From Henricia sp. BOLD:AAB3569 (Eukaryota > Echinodermata > Asteroidea > Spinulosida > Echinasteridae), in assembly GCA_037783545.1 (NCBI GenBank), contig JBBELK010000923.1, forward strand, positions 62,001 to 126,000: a stretch of 64,000 bases of DNA, given 5' to 3'. The notes beneath the pieces were generated by a model. The model was not told where the DNA came from, did not search any database, and saw only the letters and a list, made by a program, of their open reading frames with translations. Both the position numbers and the translations under genes were made by a program. Every line of letters begins with the position of its first letter. Position 1 is the stretch's first letter. This document shows positions 1-64,000 of this stretch, piece after piece.

Positions 1-4
1 TTTT

Positions 5-3000
5 GCATGCTCCTAACACTCTATATTGCGCACTTGTCCTAAAAAATTGACAGATTTTCGCCGGGAAATTGCAGAGAAATTTCAAAGTTTAGGAAAAAAA
101 GGGGTTGGGGCTTCCTGGATGCTCCCGCAACCTGTGGCTGTCTGTACACACCTCTTTGGTGTACTCCTGATTCGTGCGCATGCTCAGTACTTCGGACTGT
201 CGTAGATACGGCCCAGTTTGGGACGGGATTTTGGTCAAAGTGTGGTCCAAACGTCGGCAAATTTGGAGGTCGAAAAATTTTCCGACGAACTTCAAATTTT
301 GCATGCTCCTAACACTCTATATTGCGCACTTGTCCTAAAAAATTGACAGACTTTCGCCGGGAAATTGCAGAGAAATTTCAAAGTTTAGGAAAAAAAGGGG
401 TTGGGGCTTCCTGGATGCTCCCGCAACCTGTGGCTGTCTGTACACACCTCTTTGGTGTACTCCTGATTCGTGCGCATGCTCAGTACTTCGGACTGTCGTA
501 GATACGGCCCAGTTTGGGACGGGATTTTGGTCAAAGTGTGGTCCAAACGTCGGCAAATTTGGAGATCGAAAAATTTTCCGACGAACTTCAAATGTTGCAT
601 GCTCCTAACACTCTATATTGCGCACTTGTCCTAAAAAATTGACAGACTTTCGCCGGGAAATTGCAGAGAAATTTCAAAGTTTAGGAAAAAAAGGGGTTGG
701 GGCTTCCTGGATGCTCCCGCAACCTGTGGCTGTCTGTACACACCTCTTTGGTGTACTCCTGATTCGTGCGCATGCTCAGTACTTCGGACTGTCGTAGATA
801 CGGCCCAGTTTGGGACGGGATTTTGGTCAAAGTGTGGTCCAAACGTCGGCAAATTTGGAGGTCGAAAATTTTCCGACGAACTTCAAATTTTGCATGCTCC
901 TAACACTCTATATTGCGCACTTGTCCTAAAAAATTGACAGACTTTCGCCGGGAAATTGCAGAGAAATTTCAAAGTTTAGGAAAAAAAGGGGTTGGGGCTT
1001 CCTGGATGCTCCCGCAACCTGTGGCTGTCTGTACACACCTCTTTGGTGTACTCCTGATTCGTGCGCATGCTCAGTACTTCGGACTGTCGTAGATACGGCC
1101 CAGTTTGGGACGGGATTTTGGTCAAAGTGTGGTCCAAACGTCGGCAAATTTGGAGGTCGAAAAATTTTCCGACGAACTTCAAATGTTGCATGCTCCTAAC
1201 ACTCTATATTGCGCACTTGTCCTAAAAAATTGACAGACTTTCGCCGGGAAATTGCAGAGAAATTTCAAAGTTTAGGAAAAAAAGGGGTTGGGGCTTCCTG
1301 GATGCTCCCGCAACCTGTGGCTGTCTGTACACACCTCTTTGGTGTACTCCTGATTCGTGCGCATGCTCAGTACTTCAGACTGTCGTAGATACGGCCCAGT
1401 TTGGGACGGGATTTTGGTCAAAGTGTGGTCCAAACGTCGGCAAATTTGGAGGTCGAAAAATTTTCCGACGAACTTCAAATGTTGCATGCTCCTAACACTC
1501 TATATTGCGCACTTGTCCTAAAAAATTGACAGACTTTCGCCGGGAAATTGCAGAGAAATTTCAAAGTTTAGGAAAAAAAGGGGTTGGGGCTTCCTGGATG
1601 CTCCCGCAACCTGTGGCTGTCTGTACACACCTCTTTGGTGTACTCCTGATTCGTGCGCATGCTCAGTACTTCAGACTGTCGTAGATACGGCCCAGTTTGG
1701 GACGGGATTTTGGTCAAAGTGTGGTCCAAACGTCGGCAAATTTGGAGGTCGAAAAATTTTCCGACGAACTTCAAATGTTGCATGCTCCTAACACTCTATA
1801 TTGCGCACTTGTCCTAAAAAATTGACAGACTTTCGCCGGGAAATTGCAGAGAAATTTCAAAGTTTAGGAAAAAAAGGGGTTGGGGCTTCCTGGATGCTCC
1901 CGCAACCTGTGGCTGTCTGTACACACCTATTTGGTGTACTCCTGATTCGTGCGCATGCTCAGTACTTCGGACTGTCGTAGATACGGCCCAGTTTGGGACG
2001 GGATTTTGGTCAAAGTGTGGTCCAAACGTCGGCAAATTTGGAGGTCGAACAATTTTCCGACGAACTTCAAATTTTGCATGCTCCTAACACTCTATATTGC
2101 GCACTTGTCCTAAAAAATTGACAGACTTTCGCCGGGAAATTGCAGAGAAATTTCAAAGTTTAGGAAAAAAAGGGGTTGTGGCTTCCTGGATGCTCCCGCA
2201 ACCTGTGGCTGTCTGTACACACCTCTTTGGTGTACTCCTGATTCGTGCGCATGCTCAGTACTTCGGACTGTCGTAGATACGGCCCAGTTTGGGACGGGAT
2301 TTTGGTCAAAGTGTGGTCCAAACGTCGGCAAATTTGGAGGTCGAAAAATTTTCCGACGAACTTCAAATTTTGCATGCTCCTAACACTCTATATTGCGCAC
2401 TTGTCCTAAAAAATTGACAGACTTTCGCCGGGAAATTGCAGAGAAATTTCAAAGTTTAGGAAAAAAAGGGGTTGGGGCTTCCTGGATGCTCCCGCAACCT
2501 GTGGCTGTCTGTACACACCTCTTTGGTGTACTCCTGATTCGTGCGCATGCTCAGTACTTCGGACTGTCGTAGATACGGCCCAGTTTGGGACGGGATTTTG
2601 GTCAAAGTGTGGTCCAAACGTTGGCAAATTTGGAGGTCGAAAAATTTTCCGACGAACTTCAAATTTTGCATGCTCCTAACACTCTATATTGCGCACTTGT
2701 CCTATAAAATTGACAGACTTTCGCCGGGAAATTGCAGAGAAATTTCAAAGTTTAGGAAAAAAAGGGGTTGGGGCTTCCTGGATGCTCCCGCAACCTGTGG
2801 CTGTCTGTACACACCTCTTTGGTGTACTCCTGATTCGTGCGCATGCTCAGTACTTCGGACTGTCGTAGATACGGCCCAGTTTGGGACGGGATTTTGGTCA
2901 AAGTGTGGTCCAAACGTTGGCAAATTTTGAGGTCGACAAATTTTCCGACGAACTTCAAATTTTGCATGCTCCTAACACTCTATATTGCGCACTTGTCCTG

Positions 3001-6000
3001 AAAAATTGACAGACTTTCGCCGGGAAATTGCAGAGAAATTTCAAAGTTTAGGAAAAAAAGGGGTTGGGGCTTTCTGGATGCTCCCGCAACCTGTGGCTGT
3101 CTGTACACACCTCTTTGGTGTACTCCTGATTCGTGCGCATGCTCAGTACTTCGGACTGTCGTAGATACGGCCCAGTTTGGGACGGGATTTTGGTCAAAGT
3201 GTGGTCCAAACGTCGGCAAATTTGGAGGTCGAAAAATTTTCCGACGAACTTCAAATTTTGCATGCTCCTAACACTCTATATTGCGCACTTGTCCTAAAAA
3301 ATTGACAGATTTTCGCCGGGAAATTGCAGAGAAATTTCAAAGTTTAGGAAAAAAAGGGGTTGGGGCTTCCTGGATGCTCCCGCAACCTGTGGCTGTCTGT
3401 ACACACCTCTTTGGTGTACTCCTGATTCGTGCGCATGCTCAGTACTTCGGACTGTCGTAGATACGGCCCAGTTTGGGACGGGATTTTGGTCAAAGTGTGG
3501 TCCAAACGTCGGCAAATTTGGAGGTCGAAAAATTTTCCGACGAACTTCAAATTTTGCATGCTCCTAACACTCTATATTGCGCACTTGTCCTAAAAAATTG
3601 ACAGACTTTCGCCGGGAAATTGCAGAGAAATTTCAAAGTTTAGGAAAAAAAGGGGTTGGGGCTTCCTGGATGCTCCCGCAACCTGTGGCTGTCTGTACAC
3701 ACCTCTTTGGTGTACTCCTGATTCGTGCGCATGCTCAGTACTTCGGACTGTCGTAGATACGGCCCAGTTTGGGACGGGATTTTGGTCAAAGTGTGGTCCA
3801 AACGTCGGCAAATTTGGAGGTCGAAAAATTTTCCGACGAACTTCAAATGTTGCATGCTCCTAACACTCTATATTGCGCACTTGTCCTAAAAAATTGACAG
3901 ACTTTCGCCGGGAAATTGCAGAGAAATTTCAAAGTTTAGGAAAAAAAGGGGTTGGGGCTTCCTGGATGCTCCCGCAACCTGTGGCTGTCTGTACACACCT
4001 CTTTGGTGTACTCCTGATTCGTGCGCATGCTCAGTACTTCGGACTGTCGTAGATACGGCCCAGTTTGGGACGGGATTTTGGTCAAAGTGTGGTCCAAACG
4101 TCGGCAAATTTGGAGGTCGAAAAATTTTCCGACGAACTTCAAATTTTGCATGCTCCTAACACTCTATATTGCGCACTTGTCCTAAAAAATTGACAGACTT
4201 TCGCCGGGAAATTGCAGAGAAATTTCAAAGTTTAGGAAAAAAAGGGGTTGGGGCTTCCTGGATGCTCCCGCAACCTGTGGCTGTCTGTACACACCTCTTT
4301 GGTGTACTCCTGATTCGTGCGCATGCTCAGTACTTCGGACTGTCGTAGATACGGCCCAGTTTGGGACGGGATTTTGGTCAAAGTGTGGTCCAAACGTCGG
4401 CAAATTTGGAGGTCGAAAAATTTTCCGACGAACTTCAAATGTTGCATGCTCCTAACACTCTATATTGCGCACTTGTCCTAAAAAATTGACAGACTTTCGC
4501 CGGGAAATTGCAGAGAAATTTCAAAGTTTAGGAAAAAAAGGGGTTGGGGCTTCCTGGATGCTCCCGCAACCTGTGGCTGTCTGTACACACCTCTTTGGTG
4601 TACTCCTGATTCGTGCGCATGCTCAGTACTTCAGACTGTCGTAGATACGGCCCAGTTTGGGACGGGATTTTGGTCAAAGTGTGGTCCAAACGTCGGCAAA
4701 TTTGGAGGTCGAAAAATTTTCCGACGAACTTCAAATTGTGCATGCTCCTAACACTCTATATTGCGCACTTGTCCTAAAAAATTGACAGACTTTCGCCGGG
4801 AAATTGCAGAGAAATTTCAAAGTTTAGGAAAAAAAGGGGTTGGGGCTTCCTGGATGCTCCCGCAACCTGTGGCTGTCTGTACACACCTCTTTGGTGTACT
4901 CCTGATTCGTGCGCATGCTCAGTACTTCGGACTGTCGTAGATACGGCCCAGTTTGGGACGGGATTTTGGTCAAAGTGTGGTCCAAACGTCGGCAAATTTG
5001 GAGGTCGAAAAATTTTCCGACGAACTTCAAATGTTGCATGCTCCTAACACTCTATATTGCGCACTTGTCCTAAAAAATTGACAGACTTTCGCCGGGAAAT
5101 TGCAGAGAAATTTCAAAGTTTAGGAAAAAAAGGGGTTGGGGCTTCCTGGATGCTCCCGCAACCTGTGGCTGTCTGTACACACCTATTTGGTGTACTCCTG
5201 ATTCGTGCGCATGCTCAGTACTTCGGACTGTCGTAGATACGGCCCAGTTTGGGACGGGATTTTGGTCAAAGTGTGGTCCAAACGTCGGCAAATTTGGAGG
5301 TCGAAAAATTTTCCGACGAACTTCAAATTTTGCATGCTCCTAACACTCTATATTGCGCACTTGTCCTAAAAGATTGACAGACTTTCGCCGGGAAATTGCA
5401 GAGAAATTTCAAAGTTTAGGAAAAAAAGGGGTTGTGGCTTCCTGGATGCTCCCGCAACCTGTGGCTGTCTGTACACACCTCTTTGGTGTACTCCTGATTC
5501 GTGCGCATGCTCAGTACTTCGGACTGTCGTAGATACGGCCCAGTTTGGGACGGGATTTTGGTCAAAGTGTGGTCCAAACGTCGGCAAATTTGGAGGTCGA
5601 AAAATTTTCCGACGAACTTCAAATTTTGCATGCTCCTAACACTCTATATTGCGCACTTGTCCTAAAAAATTGACAGACTTTCGCCGGGAAATTGCAGAGA
5701 AATTTCAAAGTTTAGGAAAAAAAGGGGTTGGGGCTTCCTGGATGCTCCCGCAACCTGTGGCTGTCTGTACACACCTCTTTGGTGTACTCCTGATTCGTGC
5801 GCATGCTCAGTACTTCGGACTGTCGTAGATACGGCCCAGTTTGGGACGGGATTTTGGTCAAAGTGTGGTCCAAACGTTGGCAAATTTGGAGGTCGAAAAA
5901 TTTTCCGACGAACTTCAAATTTTGCATGCTCCTAACACTCTATATTGCGCACTTGTCCTAAAAAATTGACAGACTTTCGCCGGGAAATTGCAGAGAAATT

Positions 6001-6515
6001 TCAAAGTTTAGGAAAAAAAGGGGTTGGGGCTTCCTGGATGCTCCCGCAACCTGTTGCTGTCTGTACACACCTATTTGGTGTACTCCTGATTCGTGCGCAT
6101 GCTCAGTACTTCGGACTGTCGTAGATACGGCCCAGTTTGGGACGGGATTTTGGTCAAAGTGTGGTCCAAACGTTGGCAAATTTGGAGGTCGAAAAATTTT
6201 CCGACGAACTTCAAATTTTGCATGCTCCTAACACTCTATATTGCGCACTTGTCCTGAAAAATTGACAGACTTTCGCCGGGAAATTGCAGAGAAATTTCAA
6301 AGTTTAGGAAAAAAAGGGGTTGGGGCTTTCTGGATGCTCCCGCAACCTGTGGCTGTCTGTACACACCTCTTTGGTGTACTCCTGATTCGTGCGCATGCTC
6401 AGTACTTCGGACTGTCGTAGATACGGCCCAGTTTGGGACGGGATTTTGGTCAAAGTGTGGTCCAAACGTCGGCAAATTTGGAGGTCGAACAATTTTCCGA
6501 CGAACTTCAAATTTT
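5..6515 (+). repeat. 11-monomer higher-order repeat, two copies (5-3259 and 3260-6515)
   Basis: Twenty-two SINE-free monomers form two tandem 11-mers of 3255 and 3256 bp; the first is one base short because of an A deletion near 866. Diagnostic variants recur at this spacing: GACAGATTTTCG in monomer 1 (51 and 3306), AAATGTTGC ends in monomers 2 and 4, CCTATTTGG in monomer 7 (1927 and 5183), GGTTGTGGC in monomer 8, CGTTGGC in monomer 9, and CCTGAAAA with CTTTCTGG in monomer 11 (2997 and 6253). The copies are not identical: monomers 5, 6, 7 and 10 carry private changes, such as TTCAGAC in monomer 6 of copy 1 only. The duplication is therefore older than some of the later ones in this window. 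Confidence 0.88.
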
Positions 6516-6527
6516 GCATGCTCCTAA

Positions 6528-6812
6528 TGTTGTTGTTGTTGTATATTTTATGGCATCTTCGGCAACTAAGGCCCTTTATGCCATCAACTATACGGTTTTA
6601 GCTTTAACTATACTATATTATCAACTTGAGATGACGAAGAAGGAGTTGCAGTTTTAGAAGTGGGAGGAAAAACCCCAGAGAAATGCCCCAGGGGAAAACC
6701 CACGCGGTCAAGTAGGGACTGCAAACCCAATCCACATACACGCCCCGGATTCGAACCCGGGACCCCAGAGGTGAAAGGCGAGGAAAGAACCCGTACGCCA
6801 ACCCGACCGCCC
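6528..6812 (-). mobile_element. tRNA-derived SINE, minus copy 1
   Basis: This is a 285-bp non-coding retroelement; its 5' end is at 6812 and its tail at 6528. On the element strand it begins GGGCGGTCGGG and has a tRNA-like head with a perfect B box (GGTTCGAATCC, complement at 6747-6757). A GC-rich body contains a GACCGCGTGGG segment. An AT-rich 3' part contains a 7-bp inverted repeat (6550-6556 with 6578-6584), and the tail is about five ACA units with no poly(A). A perfect 12-bp direct repeat, GCATGCTCCTAA, flanks it at 6516-6527 and 6813-6824, which is the hallmark of target-primed insertion. Pol III transcription and LINE-supplied reverse transcription are inferred from SINE biology; no reading frame is involved. 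The private change is GGAAAAACCCC in the body where most copies have GGAAAACCCCC. The exact SINE family is not recognised. Confidence 0.9.
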
Positions 6813-7416
6813 GCATGCTCCTAACACTCTATATTGCGCACTTGTCCTAAAAAATTGACAGACTTTCGCCGGGAAATTGCAGAGAAATTTCAAAGTTTAG
6901 GAAAAAAAGGGGTTGGGGCTTCCTGGATGCTCCCGCAACCTGTGGCTGTCTGTACACACCTCTTTGGTGTACTCCTGATTCGTGCGCATGCTCAGTACTT
7001 CGGACTGTTGTAGATACGGCCCAGTTTGGGACGGGATTTTGGTCAAAGTGTGGTCCAAACGTTGGCAAATTTGGAGGTCGAAAAATTTTCCGACGAACTT
7101 CAAATTTTGCATGCTCCTAACACTCTATATTGCGCACTTGTCCTAAAAAATTGACAGACTTTCGCCGGGAAATTGCAGAGAAATTTCAAAGTTTAGGAAA
7201 AAAAGGGGTTGGGGCTTCCTGGATGCTCCCGCAACCTGTGGCTGTCTGTACACACCTCTTTGGTGTTCTCCTGATTCGTGCGCATGCTCAGTACTTCGGA
7301 CTGTCGTAGATACGGCCCAGTTTGGGACGGGATTTTGGTCAAAGTGTGGTCCAAACGTCGGCAAATTTGGAGGTCGAACAATTTTCCGACGAACTTCAAA
7401 TTTTGCATGCTCCTAA

Positions 7417-7701
7417 TGTTGTTGTTGTTGTATATTTTATGGCATCTTCGGCAACTAAGGCCCTTTATGCCATCAACTATACGGTTTTAGCTTTAACTAT
7501 ACTATATTATCAACTTGAGATGACGAAGAAGGAGTTGCAGTTTTAGAAGTGGGAGGAAAACCCCCAGAGAAATGCCCCAGGGGAAAACCCACGCGGTCAA
7601 GTAGGGACTGCAAACCCAATCCACATACACGCCCCGGATTCGAACCCGGGACCCCAGAGGTGAAAGGCGAGGAAAGAACCCGTACGCCAACCCGACCGCC
7701 C
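7417..7701 (-). mobile_element. tRNA-derived SINE, minus copy 2
   Basis: It has the same 285-bp structure and insertion point as copy 1, 889 bp downstream of it. The 12-bp duplications are at 7405-7416 and 7702-7713, and the B-box complement is at 7636-7646. It shows the majority body sequence GGAAAACCCCCAG. The satellite monomer to its left carries GGTGTTCTCC near 7262 in place of GGTGTACTCC, a private change. Confidence 0.88.
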
Positions 7702-8897
7702 GCATGCTCCTAACACTCTATATTGCGCACTTGTCCTAAAAAATTGACAGACTTTCGCCGGGAAATTGCAGAGAAATTTCAAAGTTTAGGAAAAAAAGGG
7801 GTTGGGGCTTCCTGGATGCTCCCGCAACCTGTGGCTGTCTGTACACACCTCTTTGGTGTACTCCTGATTCGTGCGCATGCTCAGTACTTCGGACTGTCGT
7901 AGATACGGCCCAGTTTGGGACGGGATTTTGGTCAAAGTGTGGTCCAAACGTTGGCAAATTTGGAGGTCGAAACATTTTCCGACGAACTTCAAATTTTGCA
8001 TGCTCCTAACACTCTATATTGCGCACTTGTCCTAACAAATTGACAGACTTTCGCCGGGAAATTGCAGAGAAATTTAAAAGTTTAGGAAAAAAAGGGGTTG
8101 GGGCTTCCTGGATGCTCCCGCAACCTGTGGCTGTCTGTACACACCTCTTTGGTGTACTCCTGATTCGTGCGCATGCTCAGTACTTCGGACTGTCGTAGAT
8201 ACGGCCCAGTTTGGGACGGGATTTTGGTCAAAGTGTGGTCCAAACGTCGGCAAATTTGGAGGTCGAAAAAATTTCCGACGAACTTCCAATTTTGCATGCT
8301 CCTAACACTCTATATTGCGCACTTGTCCTAAAAAATTGACAGACTTTCGCCTGGAAATTGCAGAGAAATTTCAAAGTTTAGGAAAAAAAGGGGTTGGGGC
8401 TTCCTGGATGCTCCCGCAACCTGTGGCTGTCTGTACACACCTCTTTGGTGTACTCCTGATTCGTGCGCATGCTCAGTACTTCGGACTGTCGTAGATACGG
8501 CCCAGTTTGGGACGGGATTTTGGTCAAAGTGTGGTCCAAACGTCGGCAAATTTGGAGGTCGAAAAATTTTCCGACGAACTTCAAATTTTGCATGCTCCTA
8601 ACACTCTATATTGCGCACTTGTCCTAAAAAATTGACAGACTTTCGCCGGGAAATTGCAGAGAAATTTCAAAGTTTAGGAAAAAAAGGGGTTGGGGCTTCC
8701 TGGATGCTCCCGCAACCTGTGGCTGTCTGTACACACCTCTTTGGTGTACTCCTGATTCGTGCGCATGCTCAGTACTTCGGACTGTCGTAGATACGGCCCA
8801 GTTTGGGACGGGATTTTGGTCAAAGTGTGGTCCAAACGTCGGCAAATTTGGAGGTCGAACAATTTTCCGACGAACTTCAAATTTTGCATGCTCCTAA

Positions 8898-9182
8898 TGT
8901 TGTTGTTGTTGTATATTTTATGGCATCTTCGGCAACTAAGGCCCTTTATGCCATCAACTATACGGTTTTAGCTTTAACTATACTATATTATCAACTTGAG
9001 ATGACGAAGAAGGAGTTGCAGTTTTAGAAGTGGGAGGAAAACCCCCAGAGAAATGCCCCAGGGAAAAACCCACGCGGTCAAGTAGGGACTGCAAACCCAA
9101 TCCACATACACGCCCCGGATTCGAACCCGGGACCCCAGAGGTGAAAGGCGAGGAAAGAACCCGTACGCCAACCCGACCGCCC
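8898..9182 (-). mobile_element. tRNA-derived SINE, minus copy 3
   Basis: This 285-bp element is at the standard insertion point with 12-bp duplications at 8886-8897 and 9183-9194; the B-box complement is at 9117-9127. It has CCCCAGGGAAAAACCC near 9056, shared only with copy 12 (20379-20663), so these two are closest relatives. The monomer on its right carries CTCACTACTTC, also as in copy 12. Confidence 0.88.
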
Positions 9183-10070
9183 GCATGCTCCTAACACTCT
9201 ATATTGCGCACTTGTCCTAAAAAATTGACAGACTTTCGCCGGGAAATTGCAGAGAAATTTCAAAGTTTAGGAAAAAAAGGGGTTGGGGCTTCCTGGATGC
9301 TCCCGCAACCTGTGGCTGTCTGTACACACCTCTTTGGTGTACTCCTGATTCGTGCGCATGCTCACTACTTCGGACTGTCGTAGATACGGCCCAGTTTGGG
9401 ACGGGATTTTGGTCAAAGTGTGGTCCAAACGTCGGCAAATTTGGAGGTCGAAAAATTTTCCGGCGAACTTCAAATTTTGCATGCTCCTAACACTCTATAT
9501 TGCGCACTTGTCCTAAAAAATTGACAGACTTTCGCCGGGAAATTGCAGAGAAATTTCAAAGTTTAGGAAAAAAAGGGGTTGGGGCTTCCTGGATGCTCCC
9601 GCAACCTGTGGCTGTCTGTACACACCTCTTTGGTGTACTCCTGATTCGTGCGCATGCTCAGTACTTCGGACTGTCGTAGATACGGCCCAGTTTGGGACGG
9701 GATTTTGGTCAAATTGTGTTCCAAACGTCGGCAAAATTGGAGGTCGAAAAATTTTCCGACGAACTTCCAATTTTGCATGCTCCTAACACTCTATATTGCG
9801 CACTTGTCCTAAAAAATTGACAGACTTTCGCCTGGAAATTGCAGAGAAATTTCAAAGTTTAGGAAAAAAAGGGGTTGGGGCTTCCTGGATGCTCCCGCAA
9901 CCTGTGGCTGTCTGTACACACCTCTTTGGTGTACTCCTGATTCGTGCGCATGCTCAGTACTTCGGACTGTCGTAGATACGGCCCAGTTTGGGACGGGATT
10001 TTTGTCAAAGTGTGGTCCAAACGTCGGCAAATTTGGAGGTCGAAAAATTTTCCGACGAACTTCAAATTTT

Positions 10071-10292
10071 GCATGCTCCTAACACTCTATATTGCGCACT
10101 TGTCCTAAAAAATTGACAGACTTTCGCCGGGAAATTGCAGAGAAATTTCAAAGTTTAGGAAAAAAAGGGGTTGGGGCTTCCTGGATGCTCCCGCAACCTG
10201 TGGCTGTCTGTACACACCTCTTTGGTGTACTCCTGATTCGTGCGCATGCTCAGTACTTCGGACTGTCGTAGATACGGCGAACTTCAAATTTT
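10071..10292 (+). repeat. Truncated satellite monomer (222 bp, 74-bp deletion)
   Basis: This monomer follows the consensus up to GATACGGC (ending 10278), then jumps directly to GAACTTCAAATTTT. It has lost 74 bp that include the CGGGATTTTGG segment and the whole near-palindrome. The junction shows at most one base of microhomology, so end-joining or replication slippage is more likely than exchange between monomers. It is the shortest monomer in the window. Confidence 0.93.
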
Positions 10293-11193
10293 GCATGCTC
10301 CTAACACTCTATATTGCGCACTTGTCCTAAAAAATTGACGGACTTTCGCCGGGAAATTGCAGAGAAATTTCAAAGTTTAGGAAAAAAAGGGGTTGGGGCT
10401 TCCTGGATGCTCCCGCAACCTGTGGCTGTCTGTACACACCTCTTTGGTGTACTCCTGATTCGTGCGCATGTTCAGTACTTCGGACTGTCGTAGATACGGC
10501 CCAGTTTGGGACGGGATTTTGGTCAAAGTGTGGTCCAAACATTGGCAAATTTGGAGGTCGAAAAATTTTCCGACGAACTTCAAATTTTGCATGCTCCTAA
10601 CACTCTATATTGCGCACTTGTCCTAAAAAATTGACAGACTTTCGCCGGGAAATTGCAGAGAAATTTCAAAGTTTAGGAAAAAAAGGGGTTGGGGCTTCCT
10701 GGATGCTCCCGCAACCTGTGGCTGTCTGTACACACCTCCTTGGTGTACTCCTGATTCGTGCGCATGCTCAGTACTTCGGACTGTCGTAGATACGGCCCAG
10801 TTTGGGACGGGATTTTGGTCAAAGTGTGGTCCAAACGTCGGCTAATTTGGAGGTCGACAAATTTTCCGACGAACTTCAAATTTTGCATGCTCCTAACACT
10901 CTATATTTCGCACTTGTCCTAAAAAATTGACAGACTTTCGCCGGGAAATTGCAGAGAAATTTCAAAGTTTAGGAAAAAAAAGGGGTTGGGGCTTCCTGGA
11001 TGCTCCCGCAACCTGTGGCTGTCTGTACACACCTCTTTGGTGTACTCCTGATTCGTGCGCATGCTCAGTACTTCGGACTGTCGTAGATACGGCCCAGTTT
11101 GGGACGGGATTTTGGTCAAAGTGTGGTCCAAACGTCGGCAAATTTGGAGGTCGAACAATTTTCCGACGAACTTCAAATTTTGCATGCTCCTAA

Positions 11194-11478
11194 TGTTGTT
11201 GTTGTTGTATATTTTATGGCATCTTCGGCAACTAAGGCCCTTTATGCCATCAACTATACGGTTTTAGCTTTAACTATACTATATTATCAACTTGAGATGA
11301 CGAAGAAGGAGTTGCAGTTTTAGAAGTCGGAGGAAAACCCCCAGAGAAATGCCCCAGGGGAAAACCCACGCGGTCAAGTAGGGACTGCAAACCCAATCCA
11401 CATACACGCCCCGGATTCGAACCCGGGACCCCAGAGGTGAAAGGCGAGGAAAGAACCCGTACGCCAACCCGACCGCCC
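11194..11478 (-). mobile_element. tRNA-derived SINE, minus copy 4
   Basis: This 285-bp element has 12-bp duplications at 11182-11193 and 11479-11490 and a B-box complement at 11413-11423. It carries GAAGTCGGAGG in the body (near 11325) where most copies read GAAGTGGGAGG. The allele is shared with copies 6 and 8 and marks them as one amplification lineage. The monomer to its left has an A8 tract (near 10974) instead of A7. Confidence 0.88.
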
Positions 11479-11786
11479 GCATGCTCCTAACACTCTATAT
11501 TGCGCACTTGTCCTAAAAAATTGACAGACTTTCGCCGGGAAATTGCAGAGAAATTTCAAAGTTTAGGAAAAAAAGGGGTTGGGGCTTACTGGATGCTCCC
11601 GCAACCTGTGGCTGTCTGTACACACCTCTTTGGTGTACTCCTGATTCGTGCGCATGCTCAGTACTTCGGACTGTCGTAGATACGGCCCAGTTTGGGACGG
11701 GATTTTGGTCAAAGTGTGGTCCAAACGTCGGCAAATTTGGAGGTCGAACAATTTTCCGACGAACTTCAAATTTTGCATGCTCCTAA

Positions 11787-12071
11787 TGTTGTTGTTGTTG
11801 TATATTTTATGGCATCTTCGGCAACTAAGGCCCTTTATGCCATCAACTATACGGTTTTAGCTTTAACTATACTATATTATCAACTTGAAATGACGAAGAA
11901 GGAGTTGCAGTTTTAGAAGTGGGAGGAAAACCCCCAGAGAAATGCCCCAGGGGAAAACCCACGCGGTCAAGTAGGGACTGCAAACCCAATCCACATACAC
12001 GCCCCGGATTCGAACCCGGGACCCCAGAGGTGAAAGGCGAGGAAAGAACCCGTACGCCAACCCGACCGCCC
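11787..12071 (-). mobile_element. tRNA-derived SINE, minus copy 5
   Basis: This 285-bp element lies exactly 593 bp from copy 4, so a single monomer separates the two SINEs. The 12-bp duplications are at 11775-11786 and 12072-12083 and the B-box complement is at 12006-12016. It has CTTGAAATGACG (near 11884) for CTTGAGATGACG, an allele shared with copies 10 and 11. The CTCACTACTTC monomer follows on its right. Confidence 0.88.
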
Positions 12072-12971
12072 GCATGCTCCTAACACTCTATATTGCGCAC
12101 TTGTCCTAAAAAATTGACAGACTTTCGCCGGGAAATTGCAGAGAAATTTCAAAGTTTAGGAAAAAAAGGGGTTGGGGCTTCCTGGATGCTCCCGCAACCT
12201 GTGGCTGTCTGTACACACCTCTTTGGTGTACTCCTGATTCGTGCGCATGCTCACTACTTCGGACTGTCGTAGATACGGCCCAGTTTGGGACGGGATTTTG
12301 GTCAAAGTGTGGTCCAAACGTCGGCAAATTTGGAGGTCGAAAAATTTTCCGACGAACTTCAAATTTTGCATGCTCCTAACACTCTATATTGCGCACTTGT
12401 CCTAAAAAATTGACAGACTTTCGCCGGGAAATTGCAGAGAAATTTAAAAGTTTAGGAAAAAAAGGGGTTGGGGCTTCCTGGATGCTCCCGCAACCTGTGG
12501 CTGTCTGTACACACCTCTTTGGTGTACTCCTGATTCGTGCGCATGCTCAGTACTTCGGACTGTCGTAGATACGGCCCAGTTTTGGACGGGATTTTGGTCA
12601 AAGTGTGGTCCAAACGTCGGCAAATTTGGAGGTCGAAAAAATTTCCGACGAACTTCAAATTTTGCATGCTCCTAACACTCTATATTGCGCACTTGTCCTA
12701 AAAAATTGACAGACTTTCGCCGGGAAATTGCAGAGAAATTTCAAAGTTTAGGAAAAAAAGGGGTTGGGGCTTCCTGGATGCTCCCGCAACCTGTGGCTGT
12801 CTGTACACACCTCTTTGGTGTACTCCTGATTCGTGCGCATGCTCAGTACTTCGGACTGTCGTAGATACGGCCCAGTTTGGGACGGGATTTTGGTCAAAGT
12901 GTGGTCCAAACGTCGGCAAATTTGGAGGTCGAACAATTTTCCGACGAACTTCAAATTTTGCATGCTCCTAA

Positions 12972-13256
12972 TGTTGTTGTTGTTGTATATTTTATGGCAT
13001 CTTCGGCAACTAAGGCCCTTTATGCCATCAACTATACGGTTTTAGCTTTAACTATACTATATTATCAACTTGAGATGACGAAGAAGGAGTTGCAGTTTTA
13101 GAAGTCGGAGGAAAACCCCCAGAGAAATGCCCCAGGGGAAAACCCACGCGGTCAAGTAGGGACTGCAAACCCAATCCACATACACGCCCCGGATTCGAAC
13201 CCGGGACCCCAGAGGTGAAAGGCGAGGAAAGAACCCGTACGCCAACCCGACCGCCC
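12972..13256 (-). mobile_element. tRNA-derived SINE, minus copy 6
   Basis: This 285-bp element has 12-bp duplications at 12960-12971 and 13257-13268 and a B-box complement at 13191-13201. It carries the GAAGTCGGAGG allele of copies 4 and 8. It is the first SINE of the left 1482-bp composite unit. Confidence 0.88.
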
Positions 13257-13860
13257 GCATGCTCCTAACACTCTATATTGCGCACTTGTCCTAAAAAATT
13301 GACAGACTTTCGCCGGGAAATTGCAGAGAAATTTCAAAGTTTAGGAAAAAAAGGGGTTGGGGTTTCCTGGATGCTCCCGCAACCTGTGGCTGTCTGTACA
13401 CACCTCTTTGGTGTACTCCTGATTCGTGCGCATGCTCAGTACTTCGGACTGTCGTAGATACGGCCCAGTTTGGGACGGGATTTTGGTCAAAGTGTGGTCC
13501 AAACGTTGGCAAATTTGGAGGTCGAAACATTTTCCGACGAACTTCAAATTTTGCATGCTCCTAACACTCTATATTGCGCACTTGTCCTAAAAAATTGACA
13601 GACTTTCGCCGGGAAATTGCAGAGAAATTTCAAAGTTTAGGAAAAAAAGGGGTTGGGGCTTACTGGATGCTCCCGCAACCTGTGGCTGTCTGTACACACC
13701 TCTTTGGTGTACTCCTGATTCGTGCGCATGCTCAGTACTTCGGACTGTCGTAGATACGGCCCAGTTTGGGACGGGATTTTGGTCAAAGTGTGGTCCAAAC
13801 GTCGGCAAATTTGGAGGTCGAACAATTTTCCGACGAACTTCAAATTTTGCATGCTCCTAA

Positions 13861-14145
13861 TGTTGTTGTTGTTGTATATTTTATGGCCTCTTTTGCAACT
13901 AAGGCCATTTATGCCATCAACTATACGGTTTTAGCTTTAACTATACTATATTATCAACTTGAGATGACGAAGAAGGAGTTGCAGTTTTAGAAGTGGGAGG
14001 AAAACCCCCAGAGAAATGCCCCAGGGGAAAACCCACGCGGTCAAGTAGGGACTGCAAACCCAATCCACATACACGCCCCGGATTCGAACCCGGGACCCCA
14101 GAGGTGAAAGGCGAGGAAAGAACCCGTACGCCAACCCGACCGCCC
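13861..14145 (-). mobile_element. tRNA-derived SINE, minus copy 7 (variant 3' domain)
   Basis: This 285-bp element has 12-bp duplications at 13849-13860 and 14146-14157 and a B-box complement at 14080-14090. Four substitutions cluster in the 3' domain (near 13886-13910): it reads TGGCCTCTTTTGC and GGCCATTTATG where other copies read TGGCATCTTCGGC and GGCCCTTTATG. One of them breaks one arm of the 3' inverted repeat. The clustering could reflect gene conversion from an unseen relative. The same haplotype is in copy 9, copied by the 1482-bp duplication. Confidence 0.88.
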
Positions 14146-14453
14146 GCATGCTCCTAACACTCTATATTGCGCACTTGTCCTAAAAAATTGACAGACTTTC
14201 GCCGGGAAATTGCAGAGAAATTTCAAAGTTTAGGAAAAAAAGGGGTTGGGGCTTCCTGGATGCTCCCGCAACCTGTGGCTGTCTGTACACACCTCTTTGG
14301 TGTACTCCTGATTCGTGCGCATGCTCAGTACTTCGGACTGTCGTAGATACGGCCCAGTTTGGGACGGGATTTTGGTCAAAGTGTGGTCCAAACGTCGGCA
14401 AATTTGGAGGTCGAACAATTTTCCGACGAACTTCAAATTTTGCATGCTCCTAA

Positions 14454-14738
14454 TGTTGTTGTTGTTGTATATTTTATGGCATCTTCGGCAACTAAGGCCC
14501 TTTATGCCATCAACTATACGGTTTTAGCTTTAACTATACTATATTATCAACTTGAGATGACGAAGAAGGAGTTGCAGTTTTAGAAGTCGGAGGAAAACCC
14601 CCAGAGAAATGCCCCAGGGGAAAACCCACGCGGTCAAGTAGGGACTGCAAACCCAATCCACATACACGCCCCGGATTCGAACCCGGGACCCCAGAGGTGA
14701 AAGGCGAGGAAAGAACCCGTACGCCAACCCGACCGCCC
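14454..14738 (-). mobile_element. tRNA-derived SINE, minus copy 8
   Basis: This 285-bp element has 12-bp duplications at 14442-14453 and 14739-14750 and a B-box complement at 14673-14683. It lies 1482 bp from copy 6 with the same GAAGTCGGAGG allele, and is the first SINE of the right composite unit. Confidence 0.88.
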
Positions 14739-15342
14739 GCATGCTCCTAACACTCTATATTGCGCACTTGTCCTAAAAAATTGACAGACTTTCGCCGGGA
14801 AATTGCAGAGAAATTTCAAAGTTTAGGAAAAAAAGGGGTTGGGGTTTCCTGGATGCTCCCGCAACCTGTGGCTGTCTGTACACACCTCTTTGGTGTACTC
14901 CTGATTCGTGCGCATGCTCAGTACTTCGGACTGTCGTAGATACGGCCCAGTTTGGGACGGGATTTTGGTCAAAGTGTGGTCCAAACGTTGGCAAATTTGG
15001 AGGTCGAAACATTTTCCGACGAACTTCAAATTTTGCATGCTCCTAACACTCTATATTGCGCACTTGTCCTAAAAAATTGACAGACTTTCGCCGGGAAATT
15101 GCAGAGAAATTTCAAAGTTTAGGAAAAAAAGGGGTTGGGGCTTACTGGATGCTCCCGCAACCTGTGGCTGTCTGTACACACCTCTTTGGTGTACTCCTGA
15201 TTCGTGCGCATGCTCAGTACTTCGGACTGTCGTAGATACGGCCCAGTTTGGGACGGGATTTTGGTCAAAGTGTGGTCCAAACGTCGGCAAATTTGGAGGT
15301 CGAACAATTTTCCGACGAACTTCAAATTTTGCATGCTCCTAA

Positions 15343-15627
15343 TGTTGTTGTTGTTGTATATTTTATGGCCTCTTTTGCAACTAAGGCCATTTATGCCATC
15401 AACTATACGGTTTTAGCTTTAACTATACTATATTATCAACTTGAGATGACGAAGAAGGAGTTGCAGTTTTAGAAGTGGGAGGAAAACCCCCAGAGAAATG
15501 CCCCAGGGGAAAACCCACGCGGTCAAGTAGGGACTGCAAACCCAATCCACATACACGCCCCGGATTCGAACCCGGGACCCCAGAGGTGAAAGGCGAGGAA
15601 AGAACCCGTACGCCAACCCGACCGCCC
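15343..15627 (-). mobile_element. tRNA-derived SINE, minus copy 9 (variant 3' domain)
   Basis: This 285-bp element has 12-bp duplications at 15331-15342 and 15628-15639 and a B-box complement at 15562-15572. It carries the same four-substitution 3' haplotype as copy 7, from which it differs at no position I could see. Confidence 0.88.
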
Positions 15628-15935
15628 GCATGCTCCTAACACTCTATATTGCGCACTTGTCCTAAAAAATTGACAGACTTTCGCCGGGAAATTGCAGAGA
15701 AATTTCAAAGTTTAGGAAAAAAAGGGGTTGGGGCTTCCTGGATGCTCCCGCAACCTGTGGCTGTCTGTACACACCTCTTTGGTGTACTCCTGATTCGTGC
15801 GCATGCTCAGTACTTCGGACTGTCGTAGATACGGCCCAGTTTGGGACGGGATTTTGGTCAAAGTGTGGTCCAAACGTCGGCAAATTTGGAGGTCGAACAA
15901 TTTTCCGACGAACTTCAAATTTTGCATGCTCCTAA

Positions 15936-16220
15936 TGTTGTTGTTGTTGTATATTTTATGGCATCTTCGGCAACTAAGGCCCTTTATGCCATCAACTATA
16001 CGGTTTTAGCTTTAACTATACTATATTATCAACTTGAAATGACGAAGAAGGAGTTGCAGTTTTAGAAGTGGGAGGAAAACCCCCAGAGAAATGCCCCAGG
16101 GGAAAACCCACGCGGTCAAGTAGGGACTGCAAACCCAATCCACATACACGCCCCGGATTCGAACCCGGGACCCCAGAGGTGAAAGGCGAGGAAAGAACCC
16201 GTACGCCAACCCGACCGCCC
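15936..16220 (-). mobile_element. tRNA-derived SINE, minus copy 10
   Basis: This 285-bp element has 12-bp duplications at 15924-15935 and 16221-16232 and a B-box complement at 16155-16165. It has the CTTGAAATGACG allele shared with copies 5 and 11. The monomer on its right carries GAGACATTTC, an A6 tract and CTCACTACTTC, a combination repeated 888 bp later next to copy 11. Confidence 0.88.
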
Positions 16221-16823
16221 GCATGCTCCTAACACTCTATATTGCGCACTTGTCCTAAAAAATTGACAGACTTTCGCCGGGAAATTGCAGAGACATTTCA
16301 AAGTTTAGGAAAAAAGGGGTTGGGGCTTCCTGGATGCTCCCGCAACCTGTGGCTGTCTGTACACACCTCTTTGGTGTACTCCTGATTCGTGCGCATGCTC
16401 ACTACTTCGGACTGTCGTAGATACGGCCCAGTTTGGGACGGGATTTTGGTCAAAGTGTGGTCCAAACGTCGGCAAATTTGGAGGTCGAAAAATTTTCCGA
16501 CGAACTTCAAATTTTGCATGCTCCTAACACTCTATATTGCGCACTTGTCCTAAAAAATTGACAGACTTTCGCCGGGAAATTGCAGAGAAATTTCAAAGTT
16601 TAGGAAAAAAAGGGGTTGGGGCTTCCTGGATGCTCCCGCAACCTGTGGCTGTCTGTACACACCTCTTTGGTGTACTCCTGATTCGTGCGCATGCTCAGTA
16701 CTTCGGACTGTCGTAGATACGGCCCAGTTTGGGACGGGATTTTGGTCAAAGTGTGGTCCAAACGTCGGCAAATTTGGAGGTCGAACAATTTTCCGACGAA
16801 CTTCAAATTTTGCATGCTCCTAA

Positions 16824-17108
16824 TGTTGTTGTTGTTGTATATTTTATGGCATCTTCGGCAACTAAGGCCCTTTATGCCATCAACTATACGGTTTTAGCTT
16901 TAACTATACTATATTATCAACTTGAAATGACGAAGAAGGAGTTGCAGTTTTAGAAGTGGGAGGAAAACCCCCAGAGAAATGCCCCAGGGGAAAACCCACG
17001 CGGTCAAGTAGGGACTGCAAACCCAATCCACATACACGCCCCGGATTCGAACCCGGGACCCCAGAGGTGAAAGGCGAGGAAAGAACCCGTACCCCAACCC
17101 GACCGCCC
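16824..17108 (-). mobile_element. tRNA-derived SINE, minus copy 11
   Basis: This 285-bp element has 12-bp duplications at 16812-16823 and 17109-17120 and a B-box complement at 17043-17053. It lies 888 bp from copy 10 with the same flanking monomers, so both come from one tandem duplication. A private substitution gives CGTACCCCAACC (near 17088) for CGTACGCCAACC in the tRNA-like head. Confidence 0.88.
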
Positions 17109-17995
17109 GCATGCTCCTAACACTCTATATTGCGCACTTGTCCTAAAAAATTGACAGACTTTCGCCGGGAAATTGCAGAGACATTTCAAAGTTTAGGAAA
17201 AAAGGGGTTGGGGCTTCCTGGATGCTCCCGCAACCTGTGGCTGTCTGTACACACCTCTTTGGTGTACTCCTGATTCGTGCGCATGCTCACTACTTCGGAC
17301 TGTCGTAGATACGGCCCAGTTTGGGACGGGATTTTGGTCAAAGTGTGGTCCAAACGTCGGCAAATTTGGAGGTCGAAAAATTTTCCGACGAACTTCAAAT
17401 TTTGCATGCTCCTAACACTCTATATTGCGCACTTGTCCTAAAAAATTGACAGACTTTCGCCGGGAAATTGCAGAGAAATTTAAAAGTTTAGGAAAAAAAG
17501 GGGTTGGGGCTTCCTGGATGCTCCCGCAACCTGTGGCTGTCTGTACACACCTCTTTGGTGTACTCCTGATTCGTGCGCATGCTCAGTACTTCGGACTGTC
17601 GTAGATACGGCCCAGTTTGGGACGGGATTTTGGTCAAAGTGTGGTCCAAACGTCGGCAAATTTGGAGGTCGAAAAAATTTCCGACGAACTTCCAATTTTG
17701 CATGCTCCTAACACTCTATATTGCGCACTTGTCCTAAAAAATGGACAGACTTTCGCCTGGAAATTGCAGAGAAATTTCAAAGTTTAGGAAAAAAAGGGGT
17801 TGGGGCTTCCTGGATGCTCCCGCAACCTGTGGCTGTCTGTACACACCTCTTTGGTGTACTCCTGATTCGTGCGCATGCTCAGTACTTCGGACTGTCGTAG
17901 ATACGGCCCAGTTTGGGACGGGATTTTGGTCAAAGTGTGGTCCAAACGTCGGCAAATTTGGAGGTCGAAAAATTTTCCGACGAACTTCAAATTTT

Positions 17996-19774
17996 GCATG
18001 CTCCTAACACTCTATATTGCGCACTTGTCCTAACAAATTGACAGACTTTCGCCGGGAAATTGCAGAGAAATTTCAAAGTTTAGGAAAAAAAGGGGTTGGG
18101 GCTTCCTGGATGCTCCCGCAACCTGTGGCTGTCTGTACACACCTCTTTGGTGTACTCCTGATTCGTGCGCATGCTCAGTACTTCGGACTGTCGTAGATAC
18201 GGCCCAGTTTGGGACGGGATTTTGGTCAAAGTGTGGTCCAAACGTCGGCAAATTTGGAGGTCGAAAAATTTTCCGACGAACTTCAAATTTTGCATGCTCC
18301 TAACACTCTATATTGCGCACTTGTCCTAAAAAAATTGACAAACTTTCGCCGGGAAATTGCAGAGAAATTTCAAAGTTTAGGAAAAAAAGGGGTTGGGGCT
18401 TCCTGGATGCTCCCGCAACCTGTGGCTGTCTGTACACACCTCTTTGGTGTACTCCTGATTCGTGCGCATGCTCAGTACTTCGGACTGTCGTAGATACGGC
18501 CCAGTTTGGGACGGGATTTTGGTCAAAGTGTGGTCCAAACGTCGGCAAATTTGGAGGTCGAAAAATTTTCCGACGAACTTCAAATTTTGCATGCTCCTAA
18601 CACTCTATATTGCGCACTTGTCCTAACAAATTGACAGACTTTCGCCGGGAAATTGCAGAGAAATTTCAAAGTTTAGGAAAAAAAGGGGTTGGGGCTTCCT
18701 GGATGCTCCCGCAACCTGTGGCTGTCTGTACACACCTCTTTGGTGTACTCCTGATTCGTGCGCATGCTCAGTACTTCGGACTGTCGTAGATACGGCCCAG
18801 TTTGGGACGGGATTTTGGTCAAAGTGTGGTCCAAACGTCGGCAAATTTGGAGGTCGAAAAATTTTCCGACGAACTTCAAATTTTGCATGCTCCTAACACT
18901 CTATATTGCGCACTTGTCCTAAAAAAATTGACAAACTTTCGCCGGGAAATTGCAGAGAAATTTCAAAGTTTAGGAAAAAAAGGGGTTGGGGCTTCCTGGA
19001 TGCTCCCGCAACCTGTGGCTGTCTGTACACACCTCTTTGGTGTACTCCTGATTCGTGCGCATGCTCAGTACTTCGGACTGTCGTAGATACGGCCCAGTTT
19101 GGGACGGGATTTTGGTCAAAGTGTGGTCCAAACGTCGGCAAATTTGGAGGTCGAAAAATTTTCCGACGAACTTCAAATTTTGCATGCTCCTAACACTCTA
19201 TATTGCGCACTTGTCCTAAAATATTGACAGACTTTCGCCGGGAAATTGCAGAGAAATTTCAAAGTTTAGGAAAAAAAGGGGTTGGGGCTTCCTGGATGCT
19301 CCCGCAACCTGTGGCTGTCTGTACACACCTCTTTGGTGTACTCCTGATTCGTGCGCATGCTCAGTACTTCGGACTGTCGTAGATACGGCCCAGTTTGGGA
19401 CGGGATTTTGGTCAAAGTGTGGTCCAAACGTCGGCAAATTTGGAGGTCGAAAAATTTTCCGACGAACTTCAAATTTTGCATGCTCCTAACACTCTATATT
19501 GCGCACTTGTCCTAAAAAAATTGACAAACTTTCGCCGGGAAATTGCAGAGAAATTTCAAAGTTTAGGAAAAAAAGGGGTTGGGGCTTCCTGGATGCTCCC
19601 GCAACCTGTGGCTGTCTGTACACACCTCTTTGGTGTACTCCTGATTCGTGCGCATGCTCAGTACTTCGGACTGTCGTAGATACGGCCCAGTTTGGGACGG
19701 GATTTTGGTCAAAGTGTGGTCCAAACGTCGGCAAATTTGGAGGTCGAAAAATTTTCCGACGAACTTCAAATTTT
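17996..19774 (+). repeat. 593-bp dimeric higher-order repeat, three units
   Basis: Units start at 17996, 18589 and 19182. The second monomer of each is 297 bp and carries CCTAAAAAAATTGACAAAC (18326, 18919, 19512). The first monomer carries CCTAACAAATTG in units 1 and 2 but CCTAAAATATTG in unit 3 (19216). The next monomer (19775) also has CCTAAAATATTG. The period is exactly 593 bp. There is no SINE in this stretch. Confidence 0.9.
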
Positions 19775-20378
19775 GCATGCTCCTAACACTCTATATTGCG
19801 CACTTGTCCTAAAATATTGACAGACTTTCGCCGGGAAATTGCAGAGAAATTTCAAAGTTTAGGAAAAAAAGGGGTTGGGGCTTCCTGGATGCTCCCGCAA
19901 CCTGTGGCTGTCTGTACACACCTCTTTGGTGTACTCCTGATTCGTGCGCATGCTCAGTACTTCGGACTGTCGTAGATACGGCCCAGTTTGGGACGGGATT
20001 TTGGTCAAAGTGTGGTCCAAACGTCGGCAAATTTGGAGGTCGAAAAATTTTCCGACGAACTTCAAATTTTGCATGCTCCTAACACTCTATATTGCGCACT
20101 TGTCCTAAAAAATTGACAGACTTTCGCCGGGAAATTGCAGAGAAATTTCAAAGTTTAGGAAAAAAAGGGGTTGGGGCTTCCTGGATGCTCCCGCAACCTG
20201 TGGCTGTCTGTACACACCTCTTTGGTGTACTCCTGATTCGTGCGCATGCTCAGTACTTCGGACTGTCGTAGATACGGCCCAGTTTGGGACGGGATTTTGG
20301 TCAAAGTGTGGTCCAAACGTCGGCAAATTTGGAGGTCGAACAATTTTCCGACGAACTTCAAATTTTGCATGCTCCTAA

Positions 20379-20663
20379 TGTTGTTGTTGTTGTATATTTT
20401 ATGGCATCTTCGGCAACTAAGGCCCTTTATGCCATCAACTATACGGTTTTAGCTTTAACTATACTATATTATCAACTTGAGATGACGAAGAAGGAGTTGC
20501 AGTTATAGAAGTGGGAGGAAAACCCCCAGAGAAATGCCCCAGGGAAAAACCCACGCGGTCAAGTAGGGACTGCAAACCCAATCCACATACACGCCCCGGA
20601 TTCGAACCCGGGACCCCAGAGGTGAAAGGCTAGGAAAGAACCCGTACGCCAACCCGACCGCCC
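20379..20663 (-). mobile_element. tRNA-derived SINE, minus copy 12
   Basis: This 285-bp element is the last minus-strand copy, about 3.3 kb from its nearest neighbour on the left. The 12-bp duplications are at 20367-20378 and 20664-20675 and the B-box complement is at 20598-20608. It shares CCCCAGGGAAAAACCC with copy 3. Private changes are GTTATAGAAG (near 20502) for GTTTTAGAAG and AAGGCTAGG (near 20625) for AAGGCGAGG. Confidence 0.88.
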
Positions 20664-21551
20664 GCATGCTCCTAACACTCTATATTGCGCACTTGTCCTA
20701 AAAAATTGACAGACTTTCGCCGGGAAATTGCAGAGAAATTTCAAAGTTTAGGAAAAAAAGGGGTTGGGGCTTCCTGGATGCTCCCGCAACCTGTGGCTGT
20801 CTGTACACACCTCTTTGGTGTACTCCTGATTCGTGCGCATGCTCACTACTTCGGACTGTCGTAGATACGGCCCAGTTTGGGACGGGATTTTGGTCAAAGT
20901 GTGGTCCAAACGTCGGCAAATTTGGAGGTCGAAAAATTTTGCGACGAACTTCAAATTTTTCATGCTCCTAACACTCTATATTGCGCACTTGTCCTAAAAA
21001 ATTGACAGACTTTCGCCGGGAAATTGCAGAGAAATTTCAAAGTTTAGGAAAAAAAGGGGTTGGGGCTTCCTGGATGCTCCCGCAACCTGTGGCTGTCTGT
21101 ACACACCTCTTTGGTGTACTCCTGATTCGTGCGCATGCTCAGTACTTCGGACTGTCGTAGATACGGCCCAGTTTGGGACGGGATTTTGGTCAAAGTGTGG
21201 TCCAAACGTCGGCAAATTTGGAGGTCGAAAAATTTTCCGACGAACTTCAAATTTTGCATGCTCCTAACACTCTATATTGCGCACTTGTCCTAAAAAATTG
21301 ACAGACTTTCGCCGGGAAATTGCAGAGAAATTTCAAAGTTTAGGAAAAAAAGGGGTTGGGGCTTCCTGGATGCTCCCGCAACCTGTGGCTGTCTGTACAC
21401 ACCTCTTTGGTGTACTCCTGATTCGTGCGCATGCTCAGTACTTCGGACTGTCGTAGATACGGCCCAGTTTGGGACGGGATTTTGGTCAAAGTGTGGTCCA
21501 AACGTCGGCAAATTTGGAGGTCGAAAAATTTTCCGACGAACTTCAAATTTT
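20664..21551 (+). repeat. Three ordinary satellite monomers between minus and plus SINEs
   Basis: Three monomers of standard length separate the last minus SINE from the first unit carrying a plus SINE. The first carries CTCACTACTTC (near 20842) and TTTTGCGACG; the second starts with TTTTCATGC (20957-20965), a G-to-T change in the GCATGC landmark. Nothing else is visible. Confidence 0.95.
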
Positions 21552-21738
21552 GCATGCTCCTAACACTCTATATTGCGCACTTGTCCTAAAAAATTGACAG
21601 ACTTTCGCCGGGAAATTGCAGAGAAATTTCAAAGTTTAGGAAAAAAAGGGGTTGGGGCTTCCTGGATGCTCCCGCAACCTGTGGCTGTATGTACACACCT
21701 CTTTGATGTACTCCTGATTCGTGCGCATGCTCAGTACT

Positions 21739-22026
21739 GGGGCGGTCGGGTTGGCGTACGAGTTCTTTCCTCGCCTTTCACCTCTGGGGTCCCGGGTTCG
21801 AATCCGGGGCGTGTATGTGGATTGGGTTTGCAGTCCCTACTTGACCGCGTGGGTTTTCCCCTGGGGCATTTCTCTGGGGGTTTTCCTCCCACTTCTAAAA
21901 CTGCAACTCCTTCTTCGTCATCTCAAGTTGATAATATAGTATAGTTAAAGCTAAAACCGTATAGTTGATGGCATAAAGGGCCTTAGTTGCCGAAGATGCC
22001 ATAAAATATACAACAACAACAACAAC
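21739..22026 (+). mobile_element. tRNA-derived SINE, plus copy A (second insertion site)
   Basis: This 288-bp element lies in the opposite orientation to the twelve others. Its 5' end GGGGCGGTCGGG is at 21739 and its (CAA/ACA)n tail ends at 22026. A perfect 12-bp duplication, ATGCTCAGTACT, flanks it at 21727-21738 and 22027-22038; a further C on each side makes it possibly 13. The host position is monomer base 176-187, not 1-12 as for the minus copies, so this is a separate retrotransposition. The body is nearly identical to the minus majority; the visible differences are one extra 5' G, CGTACGAGTTC for CGTACGGGTTC, and a slightly longer tail. The tRNA-like head spans about 21739-21812, with TTTCACC placed like a tRNA-Glu anticodon loop, though its stem pairs poorly. 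Confidence 0.9.
21795..21805 (+). promoter_or_regulatory. Pol III B box in SINE plus copy A
   Basis: GGTTCGAATCC matches the B-box consensus GGTTCGANTCC exactly, about 57 bp from the element start, as expected for a type 2 internal promoter. The five-base arms on either side of the TTCGAAT loop pair at four of five positions. The upstream A box is weak: only a degenerate match lies around TCGGGTTGGCG (21745-21755). Transcription competence is therefore uncertain. Confidence 0.75.
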
Positions 22027-23518
22027 ATGCTCAGTACTTCGGACTGTCGTAGATACGGCCCAGTTTGGGACGGGATTTTGGTCAAAGTGTGGTCCAAACG
22101 TCGGCAAATTTGGAGGTCGAAAAAATTTTCGACGAACTTCAAATTTTGCATGCTCCTAACACTCTATATTGCGCACTTGTCCTAAAAAATTGACAGACTT
22201 TCGCCGGGAAATTGCAGAGAAATTTCAAAGCTTAGGAAAAAAAGGGGTTGGGGCTTCCTGGATGCTCCCGCAACCTGTGGCTGTCTGTACACACCTCTTT
22301 GGTGTACTCCTGATTCGTGCGCATGCTCAGTACTTCGGACTGTCGTAGATACGGCCCAGTTTGGGACGGGATTTTGGTCAAAGTGTGGTCCAAACGTCGG
22401 CAAATTTGGAGGTCGAAAAATGTTCCGACGAACTTCAAATTTTGCATGCTCCTAACACTCTATATTGCGCACTTGTCCTACAAAAATGACAGACTTTCGC
22501 CGGGAAATTGCAGAGAAATTTCAAAGTTTAGGAAAAAAAGGGGTTGGGGCTTCCTGGATGCTCCCGCAACCTGTGGCTGTCTGTACACACCTCTTTGGTG
22601 TACTCCTGATTCGTGCGCATGCTCAGTACTTCGGACTGTCGTAGATACGGCCCAGTTTGGGACGGGATTTTGGTCAAAGTGTGGTCCAAACGTCGGCAAA
22701 TTTGGAGGTCGAAAAATTTTCCGACGAACTTCAAATTTTGCATGCTCCTAACACTCTATATTGCGCACTTGTCCTAAAAAATTGACAGACTTTCGCCGGG
22801 AAATTGCAGAGAAATTTCAAAGTTTAGGAAAAAAAGGGGTTGGGGCTTCCTGGATGCTCCCGCAACCTGTGGCTGTCTGTACACACCTCTTTGGTGTACT
22901 CCTGATTCGTGCGCATGCTCAGTACTTCGGACTGTCGTAGATACGGCCCAGTTTGGGACGGGATTTTGGTCAAAGTGTGGTCCAAACGTCGGCAAATTTG
23001 GAGGTCGAAAAATTTTCCGACGAACTTCAAATTTTGCATGCTCCTAACACTCTATATTGCGCACTTGTCCTAAAAAATTGACAGACTTTCGCCGGGAAAT
23101 TGCAGAGAAATTTCAAAGTTTAGGAAAAAAAGGGGTTGGGGCTTCCTGGATGCTCCCGCAACCTGTGGCTGTCTGTACACACCTCTTTGGTGTACTCCTG
23201 ATTCGTGCGCATGCTCATTACTTCGGACTGTCGTAGATACGGCCCAGTTTGGGACGGGATTTTGGTCAAAGTGTGGTCCAAACGTCGGCAAATTTGGAGG
23301 TCGAAAAATTTTCCGACGAACTTCAAATTTTGCATGCTCCTAACACTCTATATTGCGCACTTGTCCTAAAAAATTGACAGACTTTCGCCGGGAAATTGCA
23401 GAGAAATTTCAAAGTTTAGGAAAAAAAGGGGTTGGGGCTTCCTGGATGCTCCCGCAACCTGTGGCTGTATGTACACACCTCTTTGATGTACTCCTGATTC
23501 GTGCGCATGCTCAGTACT

Positions 23519-23806
23519 GGGGCGGTCGGGTTGGCGTACGAGTTCTTTCCTCGCCTTTCACCTCTGGGGTCCCGGGTTCGAATCCGGGGCGTGTATGTGG
23601 ATTGGGTTTGCAGTCCCTACTTGACCGCGTGGGTTTTCCCCTGGGGCATTTCTCTGGGGGTTTTCCTCCCACTTCTAAAACTGCAACTCCTTCTTCGTCA
23701 TCTCAAGTTGATAATATAGTATAGTTAAAGCTAAAACCGTATAGTTGATGGCATAAAGGGCCTTAGTTGCCGAAGATGCCATAAAATATACAACAACAAC
23801 AACAAC
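23519..23806 (+). mobile_element. tRNA-derived SINE, plus copy B
   Basis: This 288-bp copy lies 1780 bp from plus copy A, with the same 12-bp duplications (23507-23518 and 23807-23818), the same host-monomer variants on both sides and no difference I can see. It is a satellite-driven duplicate of copy A, not a third insertion. No SINE occurs in the 40 kb to its right. Confidence 0.9.
23575..23585 (+). promoter_or_regulatory. Pol III B box in SINE plus copy B
   Basis: This is the same exact GGTTCGAATCC match as in copy A, at the equivalent position. Confidence 0.72.
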
Positions 23807-24223
23807 ATGCTCAGTACTTCGGACTGTCGTAGATACGGCCCAGTTTGGGACGGGATTTTGGTCAAAGTGTGGTCCAAACGTCGGCAAATTTGGAGGTCGA
23901 AAAAATTTTCGACGAACTTCAAATTTTGCATGCTCCTAACACTCTATATTGCGCACTTGTCCTAAAAAATTGACAGACTTTCGCCGGGAAATTGCAGAGA
24001 AATTTCAAAGCTTAGGAAAAAAAGGGGTTGGGGCTTCCTGGATGCTCCCGCAACCTGTGGCTGTCTGTACACACCTCTTTGGTGTACTCCTGATTCGTGC
24101 GCATGCTCAGTACTTCGGACTGTCGTAGATACGGCCCAGTTTGGGACGGGATTTTGGTCAAAGTGTGGTCCAAACGTCGGCAAATTTGGAGGTCGAAAAA
24201 TGTTCCGACGAACTTCAAATTTT

Positions 24224-27200
24224 GCATGCTCCTAACACTCTATATTGCGCACTTGTCCTACAAAAATGACAGACTTTCGCCGGGAAATTGCAGAGAAATT
24301 TCAAAGTTTAGGAAAAAAGGGGTTGGGGCTTCCTGGAGGCTCCCGAAACCTGTGGCTGTCTGTACACACCTCTTTGGTGTACTCCTGATTCGTGCGCATG
24401 CTCAGTACTTCGGACTGTCGTAGATACGGCCCAGTTTGGGACGGGATTTTGGTCAAAGTGTGGTCCAAACGTCGGCAAATTTGGAGGTCGAAAAATTTTC
24501 CGACGAACTTCAAATTTTGCATGCTCCTAACACTCTATATTGCGCACTTGTCCTAACAAATTGACAGACTTTCGCCGGGAAATTGCAGAGAAATTTCAAA
24601 GTTTAGGAAAAAAAGGGGTTGGGGCTTCCTGGATGCTCCCGCAACCTGTGGCTGTCTGTACACACCTCTTTGGTGTACTCCTGATTCGTGCGCATGCTCA
24701 GTACTTCGGACTGTCGTAGATACGGCCCAGTTTGGGACGGGATTTTGGTCAAAGTGTGGTCCAAACGTCGGCAAATTTGGAGGTCGAACAATTTTCCGAC
24801 GAACTTCAAATTTTGCATGCTCCTAACACTCTATATTGCGCACTTGTCCTAAACAATTGACAGACTTTCGCCGGGAAATTGCAGAGAAATTTCAAAGTTT
24901 AGGAAAAAAAGGGGTTGGGGCTTCCTGGATGCTCCCGCAACCTGTGGCTGTCTGTACACACCTCTTTGGTGTACTCCTGATTCGTGCGCATGCTCAGTAC
25001 TTCGGACTGTCGTAGATACGGCCCAGTTTGGGACGGGATTTTGGTCAAAGTGTGGTCCAAACGTCGGCAAATTTGGAGGTCGAAAAATTTTCCAACGAAC
25101 TTCAAATTTTGCATGCTCCTAACACTCTATATTGCGCACTTGTCCTAAAAAATTGACAGACTTTCGCCGGGAAATTGCAGAGAAATTTCAAAGTTTAGGA
25201 AAAAAGGGGTTGGGGCTTCCTGGAGGCTCCCGAAACCTGTGGCTGTCTGTACACACCTCTTTGGTGTACTCCTGATTCGTGCGCATGCTCAGTACTTCGG
25301 ACTGTCGTAGATACGGCCCAGTTTGGGACGGGATTTTGGTCAAAGTGTGGTCCAAACGTCGGCAAATTTGGAGGTCGAACAATTTTCCGACGAACTTCAA
25401 ATTTTGCATGCTCCTAACACTCTATATTGCGCACTTGTCCTAAAAAATTGACAGACTTTCGCCGGGAAATTGCAGAGAAATTTCAAAGTTTAGGAAAAAA
25501 AGGGGTTGGGGCTTCCTGGATGCTCCCGCAACCTGTGGCTGTCTGTACACACCTCTTTGGTGTACTCCTGATTCGTGCGCATGCTCAGTACTTCGGACTG
25601 TCGTAGATACGGCCCAGTTTGGGACGGGATTTTGGTCAAAGTGTGGTCCAAACGTCGGCAAATTTGGAGGTCGAAAAATTTTCCGACGAACTTCAAATTT
25701 TGCATGCTCCTAACACTCTATATTGCGCACTTGTCCTAAAAAATTGACAGACTTTCGCCGGGAAATTGCAGAGAAATTTCAAAGTTTAGGAAAAAAAGGG
25801 GTTGGGGCTTCCTGGATGCTCCCGCAACCTGTGGCTGTCTGTACACACCTCTTTGGTGTACTCCTGATTCGTGCGCATGCTCAGTACTTCGGACTGTCGT
25901 AGATACGGCCCAGTTTGGGACGGGATTTTGGTCAAAGTGTGGTCCAAACGTCGGCAAATTTGGAGGTCGAAAAATTTTCCGACGAACTTCAAATTTTGCA
26001 TGCTCCTAACACTCTATATTGCGCACTTGTCCTAACAAATTGACAGACTTTCGCCGGGAAATTGCAGAGAAATTTCAAAGTTTAGGAAAAAAAGGGGTTG
26101 GGGCTTCCTGGATGCTCCCGCAACCTGTGGCTGTCTGTACACACCTCTTTGGTGTACTCCTGATTCGTGCGCATGCTCAGTACTTCGGACTGTCGTAGAT
26201 ACGGCCCAGTTTGGGACGGGATTTTGGTCAAAGTGTGGTCCAAACGTCGGCAAATTTGGAGGTCGAAAATTTTTCCGACGAACTTCAAATTTTGCATGCT
26301 CCTAACACTCTATATTGCGCACTTGTTCTAAAAAATTGACAGACTTTCGCCGGGAAATTGCAGAGAAATTTAAAAGTTTAGGAAAAAAAGGGGTTGGGGC
26401 TTCCTGGAGGCTCCCGCAACCTGTGGCTGTCTGTACACACCTCTTTGGTGTACTCCTGATTCGTGCGCATGCTCAGTACTTCGGACTGTCGTAGATACGG
26501 CCCAGTTTGGGACGGGATTTTGGTCAAAGTGTGGTCCAAACGTCGGCAAATTTGGAGGTCGAAAAATTTTCCGACGAACTTCAAATTTTGCATGCTCCTA
26601 ACACTCTATATTGCGCACTTGTCCTAAACAATTGACAGACTTTCGCCGGAAAATTGCAGAGAAATTTCAAAGTTTAGGAAAAAAAGGGGTTGGGGCTTCC
26701 TGGATGCTCCCGCAACCTGTGGCTGTCTGTACACACCTCTTTGGTGTACTCCTGATTCGTGCGCATGCTCAGTACTTCGGACTGTCGTAGATACGGCCCA
26801 GTTTGGGACGGGATTTTGGTCAAAGTGTGGTCCAAACGTCGGCAAATTTGGAGGTCGAAAAATTTTCCGACGAACTTCAAATTTTGCATGCTCCTAACAC
26901 TCTATATTGCGCACTTGTCCTAAAAAATTGACAGACTTTCGCCGGGAAATTGCAGAGAAATTTCAAAGTTTAGGAAAAAAAGGGGTTGGGGCTTCCTGGA
27001 TGCTCCCGCAACCTGTGGCTGTCTGTACACACCTCTTTGGTGTACTCCTGATTCGTGCGCATGCTCAGTACTTCGGACTGTCGTAGATACGGCCCAGTTT
27101 GGGACGGGATTTTGGTCAAAGTGTGGTCCAAACGTCGGCAAATTTGGAGGTCGAAAAATTTTCAGACGAACTTCAAATTTAGCATGCTCCTAACACTCTA

Positions 27201-30200
27201 TATTGCGCACTTGTCCTAAAAAATTGACAGACTTTCGCCGGGAAATTGCAGAGAAATTTTAAAGTTTAGGAAAAAAAGGGGTTGGGGCTTCCTGGATGCT
27301 CCCGCAACCTGTGGCTGTCTGTACACACCTCTTTGGTGTACTCCTGATTCGTGCGCATGCTCAGTACTTCGGACTGTCGTAGATACGGCCCAGTTTGGGA
27401 TGGGATTTTGGTCAAAGTGTGGTCCAAACGTCGGCAAATTTGGAGGTCGAAACATTTTCCGACGAACTTCAAATTTTGCATGCTCCTAACACTCTATATT
27501 GCGCACTTGTCCTAAAAAATTGACAGACTTTCGCCGGGAAATTGCAGAGAAATTTCAAAGTTTAGGAAAAAAGGGGTTGGGGCTTCCTGGAGGCTCCCGA
27601 AACCTGAGGCTGTCTGTACACACCTCTTTGGTGTACTCCTGATTCGTGCGCATGCTCAGTACTTCGGACTGTCGTAGATACGGCCCAGTTTGGGACGGGA
27701 TTTTGGTCAAAGTGTGGTCCAAACGTCGGCAAATTTGGAGGTCGAAAAATTTTCCGACGAACTTCAAATTTTGCATGCTCCTAACACTCTATATTGCGCA
27801 CTTGTCCTAAAAAATTGACAGACTTTCGCCGGGAAATTGCAGAGAAATTTCAAAGTTTAGGAAAAAAAGGGGTTGGGGCTTCCTGGATGCTCCCGCAACC
27901 TGTGGCTGTCTGTACACACCTCTTTGGTGTACTCCTGATTCGTGCGCATGCTCAGTACTTCGGACTGTCGTAGATACGGCCCAGTTTGGGACGGGATTTT
28001 GGTCAAAGTGTGGTCCAAACGTCGGCAAATTTGGAGGTCGAAAAAATTTCCGACGAACTTCAAATTTTGCATGCTCCTAACACTCTATATTGCGCACTTG
28101 TCCTAAACAATTGACAGACTTTCGCCGGGAAATTGCAGAGAAATTTCAAAGTTTAGGAAAAAAAGGGGTTGGGGCTTCCTGGATGCTCCCGCAACCTGTG
28201 GCTGTCTGTACACACCTCTTTGGTGTACTCCTGATTCGTGCGCATGCTCAGTACTTCGGACTGTCGTAGATACGGCCCAGTTTGGGACGGGATTTTGGTC
28301 AAAGTGTGGTCCAAACGTCGGCAAATTTGGAGGTCGAAAAATTTTCCAACGAACTTCAAATTTTGCATGCTCCTAACACTCTATATTGCGCACTTGTCCT
28401 AAAAAATTGACAGACTTTCGCCGGGAAATTGCAGAGAAATTTCAAAGTTTAGGAAAAAAGGGGTTGGGGCTTCCTGGAGGCTCCCGAAACCTGTGGCTGT
28501 CTGTACACACCTCTTTGGTGTACTCCTGATTCGTGCGCATGCTCAGTACTTCGGACTGTCGTAGATACGGCCCAGTTTGGGACGGGATTTTGGTCAAAGT
28601 GTGGTCCAAACGTCGGCAAATTTGGAGGTCGAAAAATTTTCCGACGAACTTCAAATTGTGCATGCTCCTAACACTCTATATTGCGCACTTGTCCTAAAAA
28701 ATTGACAGACTTTCGCCGGGAAATTGCAGAGAAATTTCAAAGTTTAGGAAAAAAAGGGGTTGGGGCTTCCTGGATGCTCCCGCAACCTGTGGCTGTCTGT
28801 ACACACCTCTTTGGTGTACTCCTGATTCGTGCGCATGCTCAGTACTTCGGACTGTCGTAGATACGGCCCAGTTTGGGACGGGATTTTGGTCAAAGTGTGG
28901 TCCAAACGTCGGCAAATTTGGAGGTCGACAAATTTTCCGACGAACTTCAAATTTTGCATGCTCCTAACACTCTATATTGCGCACTTGTCCTAAAAAATTG
29001 ACAGACTTTCGCCGGGAAATTGCAGAGAAATTTCAAAGTTTAGGAAAAAAAGGGGTTGGGGCTTCCTGGATGCTCCCGCAACCTGTGGCTGTCTGTACAC
29101 ACCTCTTTGGTGTACTCCTGATTCGTGCGCATGCTCAGTACTTCGGACTGTCGTAGATACGGCCCAGTTTGGGACGGGATTTTGGTCAAAGTGTGGTCCA
29201 AACGTCGGCAAATTTGGAGGTCGAAAAATTTTCCGACGAACTTCAAATTTTGCATGCTCCTAACACTCTATATTGCGCACTTGTCCTAAACAATTGACAG
29301 ACTTTCGCCGGGAAATTGCAGAGAAATTTCAAAGTTTAGGAAAAAAGGGGTTGGGGCTTCCTGGATGCTCCCGTAACCTGTGGCTGTCTGTACACACCTC
29401 TTTTGTGTACTCCTGATTCGTGCGCATGCTCAGTACTTCGGACTGTCGTAGATACGGCCCAGTTTGGGACGGGATTTTGGTCAAAGTGTGGTCCAAACGT
29501 CGGCAAATTTGGAGGTCGAAAAATTTTCCGACGAACTTCAAATTTTGCATGCTCCTAACACTCTATATTGCGCACTTGTCCTAAAAAATTGACAGACTTT
29601 CGCCGGGAAATTGCAGAGAAATTTCAAAGTTTAGGAAAAAAAGGGGTTGGGGCTTCCTGGATGCTCCCGCAACCTGTGGCTGTCTGTACACACCTCTTTG
29701 GTGTACTCCTGATTCGTGCGCATGCTCAGTACTTCGGACTGTCGTAGATACGGCCCAGTTTGGGACGGGATTTTGGTCAAAGTGTGGTCCAAACGTCGGC
29801 AAATTTGGAGGTCGAAAAATTTTCCGACGAACTTCAAATTTTGCATGCTCCTAACACTCTATATTGCGCACTTGTCCTAAAAAATTGACAGACTTTCGCC
29901 AGGAAATTGCAGAGAAATTTCAAAGTTTAGGAAAAAAAGGGGTTGGGGCTTCCTGGATGCTCCCGCAACCTGTGGCTGTCTGTACACACCTCTTTGGTGT
30001 ACTCCTGATTCGTGCGCATGCTCAGTACTTCGGACTGTCGTAGATACGGCCCAGTTTGGGACGGGATTTTGGTCAAAGTGTGGTCCAAACGTCGGCAAAT
30101 TTGGAGGTCGAAAAATTTTCCGACGAACTTCAAATTTTGCATGCTCCTAACACTCTATATTGCGCACTTGTCCTAAACAATTGACAGACTTTCGCCGGGA

Positions 30201-31026
30201 AATTGCAGAGAAATTTCAAAGTTTAGGAAAAAAAGGGGTTGGGGCTTCCTGGATGCTCCCGCAACCTGTGGCTGTCTGTACACACCTCTTTGGTGTACTC
30301 CTGATTCGTGCGCATGCTCAGTACTTCGGACTGTCGTAGATACGGCCCAGTTTGGGACGGGATTTTGGTCAAAGTGTGGTCCAAACGTCGGCAAATTTGG
30401 AGGTCGAAAAATTTTCCAACGAACTTCAAATTTTGCATGCTCCTAACACTCTATATTGCGCACTTGTCCTAAAAAATTGACAGACTTTCGCCGGGAAATT
30501 GCAGAGAAATTTCAAAGTTTAGGAAAAAAAGGGGTTGGGGCTTCCTGGATGCTCCCGCAACCTGTGGCTGTCTGTACACACCTCTTTGGTGTACTCCTGA
30601 TTCGTGCGCATGCTCAGTACTTCGGACTGTCGTAGATACGGCCCAGTTTGGGACGGGATTTTGGTCAAAGTGTGGTCCAAACGTCGGCAAATTTGGAGGT
30701 CGAAAAATTTTCCGACGAACTTCAAATTTTGCATGCTCCTAACACTCTATATTGCGCACTTGTCCTAAAAAATTGACAGACTTTCGCCGGGAAATTTCAG
30801 AGAAATTTCAAAGTTTAGGAAAAAAAGGGGTTGGGGCTTCCTGGATGCTCCCGCAACCCGTGGCTGTCTGTACACACCTCTTTGGTGTACTCCTGATTCG
30901 TGCGCATGCTCAGTACTTCGGACTGTCGTAGATACGGCCCAGTTTGGGACGGGATTTTGGTCAAAGTGTGGTCCAAACGTCGGCAAATTTGGAGGTCGAA
31001 AAATTTTCCGACGAACTTCAAATTTT
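24224..31026 (+). repeat. Trimeric satellite units of about 887 bp, SINE-free
   Basis: Monomers with an A6 tract plus the linked changes TGGAGGCTCCCGAAACC recur at 24224, 25111, 27478 and 28365. The spacing is 887 bp within each pair, that is three monomers less one base. They alternate with monomers carrying CCTAACAAATTG or CCTAAACAATTG; the latter are often linked to TTTTCCAACGAAC near the end (24815, 28069, 30142). A monomer at 29252 combines CCTAAACAATTG, A6 and CCCGTAACC. Between the trimers lie near-consensus monomers. No insertion and no gene is visible. Confidence 0.85.
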
Positions 31027-34000
31027 GCATGCTCCTAACACTCTATATTGCGCACTTGTCCTAAAAAATTGACAGACTTTCGCCGGGAAATTGCAGAGAA
31101 ATTTCAAAGTTTAGGAAAAAAAGGGGTTGGGGCTTCCTGGATGCTCCCGCAACCTGTGGCTGTCTGTACACACCTCTTTGGTGTACTCCTGATTCGTGCG
31201 CATGCTCAGTACTTCGGACTGTCGTAGATACGGCCCAGTTTGGGACGGGATTTTGGTCAAAGTGTGGTCCAAACGTCGGCAAATTTGGAGGTCGAAACAT
31301 TTTCCAACGAACTTCAAATTGTGCATGCTCCTAACACTCTATATTGCGCACTTGTCCTAAAAAATTGACAGACTTTCGCCGGGAAATTGCAGAGAAATTT
31401 CAAAGTTTAGGAAAAAAAAGGGGTTGGGGCTTCCTGGATGCTCCCGCAACCTGTGGCTGTCTGTACACACCTCTTTGGTGTACTCCTGATTCGTGCGCAT
31501 GCTCAGTACTTCGGACTGTCGTAGATACGGCCCAGTTTGGGACGGGATTTTGGTCAAAGTGTGGTCCAAACGTCGGCAAATTTGGAGGTCGAAAAATTTT
31601 CCGACGAACTTCAAATTTTGCATGCTCCTAACACTCTATATTGCGCACTTGTCCTAAAAAATTGACAGACTTTCGCCGGGAAATTGCAGAGAAATTTCAA
31701 AGTTTAGGAAAAAAAGGGGTTGGGGCTTCCTGGATGCTCCCGCAACCTGTGGCTGTCTGTACACACCTCTTTGGTGTACTCCTGATTCGTGCGCATGCTC
31801 AGTACTTCGGACTGTCGTAGATACGGCCCAGTTTGGGACGGGATTTTGGTCAAAGTGTGGTCCAAACGTCGGCAAATTTGGAGGTCGAAAAATTTTCCGA
31901 CGAACTTCAAATTTTGCATGCTCCTAACACTCTATATTGCGCACTTGTCCTAAAAAATTGACAGACTTTCGCCGGGAAATTGCAGAGAAATTTTAAAGTT
32001 TAGGAAAAAAAGGGGTTGGGGCTTCCTGGATGCTCCCGCAACCTGTGGCTGTCTGTACACACCTCTTTGGTGTACTCCTGATTCGTGCGCATGCTCAGTA
32101 CTTCGGACTGTCGTAGATACGGCCCAGTTTGGGACGGGATTTTGGTCAAAGTGTGGTCCAAACGTCGGCAAATTTGGAGGTCGAAAAATTTTCCGACGAA
32201 CTTCAAATTTTGCATGCTCCTAACACTCTATATTGCGCACTTGTCCTAAAAAATTGACAGACTTTCGCCGGGAAATTGCAGAGAAATTTCAAAGTTTAGG
32301 AAAAAAAAGGGGTTGGGGCTTCCTGGATGCTCCCGCAACCTGTGGCTGTCTGTACACACCTCTTTGGTGTACTCCTGATTCGTGCGCATGCTCAGTACTT
32401 CGGACTGTCGTAGATACGGCCCAGTTTGGGACGGGATTTTGGTCAAAGTGTGGTCCAAACGTCGGCAAATTTGGAGGTCGAAAAATTTTCCGACGAACTT
32501 CAAATTGTGCATGCTCCTAACACTCTATATTGCGCACTTGTCCTAAAAAATTGACAGACTTTCGCCGGGAAATTGCAGAGAAATTTCAAAGTTTAGGAAA
32601 AAAAGGGGTTGGGGCTTCCTGGATGCTCCCGCAACCTGTGGCTGTCTGTACACACCTCTTTGGTGTACTCCTGATTCGTGCGCATGCTCAGTACTTCGGA
32701 CTGTCGTAGATACGGCCCAGTTTGGGACGGGATTTTGGTCAAAGTGTGGTCCAAACGTCGGCAAATTTGGAGGTCGAAAAATTTTCCGACGAACTTCAAA
32801 TTTTGCATGCTCCTAACACTCTATATTGCGCACTTGTCCTAAACAATTGACAGACTTTCGCCGGGAAATTGCAGAGAAATTTCAAAGTTTAGGAAAAAAA
32901 GGGGTTGGGGCTTCCTGGATGCTCCCGCAACCTGTGGCTGTCTGTACACACCTCTTTGGTGTACTCCTGATTCGTGCGCATGCTCAGTACTTCGGACTGT
33001 CGTAGATACGGCCCAGTTTGGGACGGGATTTTGGTCAAAGTGTGGTCCAAACGTCGGCAAATTTGGAGGTCGAAAAATTTTCCGACGAACTTCAAATTTT
33101 GCATGCTCCTAACACTCTATATTGCGCACTTGTCCTAAAAAATTGACAGACTTTCGCCGGGAAATTGCAGAGAAATTTCAAAGTTTAGGAAAAAAAGGGG
33201 TTGGGGCTTCCTGGATGCTCCCGCAACCTGTGGCTGTCTGTACACACCTCTTTGGTGTACTCCTGATTCGTGCGCATGCTCAGTACTTCGGACTGTCGTA
33301 GATACGGCCCAGTTTGGGACGGGATTTTGGTCAAAGTGTGGTCCAAACGTCGGCAAATTTGGAGGTCGAAAAATTTTCCGACGAACTTCAAATTTTGCAT
33401 GCTCCTAACACTCTATATTGCGCACTTGTCCTAAAAAATTGACAGACTTTCGCCGGGAAATTGCAGAGAAATTTCAAAGTTTAGGAAAAAAAGGGGTTGG
33501 GGCTTCCTGGATGCTCCCGCAACCTGTGGCTGTCTGTACACACCTCTTTGGTGTACTCCTGATTCGTGCGCATGCTCAGTACTTCGGACTGTCGTAGATA
33601 CGGCCCAGTTTGGGACGGGATTTTGGTCAAAGTGTGGTCCAAACGTCGGCAAATTTGGAGGTCGAAAAATTTTCCGACGAACTTCAAATTGTGCATGCTC
33701 CTAACACTCTATATTGCGCACTTGTCCTAAAAAATTGACAGACTTTCGCCGGGAAATTGCAGAGAAATTTCAAAGTTTAGGAAAAAAAAGGGGTTGGGGC
33801 TTCCTGGATGCTCCCGCAACCTGTGGCTGTCTGTACACACCTCTTTGGTGTACTCCTGATTCGTGCGCATGCTCAGTAGTACTTCGGACTGTCGTAGATA
33901 CGGCCCAGTTTGGGACGGGATTTTGGTCAAAGTGTGGTCCAAACGTCGGCAAATTTGGAGGTCGAAAAATTTTCCGACGAACTTCAAATTTTGCATGCTC

Positions 34001-36358
34001 CTAACACTCTATATTGCGCACTTGTCCTAAAACAATTGACAGACTTTCGCCGGGAAATTGCAGAGAAATTTCAAAGTTTAGGAAAAAAAGGGGTTGGGGC
34101 TTCCTGGATGCTCCCGCAACCTGTGGCTGTCTGTACACACCTCTTTGGTGTACTCCTGATTCGTGCGCATGCTCAGTACTTCGGACTGTCGTAGATACGG
34201 CCCAGTTTGGGACGGATTTTGGTCAAAGTGTGGTCCAAACGTCGGCAAATTTGGAGGTCGAAAAATTTTCCGACGAACTTCAAATTTTGCATGCTCCTAA
34301 CACTCTATATTGCGCACTTGTCCTAAAAAATTGACAGACTTTCGCCGGGAAATTGCAGAGAAATTTCAAAGTTTAGGAAAAAAAGGGGTTGGGGCTTCCT
34401 GGATGCTCCCGCAACCTGTGGCTGTCTGTACACACCTCTTTGGTGTACTCCTGATTCGTGCGCATGCTCAGTACTTCGGACTGTCGTAGATACGGCCCAG
34501 TTTGGGACGGGATTTTGGTCAAAGTGTGGTCCAAACGTCGGCAAATTTGGAGGTCGAAAAATTTTCCAACGAACTTCAAATTGTGCATGCTCCTAACACT
34601 CTATATTGCGCACTTGTCCTAAAAAATTGACAGACTTTCGCCGGGAAATTGCAGAGAAATTTCAAGTTTAGGAAAAAAAGGGGTTGGGGCTTCCTGGATG
34701 CTCCCGCAACCTGTGGCTGTCTGTACACACCTCTTTGGTGTACTCCTGATTCGTGCGCATGCTCAGTACTTCGGACTGTCGTAGATACGGCCCAGTTTGG
34801 GACGGGATTTTGGTCAAAGTGTGGTCCAAACGTCGGCAAATTTGGAGGTCGAAAAATTTTCCGACGAACTTCAAATTTTGCATGCTCCTAACACTCTATA
34901 TTGCGCACTTGTCCTAAAAAATTGACAGACTTTCGCCGGGAAATTGCAGAGAAATTTCAAAGTTTAGGAAAAAAAGGGGTTGGGGCTTCCTGGATGCTCC
35001 CGCAACCTGTGGCTGTCTGTACACACCTCTTTGGTGTACTCCTGATTCGTGCGCATGCTCAGTACTTCGGACTGTCGTAGATACGGCCCAGTTTGGGACG
35101 GGATTTTGGTCAAAGTGTGGTCCAAACGTCGGCAAATTTGGAGGTCGAAAAATTTTCCGACGACTTCAAATTTTGCATGCTCCTAACACTCTATATTGCG
35201 CACTTGTCCTAAAAAATTGACAGACTTTCGCCGGGAAATTGCAGAGAAATTTCAAAGTTTAGGAAAAAAAGGGGTTGGGGCTTCCTGGATGCTCCCGCAA
35301 CCTGTGGCTGTCTGTACACACCTCTTTGGTGTACTCCTGATTCGTGCGCATGCTCAGTACTTCGGACTGTCGTAGATACGGCCCAGTTTGGGACGGGATT
35401 TTGGTCAAAGTGTGGTCCAAACGTCGGCAAATTTGGAGGTCGAAAAATTTTCCGACGAACTTCAAATTTTGCATGCTCCTAACACTCTATATTGCGCACT
35501 TGTCCTAAAAAATTGACAGACTTTCGCCGGGAAATTGCAGAGAAATTTCAAAGTTTAGGAAAAAAAGGGGTTGGGGCTTCCTGGATGCTCCCGCAACCTG
35601 TGGCTGTCTGTACACACCTCTTTGGTGTACTCCTGATTCGTGCGCATGCTCAGTACTTCGGACTGTCGTAGATACGGCCCAGTTTGGGACGGGATTTTGG
35701 TCAAAGTGTGGTCCAAACGTCGGCAAATTTGGAGGTCGAAAAATTTTCCGACGAACTTCAAATTTTGCATGCTCCTAACACTCTATATTGCGCACTTGTC
35801 CTAAAAAATTGACAGACTTTCGCCGGGAAATTGCAGAGAAATTTCAAAGTTTAGGAAAAAAAGGGGTTGGGGCTTCCTGGATGCTCCCGCAACCTGTGGC
35901 TGTCTGTACACACCTCTTTGGTGTACTCCTGATTCGTGCGCATGCTCAGTACTTCGGACTGTCGTAGATACGGCCCAGTTTGGGACGGGATTTTGGTCAA
36001 AGTGTGGTCCAAACGTCGGCAAATTTGGAGGTCGAAAAATTTTCCGACGAACTTCAAATTTTGCATGCTCCTAACACTCTATATTGCGCACTTGTCCTAA
36101 AAAATTGACAGACTTTCGCCGGGAAATTGCAGAGAAATTTCAAAGTTTAGGAAAAAAAGGGGTTGGGGCTTCCTGGATGCTCCCGAAACCTGTTGCTGTC
36201 TGTACACACCTCTTTGGTGTACTCCTGATTCGTGCGCATGCTCAGTACTTCGGACTGTCGTAGATACGGCCCAGTTTGGGAAGGGATTTTTGTCAAAGTG
36301 TGGTCCAAACGTCGGCAAATTTGGAGGTCGAAAAATTTTCCCACGAACTTCAAATTTT
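31027..36358 (+). repeat. Mixed satellite monomers with A8 tracts and private indels
   Basis: Monomers with an A8 tract before GGGG lie near 31411, 32300 and 33781, spaced 889 and 1481 bp. From 33.8 to 35.2 kb nearly every monomer has a private indel: AGTAGTACTT (3-bp gain, 33875), CCTAAAACAATTG (1-bp gain, 34027), GACGGATTTT (1-bp loss, 34211), TTTCAAGTTT (1-bp loss, 34660) and CCGACGACTTC (1-bp loss, 35158). The last monomer (36063) has several substitutions, including GGGAAGGGATTTTTGTC. No SINE or gene is present. Confidence 0.85.
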
Positions 36359-39300
36359 GCATGCTCCTAACACTCTATATTGCGCACTTGTCCTAAAAAA
36401 TTGAACGGACTTTCGCCGGGAAATTGCAGATAAATTTAAAAGTTTAGGAAAAAAAGGGGTTGGGGCTTCCTGGATGCTCCCGCAACCTGTGGCTGTCTGT
36501 ACACACCTCTTTGGTGTACTCCTGATTCGTGCGCATGCTCAGTACTTCGGACTGTCGTAGATACGGCCCAGTTTGGGACGGGATTTTGGTCAAAGTGTGG
36601 TCCAAACGTCGGCAAATTTGGAGGTCGAAAAATTTTCCGACGAACTTCAAATTTTGCATGCTCCTAACACTGTATATTGCGCACTTGTCCTAAAAAATTG
36701 ACAGACTTTCGCCGGGAAATTGCAGAGAAATTTCAAAGTTTAGGAAAAAAAGGGGTTGGGGCTTCCTGGATGCTCCCGCAACCTGTGGCTGTCTGTACAC
36801 ACCTCTTTGGTGTACTCCTGATTCGTGCGCATGCTCAGTACTTCGGACTGTCGTAGATACGGCCCACTTTGGGACGGGATTTTGGTCAAAGTGTGGTCCA
36901 AACGTCGGCAAATTTGGAGGTCGAAAAATTTTCCGACGAACTTCAAATTTTGCATGCTCCTAACACTCTATATTGCGCACTTGTCCTAACAAATTGACAG
37001 ACTTTCGCCGGGAAATTGCAGAGAAATTTCAAAGTTTAGGAAAAAAAGGGGTTGGGGCTTCCTGGATGCTCCCGCAACCTGTGGCTGTCTGTACACACCT
37101 CTTTGGTGTACTCCTGATTCGTGCGCATGCTCAGTACTTCGGACTGTCGTAGATACGGCCCAGTTTGGGACCGGATTTTGGTCAAAGTGTGGTCCAAACG
37201 TCGGCAAATTTGGAGGTCGAAAAATTTTCCGACGAACTTCAAATTTTGCATGCTCCTAACACTCTATATTGCGCACTTGTCCTAAAAAATTGACAGACTT
37301 TCGCCGGGAAATTGCAGATAAATTTAAAAGTTTAGGAAAAAAAGGGGTTGGGGCTTCCTGGATGCTCCCGCAACCTGTGGCTGTCTGTACACACCTCTTT
37401 GGTGTACTCCTGATTCGTGCGCATGCTCAGTACTTCGGACTGTCGTAGATACGGCCCAGTTTGGGACGGGATTTTGGTCAAAGTGTGGTCCAAACGTCGG
37501 CAAATTTGGAGGTCGAAAAATTTTCCGACGAACTTCAAATTTTGCATGCTCCTAACACTCTATATTGCGCACTTGTCCTAAAAAATTGACAGACTTTCGC
37601 CGGGAAATTGCAGAGAAATTTCAAAGTTTAGGAAAAAAAGGGGTTGGGGCTTCCTGGATGCTCCCGCAACCTGTGGCTGTCTGTACACACCTCTTTGGTG
37701 TACTCCTGATTCGTGCGCATGCTCAGTACTTCGGACTGTCGTAGATACGGCCCAGTTTGGGACGGGATTTTGGTCAAAGTGTGGTCCAAACGTCGGCAAA
37801 TTTGGAGGTCGAAAAATTTTCCCACGAACTTCAAATTTTGCATGCTCCTAACACTCTATATTGCGCACTTGTCCTAAAAAATTGAACGGACTTTCGCCGG
37901 GAAATTGCAGATAAATTTAAAAGTTTAGGAAAAAAGGGGTTGGGGCTTCCTGGATGCTCCCGCAACCTGTGGCTGTCTGTACACACCTCTTTGGTGTACT
38001 CCTGATTCGTGCGCATGCTCAGTACTTCGGACTGTCGTAGATACGGCCCAGTTTGGGACGGGATTTTGGTCAAAGTGTGGTCCAAACGTCGGCAAATTTG
38101 GAGGTCGAAAAATTTTCCGACGAACTTCAAATTTTGCATGCTCCTAACACTGTATATTGCGCACTTGTCCTAAAAAATTGACAGACTTTCGCCGGGAAAT
38201 TGCAGAGAAATTTCAAAGTTTAGGAAAAAAGGGGTTGGGGCTTCCTGGATGCTCCCGCAACCTGTGGCTGTCTGTACACACCTCTTTGGTGTACTCCTGA
38301 TTCGTGCGCATGCTCAGTACTTCGGACTGTCGTAGATACGGCCCAGTTTGGGACGGGATTTTGGTCAAAGTGTGGTCCAAACGTCGGCAAATTTGGAGGT
38401 CGAAAAATTTTCCGACGAACTTCAAATTTTGCATGCTCCTAACACTCTATATTGCGCACTTGTCCTAAAAAATTGACAGACTTTCGCCGGGAAATTGCAG
38501 AGAAATTTCAAAGTTTAGGAAAAAAAGGGGTTGGGGCTTCCTGGATGCTCCCGCAACCTGTGGCTGTCTGTACACACCTCTTTGGTGTACTCCTGATTCG
38601 TGCGCATGCTCAGTACTTCGGACTGTCGTAGATACGGCCCAGTTTGGGACGGGATTTTGGTCAAAGTGTGGTCCAAACGTCGGCAAATTTGGAGGTCGAA
38701 AAATTTTCCGACGAACTTCAAATTTTGCATGCTCCTAACACTCTATATTGCGCACTTGTCCTAAAAAAATGACAGACTTTCGCCGGAAAATTGCAGAGAA
38801 ATTTCAAAGTTTAGGAAAAAAGGGGTTGGGGCTTCCTGGATGCTCCCGTAACCTGTGGCTGTCTGTACACACCTCTTTGGTGTACTCCTGATTCGTGCGC
38901 ATGCTCAGTACTTCGGACTGTCGTAGATACGGCCCAGTTTGGGACGGGATTTCGTTCAAAGTGTGGTCCAAACGTCGGCAAATTTGGAGGTCGAAAAATT
39001 TTCCGACGAACTTCAAATTTTGCATGCTCCTAACACTCTATATTGCGCACTTGTCCTAAAAAATTGACAGACTTTCGCCGGGAAATTGCAGAGAAATTTC
39101 AAAGTTTAGGAAAAAAAGGGGTTGGGGCTTCCTGGATGCTCCCGCAACCTGTGGCTGTCTGTACACACCTCTTTGGTGTACTCCTGATTCGTGCGCATGC
39201 TCAGTACTTCGGACTGTCGTAGATACGGCCCAGTTTGGGACCGGATTTTGGTCAAAGTGTGGTCCAAACGTCGGCAAATTTGGAGGTCGAAAAATTTTCC

Positions 39301-40502
39301 GACGAACTTCAAATTTTGCATGCTCCTAACACTCTATATTGCGCACTTGTCCTAAAAAAATTGACAGACTTTCGCCGGGAAATTGCAGATAAATTTAAAA
39401 GTTTAGGAAAAAAAGGGGTTGGGGCTTCCTGGATGCTCCCGCAACCTGTGGCTGTCTGTACACACCTCTTTGGTGTACTCCTGATTCGTGCGCATGCTCA
39501 GTACTTCGGACTGTCGTAGATACGGCCCAGTTTGGGACGGGATTTTGGTCAAAGTGTGGTCCAAACGTCGGCAAATTTGGAGGTCGAAAAATTTTCCGAC
39601 GAACTTCAAATTTTGCATGCTCCTAACACTCTATATTGCGCACTTGTCCTAAAAAATTGACAGACTTTCGCCGGGAAATTGCAGAGAAATTTCAAAGTTT
39701 AGGAAAAAAAGGGGTTGGGGCTTCCTGGATGCTCCCGCAACCTGTGGCTGTCTGTACACACCTCTTTGGTGTACTCCTGATTCGTGCGCATGCTCAGTAC
39801 TTCGGACTGTCGTAGATACGGCCCAGTTTGGGACCGGATTTTGGTCAAAGTGTGGTCCAAACGTCGGCAAATTTGGAGGTCGAAAAATTTTCCGACGAAC
39901 TTCAAATTTTGCATGCTCCTAACACTCTATATTGCGCACTTGTCCTAAAAAATTGACAGACTTTCGCCGGGAAATTGCAGATAAATTTAAAAGTTTAGGA
40001 AAAAAAGGGGTTGGGGCTTCCTGGATGCTCCCGCAACCTGTGGCTGTCTGTACACACCTCTTTGGTGTACTCCTGATTCGTGCGCATGCTCAGTACTTCG
40101 GACTGTCGTAGATACGGCCCAGTTTGGGACGGGATTTTGGTCAAAGTGTGGTCCAAACGTCGGCAAATTTGGAGGTCGAAAAATTTTCCGACGAACTTCA
40201 AATTTTGCATGCTCCTAACACTCTATATTGCGCACTTGTCCTAAAAAATTGACAGACTTTCGCCGGGAAATTGCAGAGAAATTTCAAAGTTTAGGAAAAA
40301 AAGGGGTTGGGGCTTCCTGGATGCTCCCGAAACCTGTGGCTGTCTGTACACACCTCTTTGGTGTACTCCTGATTCGTGCGCATGCTCAGTACTTCGGACT
40401 GTCGTAGATACGGCCCAGTTTGGGACGGGATTTTGGTCAAAGTGTGGTCCAAACGTCGGCAAATTTGGAGGTCGAAAAATTTTCCCACGAACTTCAAATT
40501 TT

Positions 40503-40762
40503 GCATGCTCCTAACACTCTATATTGCGCACTTGTCCTAAAAAATTGAACGGACTTTCGCCGGGAAATTGCAGATAAATTTAAAAGTTTAGGAAAAAAGG
40601 GGTTGGGGCTTCCTGGATGCTCCCGCAACCTGTGGCTGTCTGTACACACCTCTTTGGTGTACTCCTGATACGGCCCAGTTTGGGACGGGATTTTGGTCAA
40701 AGTGTGGTCCAAACGTCGGCAAATTTGGAGGTCGAAAAATTTTCCGACGAACTTCAAATTTT
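40503..40762 (+). repeat. Truncated satellite monomer (260 bp, 36-bp deletion)
   Basis: A TTGAACGG-class monomer jumps from CTCCTGA to TACGGCCC at about 40667, losing 36 bp that contain the second GCATGCTC site and the preceding CGTGC. The three bases GAT are present at both deletion ends, so microhomology-mediated joining or slippage fits. No other monomer in the window shows this deletion, so it post-dates the local amplification. Confidence 0.93.
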
Positions 40763-43019
40763 GCATGCTCCTAACACTCTATATTGCGCACTTGTCCTAA
40801 AAAATTGACAGACTTTCGCCGGGAAATTGCAGAGAAATTTCAAAGTTTAGGAAAAAAAGGGGTTGGGGCTTCCTGGATGCTCCCGCAACCTGTGGCTGTC
40901 TGTACACACCTCTTTGGTGTACTCCTGATTCGTGCGCATGCTCAGTACTTCGGACTGTCGTAGATACGGCCCAGTTTGGGACCGGATTTTGGTCAAAGTG
41001 TGGTCCAAACGTCGGCAAATTTGGAGGTCGAAAAATTTTCCGACGAACTTCAAATTTTGCATGCTCCTAACACTCTATATTGCGCACTTGTCCTAAAAAA
41101 TTGACAGACTTTCGCCGGGAAATTGCAGATAAATTTAAAAGTTTAGGAAAAAAAGGGGTTGGGGCTTCCTGGATGCTCCCGCAACCTGTGGCTGTCTGTA
41201 CACACCTCTTTGGTGTACTCCTGATTCGTGCGCATGCTCAGTACTTCGGACTGTCGTAGATACGGCCCAGTTTGGGACGGGATTTTGGTCAAAGTGTGGT
41301 CCAAACGTCGGCAAATTTGGAGGTCGAAAAATTTTCCGACGAACTTCAAATTTTGCATGCTCCTAACACTCTATATTGCGCACTTGTCCTAAAAAATTGA
41401 CAGACTTTCGCCGGGAAATTGCAGAGAAATTTCAAAGTTTAGGAAAAAAAGGGGTTGGGGCTTTCTGGATGCTCCCGCAACCTGTGGCTGTCTGTACACA
41501 CCTCTTTGGTGTACTCCTGATCGTGCGCATGCTCAGTACTTCGGACTGTCGTAGATACGGCCCAGTTTGGGACGGGATTTTGGTCAAAGTGTGGTCCAAA
41601 CGTCGGCAAATTTGGAGGTCGAAAAATTTTCCCACGAACTTCAAATTTTGCATGCTCCTAACACTCTATATTGCGCACTTGTCCTAAAAAATTGAACGGA
41701 CTTTCGCCGGGAAATTGCAGATAAATTTAAAAGTTTAGGAAAAAAGGGGTTGGGGCTTCCTGGATGCTCCCGCAACCTGTGGCTGTCTGTACACACCTCT
41801 TTGGTGTACTCCTGATTCGTGCGCATGCTCAGTACTTCGGACTGTCGTAGATACGGCCCAGTTTGGGACGGGATTTTGGTCAAAGTGTGGTCCAAACGTC
41901 GGCAAATTTGGAGGTCGAAAAATTTTCCGACGAACTTCAAATTTTGCATGCTCTAACACTGTATATTGCGCACTTGTCCTAAAAAATTGACAGACTTTCG
42001 CCGGGAAATTGCAGAGAAATTTCAAAGTTTAGGAAAAAAGGGGTTGGGGCTTCCTGGATGCTCCCGCAACCTGTGGCTGTCTGTACACACCTCTTTGGTG
42101 TACTCCTGATTCGTGCGCATGCTCAGTACTTCGGACTGTCGTAGATACGGCCCAGTTTGGGACGGGATTTTGGTCAAAGTGTGGTCCAAACGTCGGCAAA
42201 TTTGGAGGTCGAAAAATTTTCCGACGAACTTCAAATTTTGCATGCTCTTAACACTGTATATTGCGCACTTGTCCTAAAAAATTGACAGACTTTCGCCGGG
42301 AAATTGCAGAGAAATTTCAAAGTTTAGGAAAAAAAGGGGTTGGGGCTTCCTGGATGCTCCCGCAACCTGTGGCTGTCTGTACACACCTCTTTGGTGTACT
42401 CCTGATTCGTGCGCATGCTCAGTACTTCGGACTGTCGTAGATACGGCCCAGTTTGGGACGGGATTTTGGTCAAAGTGTGGTCCAAACGTCGGCAAATTTG
42501 GAGGTCGAAAAATTTTCCGACGAACTTCAAATTTTGCATGCTCCTAACACTCTATATTGCGCACTTGTCCTAAAAAATTGACAGACTTTCGCCGGGAAAT
42601 TGCAGAGAAATCTCAAAGTTTAGGAAAAAAAGGGGTTGGGCTTCCTGGATGCTCCCGCAACCTGTGGCTGTCTGTACACACCTCTTTGGTGTACTCCTGA
42701 TTCGTGCGCATGCTCAGTACTTCGGACTGTCGTAGATACGGCCCAGTTTGGGACGGGATTTTGGTCAAAGTGTGGTCCAAACGTCGGCAAATTTGGAGGT
42801 CGAAAAATTTTCCGACGAACTTCAAATTTTGCATGCTCCTAACACTCTATATTGCGCACTTGTCCTAAAAAATTGACAGACTTTCGCCGGGAAATTGCAG
42901 AGAAATTTCAAAGTTTAGGAAAAAAAGGGGTTGGGGCTTCCTGGATGCTCCCGCAACCTGTGGCTGTCTGTACACACCTCTTTGGTGTACTCCTGATTCG
43001 TGCGCATGCTCAGTACTTC

Positions 43020-46000
43020 GGACTGTCGTAGATACGGCCCAGTTTGGGACCGGATTTTGGTCAAAGTGTGGTCCAAACGTCGGCAAATTTGGAGGTCGAA
43101 AAATTTTCCGACGAACTTCAAATTTTGCATGCTCCTAACACTCTATATTGCGCACTTGTCCTAAAAAATTGACAGACTTTCGCCGGGAAATTGCAGATAA
43201 ATTTAAAAGTTTAGGAAAAAAAGGGGTTGGGGCTTCCTGGATGCTCCCGCAACCTGTGGCTGTCTGTACACACCTCTTTGGTGTACTCCTGATTCGTGCG
43301 CATGCTCAGTACTTCGGACTGTCGTAGATACGGCCCAGTTTGGGACGGGATTTTGGTCAAAGTGTGGTCCAAACGTCGGCAAATTTGGAGGTCGAAAAAT
43401 TTTCCGACGAACTTCAAATTTTGCATGCTCCTAACACTCTATATTGCGCACTTGTCCTAAAAAATTGACAGACTTTCGCCGGGAAATTGCAGAGAAATTT
43501 CAAAGTTTAGGAAAAAAAGGGGTTGGGGCTTCCTGGATGCTCCCGCAACCTGTGGCTGTCTGTACACACCTCTTTGGTGTACTCCTGATTCGTGCGCATG
43601 CTCAGTACTTCGGACTGTCGTAGATACGGCCCAGTTTGGGACGGGATTTTGGTCAAAGTGTGGTCCAAACGTCGGCAAATTTGGAGGTCGAAAAATTTTC
43701 CCACGAACTTCAAATTTTGCATGCTCCTAACACTCTATATTGCGCACTTGTCCTAAAAAATTGAACGGACTTTCGCCGGGAAATTGCAGATAAATTTAAA
43801 AGTTTAGGAAAAAAGGGGTTGGGGCTTCCTGGATGCTCCCGCAACCTGTGGCTGTCTGTACACACCTCTTTGGTGTACTCCTGATTCGTGCGCATGCTCA
43901 GTACTTCGGACTGTCGTAGATACGGCCCAGTTTGGGACGGGATTTTGGTCAAAGTGTGGTCCAAACGTCGGCAAATTTGGAGGTCGAAAAATTTTCCGAC
44001 GAACTTCAAATTTTGCATGCTCCTAACACTGTATATTGCGCACTTGTCCTAAAAAATTGACAGACTTTCGCCGGGAAATTGCAGAGAAATTTCAAAGTTT
44101 AGGAAAAAAAGGGGTTGGGGCTTCCTGGATGCTCCCGCAACCTGTGGCTGTCTGTACACACCTCTTTGGTGTACTCCTGATTCGTGCGCATGCTCAGTAC
44201 TTCGGACTGTCGTAGATACGGCCCAGTTTGGGACGGGATTTTGGTCAAAGTGTGGTCCAAACGTCGGCAAATTTGGAGGTCGAAAAATTTTCCGACGAAC
44301 TTCAAATTTTGCATGCTCCTAACACTCTATATTGCGCACTTGTCCTAAAAAATTGACAGACTTTCGCCGGGAAATTGCAGAGAAATTTCAAAGTTTAGGA
44401 AAAAAAGGGGTTGGGGCTTCCTGGATGCTCCCGCAACCTGTGGCTGTCTGTACACACCTCTTTGGTGTACTCCTGATTCGTGCGCATGCTCAGTACTTCG
44501 GACTGTCGTAGATACGGCCCAGTTTGGGACGGGATTTTGGTCAAAGTGTGGTCCAAACGTCGGCAAATTTGGAGGTCGAAAAATTTTCCGACGAACTTCA
44601 AATTTTGCATGCTCCTAACACTCTATATTGCGCACTTGTCCTAAAAAAATGACAGACTTTCGCCGGAAAATTGCAGAGAAATTTCAAAGTTTAGGAAAAA
44701 AGGGGTTGGGGCTTCCTGGATGCTCCCGTAACCTGTGGCTGTCTGTACACACCTCTTTGGTGTACTCCTGATTCGTGCGCATGCTCAGTACTTCGGACTG
44801 TCGTAGATACGGCCCAGTTTGGGACCGGATTTTGGTCAAAGTGTGGTCCAAACGTCGGCAAATTTGGAGGTCGAAAAATTTTCCGACGAACTTCAAATTT
44901 TGCATGCTCCTAACACTCTATATTGCGCACTTGTCCTAAAAAATTGACAGACTTTCGCCGGGAAATTGCAGATAAATTTAAAAGTTTAGGAAAAAAAGGG
45001 GTTGGGGCTTCCTGGATGCTCCCGCAACCTGTGGCTGTCTGTACACACCTCTTTGGTGTACTCCTGATTCGTGCGCATGCTCAGTACTTCGGACTGTCGT
45101 AGATACGGCCCAGTTTGGGACGGGATTTTGGTCAAAGTGTGGTCCAAACGTCGGCAAATTTGGAGGTCGAACAATTTTCCGACGAACTTCAAATTTTGCA
45201 TGCTCCTAACACTCTATATTGCGCACTTGTCCTAAAAAATTGACAGACTTTCGCCGGGAAATTGCAGAGAAATTTCAAAGTTTAGGAAAAAAAGGGGTTG
45301 GGGCTTCCTGGATGCTCCCGCAACCTGTGGCTGTCTGTACACACCTCTTTGGTGTACTCCTGATTCGTGCGCATGCTCAGTACTTCGGACTGTCGTAGAT
45401 ACGGCCCAGTTTGGGACCGGATTTTGGTCAAAGTGTGGTCCAAACGTCGGCAAATTTGGAGGTCGAAAATTTTCCGACGAACTTCAAATTTTGCATGCTC
45501 CTAACACTCTATATTGCGCACTTGTCCTAAAAAATTGACAGACTTTCGCCGGGAAATTGCAGATAAATTTAAAAGTTTAGGAAAAAAAGGGGTTGGGGCT
45601 TCCTGGATGCTCCCGCAACCTGTGGCTGTCTGTACACACCTCTTTGGTGTACTCCTGATTCGTGCGCATGCTCAGTACTTCGGACTGTCGTAGATACGGC
45701 CCAGTTTGGGACGGGATTTTGGTCAAAGTGTGGTCCAAACGTCGGCAAATTTGGAGGTCGAAAAATTTTCCGACGAACTTCAAATTTTGCATGCTCCTAA
45801 CACTCTGTATTGCGCACTTGTCCTAAAAAATTGACAGACTTTCGCCGGGAAATTGCAGAGAAATTTCAAAGTTTAGGAAAAAAAGGGGTTGGGGCTTCCT
45901 GGATGCTCCCGCAACCTGTGGCTGTCTGTACACACCTCTTTGGTGTACTCCTGATTCGTGCGCATGCTCAGTACTTCGGACTGTCGTAGATACGGCCCAG

Positions 46001-49000
46001 TTTGGGACGGGATTTTGGTCAAAGTGTGGTCCAAACGTCGGCAAATTTGGAGGTCGAAAAATTTTCCGACGAACTTCAAATTTTGCATGCTCCTAACACT
46101 CTATATTGCGCACTTGTCCTAAAAAATTGACAGACTTTCGCCGGGAAATTGCAGAGAAATTTCAAAGTTTAGGAAAAAAAGGGGTTGGGGCTTCCTGGAT
46201 GCTCCCGAAACCTGTGGCTGTCTGTACACACCTCTTTGGTGTACTCCTGATTCGTGCGCATGCTCAGTACTTCGGACTGTCGTAGATACGGCCCAGTTTG
46301 GGACGGGATTTTGGTCAAAGTGTGGTCCAAACGTCGGCAAATTTGGAGGTCGAAAAATTTTCCCACGAACTTCAAATTTTGCATGCTCCTAACACTCTAT
46401 ATTGCGCACTTGTCCTAAAAAATTGAACGGACTTTCGCCGGGAAATTGCAGATAAATTTAAAAGTTTAGGAAAAAAGGGGTTGGGGCTTCCTGGATGCTC
46501 CCGCAACCTGTGGCTGTCTGTACACACCTCTTTGGTGTACTCCTGATTCGTGCGCATGCTCAGTACTTCGGACTGTCGTAGATACGGCCCAGTTTGGGAC
46601 GGGATTTTGGTCAAAGTGTGGTCCAAACGTCGGCAAATTTGGAGGTCGAAAAATTTTCCGACGAACTTCAAATTTTGCATGCTCCTAACACTGTATATTG
46701 CGCACTTGTCCTAAAAAATTGACAGACTTTCGCCGGGAAATTGCAGAGAAATTTCAAAGTTTAGGAAAAAAAGGGGTTGGGGCTTCCTGGATGCTCCCGC
46801 AACCTGTGGCTGTCTGTACACACCTCTTTGGTGTACTCCTGATTCGTGCGCATGCTCAGTACTTCGGACTGTCGTAGATACGGCCCAGTTTGGGACGGGA
46901 TTTTGGTCAAAGTGTGGTCCAAACGTCGGCAAATTTGGAGGTTGAAAAATTTTCCCACGAACTTCAAATTTTGCATGCTCCTAACACTCTATATTGCGCA
47001 CTTGTCCTAAAAAATTGAACGGACTTTCGCCGGGAAATTGCAGATAAATTTAAAAGTTTAGGAAAAAAGGGGTTGGGGCTTCCTGGATGCTCCCGCAACC
47101 TGTGGCTGTCTGTACACACCTCTTTGGTGTACTCCTGATTCGTGCGCATGCTCAGTACTTCGGACTGTCGTAGATACGGCCCAGTTTGGGACGGGATTTT
47201 GGTCAAAGTGTGGTCCAAACGTCGGCAAATTTGGAGGTCGAAAAATTTTCCGACGAACTTCAAATTTTGCATGCTCCTAACACTGTATATTGCGCACTTG
47301 TCCTAAAAAATTGACAGACTTTCGCCGGGAAATTGCAGAGAAATTTCAAAGTTTAGGAAAAAAAGGGGTTGGGGCTTCCTGGATGCTCCCGCAACCTGTG
47401 GCTGTCTGTACACACCTCTTTGGTGTACTCCTGATTCGTGCGCATGCTCAGTACTTCGGACTGTCGTAGATACGGCCCAGTTTGGGACGGGATTTTGGTC
47501 AAAGTGTGGTCCAAACGTCGGCAAATTTGGAGGTCGAAAAATTTTCCGACGAACTTCAAATTTTGCATGCTCCTAACACTCTATATTGCGCACTTGTCCT
47601 AACAAAATGACAGACTTTCGCCGGAAAATTGCAGAGAAATTTCAAAGTTTAGGAAAAAAGGGGTTGGGGCTTCCTGGATGCTCCCGTAACCTGTGGCTGT
47701 CTGTACACACCTCTTTGGTGTACTCCTGATTCGTGCGCATGCTCAGTACTTCGGACTGTCGTAGATACGGCCCAGTTTGGGACGGGATTTCGTTCAAAGT
47801 GTGGTCCAAACGTCGGCAAATTTGGAGGTCGAAAAATTTTCCGACGAACTTCAAATTTTGCATGCTCCTAACACTCTATATTGCGCACTTGTCCTAAAAA
47901 ATTGACAGACTTTCGCCGGGAAATTGCAGAGAAATTTCAAAGTTTAGGAAAAAAAGGGGTTGGGGCTTCCTGGATGCTCCCGCAACCTGTGGCTGTCTGT
48001 ACACACCTCTTTGGTGTACTCCTGATTCGTGCGCATGCTCAGTACTTCGGACTGTCGTAGATACGGCCCAGTTTGGGACCGGATTTTGGTCAAAGTGTGG
48101 TCCAAACGTCGGCAAATTTGGAGGTCGAAAAATTTTCCGACGAACTTCAAATTTTGCATGCTCCTAACACTCTATATTGCGCACTTGTCCTAAAAAATTG
48201 ACAGACTTTCGCCGGGAAATTGCAGAGAAATTTCAAAGTTTAGGAAAAAAAGGGGTTGGGGCTTCCTGGATGCTCCCGCAACCTGTGGCTGTCTGTACAC
48301 ACCTCTTTGGTGTACTCCTGATTCGTGCGCATGCTCAGTACTTCGGACTGTCGTAGATACGGCCCAGTTTGGGACCGGATTTTGGTCAAAGTGTGGTCCA
48401 AACGTCGGCAAATTTGGAGGTCGAAAAATTTTCCGACGAACTTCAAATTTTGCATGCTCCTAACACTCTATATTGCGCACTTGTCCTAAAAAATTGACAG
48501 ACTTTCGCCGGGAAATTGCAGATAAATTTAAAAGTTTAGGAAAAAAAGGGGTTGGGGCTTCCTGGATGCTCCCGCAACCTGTGGCTGTCTGTACACACCT
48601 CTTTGGTGTACTCCTGATTCGTGCGCATGCTCAGTACTTCGGACTGTCGTAGATACGGCCCAGTTTGGGACGGGATTTTGGTCAAAGTGTGGTCCAAACG
48701 TCGGCAAATTTGGAGGTCGAAAAATTTTCCGACGAACTTCAAATTTTGCATGCTCCTAACACTCTATATTGCGCACTTGTCCTAAACAATTGACAGACTT
48801 TCGCCGGGAAATTGCAGAGAAATTTCAAAGTTTAGGAAAAAAAGGGGTTGGGGCTTCCTGGATGCTCCCGCAACCTGTGGCTGTCTGTACACACCTCTTT
48901 GGTGTACTCCTGATTCGTGCGCATGCTCAGTACTTCGGACTGTCGTAGATACGGCCCAGTTTGGGACGGGATTTTGGTCAAAGTGTGGTCCAAACGTCGG

Positions 49001-52000
49001 CAAATTTGGAGGTCGAAAAATTTTCCCACGAACTTCAAATTTTGCATGCTCCTAACACTCTATATTGCGCACCTGTCCTAAAAAATTGAACGGACTTTCG
49101 CCGGGAAATTGCAGATAAATTTAAAAGTTTAGGAAAAAAGGGGTTGGGGCTTCCTGGATGCTCCCGCAACCTGTGGCTGTCTGTACACACCTCTTTGGTG
49201 TACTCCTGATTCGTGCGCATGCTCAGTACTTCGGACTGTCGTAGATACGGCCCAGTTTGGGACGGGATTTTGGTCAAAGTGTGGTCCAAACGTCGGCAAA
49301 TTTGGAGGTCGAAAAATTTTCCGACGAACTTCAAATTTTGCATGCTCCTAACACTGTATATTGCGCACTTGTCCTAAAAAATTGACAGACTTTCGCCGGG
49401 AAATTGCAGAGAAATTTCAAAGTTTAGGAAAAAAAGGGGTTGGGGCTTCCTGGATGCTCCCGCAACCTGTGGCTGTCTGTACACACCTCTTTGGTGTACT
49501 CCTGATTCGTGCGCATGCTCAGTACTTCGGACTGTCGTAGATACGGCCCAGTTTGGGACGGGATTTCGTTCAAAGTGTGGTCCAAACGTCGGCAAATTTG
49601 GAGGTCGAAAAATTTTCCGACGAACTTCAAATTTTGCATGCTCCTAACACTCTATATTGCGCACTTGTCCTAAAAAATTGACAGACTTTCGCCGGGAAAT
49701 TGCAGAGAAATTTCAAAGTTTAGGAAAAAAAGGGGTTGGGGCTTCCTGGATGCTCCCGCAACCTGTGGCTGTCTGTACACACCTCTTTGGTGTACTCCTG
49801 ATTCGTGCGCATGCTCAGTACTTCGGACTGTCGTAGATACGGCCCAGTTTGGGACCGGATTTTGGTCAAAGTGTGGTCCAAACGTCGGCAAATTTGGAGG
49901 TCGAAAAATTTTCCGACGAACTTCAAATTTTGCATGCTCCTAACACTCTATATTGCGCACTTGTCCTAAAAAATTGACAGACTTTCGCCGGGAAATTGCA
50001 GAGAAATTTCAAAGTTTAGGAAAAAAAGGGGTTGGGGCTTCCTGGATGCTCCCGCAACCTGTGGCTGTCTGTACACACCTCTTTGGTGTACTCCTGATTC
50101 GTGCGCATGCTCAGTACTTCGGACTGTCGTAGATACGGCCCAGTTTGGGACCGGATTTTGGTCAAAGTGTGGTCCAAACGTCGGCAAATTTGGAGGTCGA
50201 AAAATTTTCCGACGAACTTCAAATTTTGCATGCTCCTAACACTCTATATTGCGCACTTGTCCTAAAAAATTGACAGACTTTCGCCGGGAAATTGCAGATA
50301 AATTTAAAAGTTTAGGAAAAAAAGGGGTTGGGGCTTCCTGGATGCTCCCGCAACCTGTGGCTGTCTGTACACACCTCTTTGGTGTACTCCTGATTCGTGC
50401 GCATGCTCAGTACTTCGGACTGTCGTAGATACGGCCCAGTTTGGGACGGGATTTTGGTCAAAGTGTGGTCCAAACGTCGGCAAATTTGGAGGTCGAAAAA
50501 TTTTCCGACGAACTTCAAATTTTGCATGCTCCTAACACTCTATATTGCGCACTTGTCCTAAACAATTGACAGACTTTCGCCGGGAAATTGCAGAGAAATT
50601 TCAAAGTTTAGGAAAAAAAGGGGTTGGGGCTTCCTGGATGCTCCCGCAACCTGTGGCTGTCTGTACACACCTCTTTGGTGTACTCCTGATTCGTGCGCAT
50701 GCTCAGTACTTCGGACTGTCGTAGATACGGCCCAGTTTGGGACGGGATTTTGGTCAAAGTGTGGTCCAAACGTCGGCAAATTTGGAGGTCGAAAAATTTT
50801 CCCACGAACTTCAAATTTTGCATGCTCCTAACACTCTATATTGCGCACCTGTCCTAAAAAATTGAACGGACTTTCGCCGGGAAATTGCAGATAAATTTAA
50901 AAGTTTAGGAAAAAAGGGGTTGGGGCTTCCTGGATGCTCCCGCAACCTGTGGCTGTCTGTACACACCTCTTTGGTGTACTCCTGATTCGTGCGCATGCTC
51001 AGTACTTCGGACTGTCGTAGATACGGCCCAGTTTGGGACGGGATTTTGGTCAAAGTGTGGTCCAAACGTCGGCAAATTTGGAGGTCGAAAAATTTTCCGA
51101 CGAACTTCAAATTTTGCATGCTCCTAACACTGTATATTGCGCACTTGTCCTAAAAAATTGACAGACTTTCGCCGGGAAATTGCAGAGAAATTTCAAAGTT
51201 TAGGAAAAAAAGGGGTTGGGGCTTCCTGGATGCTCCCGCAACCTGTGGCTGTCTGTACACACCTCTTTGGTGTACTCCTGATTCGTGCGCATGCTCAGTA
51301 CTTCGGACTGTCGTAGATACGGCCCAGTTTGGGACGGGATTTTGGTCAAAGTGTGGTCCAAACGTCGGCAAATTTGGAGGTCGAAAAATTTTCCGACGAA
51401 CTTCAAATTTTGCATGCTCCTAACACTCTATATTGCGCACTTGTCCTAAAAAATTGACAGACTTTCGCCGGGAAATTGCAGAGAAATTTCAAAGTTTAGG
51501 AAAAAAAGGGGTTGGGGCTTCCTGGATGCTCCCGCAACCTGTGGCTGTCTGTACACACCTCTTTGGTGTACTCCTGATTCGTGCGCATGCTCAGTACTTC
51601 GGACTGTCGTAGATACGGCCCAGTTTGGGACGGGATTTTGGTCAAAGTGTGGTCCAAACGTCGGCAAATTTGGAGGTCGAAAAATTTTCCGACGAACTTC
51701 AAATTTTGCATGCTCCTAACACTCTATATTGCGCACTTGTCCTAAAAAAATGACAGACTTTCGCCGGAAAATTGCAGAGAAATTTCAAAGTTTAGGAAAA
51801 AAGGGGTTGGGGCTTCCTGGATGCTCCCGTAACCTGTGGCTGTCTGTACACACCTCTTTGGTGTACTCCTGATTCGTGCGCATGCTCAGTACTTCGGACT
51901 GTCGTAGATACGGCCCAGTTTGGGACCGGATTTTGGTCAAAGTGTGGTCCAAACGTCGGCAAATTTGGAGGTCGAAAAATTTTCCGACGAACTTCAAATT

Positions 52001-54000
52001 TTGCATGCTCCTAACACTCTATATTGCGCACTTGTCCTAAAAAATTGACAGACTTTCGCCGGGAAATTGCAGATAAATTTAAAAGTTTAGGAAAAAAAGG
52101 GGTTGGGGCTTCCTGGATGCTCCCGCAACCTGTGGCTGTCTGTACACACCTCTTTGGTGTACTCCTGATTCGTGCGCATGCTCAGTACTTCGGACTGTCG
52201 TAGATACGGCCCAGTTTGGGACGGGATTTTGGTCAAAGTGTGGTCCAAACGTCGGCAAATTTGGAGGTCGAACAATTTTCCGACGAACTTCAAATTTTGC
52301 ATGCTCCTAACACTCTATATTGCGCACTTGTCCTAAAAAATTGACAGACTTTCGCCGGGAAATTGCAGAGAAATTTCAAAGTTTAGGAAAAAAAGGGGTT
52401 GGGGCTTCCTGGATGCTCCCGCAACCTGTGGCTGTCTGTACACACCTCTTTGGTGTACTCCTGATTCGTGCGCATGCTCAGTACTTCGGACTGTCGTAGA
52501 TACGGCCCAGTTTGGGACCGGATTTTGGTCAAAGTGTGGTCCAAACGTCGGCAAATTTGGAGGTCGAAAATTTTCCGACGAACTTCAAATTTTGCATGCT
52601 CCTAACACTCTATATTGCGCACTTGTCCTAAAAAATTGACAGACTTTCGCCGGGAAATTGCAGATAAATTTAAAAGTTTAGGAAAAAAAGGGGTTGGGGC
52701 TTCCTGGATGCTCCCGCAACCTGTGGCTGTCTGTACACACCTCTTTGGTGTACTCCTGATTCGTGCGCATGCTCAGTACTTCGGACTGTCGTAGATACGG
52801 CCCAGTTTGGGACGGGATTTTGGTCAAAGTGTGGTCCAAACGTCGGCAAATTTGGAGGTCGAAAAATTTTCCGACGAACTTCAAATTTTGCATGCTCCTA
52901 ACACTCTGTATTGCGCACTTGTCCTAAAAAATTGACAGACTTTCGCCGGGAAATTGCAGAGAAATTTCAAAGTTTAGGAAAAAAAGGGGTTGGGGCTTCC
53001 TGGATGCTCCCGCAACCTGTGGCTGTCTGTACACACCTCTTTGGTGTACTCCTGATTCGTGCGCATGCTCAGTACTTCGGACTGTCGTAGATACGGCCCA
53101 GTTTGGGACGGGATTTTGGTCAAAGTGTGGTCCAAACGTCGGCAAATTTGGAGGTCGAAAAATTTTCCGACGAACTTCAAATTTTGCATGCTCCTAACAC
53201 TCTATATTGCGCACTTGTCCTAAAAAATTGACAGACTTTCGCCGGGAAATTGCAGAGAAATTTCAAAGTTTAGGAAAAAAAGGGGTTGGGGCTTCCTGGA
53301 TGCTCCCGAAACCTGTGGCTGTCTGTACACACCTCTTTGGTGTACTCCTGATTCGTGCGCATGCTCAGTACTTCGGACTGTCGTAGATACGGCCCAGTTT
53401 GGGACGGGATTTTGGTCAAAGTGTGGTCCAAACGTCGGCAAATTTGGAGGTCGAAAAATTTTCCCACGAACTTCAAATTTTGCATGCTCCTAACACTCTA
53501 TATTGCGCACTTGTCCTAAAAAATTGAACGGACTTTCGCCGGGAAATTGCAGATAAATTTAAAAGTTTAGGAAAAAAGGGGTTGGGGCTTCCTGGATGCT
53601 CCCGCAACCTGTGGCTGTCTGTACACACCTCTTTGGTGTACTCCTGATTCGTGCGCATGCTCAGTACTTCGGACTGTCGTAGATACGGCCCAGTTTGGGA
53701 CGGGATTTTGGTCAAAGTGTGGTCCAAACGTCGGCAAATTTGGAGGTCGAAAAATTTTCCGACGAACTTCAAATTTTGCATGCTCCTAACACTGTATATT
53801 GCGCACTTGTCCTAAAAAATTGACAGACTTTCGCCGGGAAATTGCAGAGAAATTTCAAAGTTTAGGAAAAAAAGGGGTTGGGGCTTCCTGGATGCTCCCG
53901 CAACCTGTGGCTGTCTGTACACACCTCTTTGGTGTACTCCTGATTCGTGCGCATGCTCAGTACTTCGGACTGTCGTAGATACGGCCCAGTTTGGGACGGG
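43020..54000 (+). repeat. 7101-bp (24-monomer) duplication, about 43.0-46.9 kb versus 50.1-54.0 kb
   Basis: Unusual variants recur at exactly 7101 bp: GGGACCGG (43050 and 50151), TTGAACGG (43763 and 50864, 46425 and 53526), GTCGAACAATTTT (45170 and 52271), the shortened GGTCGAAAATTTTCC (45461 and 52562), CACTCTGTATTG (45807 and 52908) and CACTGTATATTG (46691 and 53792). A few differences have accumulated, such as CCTAAACAATTG and CGCACCTGTCC only in the right copy. Part of the right copy is repeated once more 1775 bp on (52272 and 54047, 52562 and 54337, 52908 and 54683). Confidence 0.85.
47565..51115 (+). repeat. Six-monomer higher-order repeat, two units (1775 and 1776 bp)
   Basis: Units 47565-49339 and 49340-51115 have the same order of monomer classes: TTTCGTTCAAAG, GGGACCGG, GGGACCGG, GATAAATTTAAAAG, CCTAAACAATTG with TTTTCCCACG, and TTGAACGG with CGCACCTGTCC. 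The rare CACCTG change (49072 and 50848) is found nowhere else. The first halves of monomer 1 differ (CCTAACAAAATGAC with CCGTAACC in the left unit, CACTGTATATTG in the right), which places the exchange point inside that monomer, before 47788. Confidence 0.9.
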
Positions 54001-57000
54001 ATTTTGGTCAAAGTGTGGTCCAAACGTCGGCAAATTTGGAGGTCGAACAATTTTCCGACGAACTTCAAATTTTGCATGCTCCTAACACTCTATATTGCGC
54101 ACTTGTCCTAAAAAATTGACAGACTTTCGCCGGGAAATTGCAGAGAAATTTCAAAGTTTAGGAAAAAAAGGGGTTGGGGCTTCCTGGATGCTCCCGCAAC
54201 CTGTGGCTGTCTGTACACACCTCTTTGGTGTACTCCTGATTCGTGCGCATGCTCAGTACTTCGGACTGTCGTAGATACGGCCCAGTTTGGGACCGGATTT
54301 TGGTCAAAGTGTGGTCCAAACGTCGGCAAATTTGGAGGTCGAAAATTTTCCGACGAACTTCAAATTTTGCATGCTCCTAACACTCTATATTGCGCACTTG
54401 TCCTAAAAAATTGACAGACTTTCGCCGGGAAATTGCAGATAAATTTAAAAGTTTAGGAAAAAAAGGGGTTGGGGCTTCCTGGATGCTCCCGCAACCTGTG
54501 GCTGTCTGTACACACCTCTTTGGTGTACTCCTGATTCGTGCGCATGCTCAGTACTTCGGACTGTCGTAGATACGGCCCAGTTTGGGACGGGATTTTGGTC
54601 AAAGTGTGGTCCAAACGTCGGCAAATTTGGAGGTCGAAAAATTTTCCGACGAACTTCAAATTTTGCATGCTCCTAACACTCTGTATTGCGCACTTGTCCT
54701 AAAAAATTGACAGACTTTCGCCGGGAAATTGCAGAGAAATTTCAAAGTTTAGGAAAAAAAGGGGTTGGGGCTTCCTGGATGCTCCCGCAACCTGTGGCTG
54801 TCTGTACACACCTCTTTGGTGTACTCCTGATTCGTGCGCATGCTCAGTACTTCGGACTGTCGTAGATACGGCCCAGTTTGGGACGGGATTTTGGTCAAAG
54901 TGTGGTCCAAACGTCGGCAAATTTGGAGGTCGAAAAATTTTCCGACGAACTTCAAATTTTGCATGCTCCTAACACTCTATATTGCGCACTTGTCCTAAAA
55001 AATTGACAGACTTTCGCCGGGAAATTGCAGAGAAATTTCAAAGTTTAGGAAAAAAAGGGGTTGGGGCTTCCTGGATGCTCCCGAAACCTGTGGCTGTCTG
55101 TACACACCTCTTTGGTGTACTCCTGATTCGTGCGCATGCTCAGTACTTCGGACTGTCGTAGATACGGCCCAGTTTGGGACGGGATTTTGGTCAAAGTGTG
55201 GTCCAAACGTCGGCAAATTTGGAGGTCGAAAAATTTTCCCACGAACTTCAAATTTTGCATGCTCCTAACACTCTATATTGCGCACTTGTCCTAAAAAATT
55301 GAACGGACTTTCGCCGGGAAATTGCAGATAAATTTAAAAGTTTAGGAAAAAAAGGGGTTGGGGCTTCCTGGATGCTCCCGCAACCTGTGGCTGTCTGTAC
55401 ACACCTCTTTGGTGTACTCCTGATTCGTGCGCATGCTCAGTACTTCGGACTGTCGTAGATACGGCCCAGTTTGGGACGGGATTTTGGTCAAAGTGTGGTC
55501 CAAACGTCGGCAAATTTGGAGGTCGAAAAATTTTCCGACGAACTTCAAATTTTGCATGCTCCTAACACTGTATATTGCGCACTTGTCCTAAAAAATTGAC
55601 AGACTTTCGCCGGGAAATTGCAGAGAAATTTCAAAGTTTAGGAAAAAAAGGGGTTGGGGCTTCCTGGATGCTCCCGCAACCTGTGGCTGTCTGTACACAC
55701 CTCTTTGGTGTACTCCTGATTCGTGCGCATGCTCAGTACTTCGGACTGTCGTAGATACGGCCCAGTTTGGGACGGGATTTTGGTCAAAGTGTGGTCCAAA
55801 CGTCGGCAAATTTGGAGGTCGAAAAATTTTCCCACGAACTTCAAATTTTGCATGCTCCTAACACTCTATATTGCGCACTTGTCCTAAAAAATTGAACGGA
55901 CTTTCGCCGGGAAATTGCAGATAAATTTAAAAGTTTAGGAAAAAAGGGGTTGGGGCTTCCTGGATGCTCCCGCAACCTGTGGCTGTCTGTACACACCTCT
56001 TTGGTGTACTCCTGATTCGTGCGCATGCTCAGTACTTCGGACTGTCGTAGATACGGCCCAGTTTGGGACGGGATTTTGGTCAAAGTGTGGTCCAAACGTC
56101 GGCAAATTTGGAGGTCGAAAAATTTTCCGACGAACTTCAAATTTTGCATGCTCCTAACACTGTATATTGCGCACTTGTCCTAAAAAATTGACAGACTTTC
56201 GCCGGGAAATTGCAGAGAAATTTCAAAGTTTAGGAAAAAAAGGGGTTGGGGCTTCCTGGATGCTCCCGCAACCTGTGGCTGTCTGTACACACCTCTTTGG
56301 TGTACTCCTGATTCGTGCGCATGCTCAGTACTTCGGACTGTCGTAGATACGGCCCAGTTTGGGACGGGATTTTGGTCAAAGTGTGGTCCAAACGTCGGCA
56401 AATTTGGAGGTCGAAAAATTTTCCGACGAACTTCAAATTTTGCATGCTCCTAACACTCTATATTGCGCACTTGTCCTAAAAAATTGACAGACTTTCGCCG
56501 GGAAATTGCAGAGAAATTTCAAAGTTTAGGAAAAAAAGGGGTTGGGGCTTCCTGGATGCTCCCGCAACCTGTGGATGTCTGTACACACCTCTTTGGTGTA
56601 CTCCTGATTCGTGCGCATGCTCAGTACTTCGGACTGTCGTAGATACGGCCCAGTTTGGGACGGGATTTTGGTCAAAGTGTGGTCCAAACGTCGGCAAATT
56701 TGGAGGTCGAAAAATTTTCCGACGAACTTCAAATTTTGCATGCTCCTAACACTCTATATTGCGCACTTGTCCTAAAAAAATGACAGACTTTCGCCGGAAA
56801 ATTGCAGAGAAATTTCAAAGTTTAGGAAAAAAGGGGTTGGGGCTTCCTGGATGCTCCCGTAACCTGTGGCTGTCTGTACACACCTCTTTGGTGTACTCCT
56901 GATTCGTGCGCATGCTCAGTACTTCGGACTGTCGTAGATACGGCCCAGTTTGGGACGGGATTTCGTTCAAAGTGTGGTCCAAACGTCGGCAAATTTGGAG

Positions 57001-60000
57001 GTCGAAAAATTTTCCGACGAACTTCAAATTTTGCATGCTCCTAACACTCTATATTGCGCACTTGTCCTAAAAAATTGACAGACTTTCGCCGGGAAATTGC
57101 AGAGAAATTTCAAAGTTTAGGAAAAAAAGGGGTTGGGGCTTCCTGGATGCTCCCGCAACCTGTGGCTGTCTGTACACACCTCTTTGGTGTACTCCTGATT
57201 CGTGCGCATGCTCAGTACTTCGGACTGTCGTAGATACGGCCCAGTTTGGGACCGGATTTTGGTCAAAGTGTGGTCCAAACGTCGGCAAATTTGGAGGTCG
57301 AAAAATTTTCCGACGAACTTCAAATTTTGCATGCTCCTAACACTCTATATTGCGCACTTGTCCTAAAAAATTGACAGACTTTCGCCGGGAAATTGCAGAT
57401 AAATTTAAAAGTTTAGGAAAAAAAGGGGTTGGGGCTTCCTGGATGCTCCCGCAACCTGTGGCTGTCTGTACACACCTCTTTGGTGTACTCCTGATTCGTG
57501 CGCATGCTCAGTACTTCGGACTGTCGTAGATACGGCCCAGTTTGGGACGGGATTTTGGTCAAAGTGTGGTCCAAACGTCGGCAAATTTGGAGGTCGAAAA
57601 ATTTTCCGACGAACTTCAAATTTTGCATGCTCCTAACACTCTATATTGCGCACTTGTCCTAAAAAATTGACAAACTTTCGCCGGGAAATTGCAGAGAAAT
57701 TTCAAAGTTTAGGAAAAAAAGGGGTTGGGGCTTCCTGGATGCTCCCGCAACTTGTGGCTGTCTGTACACACCTATTTGGTGTACTCCTGATTCGTGCGCA
57801 TGCTCAGTACTTCGGACTGTCGTAGATACGGCCCAGTTTGGGACGGGATTTTGGTCAAAGTGTGGTCCAAACGTCGGCAAATTTGGAGGTCGAAAAATTT
57901 TCCGACGAACTTCAAATTTTGCATGCTCCTAACACTCTATATTGCGCACTTGTCCTAAAAAATTGACAGACTTTCGCCGGGAAATTGCAGAGAAATTTCA
58001 AAGTTTAGGAAAAAAAGGGGTTGGGGCTTCCTGGATGCTCCCGCAACCTGTGGCTGTCTGTACACACCTCTATGGTGTACTCCTGATTCGTGTGCATGCT
58101 CAGTACTTCGGACTGTCGTAGATACGGCCCAGTTTGGGACGGGATTTTGGTCAAAGTGTGGTCCAAACGTCGGCAAATTTGGAGGTCGAAAAATTTTCCG
58201 ACGAACTTCAAATTTTGCATGCTCCTAACACTCTATATTGCGAACTTGTCCTAAAAAATTGACAGACTTTCGCCGGGAAATTGCAGAGAAATTTCAAAGT
58301 TTAGGAAAAAAAGGGGTTGGGGCTTCCTGGATGCTCCCGCAACCTGTGGCTGTCTGTACACACCTCTTTGGTGTACTCCTGATTCGTGCGCATGCTCAGT
58401 ACTTCGGACTGTCGTAGATACGGCCCAGTTTGGGACGGGATTTTGGTCAAAGTGTGGTCCAAACGTCGGCAAATTTGGAGGTCGAAAAATTTTCCGACGA
58501 ACTTCAAATTTTGCATGCTCCTAACACTCTATATTGCGCACTTGTCCTAAAAAAATTGACAGACTTTCGCCGGGAAATTGCAGAGAAATTTCAAAGTTTA
58601 GGAAAAAAAGGGGTTGGGGCTTCCTGGATGCTCCCGAAACCTGTGGCTGTCTGTACACACCTCTTTGGTGTACTCCTGATTCGTGCGCATGCTCAGTACT
58701 TCGGACTGTCGTAGATACGGCCCAGTTTGGGACGGGATTTTGGTCAAAGTGTGGTCCAAACGTCGGCAAATTTGGAGGTCGAAAAATTTTCCCACGAACT
58801 TCAAATTTTGCATGCTCCTAAGACTCTATATTGCGCACTTGTCCTAAAAAATTGAACGGACTTTCGCCGGGAAATTGCAGATAAATTTAAAAGTTTAGGA
58901 AAAAAAGGGGTTGGGGCTTCCTGGATGCTCCCGCAACCTGTGGCTGTCTGTACACACCTCTTTGGTGTACTCCTGATTCGTGCGCATGCTCAGTACTTCG
59001 GACTGTCGTAGATACGGCCCAGTTTGGGACGGGATTTTGGTCAAAGTGTGGTCCAAACGTCGGCAAATTTGGAGGTCGAAAAATTTTCCGACGAACTTCA
59101 AATTTTGCATGCTCCTAACACTCTATATTGCGCACTTGTCCTAAAAAATTGACAGACTTTCGCCGGGAAATTGCAGAGAAATTTCAAAGTTTAGGAAAAA
59201 AAGGGGTTGGGGCTTCCTGGATGCTCCCGCAACCTGTGGCTGTCTGTACACACCTCTATGGTGTACTCCTGATTCGTGCGCATGCTCAGTACTTCGGACT
59301 GTCGTAGATACGGCCCAGTTTGGGACGGGATTTTGGTCAAAGTGTGGTCCAAACGTCGGCAAATTTGGAGGTCGAAAAATTTTCCGACGAACTTCAAATT
59401 TTGCATGCTCCTAACACTCTATATTGCGAACTTGTCTTAAAAAATTGACAGACTTTCGCCGGGAAATTGCAGAGAAATTTCAAAGTTTAGGAAAAAAAGG
59501 GGTTGGGGCTTCCTGGATGCTCCCGCAACCTGTGGCTGTCTGTACACACCTCTTTGGTGTACTCCTGATTCGTGCGCATGCTCAGTACTTCGGACTGTCG
59601 TAGATACGGCCCAGTTTGGGACGGGATTTTGGTCAAAGTGTGGTCCAAACGTCGGCAAATTTGGAGGTCGAAAAATTTTCCGACGAACTTCAAATTTTGC
59701 ATGCTCCTAACACTCTATATTGCGCACTTGTCCTAAAAAATTGACAGACTTTCGCCGGGAAATTGCAGAGAAATTTCAAAGTTTAGGAAAAAAAGGGGTT
59801 GGGGCTTCCTGGATGCTCCCGAAACCTGTGGCTGTCTGTACACACCTCTTTGGTGTACTCCTGATTCGTGCGCATGCTCAGTACTTCGGACTGTCGTAGA
59901 TACGGCCCAGTTTGGGACGGGATTTTGGTCAAAGTGTGGTCCAAACGTCGGCAAATTTGGAGGTCGAAAAATTTTCCCACGAACTTCAAATTTTGCATGC

Positions 60001-60586
60001 TCCTAACACTCTATATTGCGCACTTGTCCTAAAAAATTGAACGGACTTTCGCCGGGAAATTGCAGATAAATTTAAAAGTTTAGGAAAAAAAGGGGTTGGG
60101 GCTTCCTGGATGCTCCCGCAACCTGTGGCTGTCTGTACACACCTCTTTGGTGTACTCCTGATTCGTGCGCATGCTCAGTACTTCGGACTGTCGTAGATAC
60201 GGCCCAGTTTGGGACGGGATTTTGGTCAAAGTGTGGTCCAAACGTCGGCAAATTTGGAGGTCGAAAAATTTTCCGACGAACTTCAAATTTTGCATGCTCC
60301 TAACACTGTATATTGCGCACTTGTCCTAAAAAATTGACAGACTTTCGCCGGGAAATTGCAGAGAAATTTCAAAGTTTAGGAAAAAAAGGGGTTGGGGCTT
60401 CCTGGATGCTCCCGCAACCTGTGGCTGTCTGTACACACCTCTTTGGTGTACTCCTGATTCGTGCGCATGCTCAGTACTTCGGACTGCGTAGATACGGCCC
60501 AGTTTGGGACGGGATTTTGGTCAAAGTGTGGTCCAAACGTCGGCAAATTTGGAGGTCGAAAAATTTTCCGACGAACTTCAAATTTT

Positions 60587-63500
60587 GCATGCTCCTAACA
60601 CTCTATATTGCGCACTTGTCCTAAAAAATTGACAGACTTTCGCCGGGAAATTGCAGAGAAATTTCAAAGTTTAGGGAAAAAAGGGGTTGGGGCTTCCTGG
60701 ATGCTCCCGCAACCTGTGGCTGTCTGTACACACCTCTTTGGTGTACTCCTGATTCGTGCGCATGCTCAGTACTTCGGACTGTCGTAGATACGGCCCAGTT
60801 TGGGACGGGATTTTGGTCAAAGTGTGGTCCAAACGTCGGCAACTTTGGAGGTCGAAAAATTTTCCGACGAACTTCAAATTTTGCATGCTCCTGACACTCT
60901 ATATTGCGCACTTGTCCTAAAAAAATGACAGACTTTCGCCGGAAAATTGCAGAGAAATTTCAAAGTTTAGGAAAAAAAGGGGTTGGGGCTTCCTGGATGC
61001 TCCCGCAACCTGTGGCTGTCTGTACACACCTCTTTGGTGTACTCCTGATTCGTGCGCATGCTCACTACTTCGGACTGTCGTAGATACGGCCCAGTTTGGG
61101 ACGGGATTTTGGTCAAAGTGTGGTCCAAACGTCGGCAAATTTGGAGGTCGAAAAATTTTCCGACGAACTTCAAATTTTGCATGCTCCTAACACTCTATAT
61201 TGCGCACTTGTCCTAAAAAATTGACAGACTTTCGCCGGGAAATTGCAGAGAAATTTCAAAGTTTAGGAAAAAAAGGGGTTGGGGCTTCCTGGATGCTCCC
61301 GCAACCTGTGGCTGTCTGTACACACCTCTTTGGTGTACTCCTGATTCGTGCGCATGCTCAGTACTTCGGACTGTCGTAGATACGGCCCAGTTTGGGACGG
61401 GATTTTGGTCAAAGTGTGGTCCAAACGTCGGCAAATTTGGAGGTCGAAAAATTTTCCGACGAACTTCAAATTTTGCATGCTCCTAACACTCTATATTGCG
61501 CACTTGTCCTAAAAAATTGACAGACTTTCGCCGGGAAATTGCAGAGAAATTTCAAAGTTTAGGAAAAAAAGGGGTTGGGGCTTCCTGGATGCTCCCGCAA
61601 CCTGTGGCTGTCTGTACACACCTCTTTGGTGTACTCCTGATTCGTGCGCATGCTCAGTACTTCGGACTGTCGTAGATACGGCCCAGTTTGGGACGGGATT
61701 TTGGTCAAAGTGTGGTCCAAACGTCGGCAAATTTGGAGGTCGAAAAATTTTCCGACGAACTTCAAATTTTGCATGCTCCTAACACTCTATATTGCGCACT
61801 TGTCCTACAAAATTGACAGACTTTCGCCGGGAAATTGCAGAGAAATTTCAAAGTTTAGGAAAAAAAGGGGTTGGGGCTTCCTGGATGCTCCCGCAACCTG
61901 TGGCTGTCTGTACACACCTCTTTGGTGTACTCCTGATTCGTGCGCATGCTCAGTACTTCGGACTGTCGTAGATACGGCCCAGTTTGGGACCGGATTTTGG
62001 TCAAAGTGTGGTCCAAACGTCGGCAAATTTGGAGGTCGAAAAATTTTCCGACGAACTTCAAATTTTGCATGCTCCTAACACTCTATATTGCGGACTTGTC
62101 CTAAAAAATTGACAGACTTTCGCCGGGAAATTGCAGAGAAATTTCAAAGTTTAGGAAAAAAAGGGGTTGGGGCTTCCTGGATGCTCCCGCAACCTGTGGC
62201 TGTCTGTACACACCTCTTTGGTGTACTCCTGATTCGTGCGCATGCTCAGTACTTCGGACTGTCGTAGATACGGCCCAGTTTGGGACGGGATTTTGGTCAA
62301 AGTGTGGTCCAAACGTCGGCAAATTTGGAGGTCGAAAAATTTTCCGACGAACTTCAAATTTTGCATGCTCCTAACACTCTATATTGCGCACTTGTCCTAA
62401 AAAATTGACAGACTTTCGCCGGGAAATTGCAGAGAAATTTCAAAGTTTAGGAAAAAAAGGGGTTGGGGCTTCCTGGATGCTCCCGCAACCTGTGGCTGTC
62501 TGTACACACCTCTTTGGTGTACTCCTGATTCGTGCGCATGCTCAGTACCTCGGACTGTCGTAGATACGGCCCAGTTTGGGACGGGATTTTGGTCAAAGTG
62601 TGGTCCAAACGTCGGCAAATTTGGAGGTCGAAAAATTTTCCGACGAACTTCAAATTGTGCATGCTCCTAACACTCTATATTGCGCACTTGTCCTAAAAAA
62701 TTGACAGACTTTCGCCGGGAAATTGCAGAGAAATTTCAAAGTTTAGGAAAAAAAGGGGTTGGGGCTTCCTGGATGCTCCCGCAACCTGTGGCTGTCTGTA
62801 CACACCTCTTTGGTGTACTCCTGATTCGTGCGCATGCTCAGTACTTCGGACTGTCGTAGATACGGCCCAGTTTGGGACGGGATTTTGGTCAAAGTGTGAT
62901 CCAAACGTCGGCAAATTTGGAGGTCGAAAAATTTTCCGACGAACTTCAAATTTTGCATGCTCCTAACACTCTATATTGCGCACTTGTCCTAAAAAATTGA
63001 CAGACTTTCGCCGGGAAATTGCAGAGAAATTTCAAAGTTTAGGAAAAAAGGGGTTGGGGCTTCCTGGATGCTCCCGCAACCTGTGGCTGTCTGTACACAC
63101 CTCTTTGGTGTACTCCTGATTCGTGCGCATGCTCAGTACTTCGGACTGTCGTAGATACGGCCCAGTTTGGGACGGGATTTTGGTCAAAGTGTGGTTCAAA
63201 CGTCGGCAAATTTGGAGGTCGAAAAAATTTCCGACGAACTTCAAATTTTGCATGCTCCTAACACTCTATATTGCGCACTTGTCCTAAAAAATTGACAGAC
63301 TTTCGCCGGGAAATTGCAGAGAAATTTCAAAGTTTAGGAAAAAAAGGGGTTGGGGCTTCCTGGATGCTCCCGCAACCTGTGGCTGTCTGTACACACCTCT
63401 TTGGTGTACTCCTGATTCGTGCGCATGCTCAGTACTTCGGACTGTCGTAGATACGGCCCAGTTTGGGACGGGATTTTGGTCAAAGTGTGGTCCAAACGTC

Positions 63501-64000
63501 GGCAAATTTGGAGGTCGAAAAAATTTCCGACGAACTTCAAATTTTGCATGCTCCTAACACTCTATATTGCGCACTTGTCCTAAAAAATTGACAGACTTTC
63601 GCCGGGAAATTGCAGAGAAATTTCAAAGTTTAGGAAAAAAAGGGGTTGGGGCTTCCTGGATGCTCCCGCAACCTGTGGCTGTCTGTACACACCTCTTTGG
63701 TGTACTCCTGATTCGTGCGCATGCTCAGTACTTTGGACTGTCGTAGATACGGCCCAGTTTGGGACGGGATTTTGGTCAAAGTGTGGTCCAAACGTCGGAA
63801 AATTTGGAGGTCGAAAAATTTTCCGACGAACTTCAAATTTTGCATGCTCCTAACACTCTATATTGCGCACTTGTCCTAAAAAATTGACAGACTTTCGCCG
63901 GGAAATTGCAGAGAAATTTCAAAGTTTAGGAAAAAAAGGGGTTGGGGCTTCCTGGATGCTCCCGCAACCTGTGGCTGTCTGTACACACCTCTTTGGTGTA
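60587..64000 (+). repeat. Near-consensus satellite monomers, right edge
   Basis: About eleven and a half monomers lie close to the array consensus, each with few private changes: TTAGGGAAAAAAGG (60672), CTCCTGACACTC (60889), CTCACTACTTC (61060), CCTACAAAATTG (61805), GCGGACTTG (62091), GTACCTCGG (62546), GTGATCC (62895) and GTACTTTGG (63727). No higher-order period is obvious. The array continues past the window end. Confidence 0.93.

Follow-up and report, generated by a model that had tools for sequence, protein, structure and literature searches.

Evidence for recurrent SINE insertion at a single base of a 296-bp satellite, with local amplification of some copies, in Henricia

When copies share both an insertion point and a target duplication, this is commonly accepted as proof that they have one origin, in SINE-based phylogeny as well as in the tracing of satellite expansions. 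The locus described here raises the question of whether SINEs that share a point in a satellite stem from one landing or from repeated ones. The window, which is the whole 64,000-bp stretch of DNA analysed, is C923:62001-126000 within contig C923 of a 740.7-Mb genome. BLAST with the satellite monomer found the array over C923 1,188 to 136,000, inserts excepted; the open reading frames of a 4.3-kb insert are short, the longest being 160 aa. With copy 1 as the BLAST query, a single 285-bp SINE was found 14 times at full length in the window, 12 times on the minus and twice on the plus strand, with 98.2-100% identity to the query. The features are listed below.

1..64000, plus strand: 296-bp satellite array, whole window (period-296 rows of Tandem Repeats Finder, jointly spanning it)
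6484..6496, plus strand: linked allele GTCGAACAATTTT within the monomer to the left of copy 1 (likewise before all 12 minus-strand copies)
6516..6527, plus strand: target duplication GCATGCTCCTAA, left copy, at lineage A copy 1 (example; identical in all 12)
6528..6812, minus strand: SINE copy 1, lineage A
6813..6824, plus strand: target duplication GCATGCTCCTAA, right copy, at lineage A copy 1 (example)
7417..7701, minus strand: SINE copy 2, lineage A
8898..9182, minus strand: SINE copy 3, lineage A (167A)
11194..11478, minus strand: SINE copy 4, lineage A (135C)
11787..12071, minus strand: SINE copy 5, lineage A (103A)
12972..13256, minus strand: SINE copy 6, lineage A (135C)
13861..14145, minus strand: SINE copy 7, lineage A (28C, 33T, 34T, 47A)
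14454..14738, minus strand: SINE copy 8, lineage A (135C)
15343..15627, minus strand: SINE copy 9, lineage A (28C, 33T, 34T, 47A)
15936..16220, minus strand: SINE copy 10, lineage A (103A)
16824..17108, minus strand: SINE copy 11, lineage A (103A, 270C)
20379..20663, minus strand: SINE copy 12, lineage A (167A)
21726..21738, plus strand: target duplication CATGCTCAGTACT, left copy, lineage B
21739..22024, plus strand: SINE copy 13, lineage B, hot-spot site, with one extra 5' G (BLAST start 21740)
22026..22038, plus strand: target duplication CATGCTCAGTACT, right copy, lineage B
23519..23804, plus strand: SINE copy 14, lineage B, copy 13 duplicated with its flanks (BLAST start 23520)

The original prediction held that a SINE had been captured by the satellite and amplified with it, and its observations on the minus-strand copies (lineage A) are borne out. 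All 12 have identical boundaries and the same 12-bp target duplication GCATGCTCCTAA, and all 12 carry one linked allele 38 bp from the insertion point. There are 18 instances of the word containing this allele, GTCGAACAATTTT, in the window, 12 of them directly preceding a minus-strand SINE. Over bases 1-136000 of the 137989 in C923, the allele accompanies 15/15 lineage A copies versus 12/319 empty monomers when both are scored by this word (Fisher p = 4e-19); when empty monomers are scored by aligned column 259 alone, 29/357 have the C. Chance is excluded as the source of this linkage. The predicted sub-lineages are also real and are marked by 135C (copies 4/6/8), 103A (5/10/11), 167A (3/12) and four substitutions (7/9). 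The common allele 38 bp away and the common sub-lineages support the conclusion that the 12 minus-strand copies are a single insertion amplified within the C923 array.

In the whole genome, the lineage A junction was found at 17 places, 15 in C923 and two in C619. C923 holds two further, rearranged copies, and rearranged junctions lie at C923:59994 and 60431. The features expected of capture by a satellite, namely a common insertion point, a common duplication and a linked flanking variant, are all present except that the two C619 copies lack the allele. Since these two copies lack it and both adjoin 243T, lineage A may have had two origins or may have been exchanged between arrays.

Whether the sub-lineages track the satellite around them was examined with the four predicted groups, which comprise 10 of the 12 window copies. 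In the first monomer of the right flank, copies differed by 1.88 positions within groups versus 3.41 between groups (p = 0.017), and the second monomer also showed greater similarity within sub-lineages (p = 0.026). For the left flank of the same 10 copies, similarity within groups was not significant (p = 0.23 and 0.14). A Mantel test of SINE against flank over all 15 C923 copies was significant for none of six flanking monomers (p 0.08-0.83). The predicted tracking is therefore seen on the right but not on the left, and the SINE and flank histories of lineage A agree weakly. Amplification of the SINE as part of the satellite likewise holds for lineage A locally but not as an array-wide higher-order unit: among 376 C923 monomers, with a mean pairwise divergence of 1.1%, divergence was flat across lags 1-30 and no array-wide higher-order repeat was found. 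A local 1,482-bp spacing pattern (889+593) occurs only between copies 6 and 11. An explanation based on length, in which SINE plus duplication (297 bp) amount to about one monomer, was dropped because other co-duplicated inserts measure 375 and 2027 bp.

The two plus-strand copies (lineage B) sit at a common second point that differs from the lineage A site. They are separated by a 1,780-bp duplication step, and private variants are common to three successive monomers, which supports a second insertion that was later duplicated. Their 5' class and tail length are those of lineage B in C939, and because of this match the C923 and C939 copies may represent one insertion.

The plus-strand site, G|CATGCTCAGT, gave a very different result when its junction was searched in the genome. 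While the lineage A junction is confined to C923 and C619, the exact SINE-tail junction of the plus-strand site, CAACAACAACATGCTCAGT, was found at 374 places, and the reversed pattern at none. Among the 100 of these places that were listed, 31 contigs are represented; 34 of the 100 were read, and all 34 have satellite on the 3' side. Three other sites in the monomer served as controls and gave 0 places (up to one mismatch, with a word that does not match the AGTCAT satellite subfamily), 3 places (up to one mismatch; 2 exact) and 3 places (up to two mismatches; 1 exact). The motif GCATGC was rejected as the sole determinant because the other GCATGCTC of the monomer has no match in the tail orientation, as counted in satellite variants that fit the word. 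DNA folding at the site showed no significant structure (z 1.16, -0.91 and -0.18).

A total of 50 loci at this site were read, 16 chosen by their 5' junction and 34 by their 3' junction, so that the 3' position was preset by selection in 34 of the 50. In 13 of the 16 loci chosen by the 5' junction, the 3' junction falls at CATGCTCAG. The 34 chosen by the 3' junction showed 20 raw classes of 5' junction, two of which (C278a and C589) are probably recombinant or deleted; once each junction was normalised to its local target and 4 loci were set aside, the same set gave 14 classes, some of which could differ by point mutation alone. Duplications of 12-16 bp that are perfect with respect to the local satellite variant were present in 43/50 loci, in 20 junction classes. 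Full-length copies have junction lengths of 3, 4, 5, 6 and 8 bases after GCGCATGCTCAG, and 5'-truncated SINEs with intact duplications start at nt 5, 89 and 94. The 3' junction at this base is fixed, the 5' junction is variable and the duplications match the local satellite variant. Counted solely by the junction lengths of full-length copies and the three truncated starts, the minimum is about 8 events, rising to 10 if C58 and C766 are included. Common descent across contigs is clear for C247/C530/C569/C649/C699, C25/C199 and C1147/C1794/C1970, and the events are therefore far fewer than the places.

The SINEs of this site were also compared with their flanks. For 43 loci (40 of the 50 read plus C923, C939 and C1257), the mean SINE distance is 2.0% whereas the mean flank distance is 6.8%, with a maximum of 15.6%, and the two were uncorrelated (Mantel r = -0.008, p = 0.51). 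SINEs 0-1 bases apart lie in flanks up to 14.5% divergent. The SINE variant 49C is present in three of four satellite groups, the fourth being represented by one locus. A point against full discordance is that within the TACTTCG group (6 pairs) SINEs are closer, at 0.74%, than they are to those of the two large groups, at 1.4-1.5%. The site shows what is expected of a hot spot, namely separate landings at a single target with differing ends and differing SINE variants. This second site was struck independently in many arrays, and the premise of the original prediction, that separate insertions would not coincide at one base, is refuted. Evidence named in advance as speaking against the prediction was the same junction in unrelated monomers, or discordance between SINE and flanks, and both are seen at the plus-strand site.

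The SINE itself is widely dispersed. A 27-mer from it occurs exactly 3,215 times in the genome, and a target duplication was called in 26 of 37 dispersed loci read, some of the calls being doubtful. As expected of a tRNA-derived SINE, it is short and exists in many copies scattered over the genome, each flanked by a target duplication of its own. The box-B-like GGTTCGAATCC is a candidate internal Pol III promoter motif, and GTGGGTTTTCCCC...TTTTCCTCCCAC may resemble the conserved Nin central domain. No tRNA was detected by ARAGORN in the window, nor any family by Rfam at its gathering threshold in window 1-30000. Some dispersed copies with their own duplications are as few as 1-2 substitutions from lineage A, a sign of recent activity, and hence the claim that exchange has taken the place of retrotransposition is not supported.

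We consider it highly probable that the SINE was retrotransposed repeatedly and independently into one satellite base and that some copies were then amplified locally. The SINE, which is young, ends in a (CAA)n tail and is still dispersing, would enter by target-primed reverse transcription, with a strong preference for one position and one orientation in the 296-bp satellite. Opening of the complementary strand at GTGCG|CATGCTCAGT would leave a ...TG end able to pair with CA in the RNA tail; second-strand cleavage would follow 12-16 bp downstream. Such insertions would recur across satellite subfamilies up to about 14% apart. Local recombination would then multiply and reshuffle an insertion with its surrounding monomers, turning the lineage A insertion, at a different base, into the 15 intact-junction and two rearranged copies of C923 and doubling the single hot-spot insertion of lineage B. 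The preference would presumably come from the endonuclease of a putative partner LINE, and unequal exchange, as opposed to replication slippage or rolling-circle steps, appears to have driven the amplification.

Other explanations were weighed against these observations. Amplification of one captured insertion with the satellite, spread between arrays by exchange and with no new retrotransposition, fits lineage A inside C923 and the local duplication of lineage B; several hot-spot families are common to multiple contigs, and lineage B in C923 and C939 is possibly one event. At the hot spot, however, it is already contradicted by the discordance and duplication data: a fixed 3' end with variable and truncated 5' ends, duplications that match each local variant, differing SINE variants inside one satellite group, and strongly divergent flanks around SINEs that are nearly identical. 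Applied to all SINE-satellite junctions, it is very unlikely. It is also quite improbable that a single old insertion predates the split of the satellite subfamilies and that gene conversion, with dispersed SINEs as donors, later made the SINE bodies alike. This would explain one site in several subfamilies with similar SINE bodies, and rearranged junctions do occur (C923:59994 and 60431; C278a, whose 5' junction is also found at the C323:211757 insertion), but conversion of bodies would yield neither 12-16 bp duplications that are perfect in 43/50 loci nor 5'-truncated copies with intact duplications. An assembly artefact, with junctions shared through collapsed or chimeric repeat contigs, is scarcely credible; the junctions are known from assembled contigs alone and satellite arrays are difficult to assemble, but collapse is not expected to give contig-specific private variants, truncations and perfect duplications.

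A nick or accessible gap already present in the satellite, rather than a sequence preference of the partner LINE's endonuclease, may also direct the recurrent insertion, though this alternative is rather unlikely. It is consistent with the lack of a strong target motif at the 37 dispersed loci, 26 of which have a called duplication that is doubtful in some cases, and given this lack an endonuclease preference is only putative. On the other hand, C840 and C1787 carry a second SINE at GTGCG|CATG where the bases past CATG are SINE tail without satellite; this is probably one event observed twice, and reuse of the site without satellite downstream points to recognition of the upstream bases. Returning to recurrent retrotransposition, we tentatively suggest, as a possibility short of an even chance, that the SINE and its partner LINE are partly target-specific for the satellite. 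The endonuclease would recognise GTGCG|CATG in the 296-bp monomer, and the element would gain a landing site that does no harm and multiplies itself. New copies would be seeded by retrotransposition and multiplied at no cost by satellite recombination, with the dispersed population maintaining mobility.

Because one exact base was struck repeatedly and independently, a common insertion point alone is insufficient evidence that copies stem from one landing. Both cases exist in this genome, one locally amplified insertion and repeated independent insertions at one base, and the linked flanking allele, not the junction, discriminates between them. The hot spot offers countable natural insertions into a known target, which could be used to measure second-strand cleavage, 5' truncation and satellite recombination. 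The literature searched, with subscription papers mostly outside its coverage, contained no description of a single satellite base acting as a SINE hot spot.

Among known systems, R2 targets rDNA and TRAS/SART target telomeric repeats; the bovine 1.711b satellite is a precedent. Cantrell et al. 2001 (Genetics) reportedly described SINE insertion hot spots in a retrovirus-like element. Utopia is reported to be a target-specific non-LTR retrotransposon of U2 genes. Like these target-specific elements, the hot spot involves one preferred base in a repeated sequence with the first nick fixed; unlike in Utopia, R2 and TRAS/SART, the preference here belongs to a SINE that is widely dispersed elsewhere too (374 hot-spot junctions versus 3,215 27-mers and 37 dispersed loci), whereas nearly all copies of an R2/TRAS-type element would be in the target. 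CanSINE loci that received four and six independent insertions likewise show overlapping target sites, but these are single loci across cat species rather than one tandem-satellite base in one genome followed by amplification (PMC4084570). In human alpha-satellite higher-order arrays (Alu/L1) and Yq12 (Alu), recent retroelement insertions were also duplicated with the array and mark its expansions; in contrast to the present case, those insertions are unique and polymorphic, and the sections consulted describe no single satellite base that was repeatedly struck (PMC12350169). In the limpet Patella, the satellite PcH-Sat contains part of Nin-SINE, a similar linkage of SINE and satellite, whereas here a satellite without SINE sequence serves as the landing site (PMC11121367).

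Inserts aside, the window is a single array of the 296-bp satellite, in a contig (C923) of 137,989 bases from a genome of 740,731,340 bases in 2,104 contigs. It carries 14 full-length copies of a 285-bp SINE, 12 in minus and two in plus orientation. The duplication GCATGCTCCTAA is common to the minus-strand copies (lineage A), and the plus-strand copies (lineage B) have in common the duplication CATGCTCAGTACT with one extra G. Since their duplications differ, the two lineages represent two separate insertions at two monomer bases rather than one. In lineage A (window 6528-20675), the SINE plus its duplication measures 297 bp, about one monomer, so these insertions hardly shift the register of the monomers.

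Lineage A in C923 is one insertion that was amplified locally. Its exact junction occurs at 17 places genome-wide, 15 in C923, including three to the left of the window, and two in another contig, C619; no further places were found in the genome when two mismatches were allowed. A satellite allele in the left-hand monomer, 38 bp from the insertion, accompanies all 15 C923 copies but only 12 of 319 empty monomers of that contig (Fisher, 4e-19), or 29 of 357 if scored by the aligned column alone. On the right side, variants at 171, 185 and 239 bp are present in six, three and six of the 15 copies, respectively. Linkage thus weakens farther from the insertion, which is what reshuffling of monomers by recombination would produce. 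The original prediction that one captured SINE was amplified as part of a higher-order unit therefore holds for co-amplification. The higher-order unit, however, is too strong a claim, since the mean pairwise divergence of 376 C923 monomers (1.1%) is flat over lags 1-30 and no general higher-order periodicity was found over these lags. Agreement between the SINEs and their flanks was weak. Within the four SINE groups originally proposed (10 of the 12 window copies), the right monomers were more alike (p = 0.017 and 0.026) but the left monomers were not (p = 0.23 and 0.14), and over the 15 copies none of the Mantel tests of the SINE against six flanking monomers reached significance (p 0.08-0.83). 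Two pieces to the left of the window are likely by-products of illegitimate recombination.

C923:59994-60278, lineage A copy with its left flank rejoined at a short TTG match and the A right junction kept
C923:60431-60523, 93-bp SINE head fragment with the A right junction kept

The plus-strand site, with its proposed nick at GTGCG/CATG (slash), is an insertion hot spot. The exact lineage B junction word occurs at four places, two in C923 and one each in C939 and C1257. With up to two mismatches, the head junction occurs at 102 places, and most of the 100 listed have AGTCCT in place of AGTACT, with AGTCAT in a small number. Exact matches to the tail junction alone number 374, the 100 listed being spread over 31 contigs. 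Three control words joining the same tail to other monomer bases gave 0 places, 3 (two exact) and 3 (one exact); the word with 0 places does not fit the AGTCAT subfamily, and by their printed flanks the other two fit the main satellite variants.

Fifty loci were read: 16 were picked by the head junction, and 34, on 28 contigs, were taken from the 100 tail-junction places listed. Of the 16 loci picked by the head, 13 have the tail junction at CATGCTCAG, so that the 3′ position is constant also in loci not chosen for it. Perfect duplications of 12-16 bp relative to the local satellite variant were present at 43 of the 50 loci. Sorted by the length of the duplication, the extra bases and the nucleotide at which the SINE begins (nt 5, 89 and 94 among others), these form 20 classes, 14 of which are found among the tail-selected 34; C421 and C500a are ambiguous by about 1 base, as duplication and SINE start overlap there. 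Full-length copies show five junction lengths (3, 4, 5, 6 and 8 bases after GCGCATGCTCAG), which together with three truncations set a floor of about eight independent events when point mutations are ignored. The remaining seven loci (C58, C278a, C589, C766, C611, C816 and C1166) fall outside this pattern. The SINE of C766 begins only at nt 34, preceded by sequence that by eye resembles that before the SINE in the dispersed locus L130, and that of C58 only at nt 120, its left side (245 bases read) matching neither SINE nor satellite. Adding C58 and C766 brings the floor to 10. Some families are common to several contigs by descent (C247/C530/C569/C649/C699; C25/C199; C1147/C1794/C1970).

SINE and flank distances were compared over 43 loci at which both sides could be used, made up of 40 of the 50 together with C923, C939 and C1257. 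The SINEs differ by 2.0% on average and the flanks by 6.8% (maximum 15.6%), with no correlation between the two (Mantel r = -0.008, p = 0.51). The discordance that the original prediction had held to speak against co-amplification was thus seen at the hot spot and not at lineage A. Within the two large satellite groups the SINEs differ by 2.2% and 2.0%, similar to the 2.3% between them. In the TACTTCG group (six pairs), which contains the window's lineage B, they are closer (0.74%), so the B copies of C923, C939 and C1257 may stem from a common insertion. The variant 49C is present in the TCATTCG, TCCTTCG and TACTTCG groups, absent from TCCATCG (one locus), and found in 10 of 20 dispersed loci of one set.

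Both lineage A copies in C619 lack the linked allele and adjoin 243T, a variant seen in 2 of 99 empty monomers of C619 and 1 of 357 of C923. In junction and duplication they equal the C923 copies, which they also resemble in the printed tail ends. When the 34 hot-spot loci selected by the tail were compared, 5′ class agreed together with tail length in only 2 of the 547 pairs without obvious relationship. Given the rarity of such double matches, common descent with C923 followed by flank exchange seems likelier than a second insertion.

A fixed 3′ end with a variable 5′ end is the signature of target-primed reverse transcription from a fixed first nick, as in non-LTR retrotransposition. The nick would expose an end in TG, with which the CA of the SINE tail could pair. 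Two nested insertions, probably one event copied, also lie at GTGCG/CATG.

C840:40805-41300 (L132), one SINE in the tail end of another
C1787:37600-38100 (L133), one SINE in the tail end of another

Here the tail of the other SINE lies downstream of the nick, which points to the upstream bases. Across 37 dispersed loci, 26 of which have a called duplication (doubtful in some), there was no strong target motif, and DNA folding at the hot spot revealed no unusual structure. The base may be chosen by the endonuclease of a partner LINE or by a property of the satellite. The proposal that the SINE now spreads by exchange and not by retrotransposition was not borne out: there is no sign that retrotransposition is over, since some dispersed copies with their own duplications (L045, L057, L063, L127 and L129) are separated from the lineage A sequence by just 1-2 substitutions. 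Retrotransposition would found copies, and exchange would then multiply them inside arrays.

The arrays hold other inserts and rearrangements. The 375-bp repeat below is another insert multiplied with the array.

C923:3289-3663, 5436-5810 and 7880-8254 (left of the window), 375-bp repeat ending in (ATA)n, three times at an identical satellite junction
C923:16594-18620 and 20106-22132, 2,027-bp element, twice at the same junction
C923:34318-38655, 4.3-kb insert with, by eye, inverted repeats at its ends, present once in the bases of C923 that were read

Inspected by eye, the 2,027-bp element ends in inverted repeats about 39 bp long and probably has an ACTG duplication. Only short open reading frames were found in the 4.3-kb insert. 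The copy at C278:454719-455227 (L089) has the hot-spot 3′ junction but the 5′ junction of a different insertion in C323:211680-212180 (L134), which suggests recombination between two satellite SINEs. Same-orientation pairs of a SINE 27-mer, 296-307 bp apart (C34:10325/10621, C38:1042233/1042532 and C23:975950/976257), are possible tandem SINEs. In C939:1-10000 (L040), a single array switches abruptly from one satellite subfamily to another, about 5 kb into the reversed piece.

We found no report, in the literature searched, of the combination seen here, in which insertions recur at a single base of a satellite in one genome and are afterwards amplified. Recent Alu and L1 insertions duplicated within human satellite arrays are documented (PMC12350169), and single-copy loci are described as SINE insertion hot spots (PMC4084570).
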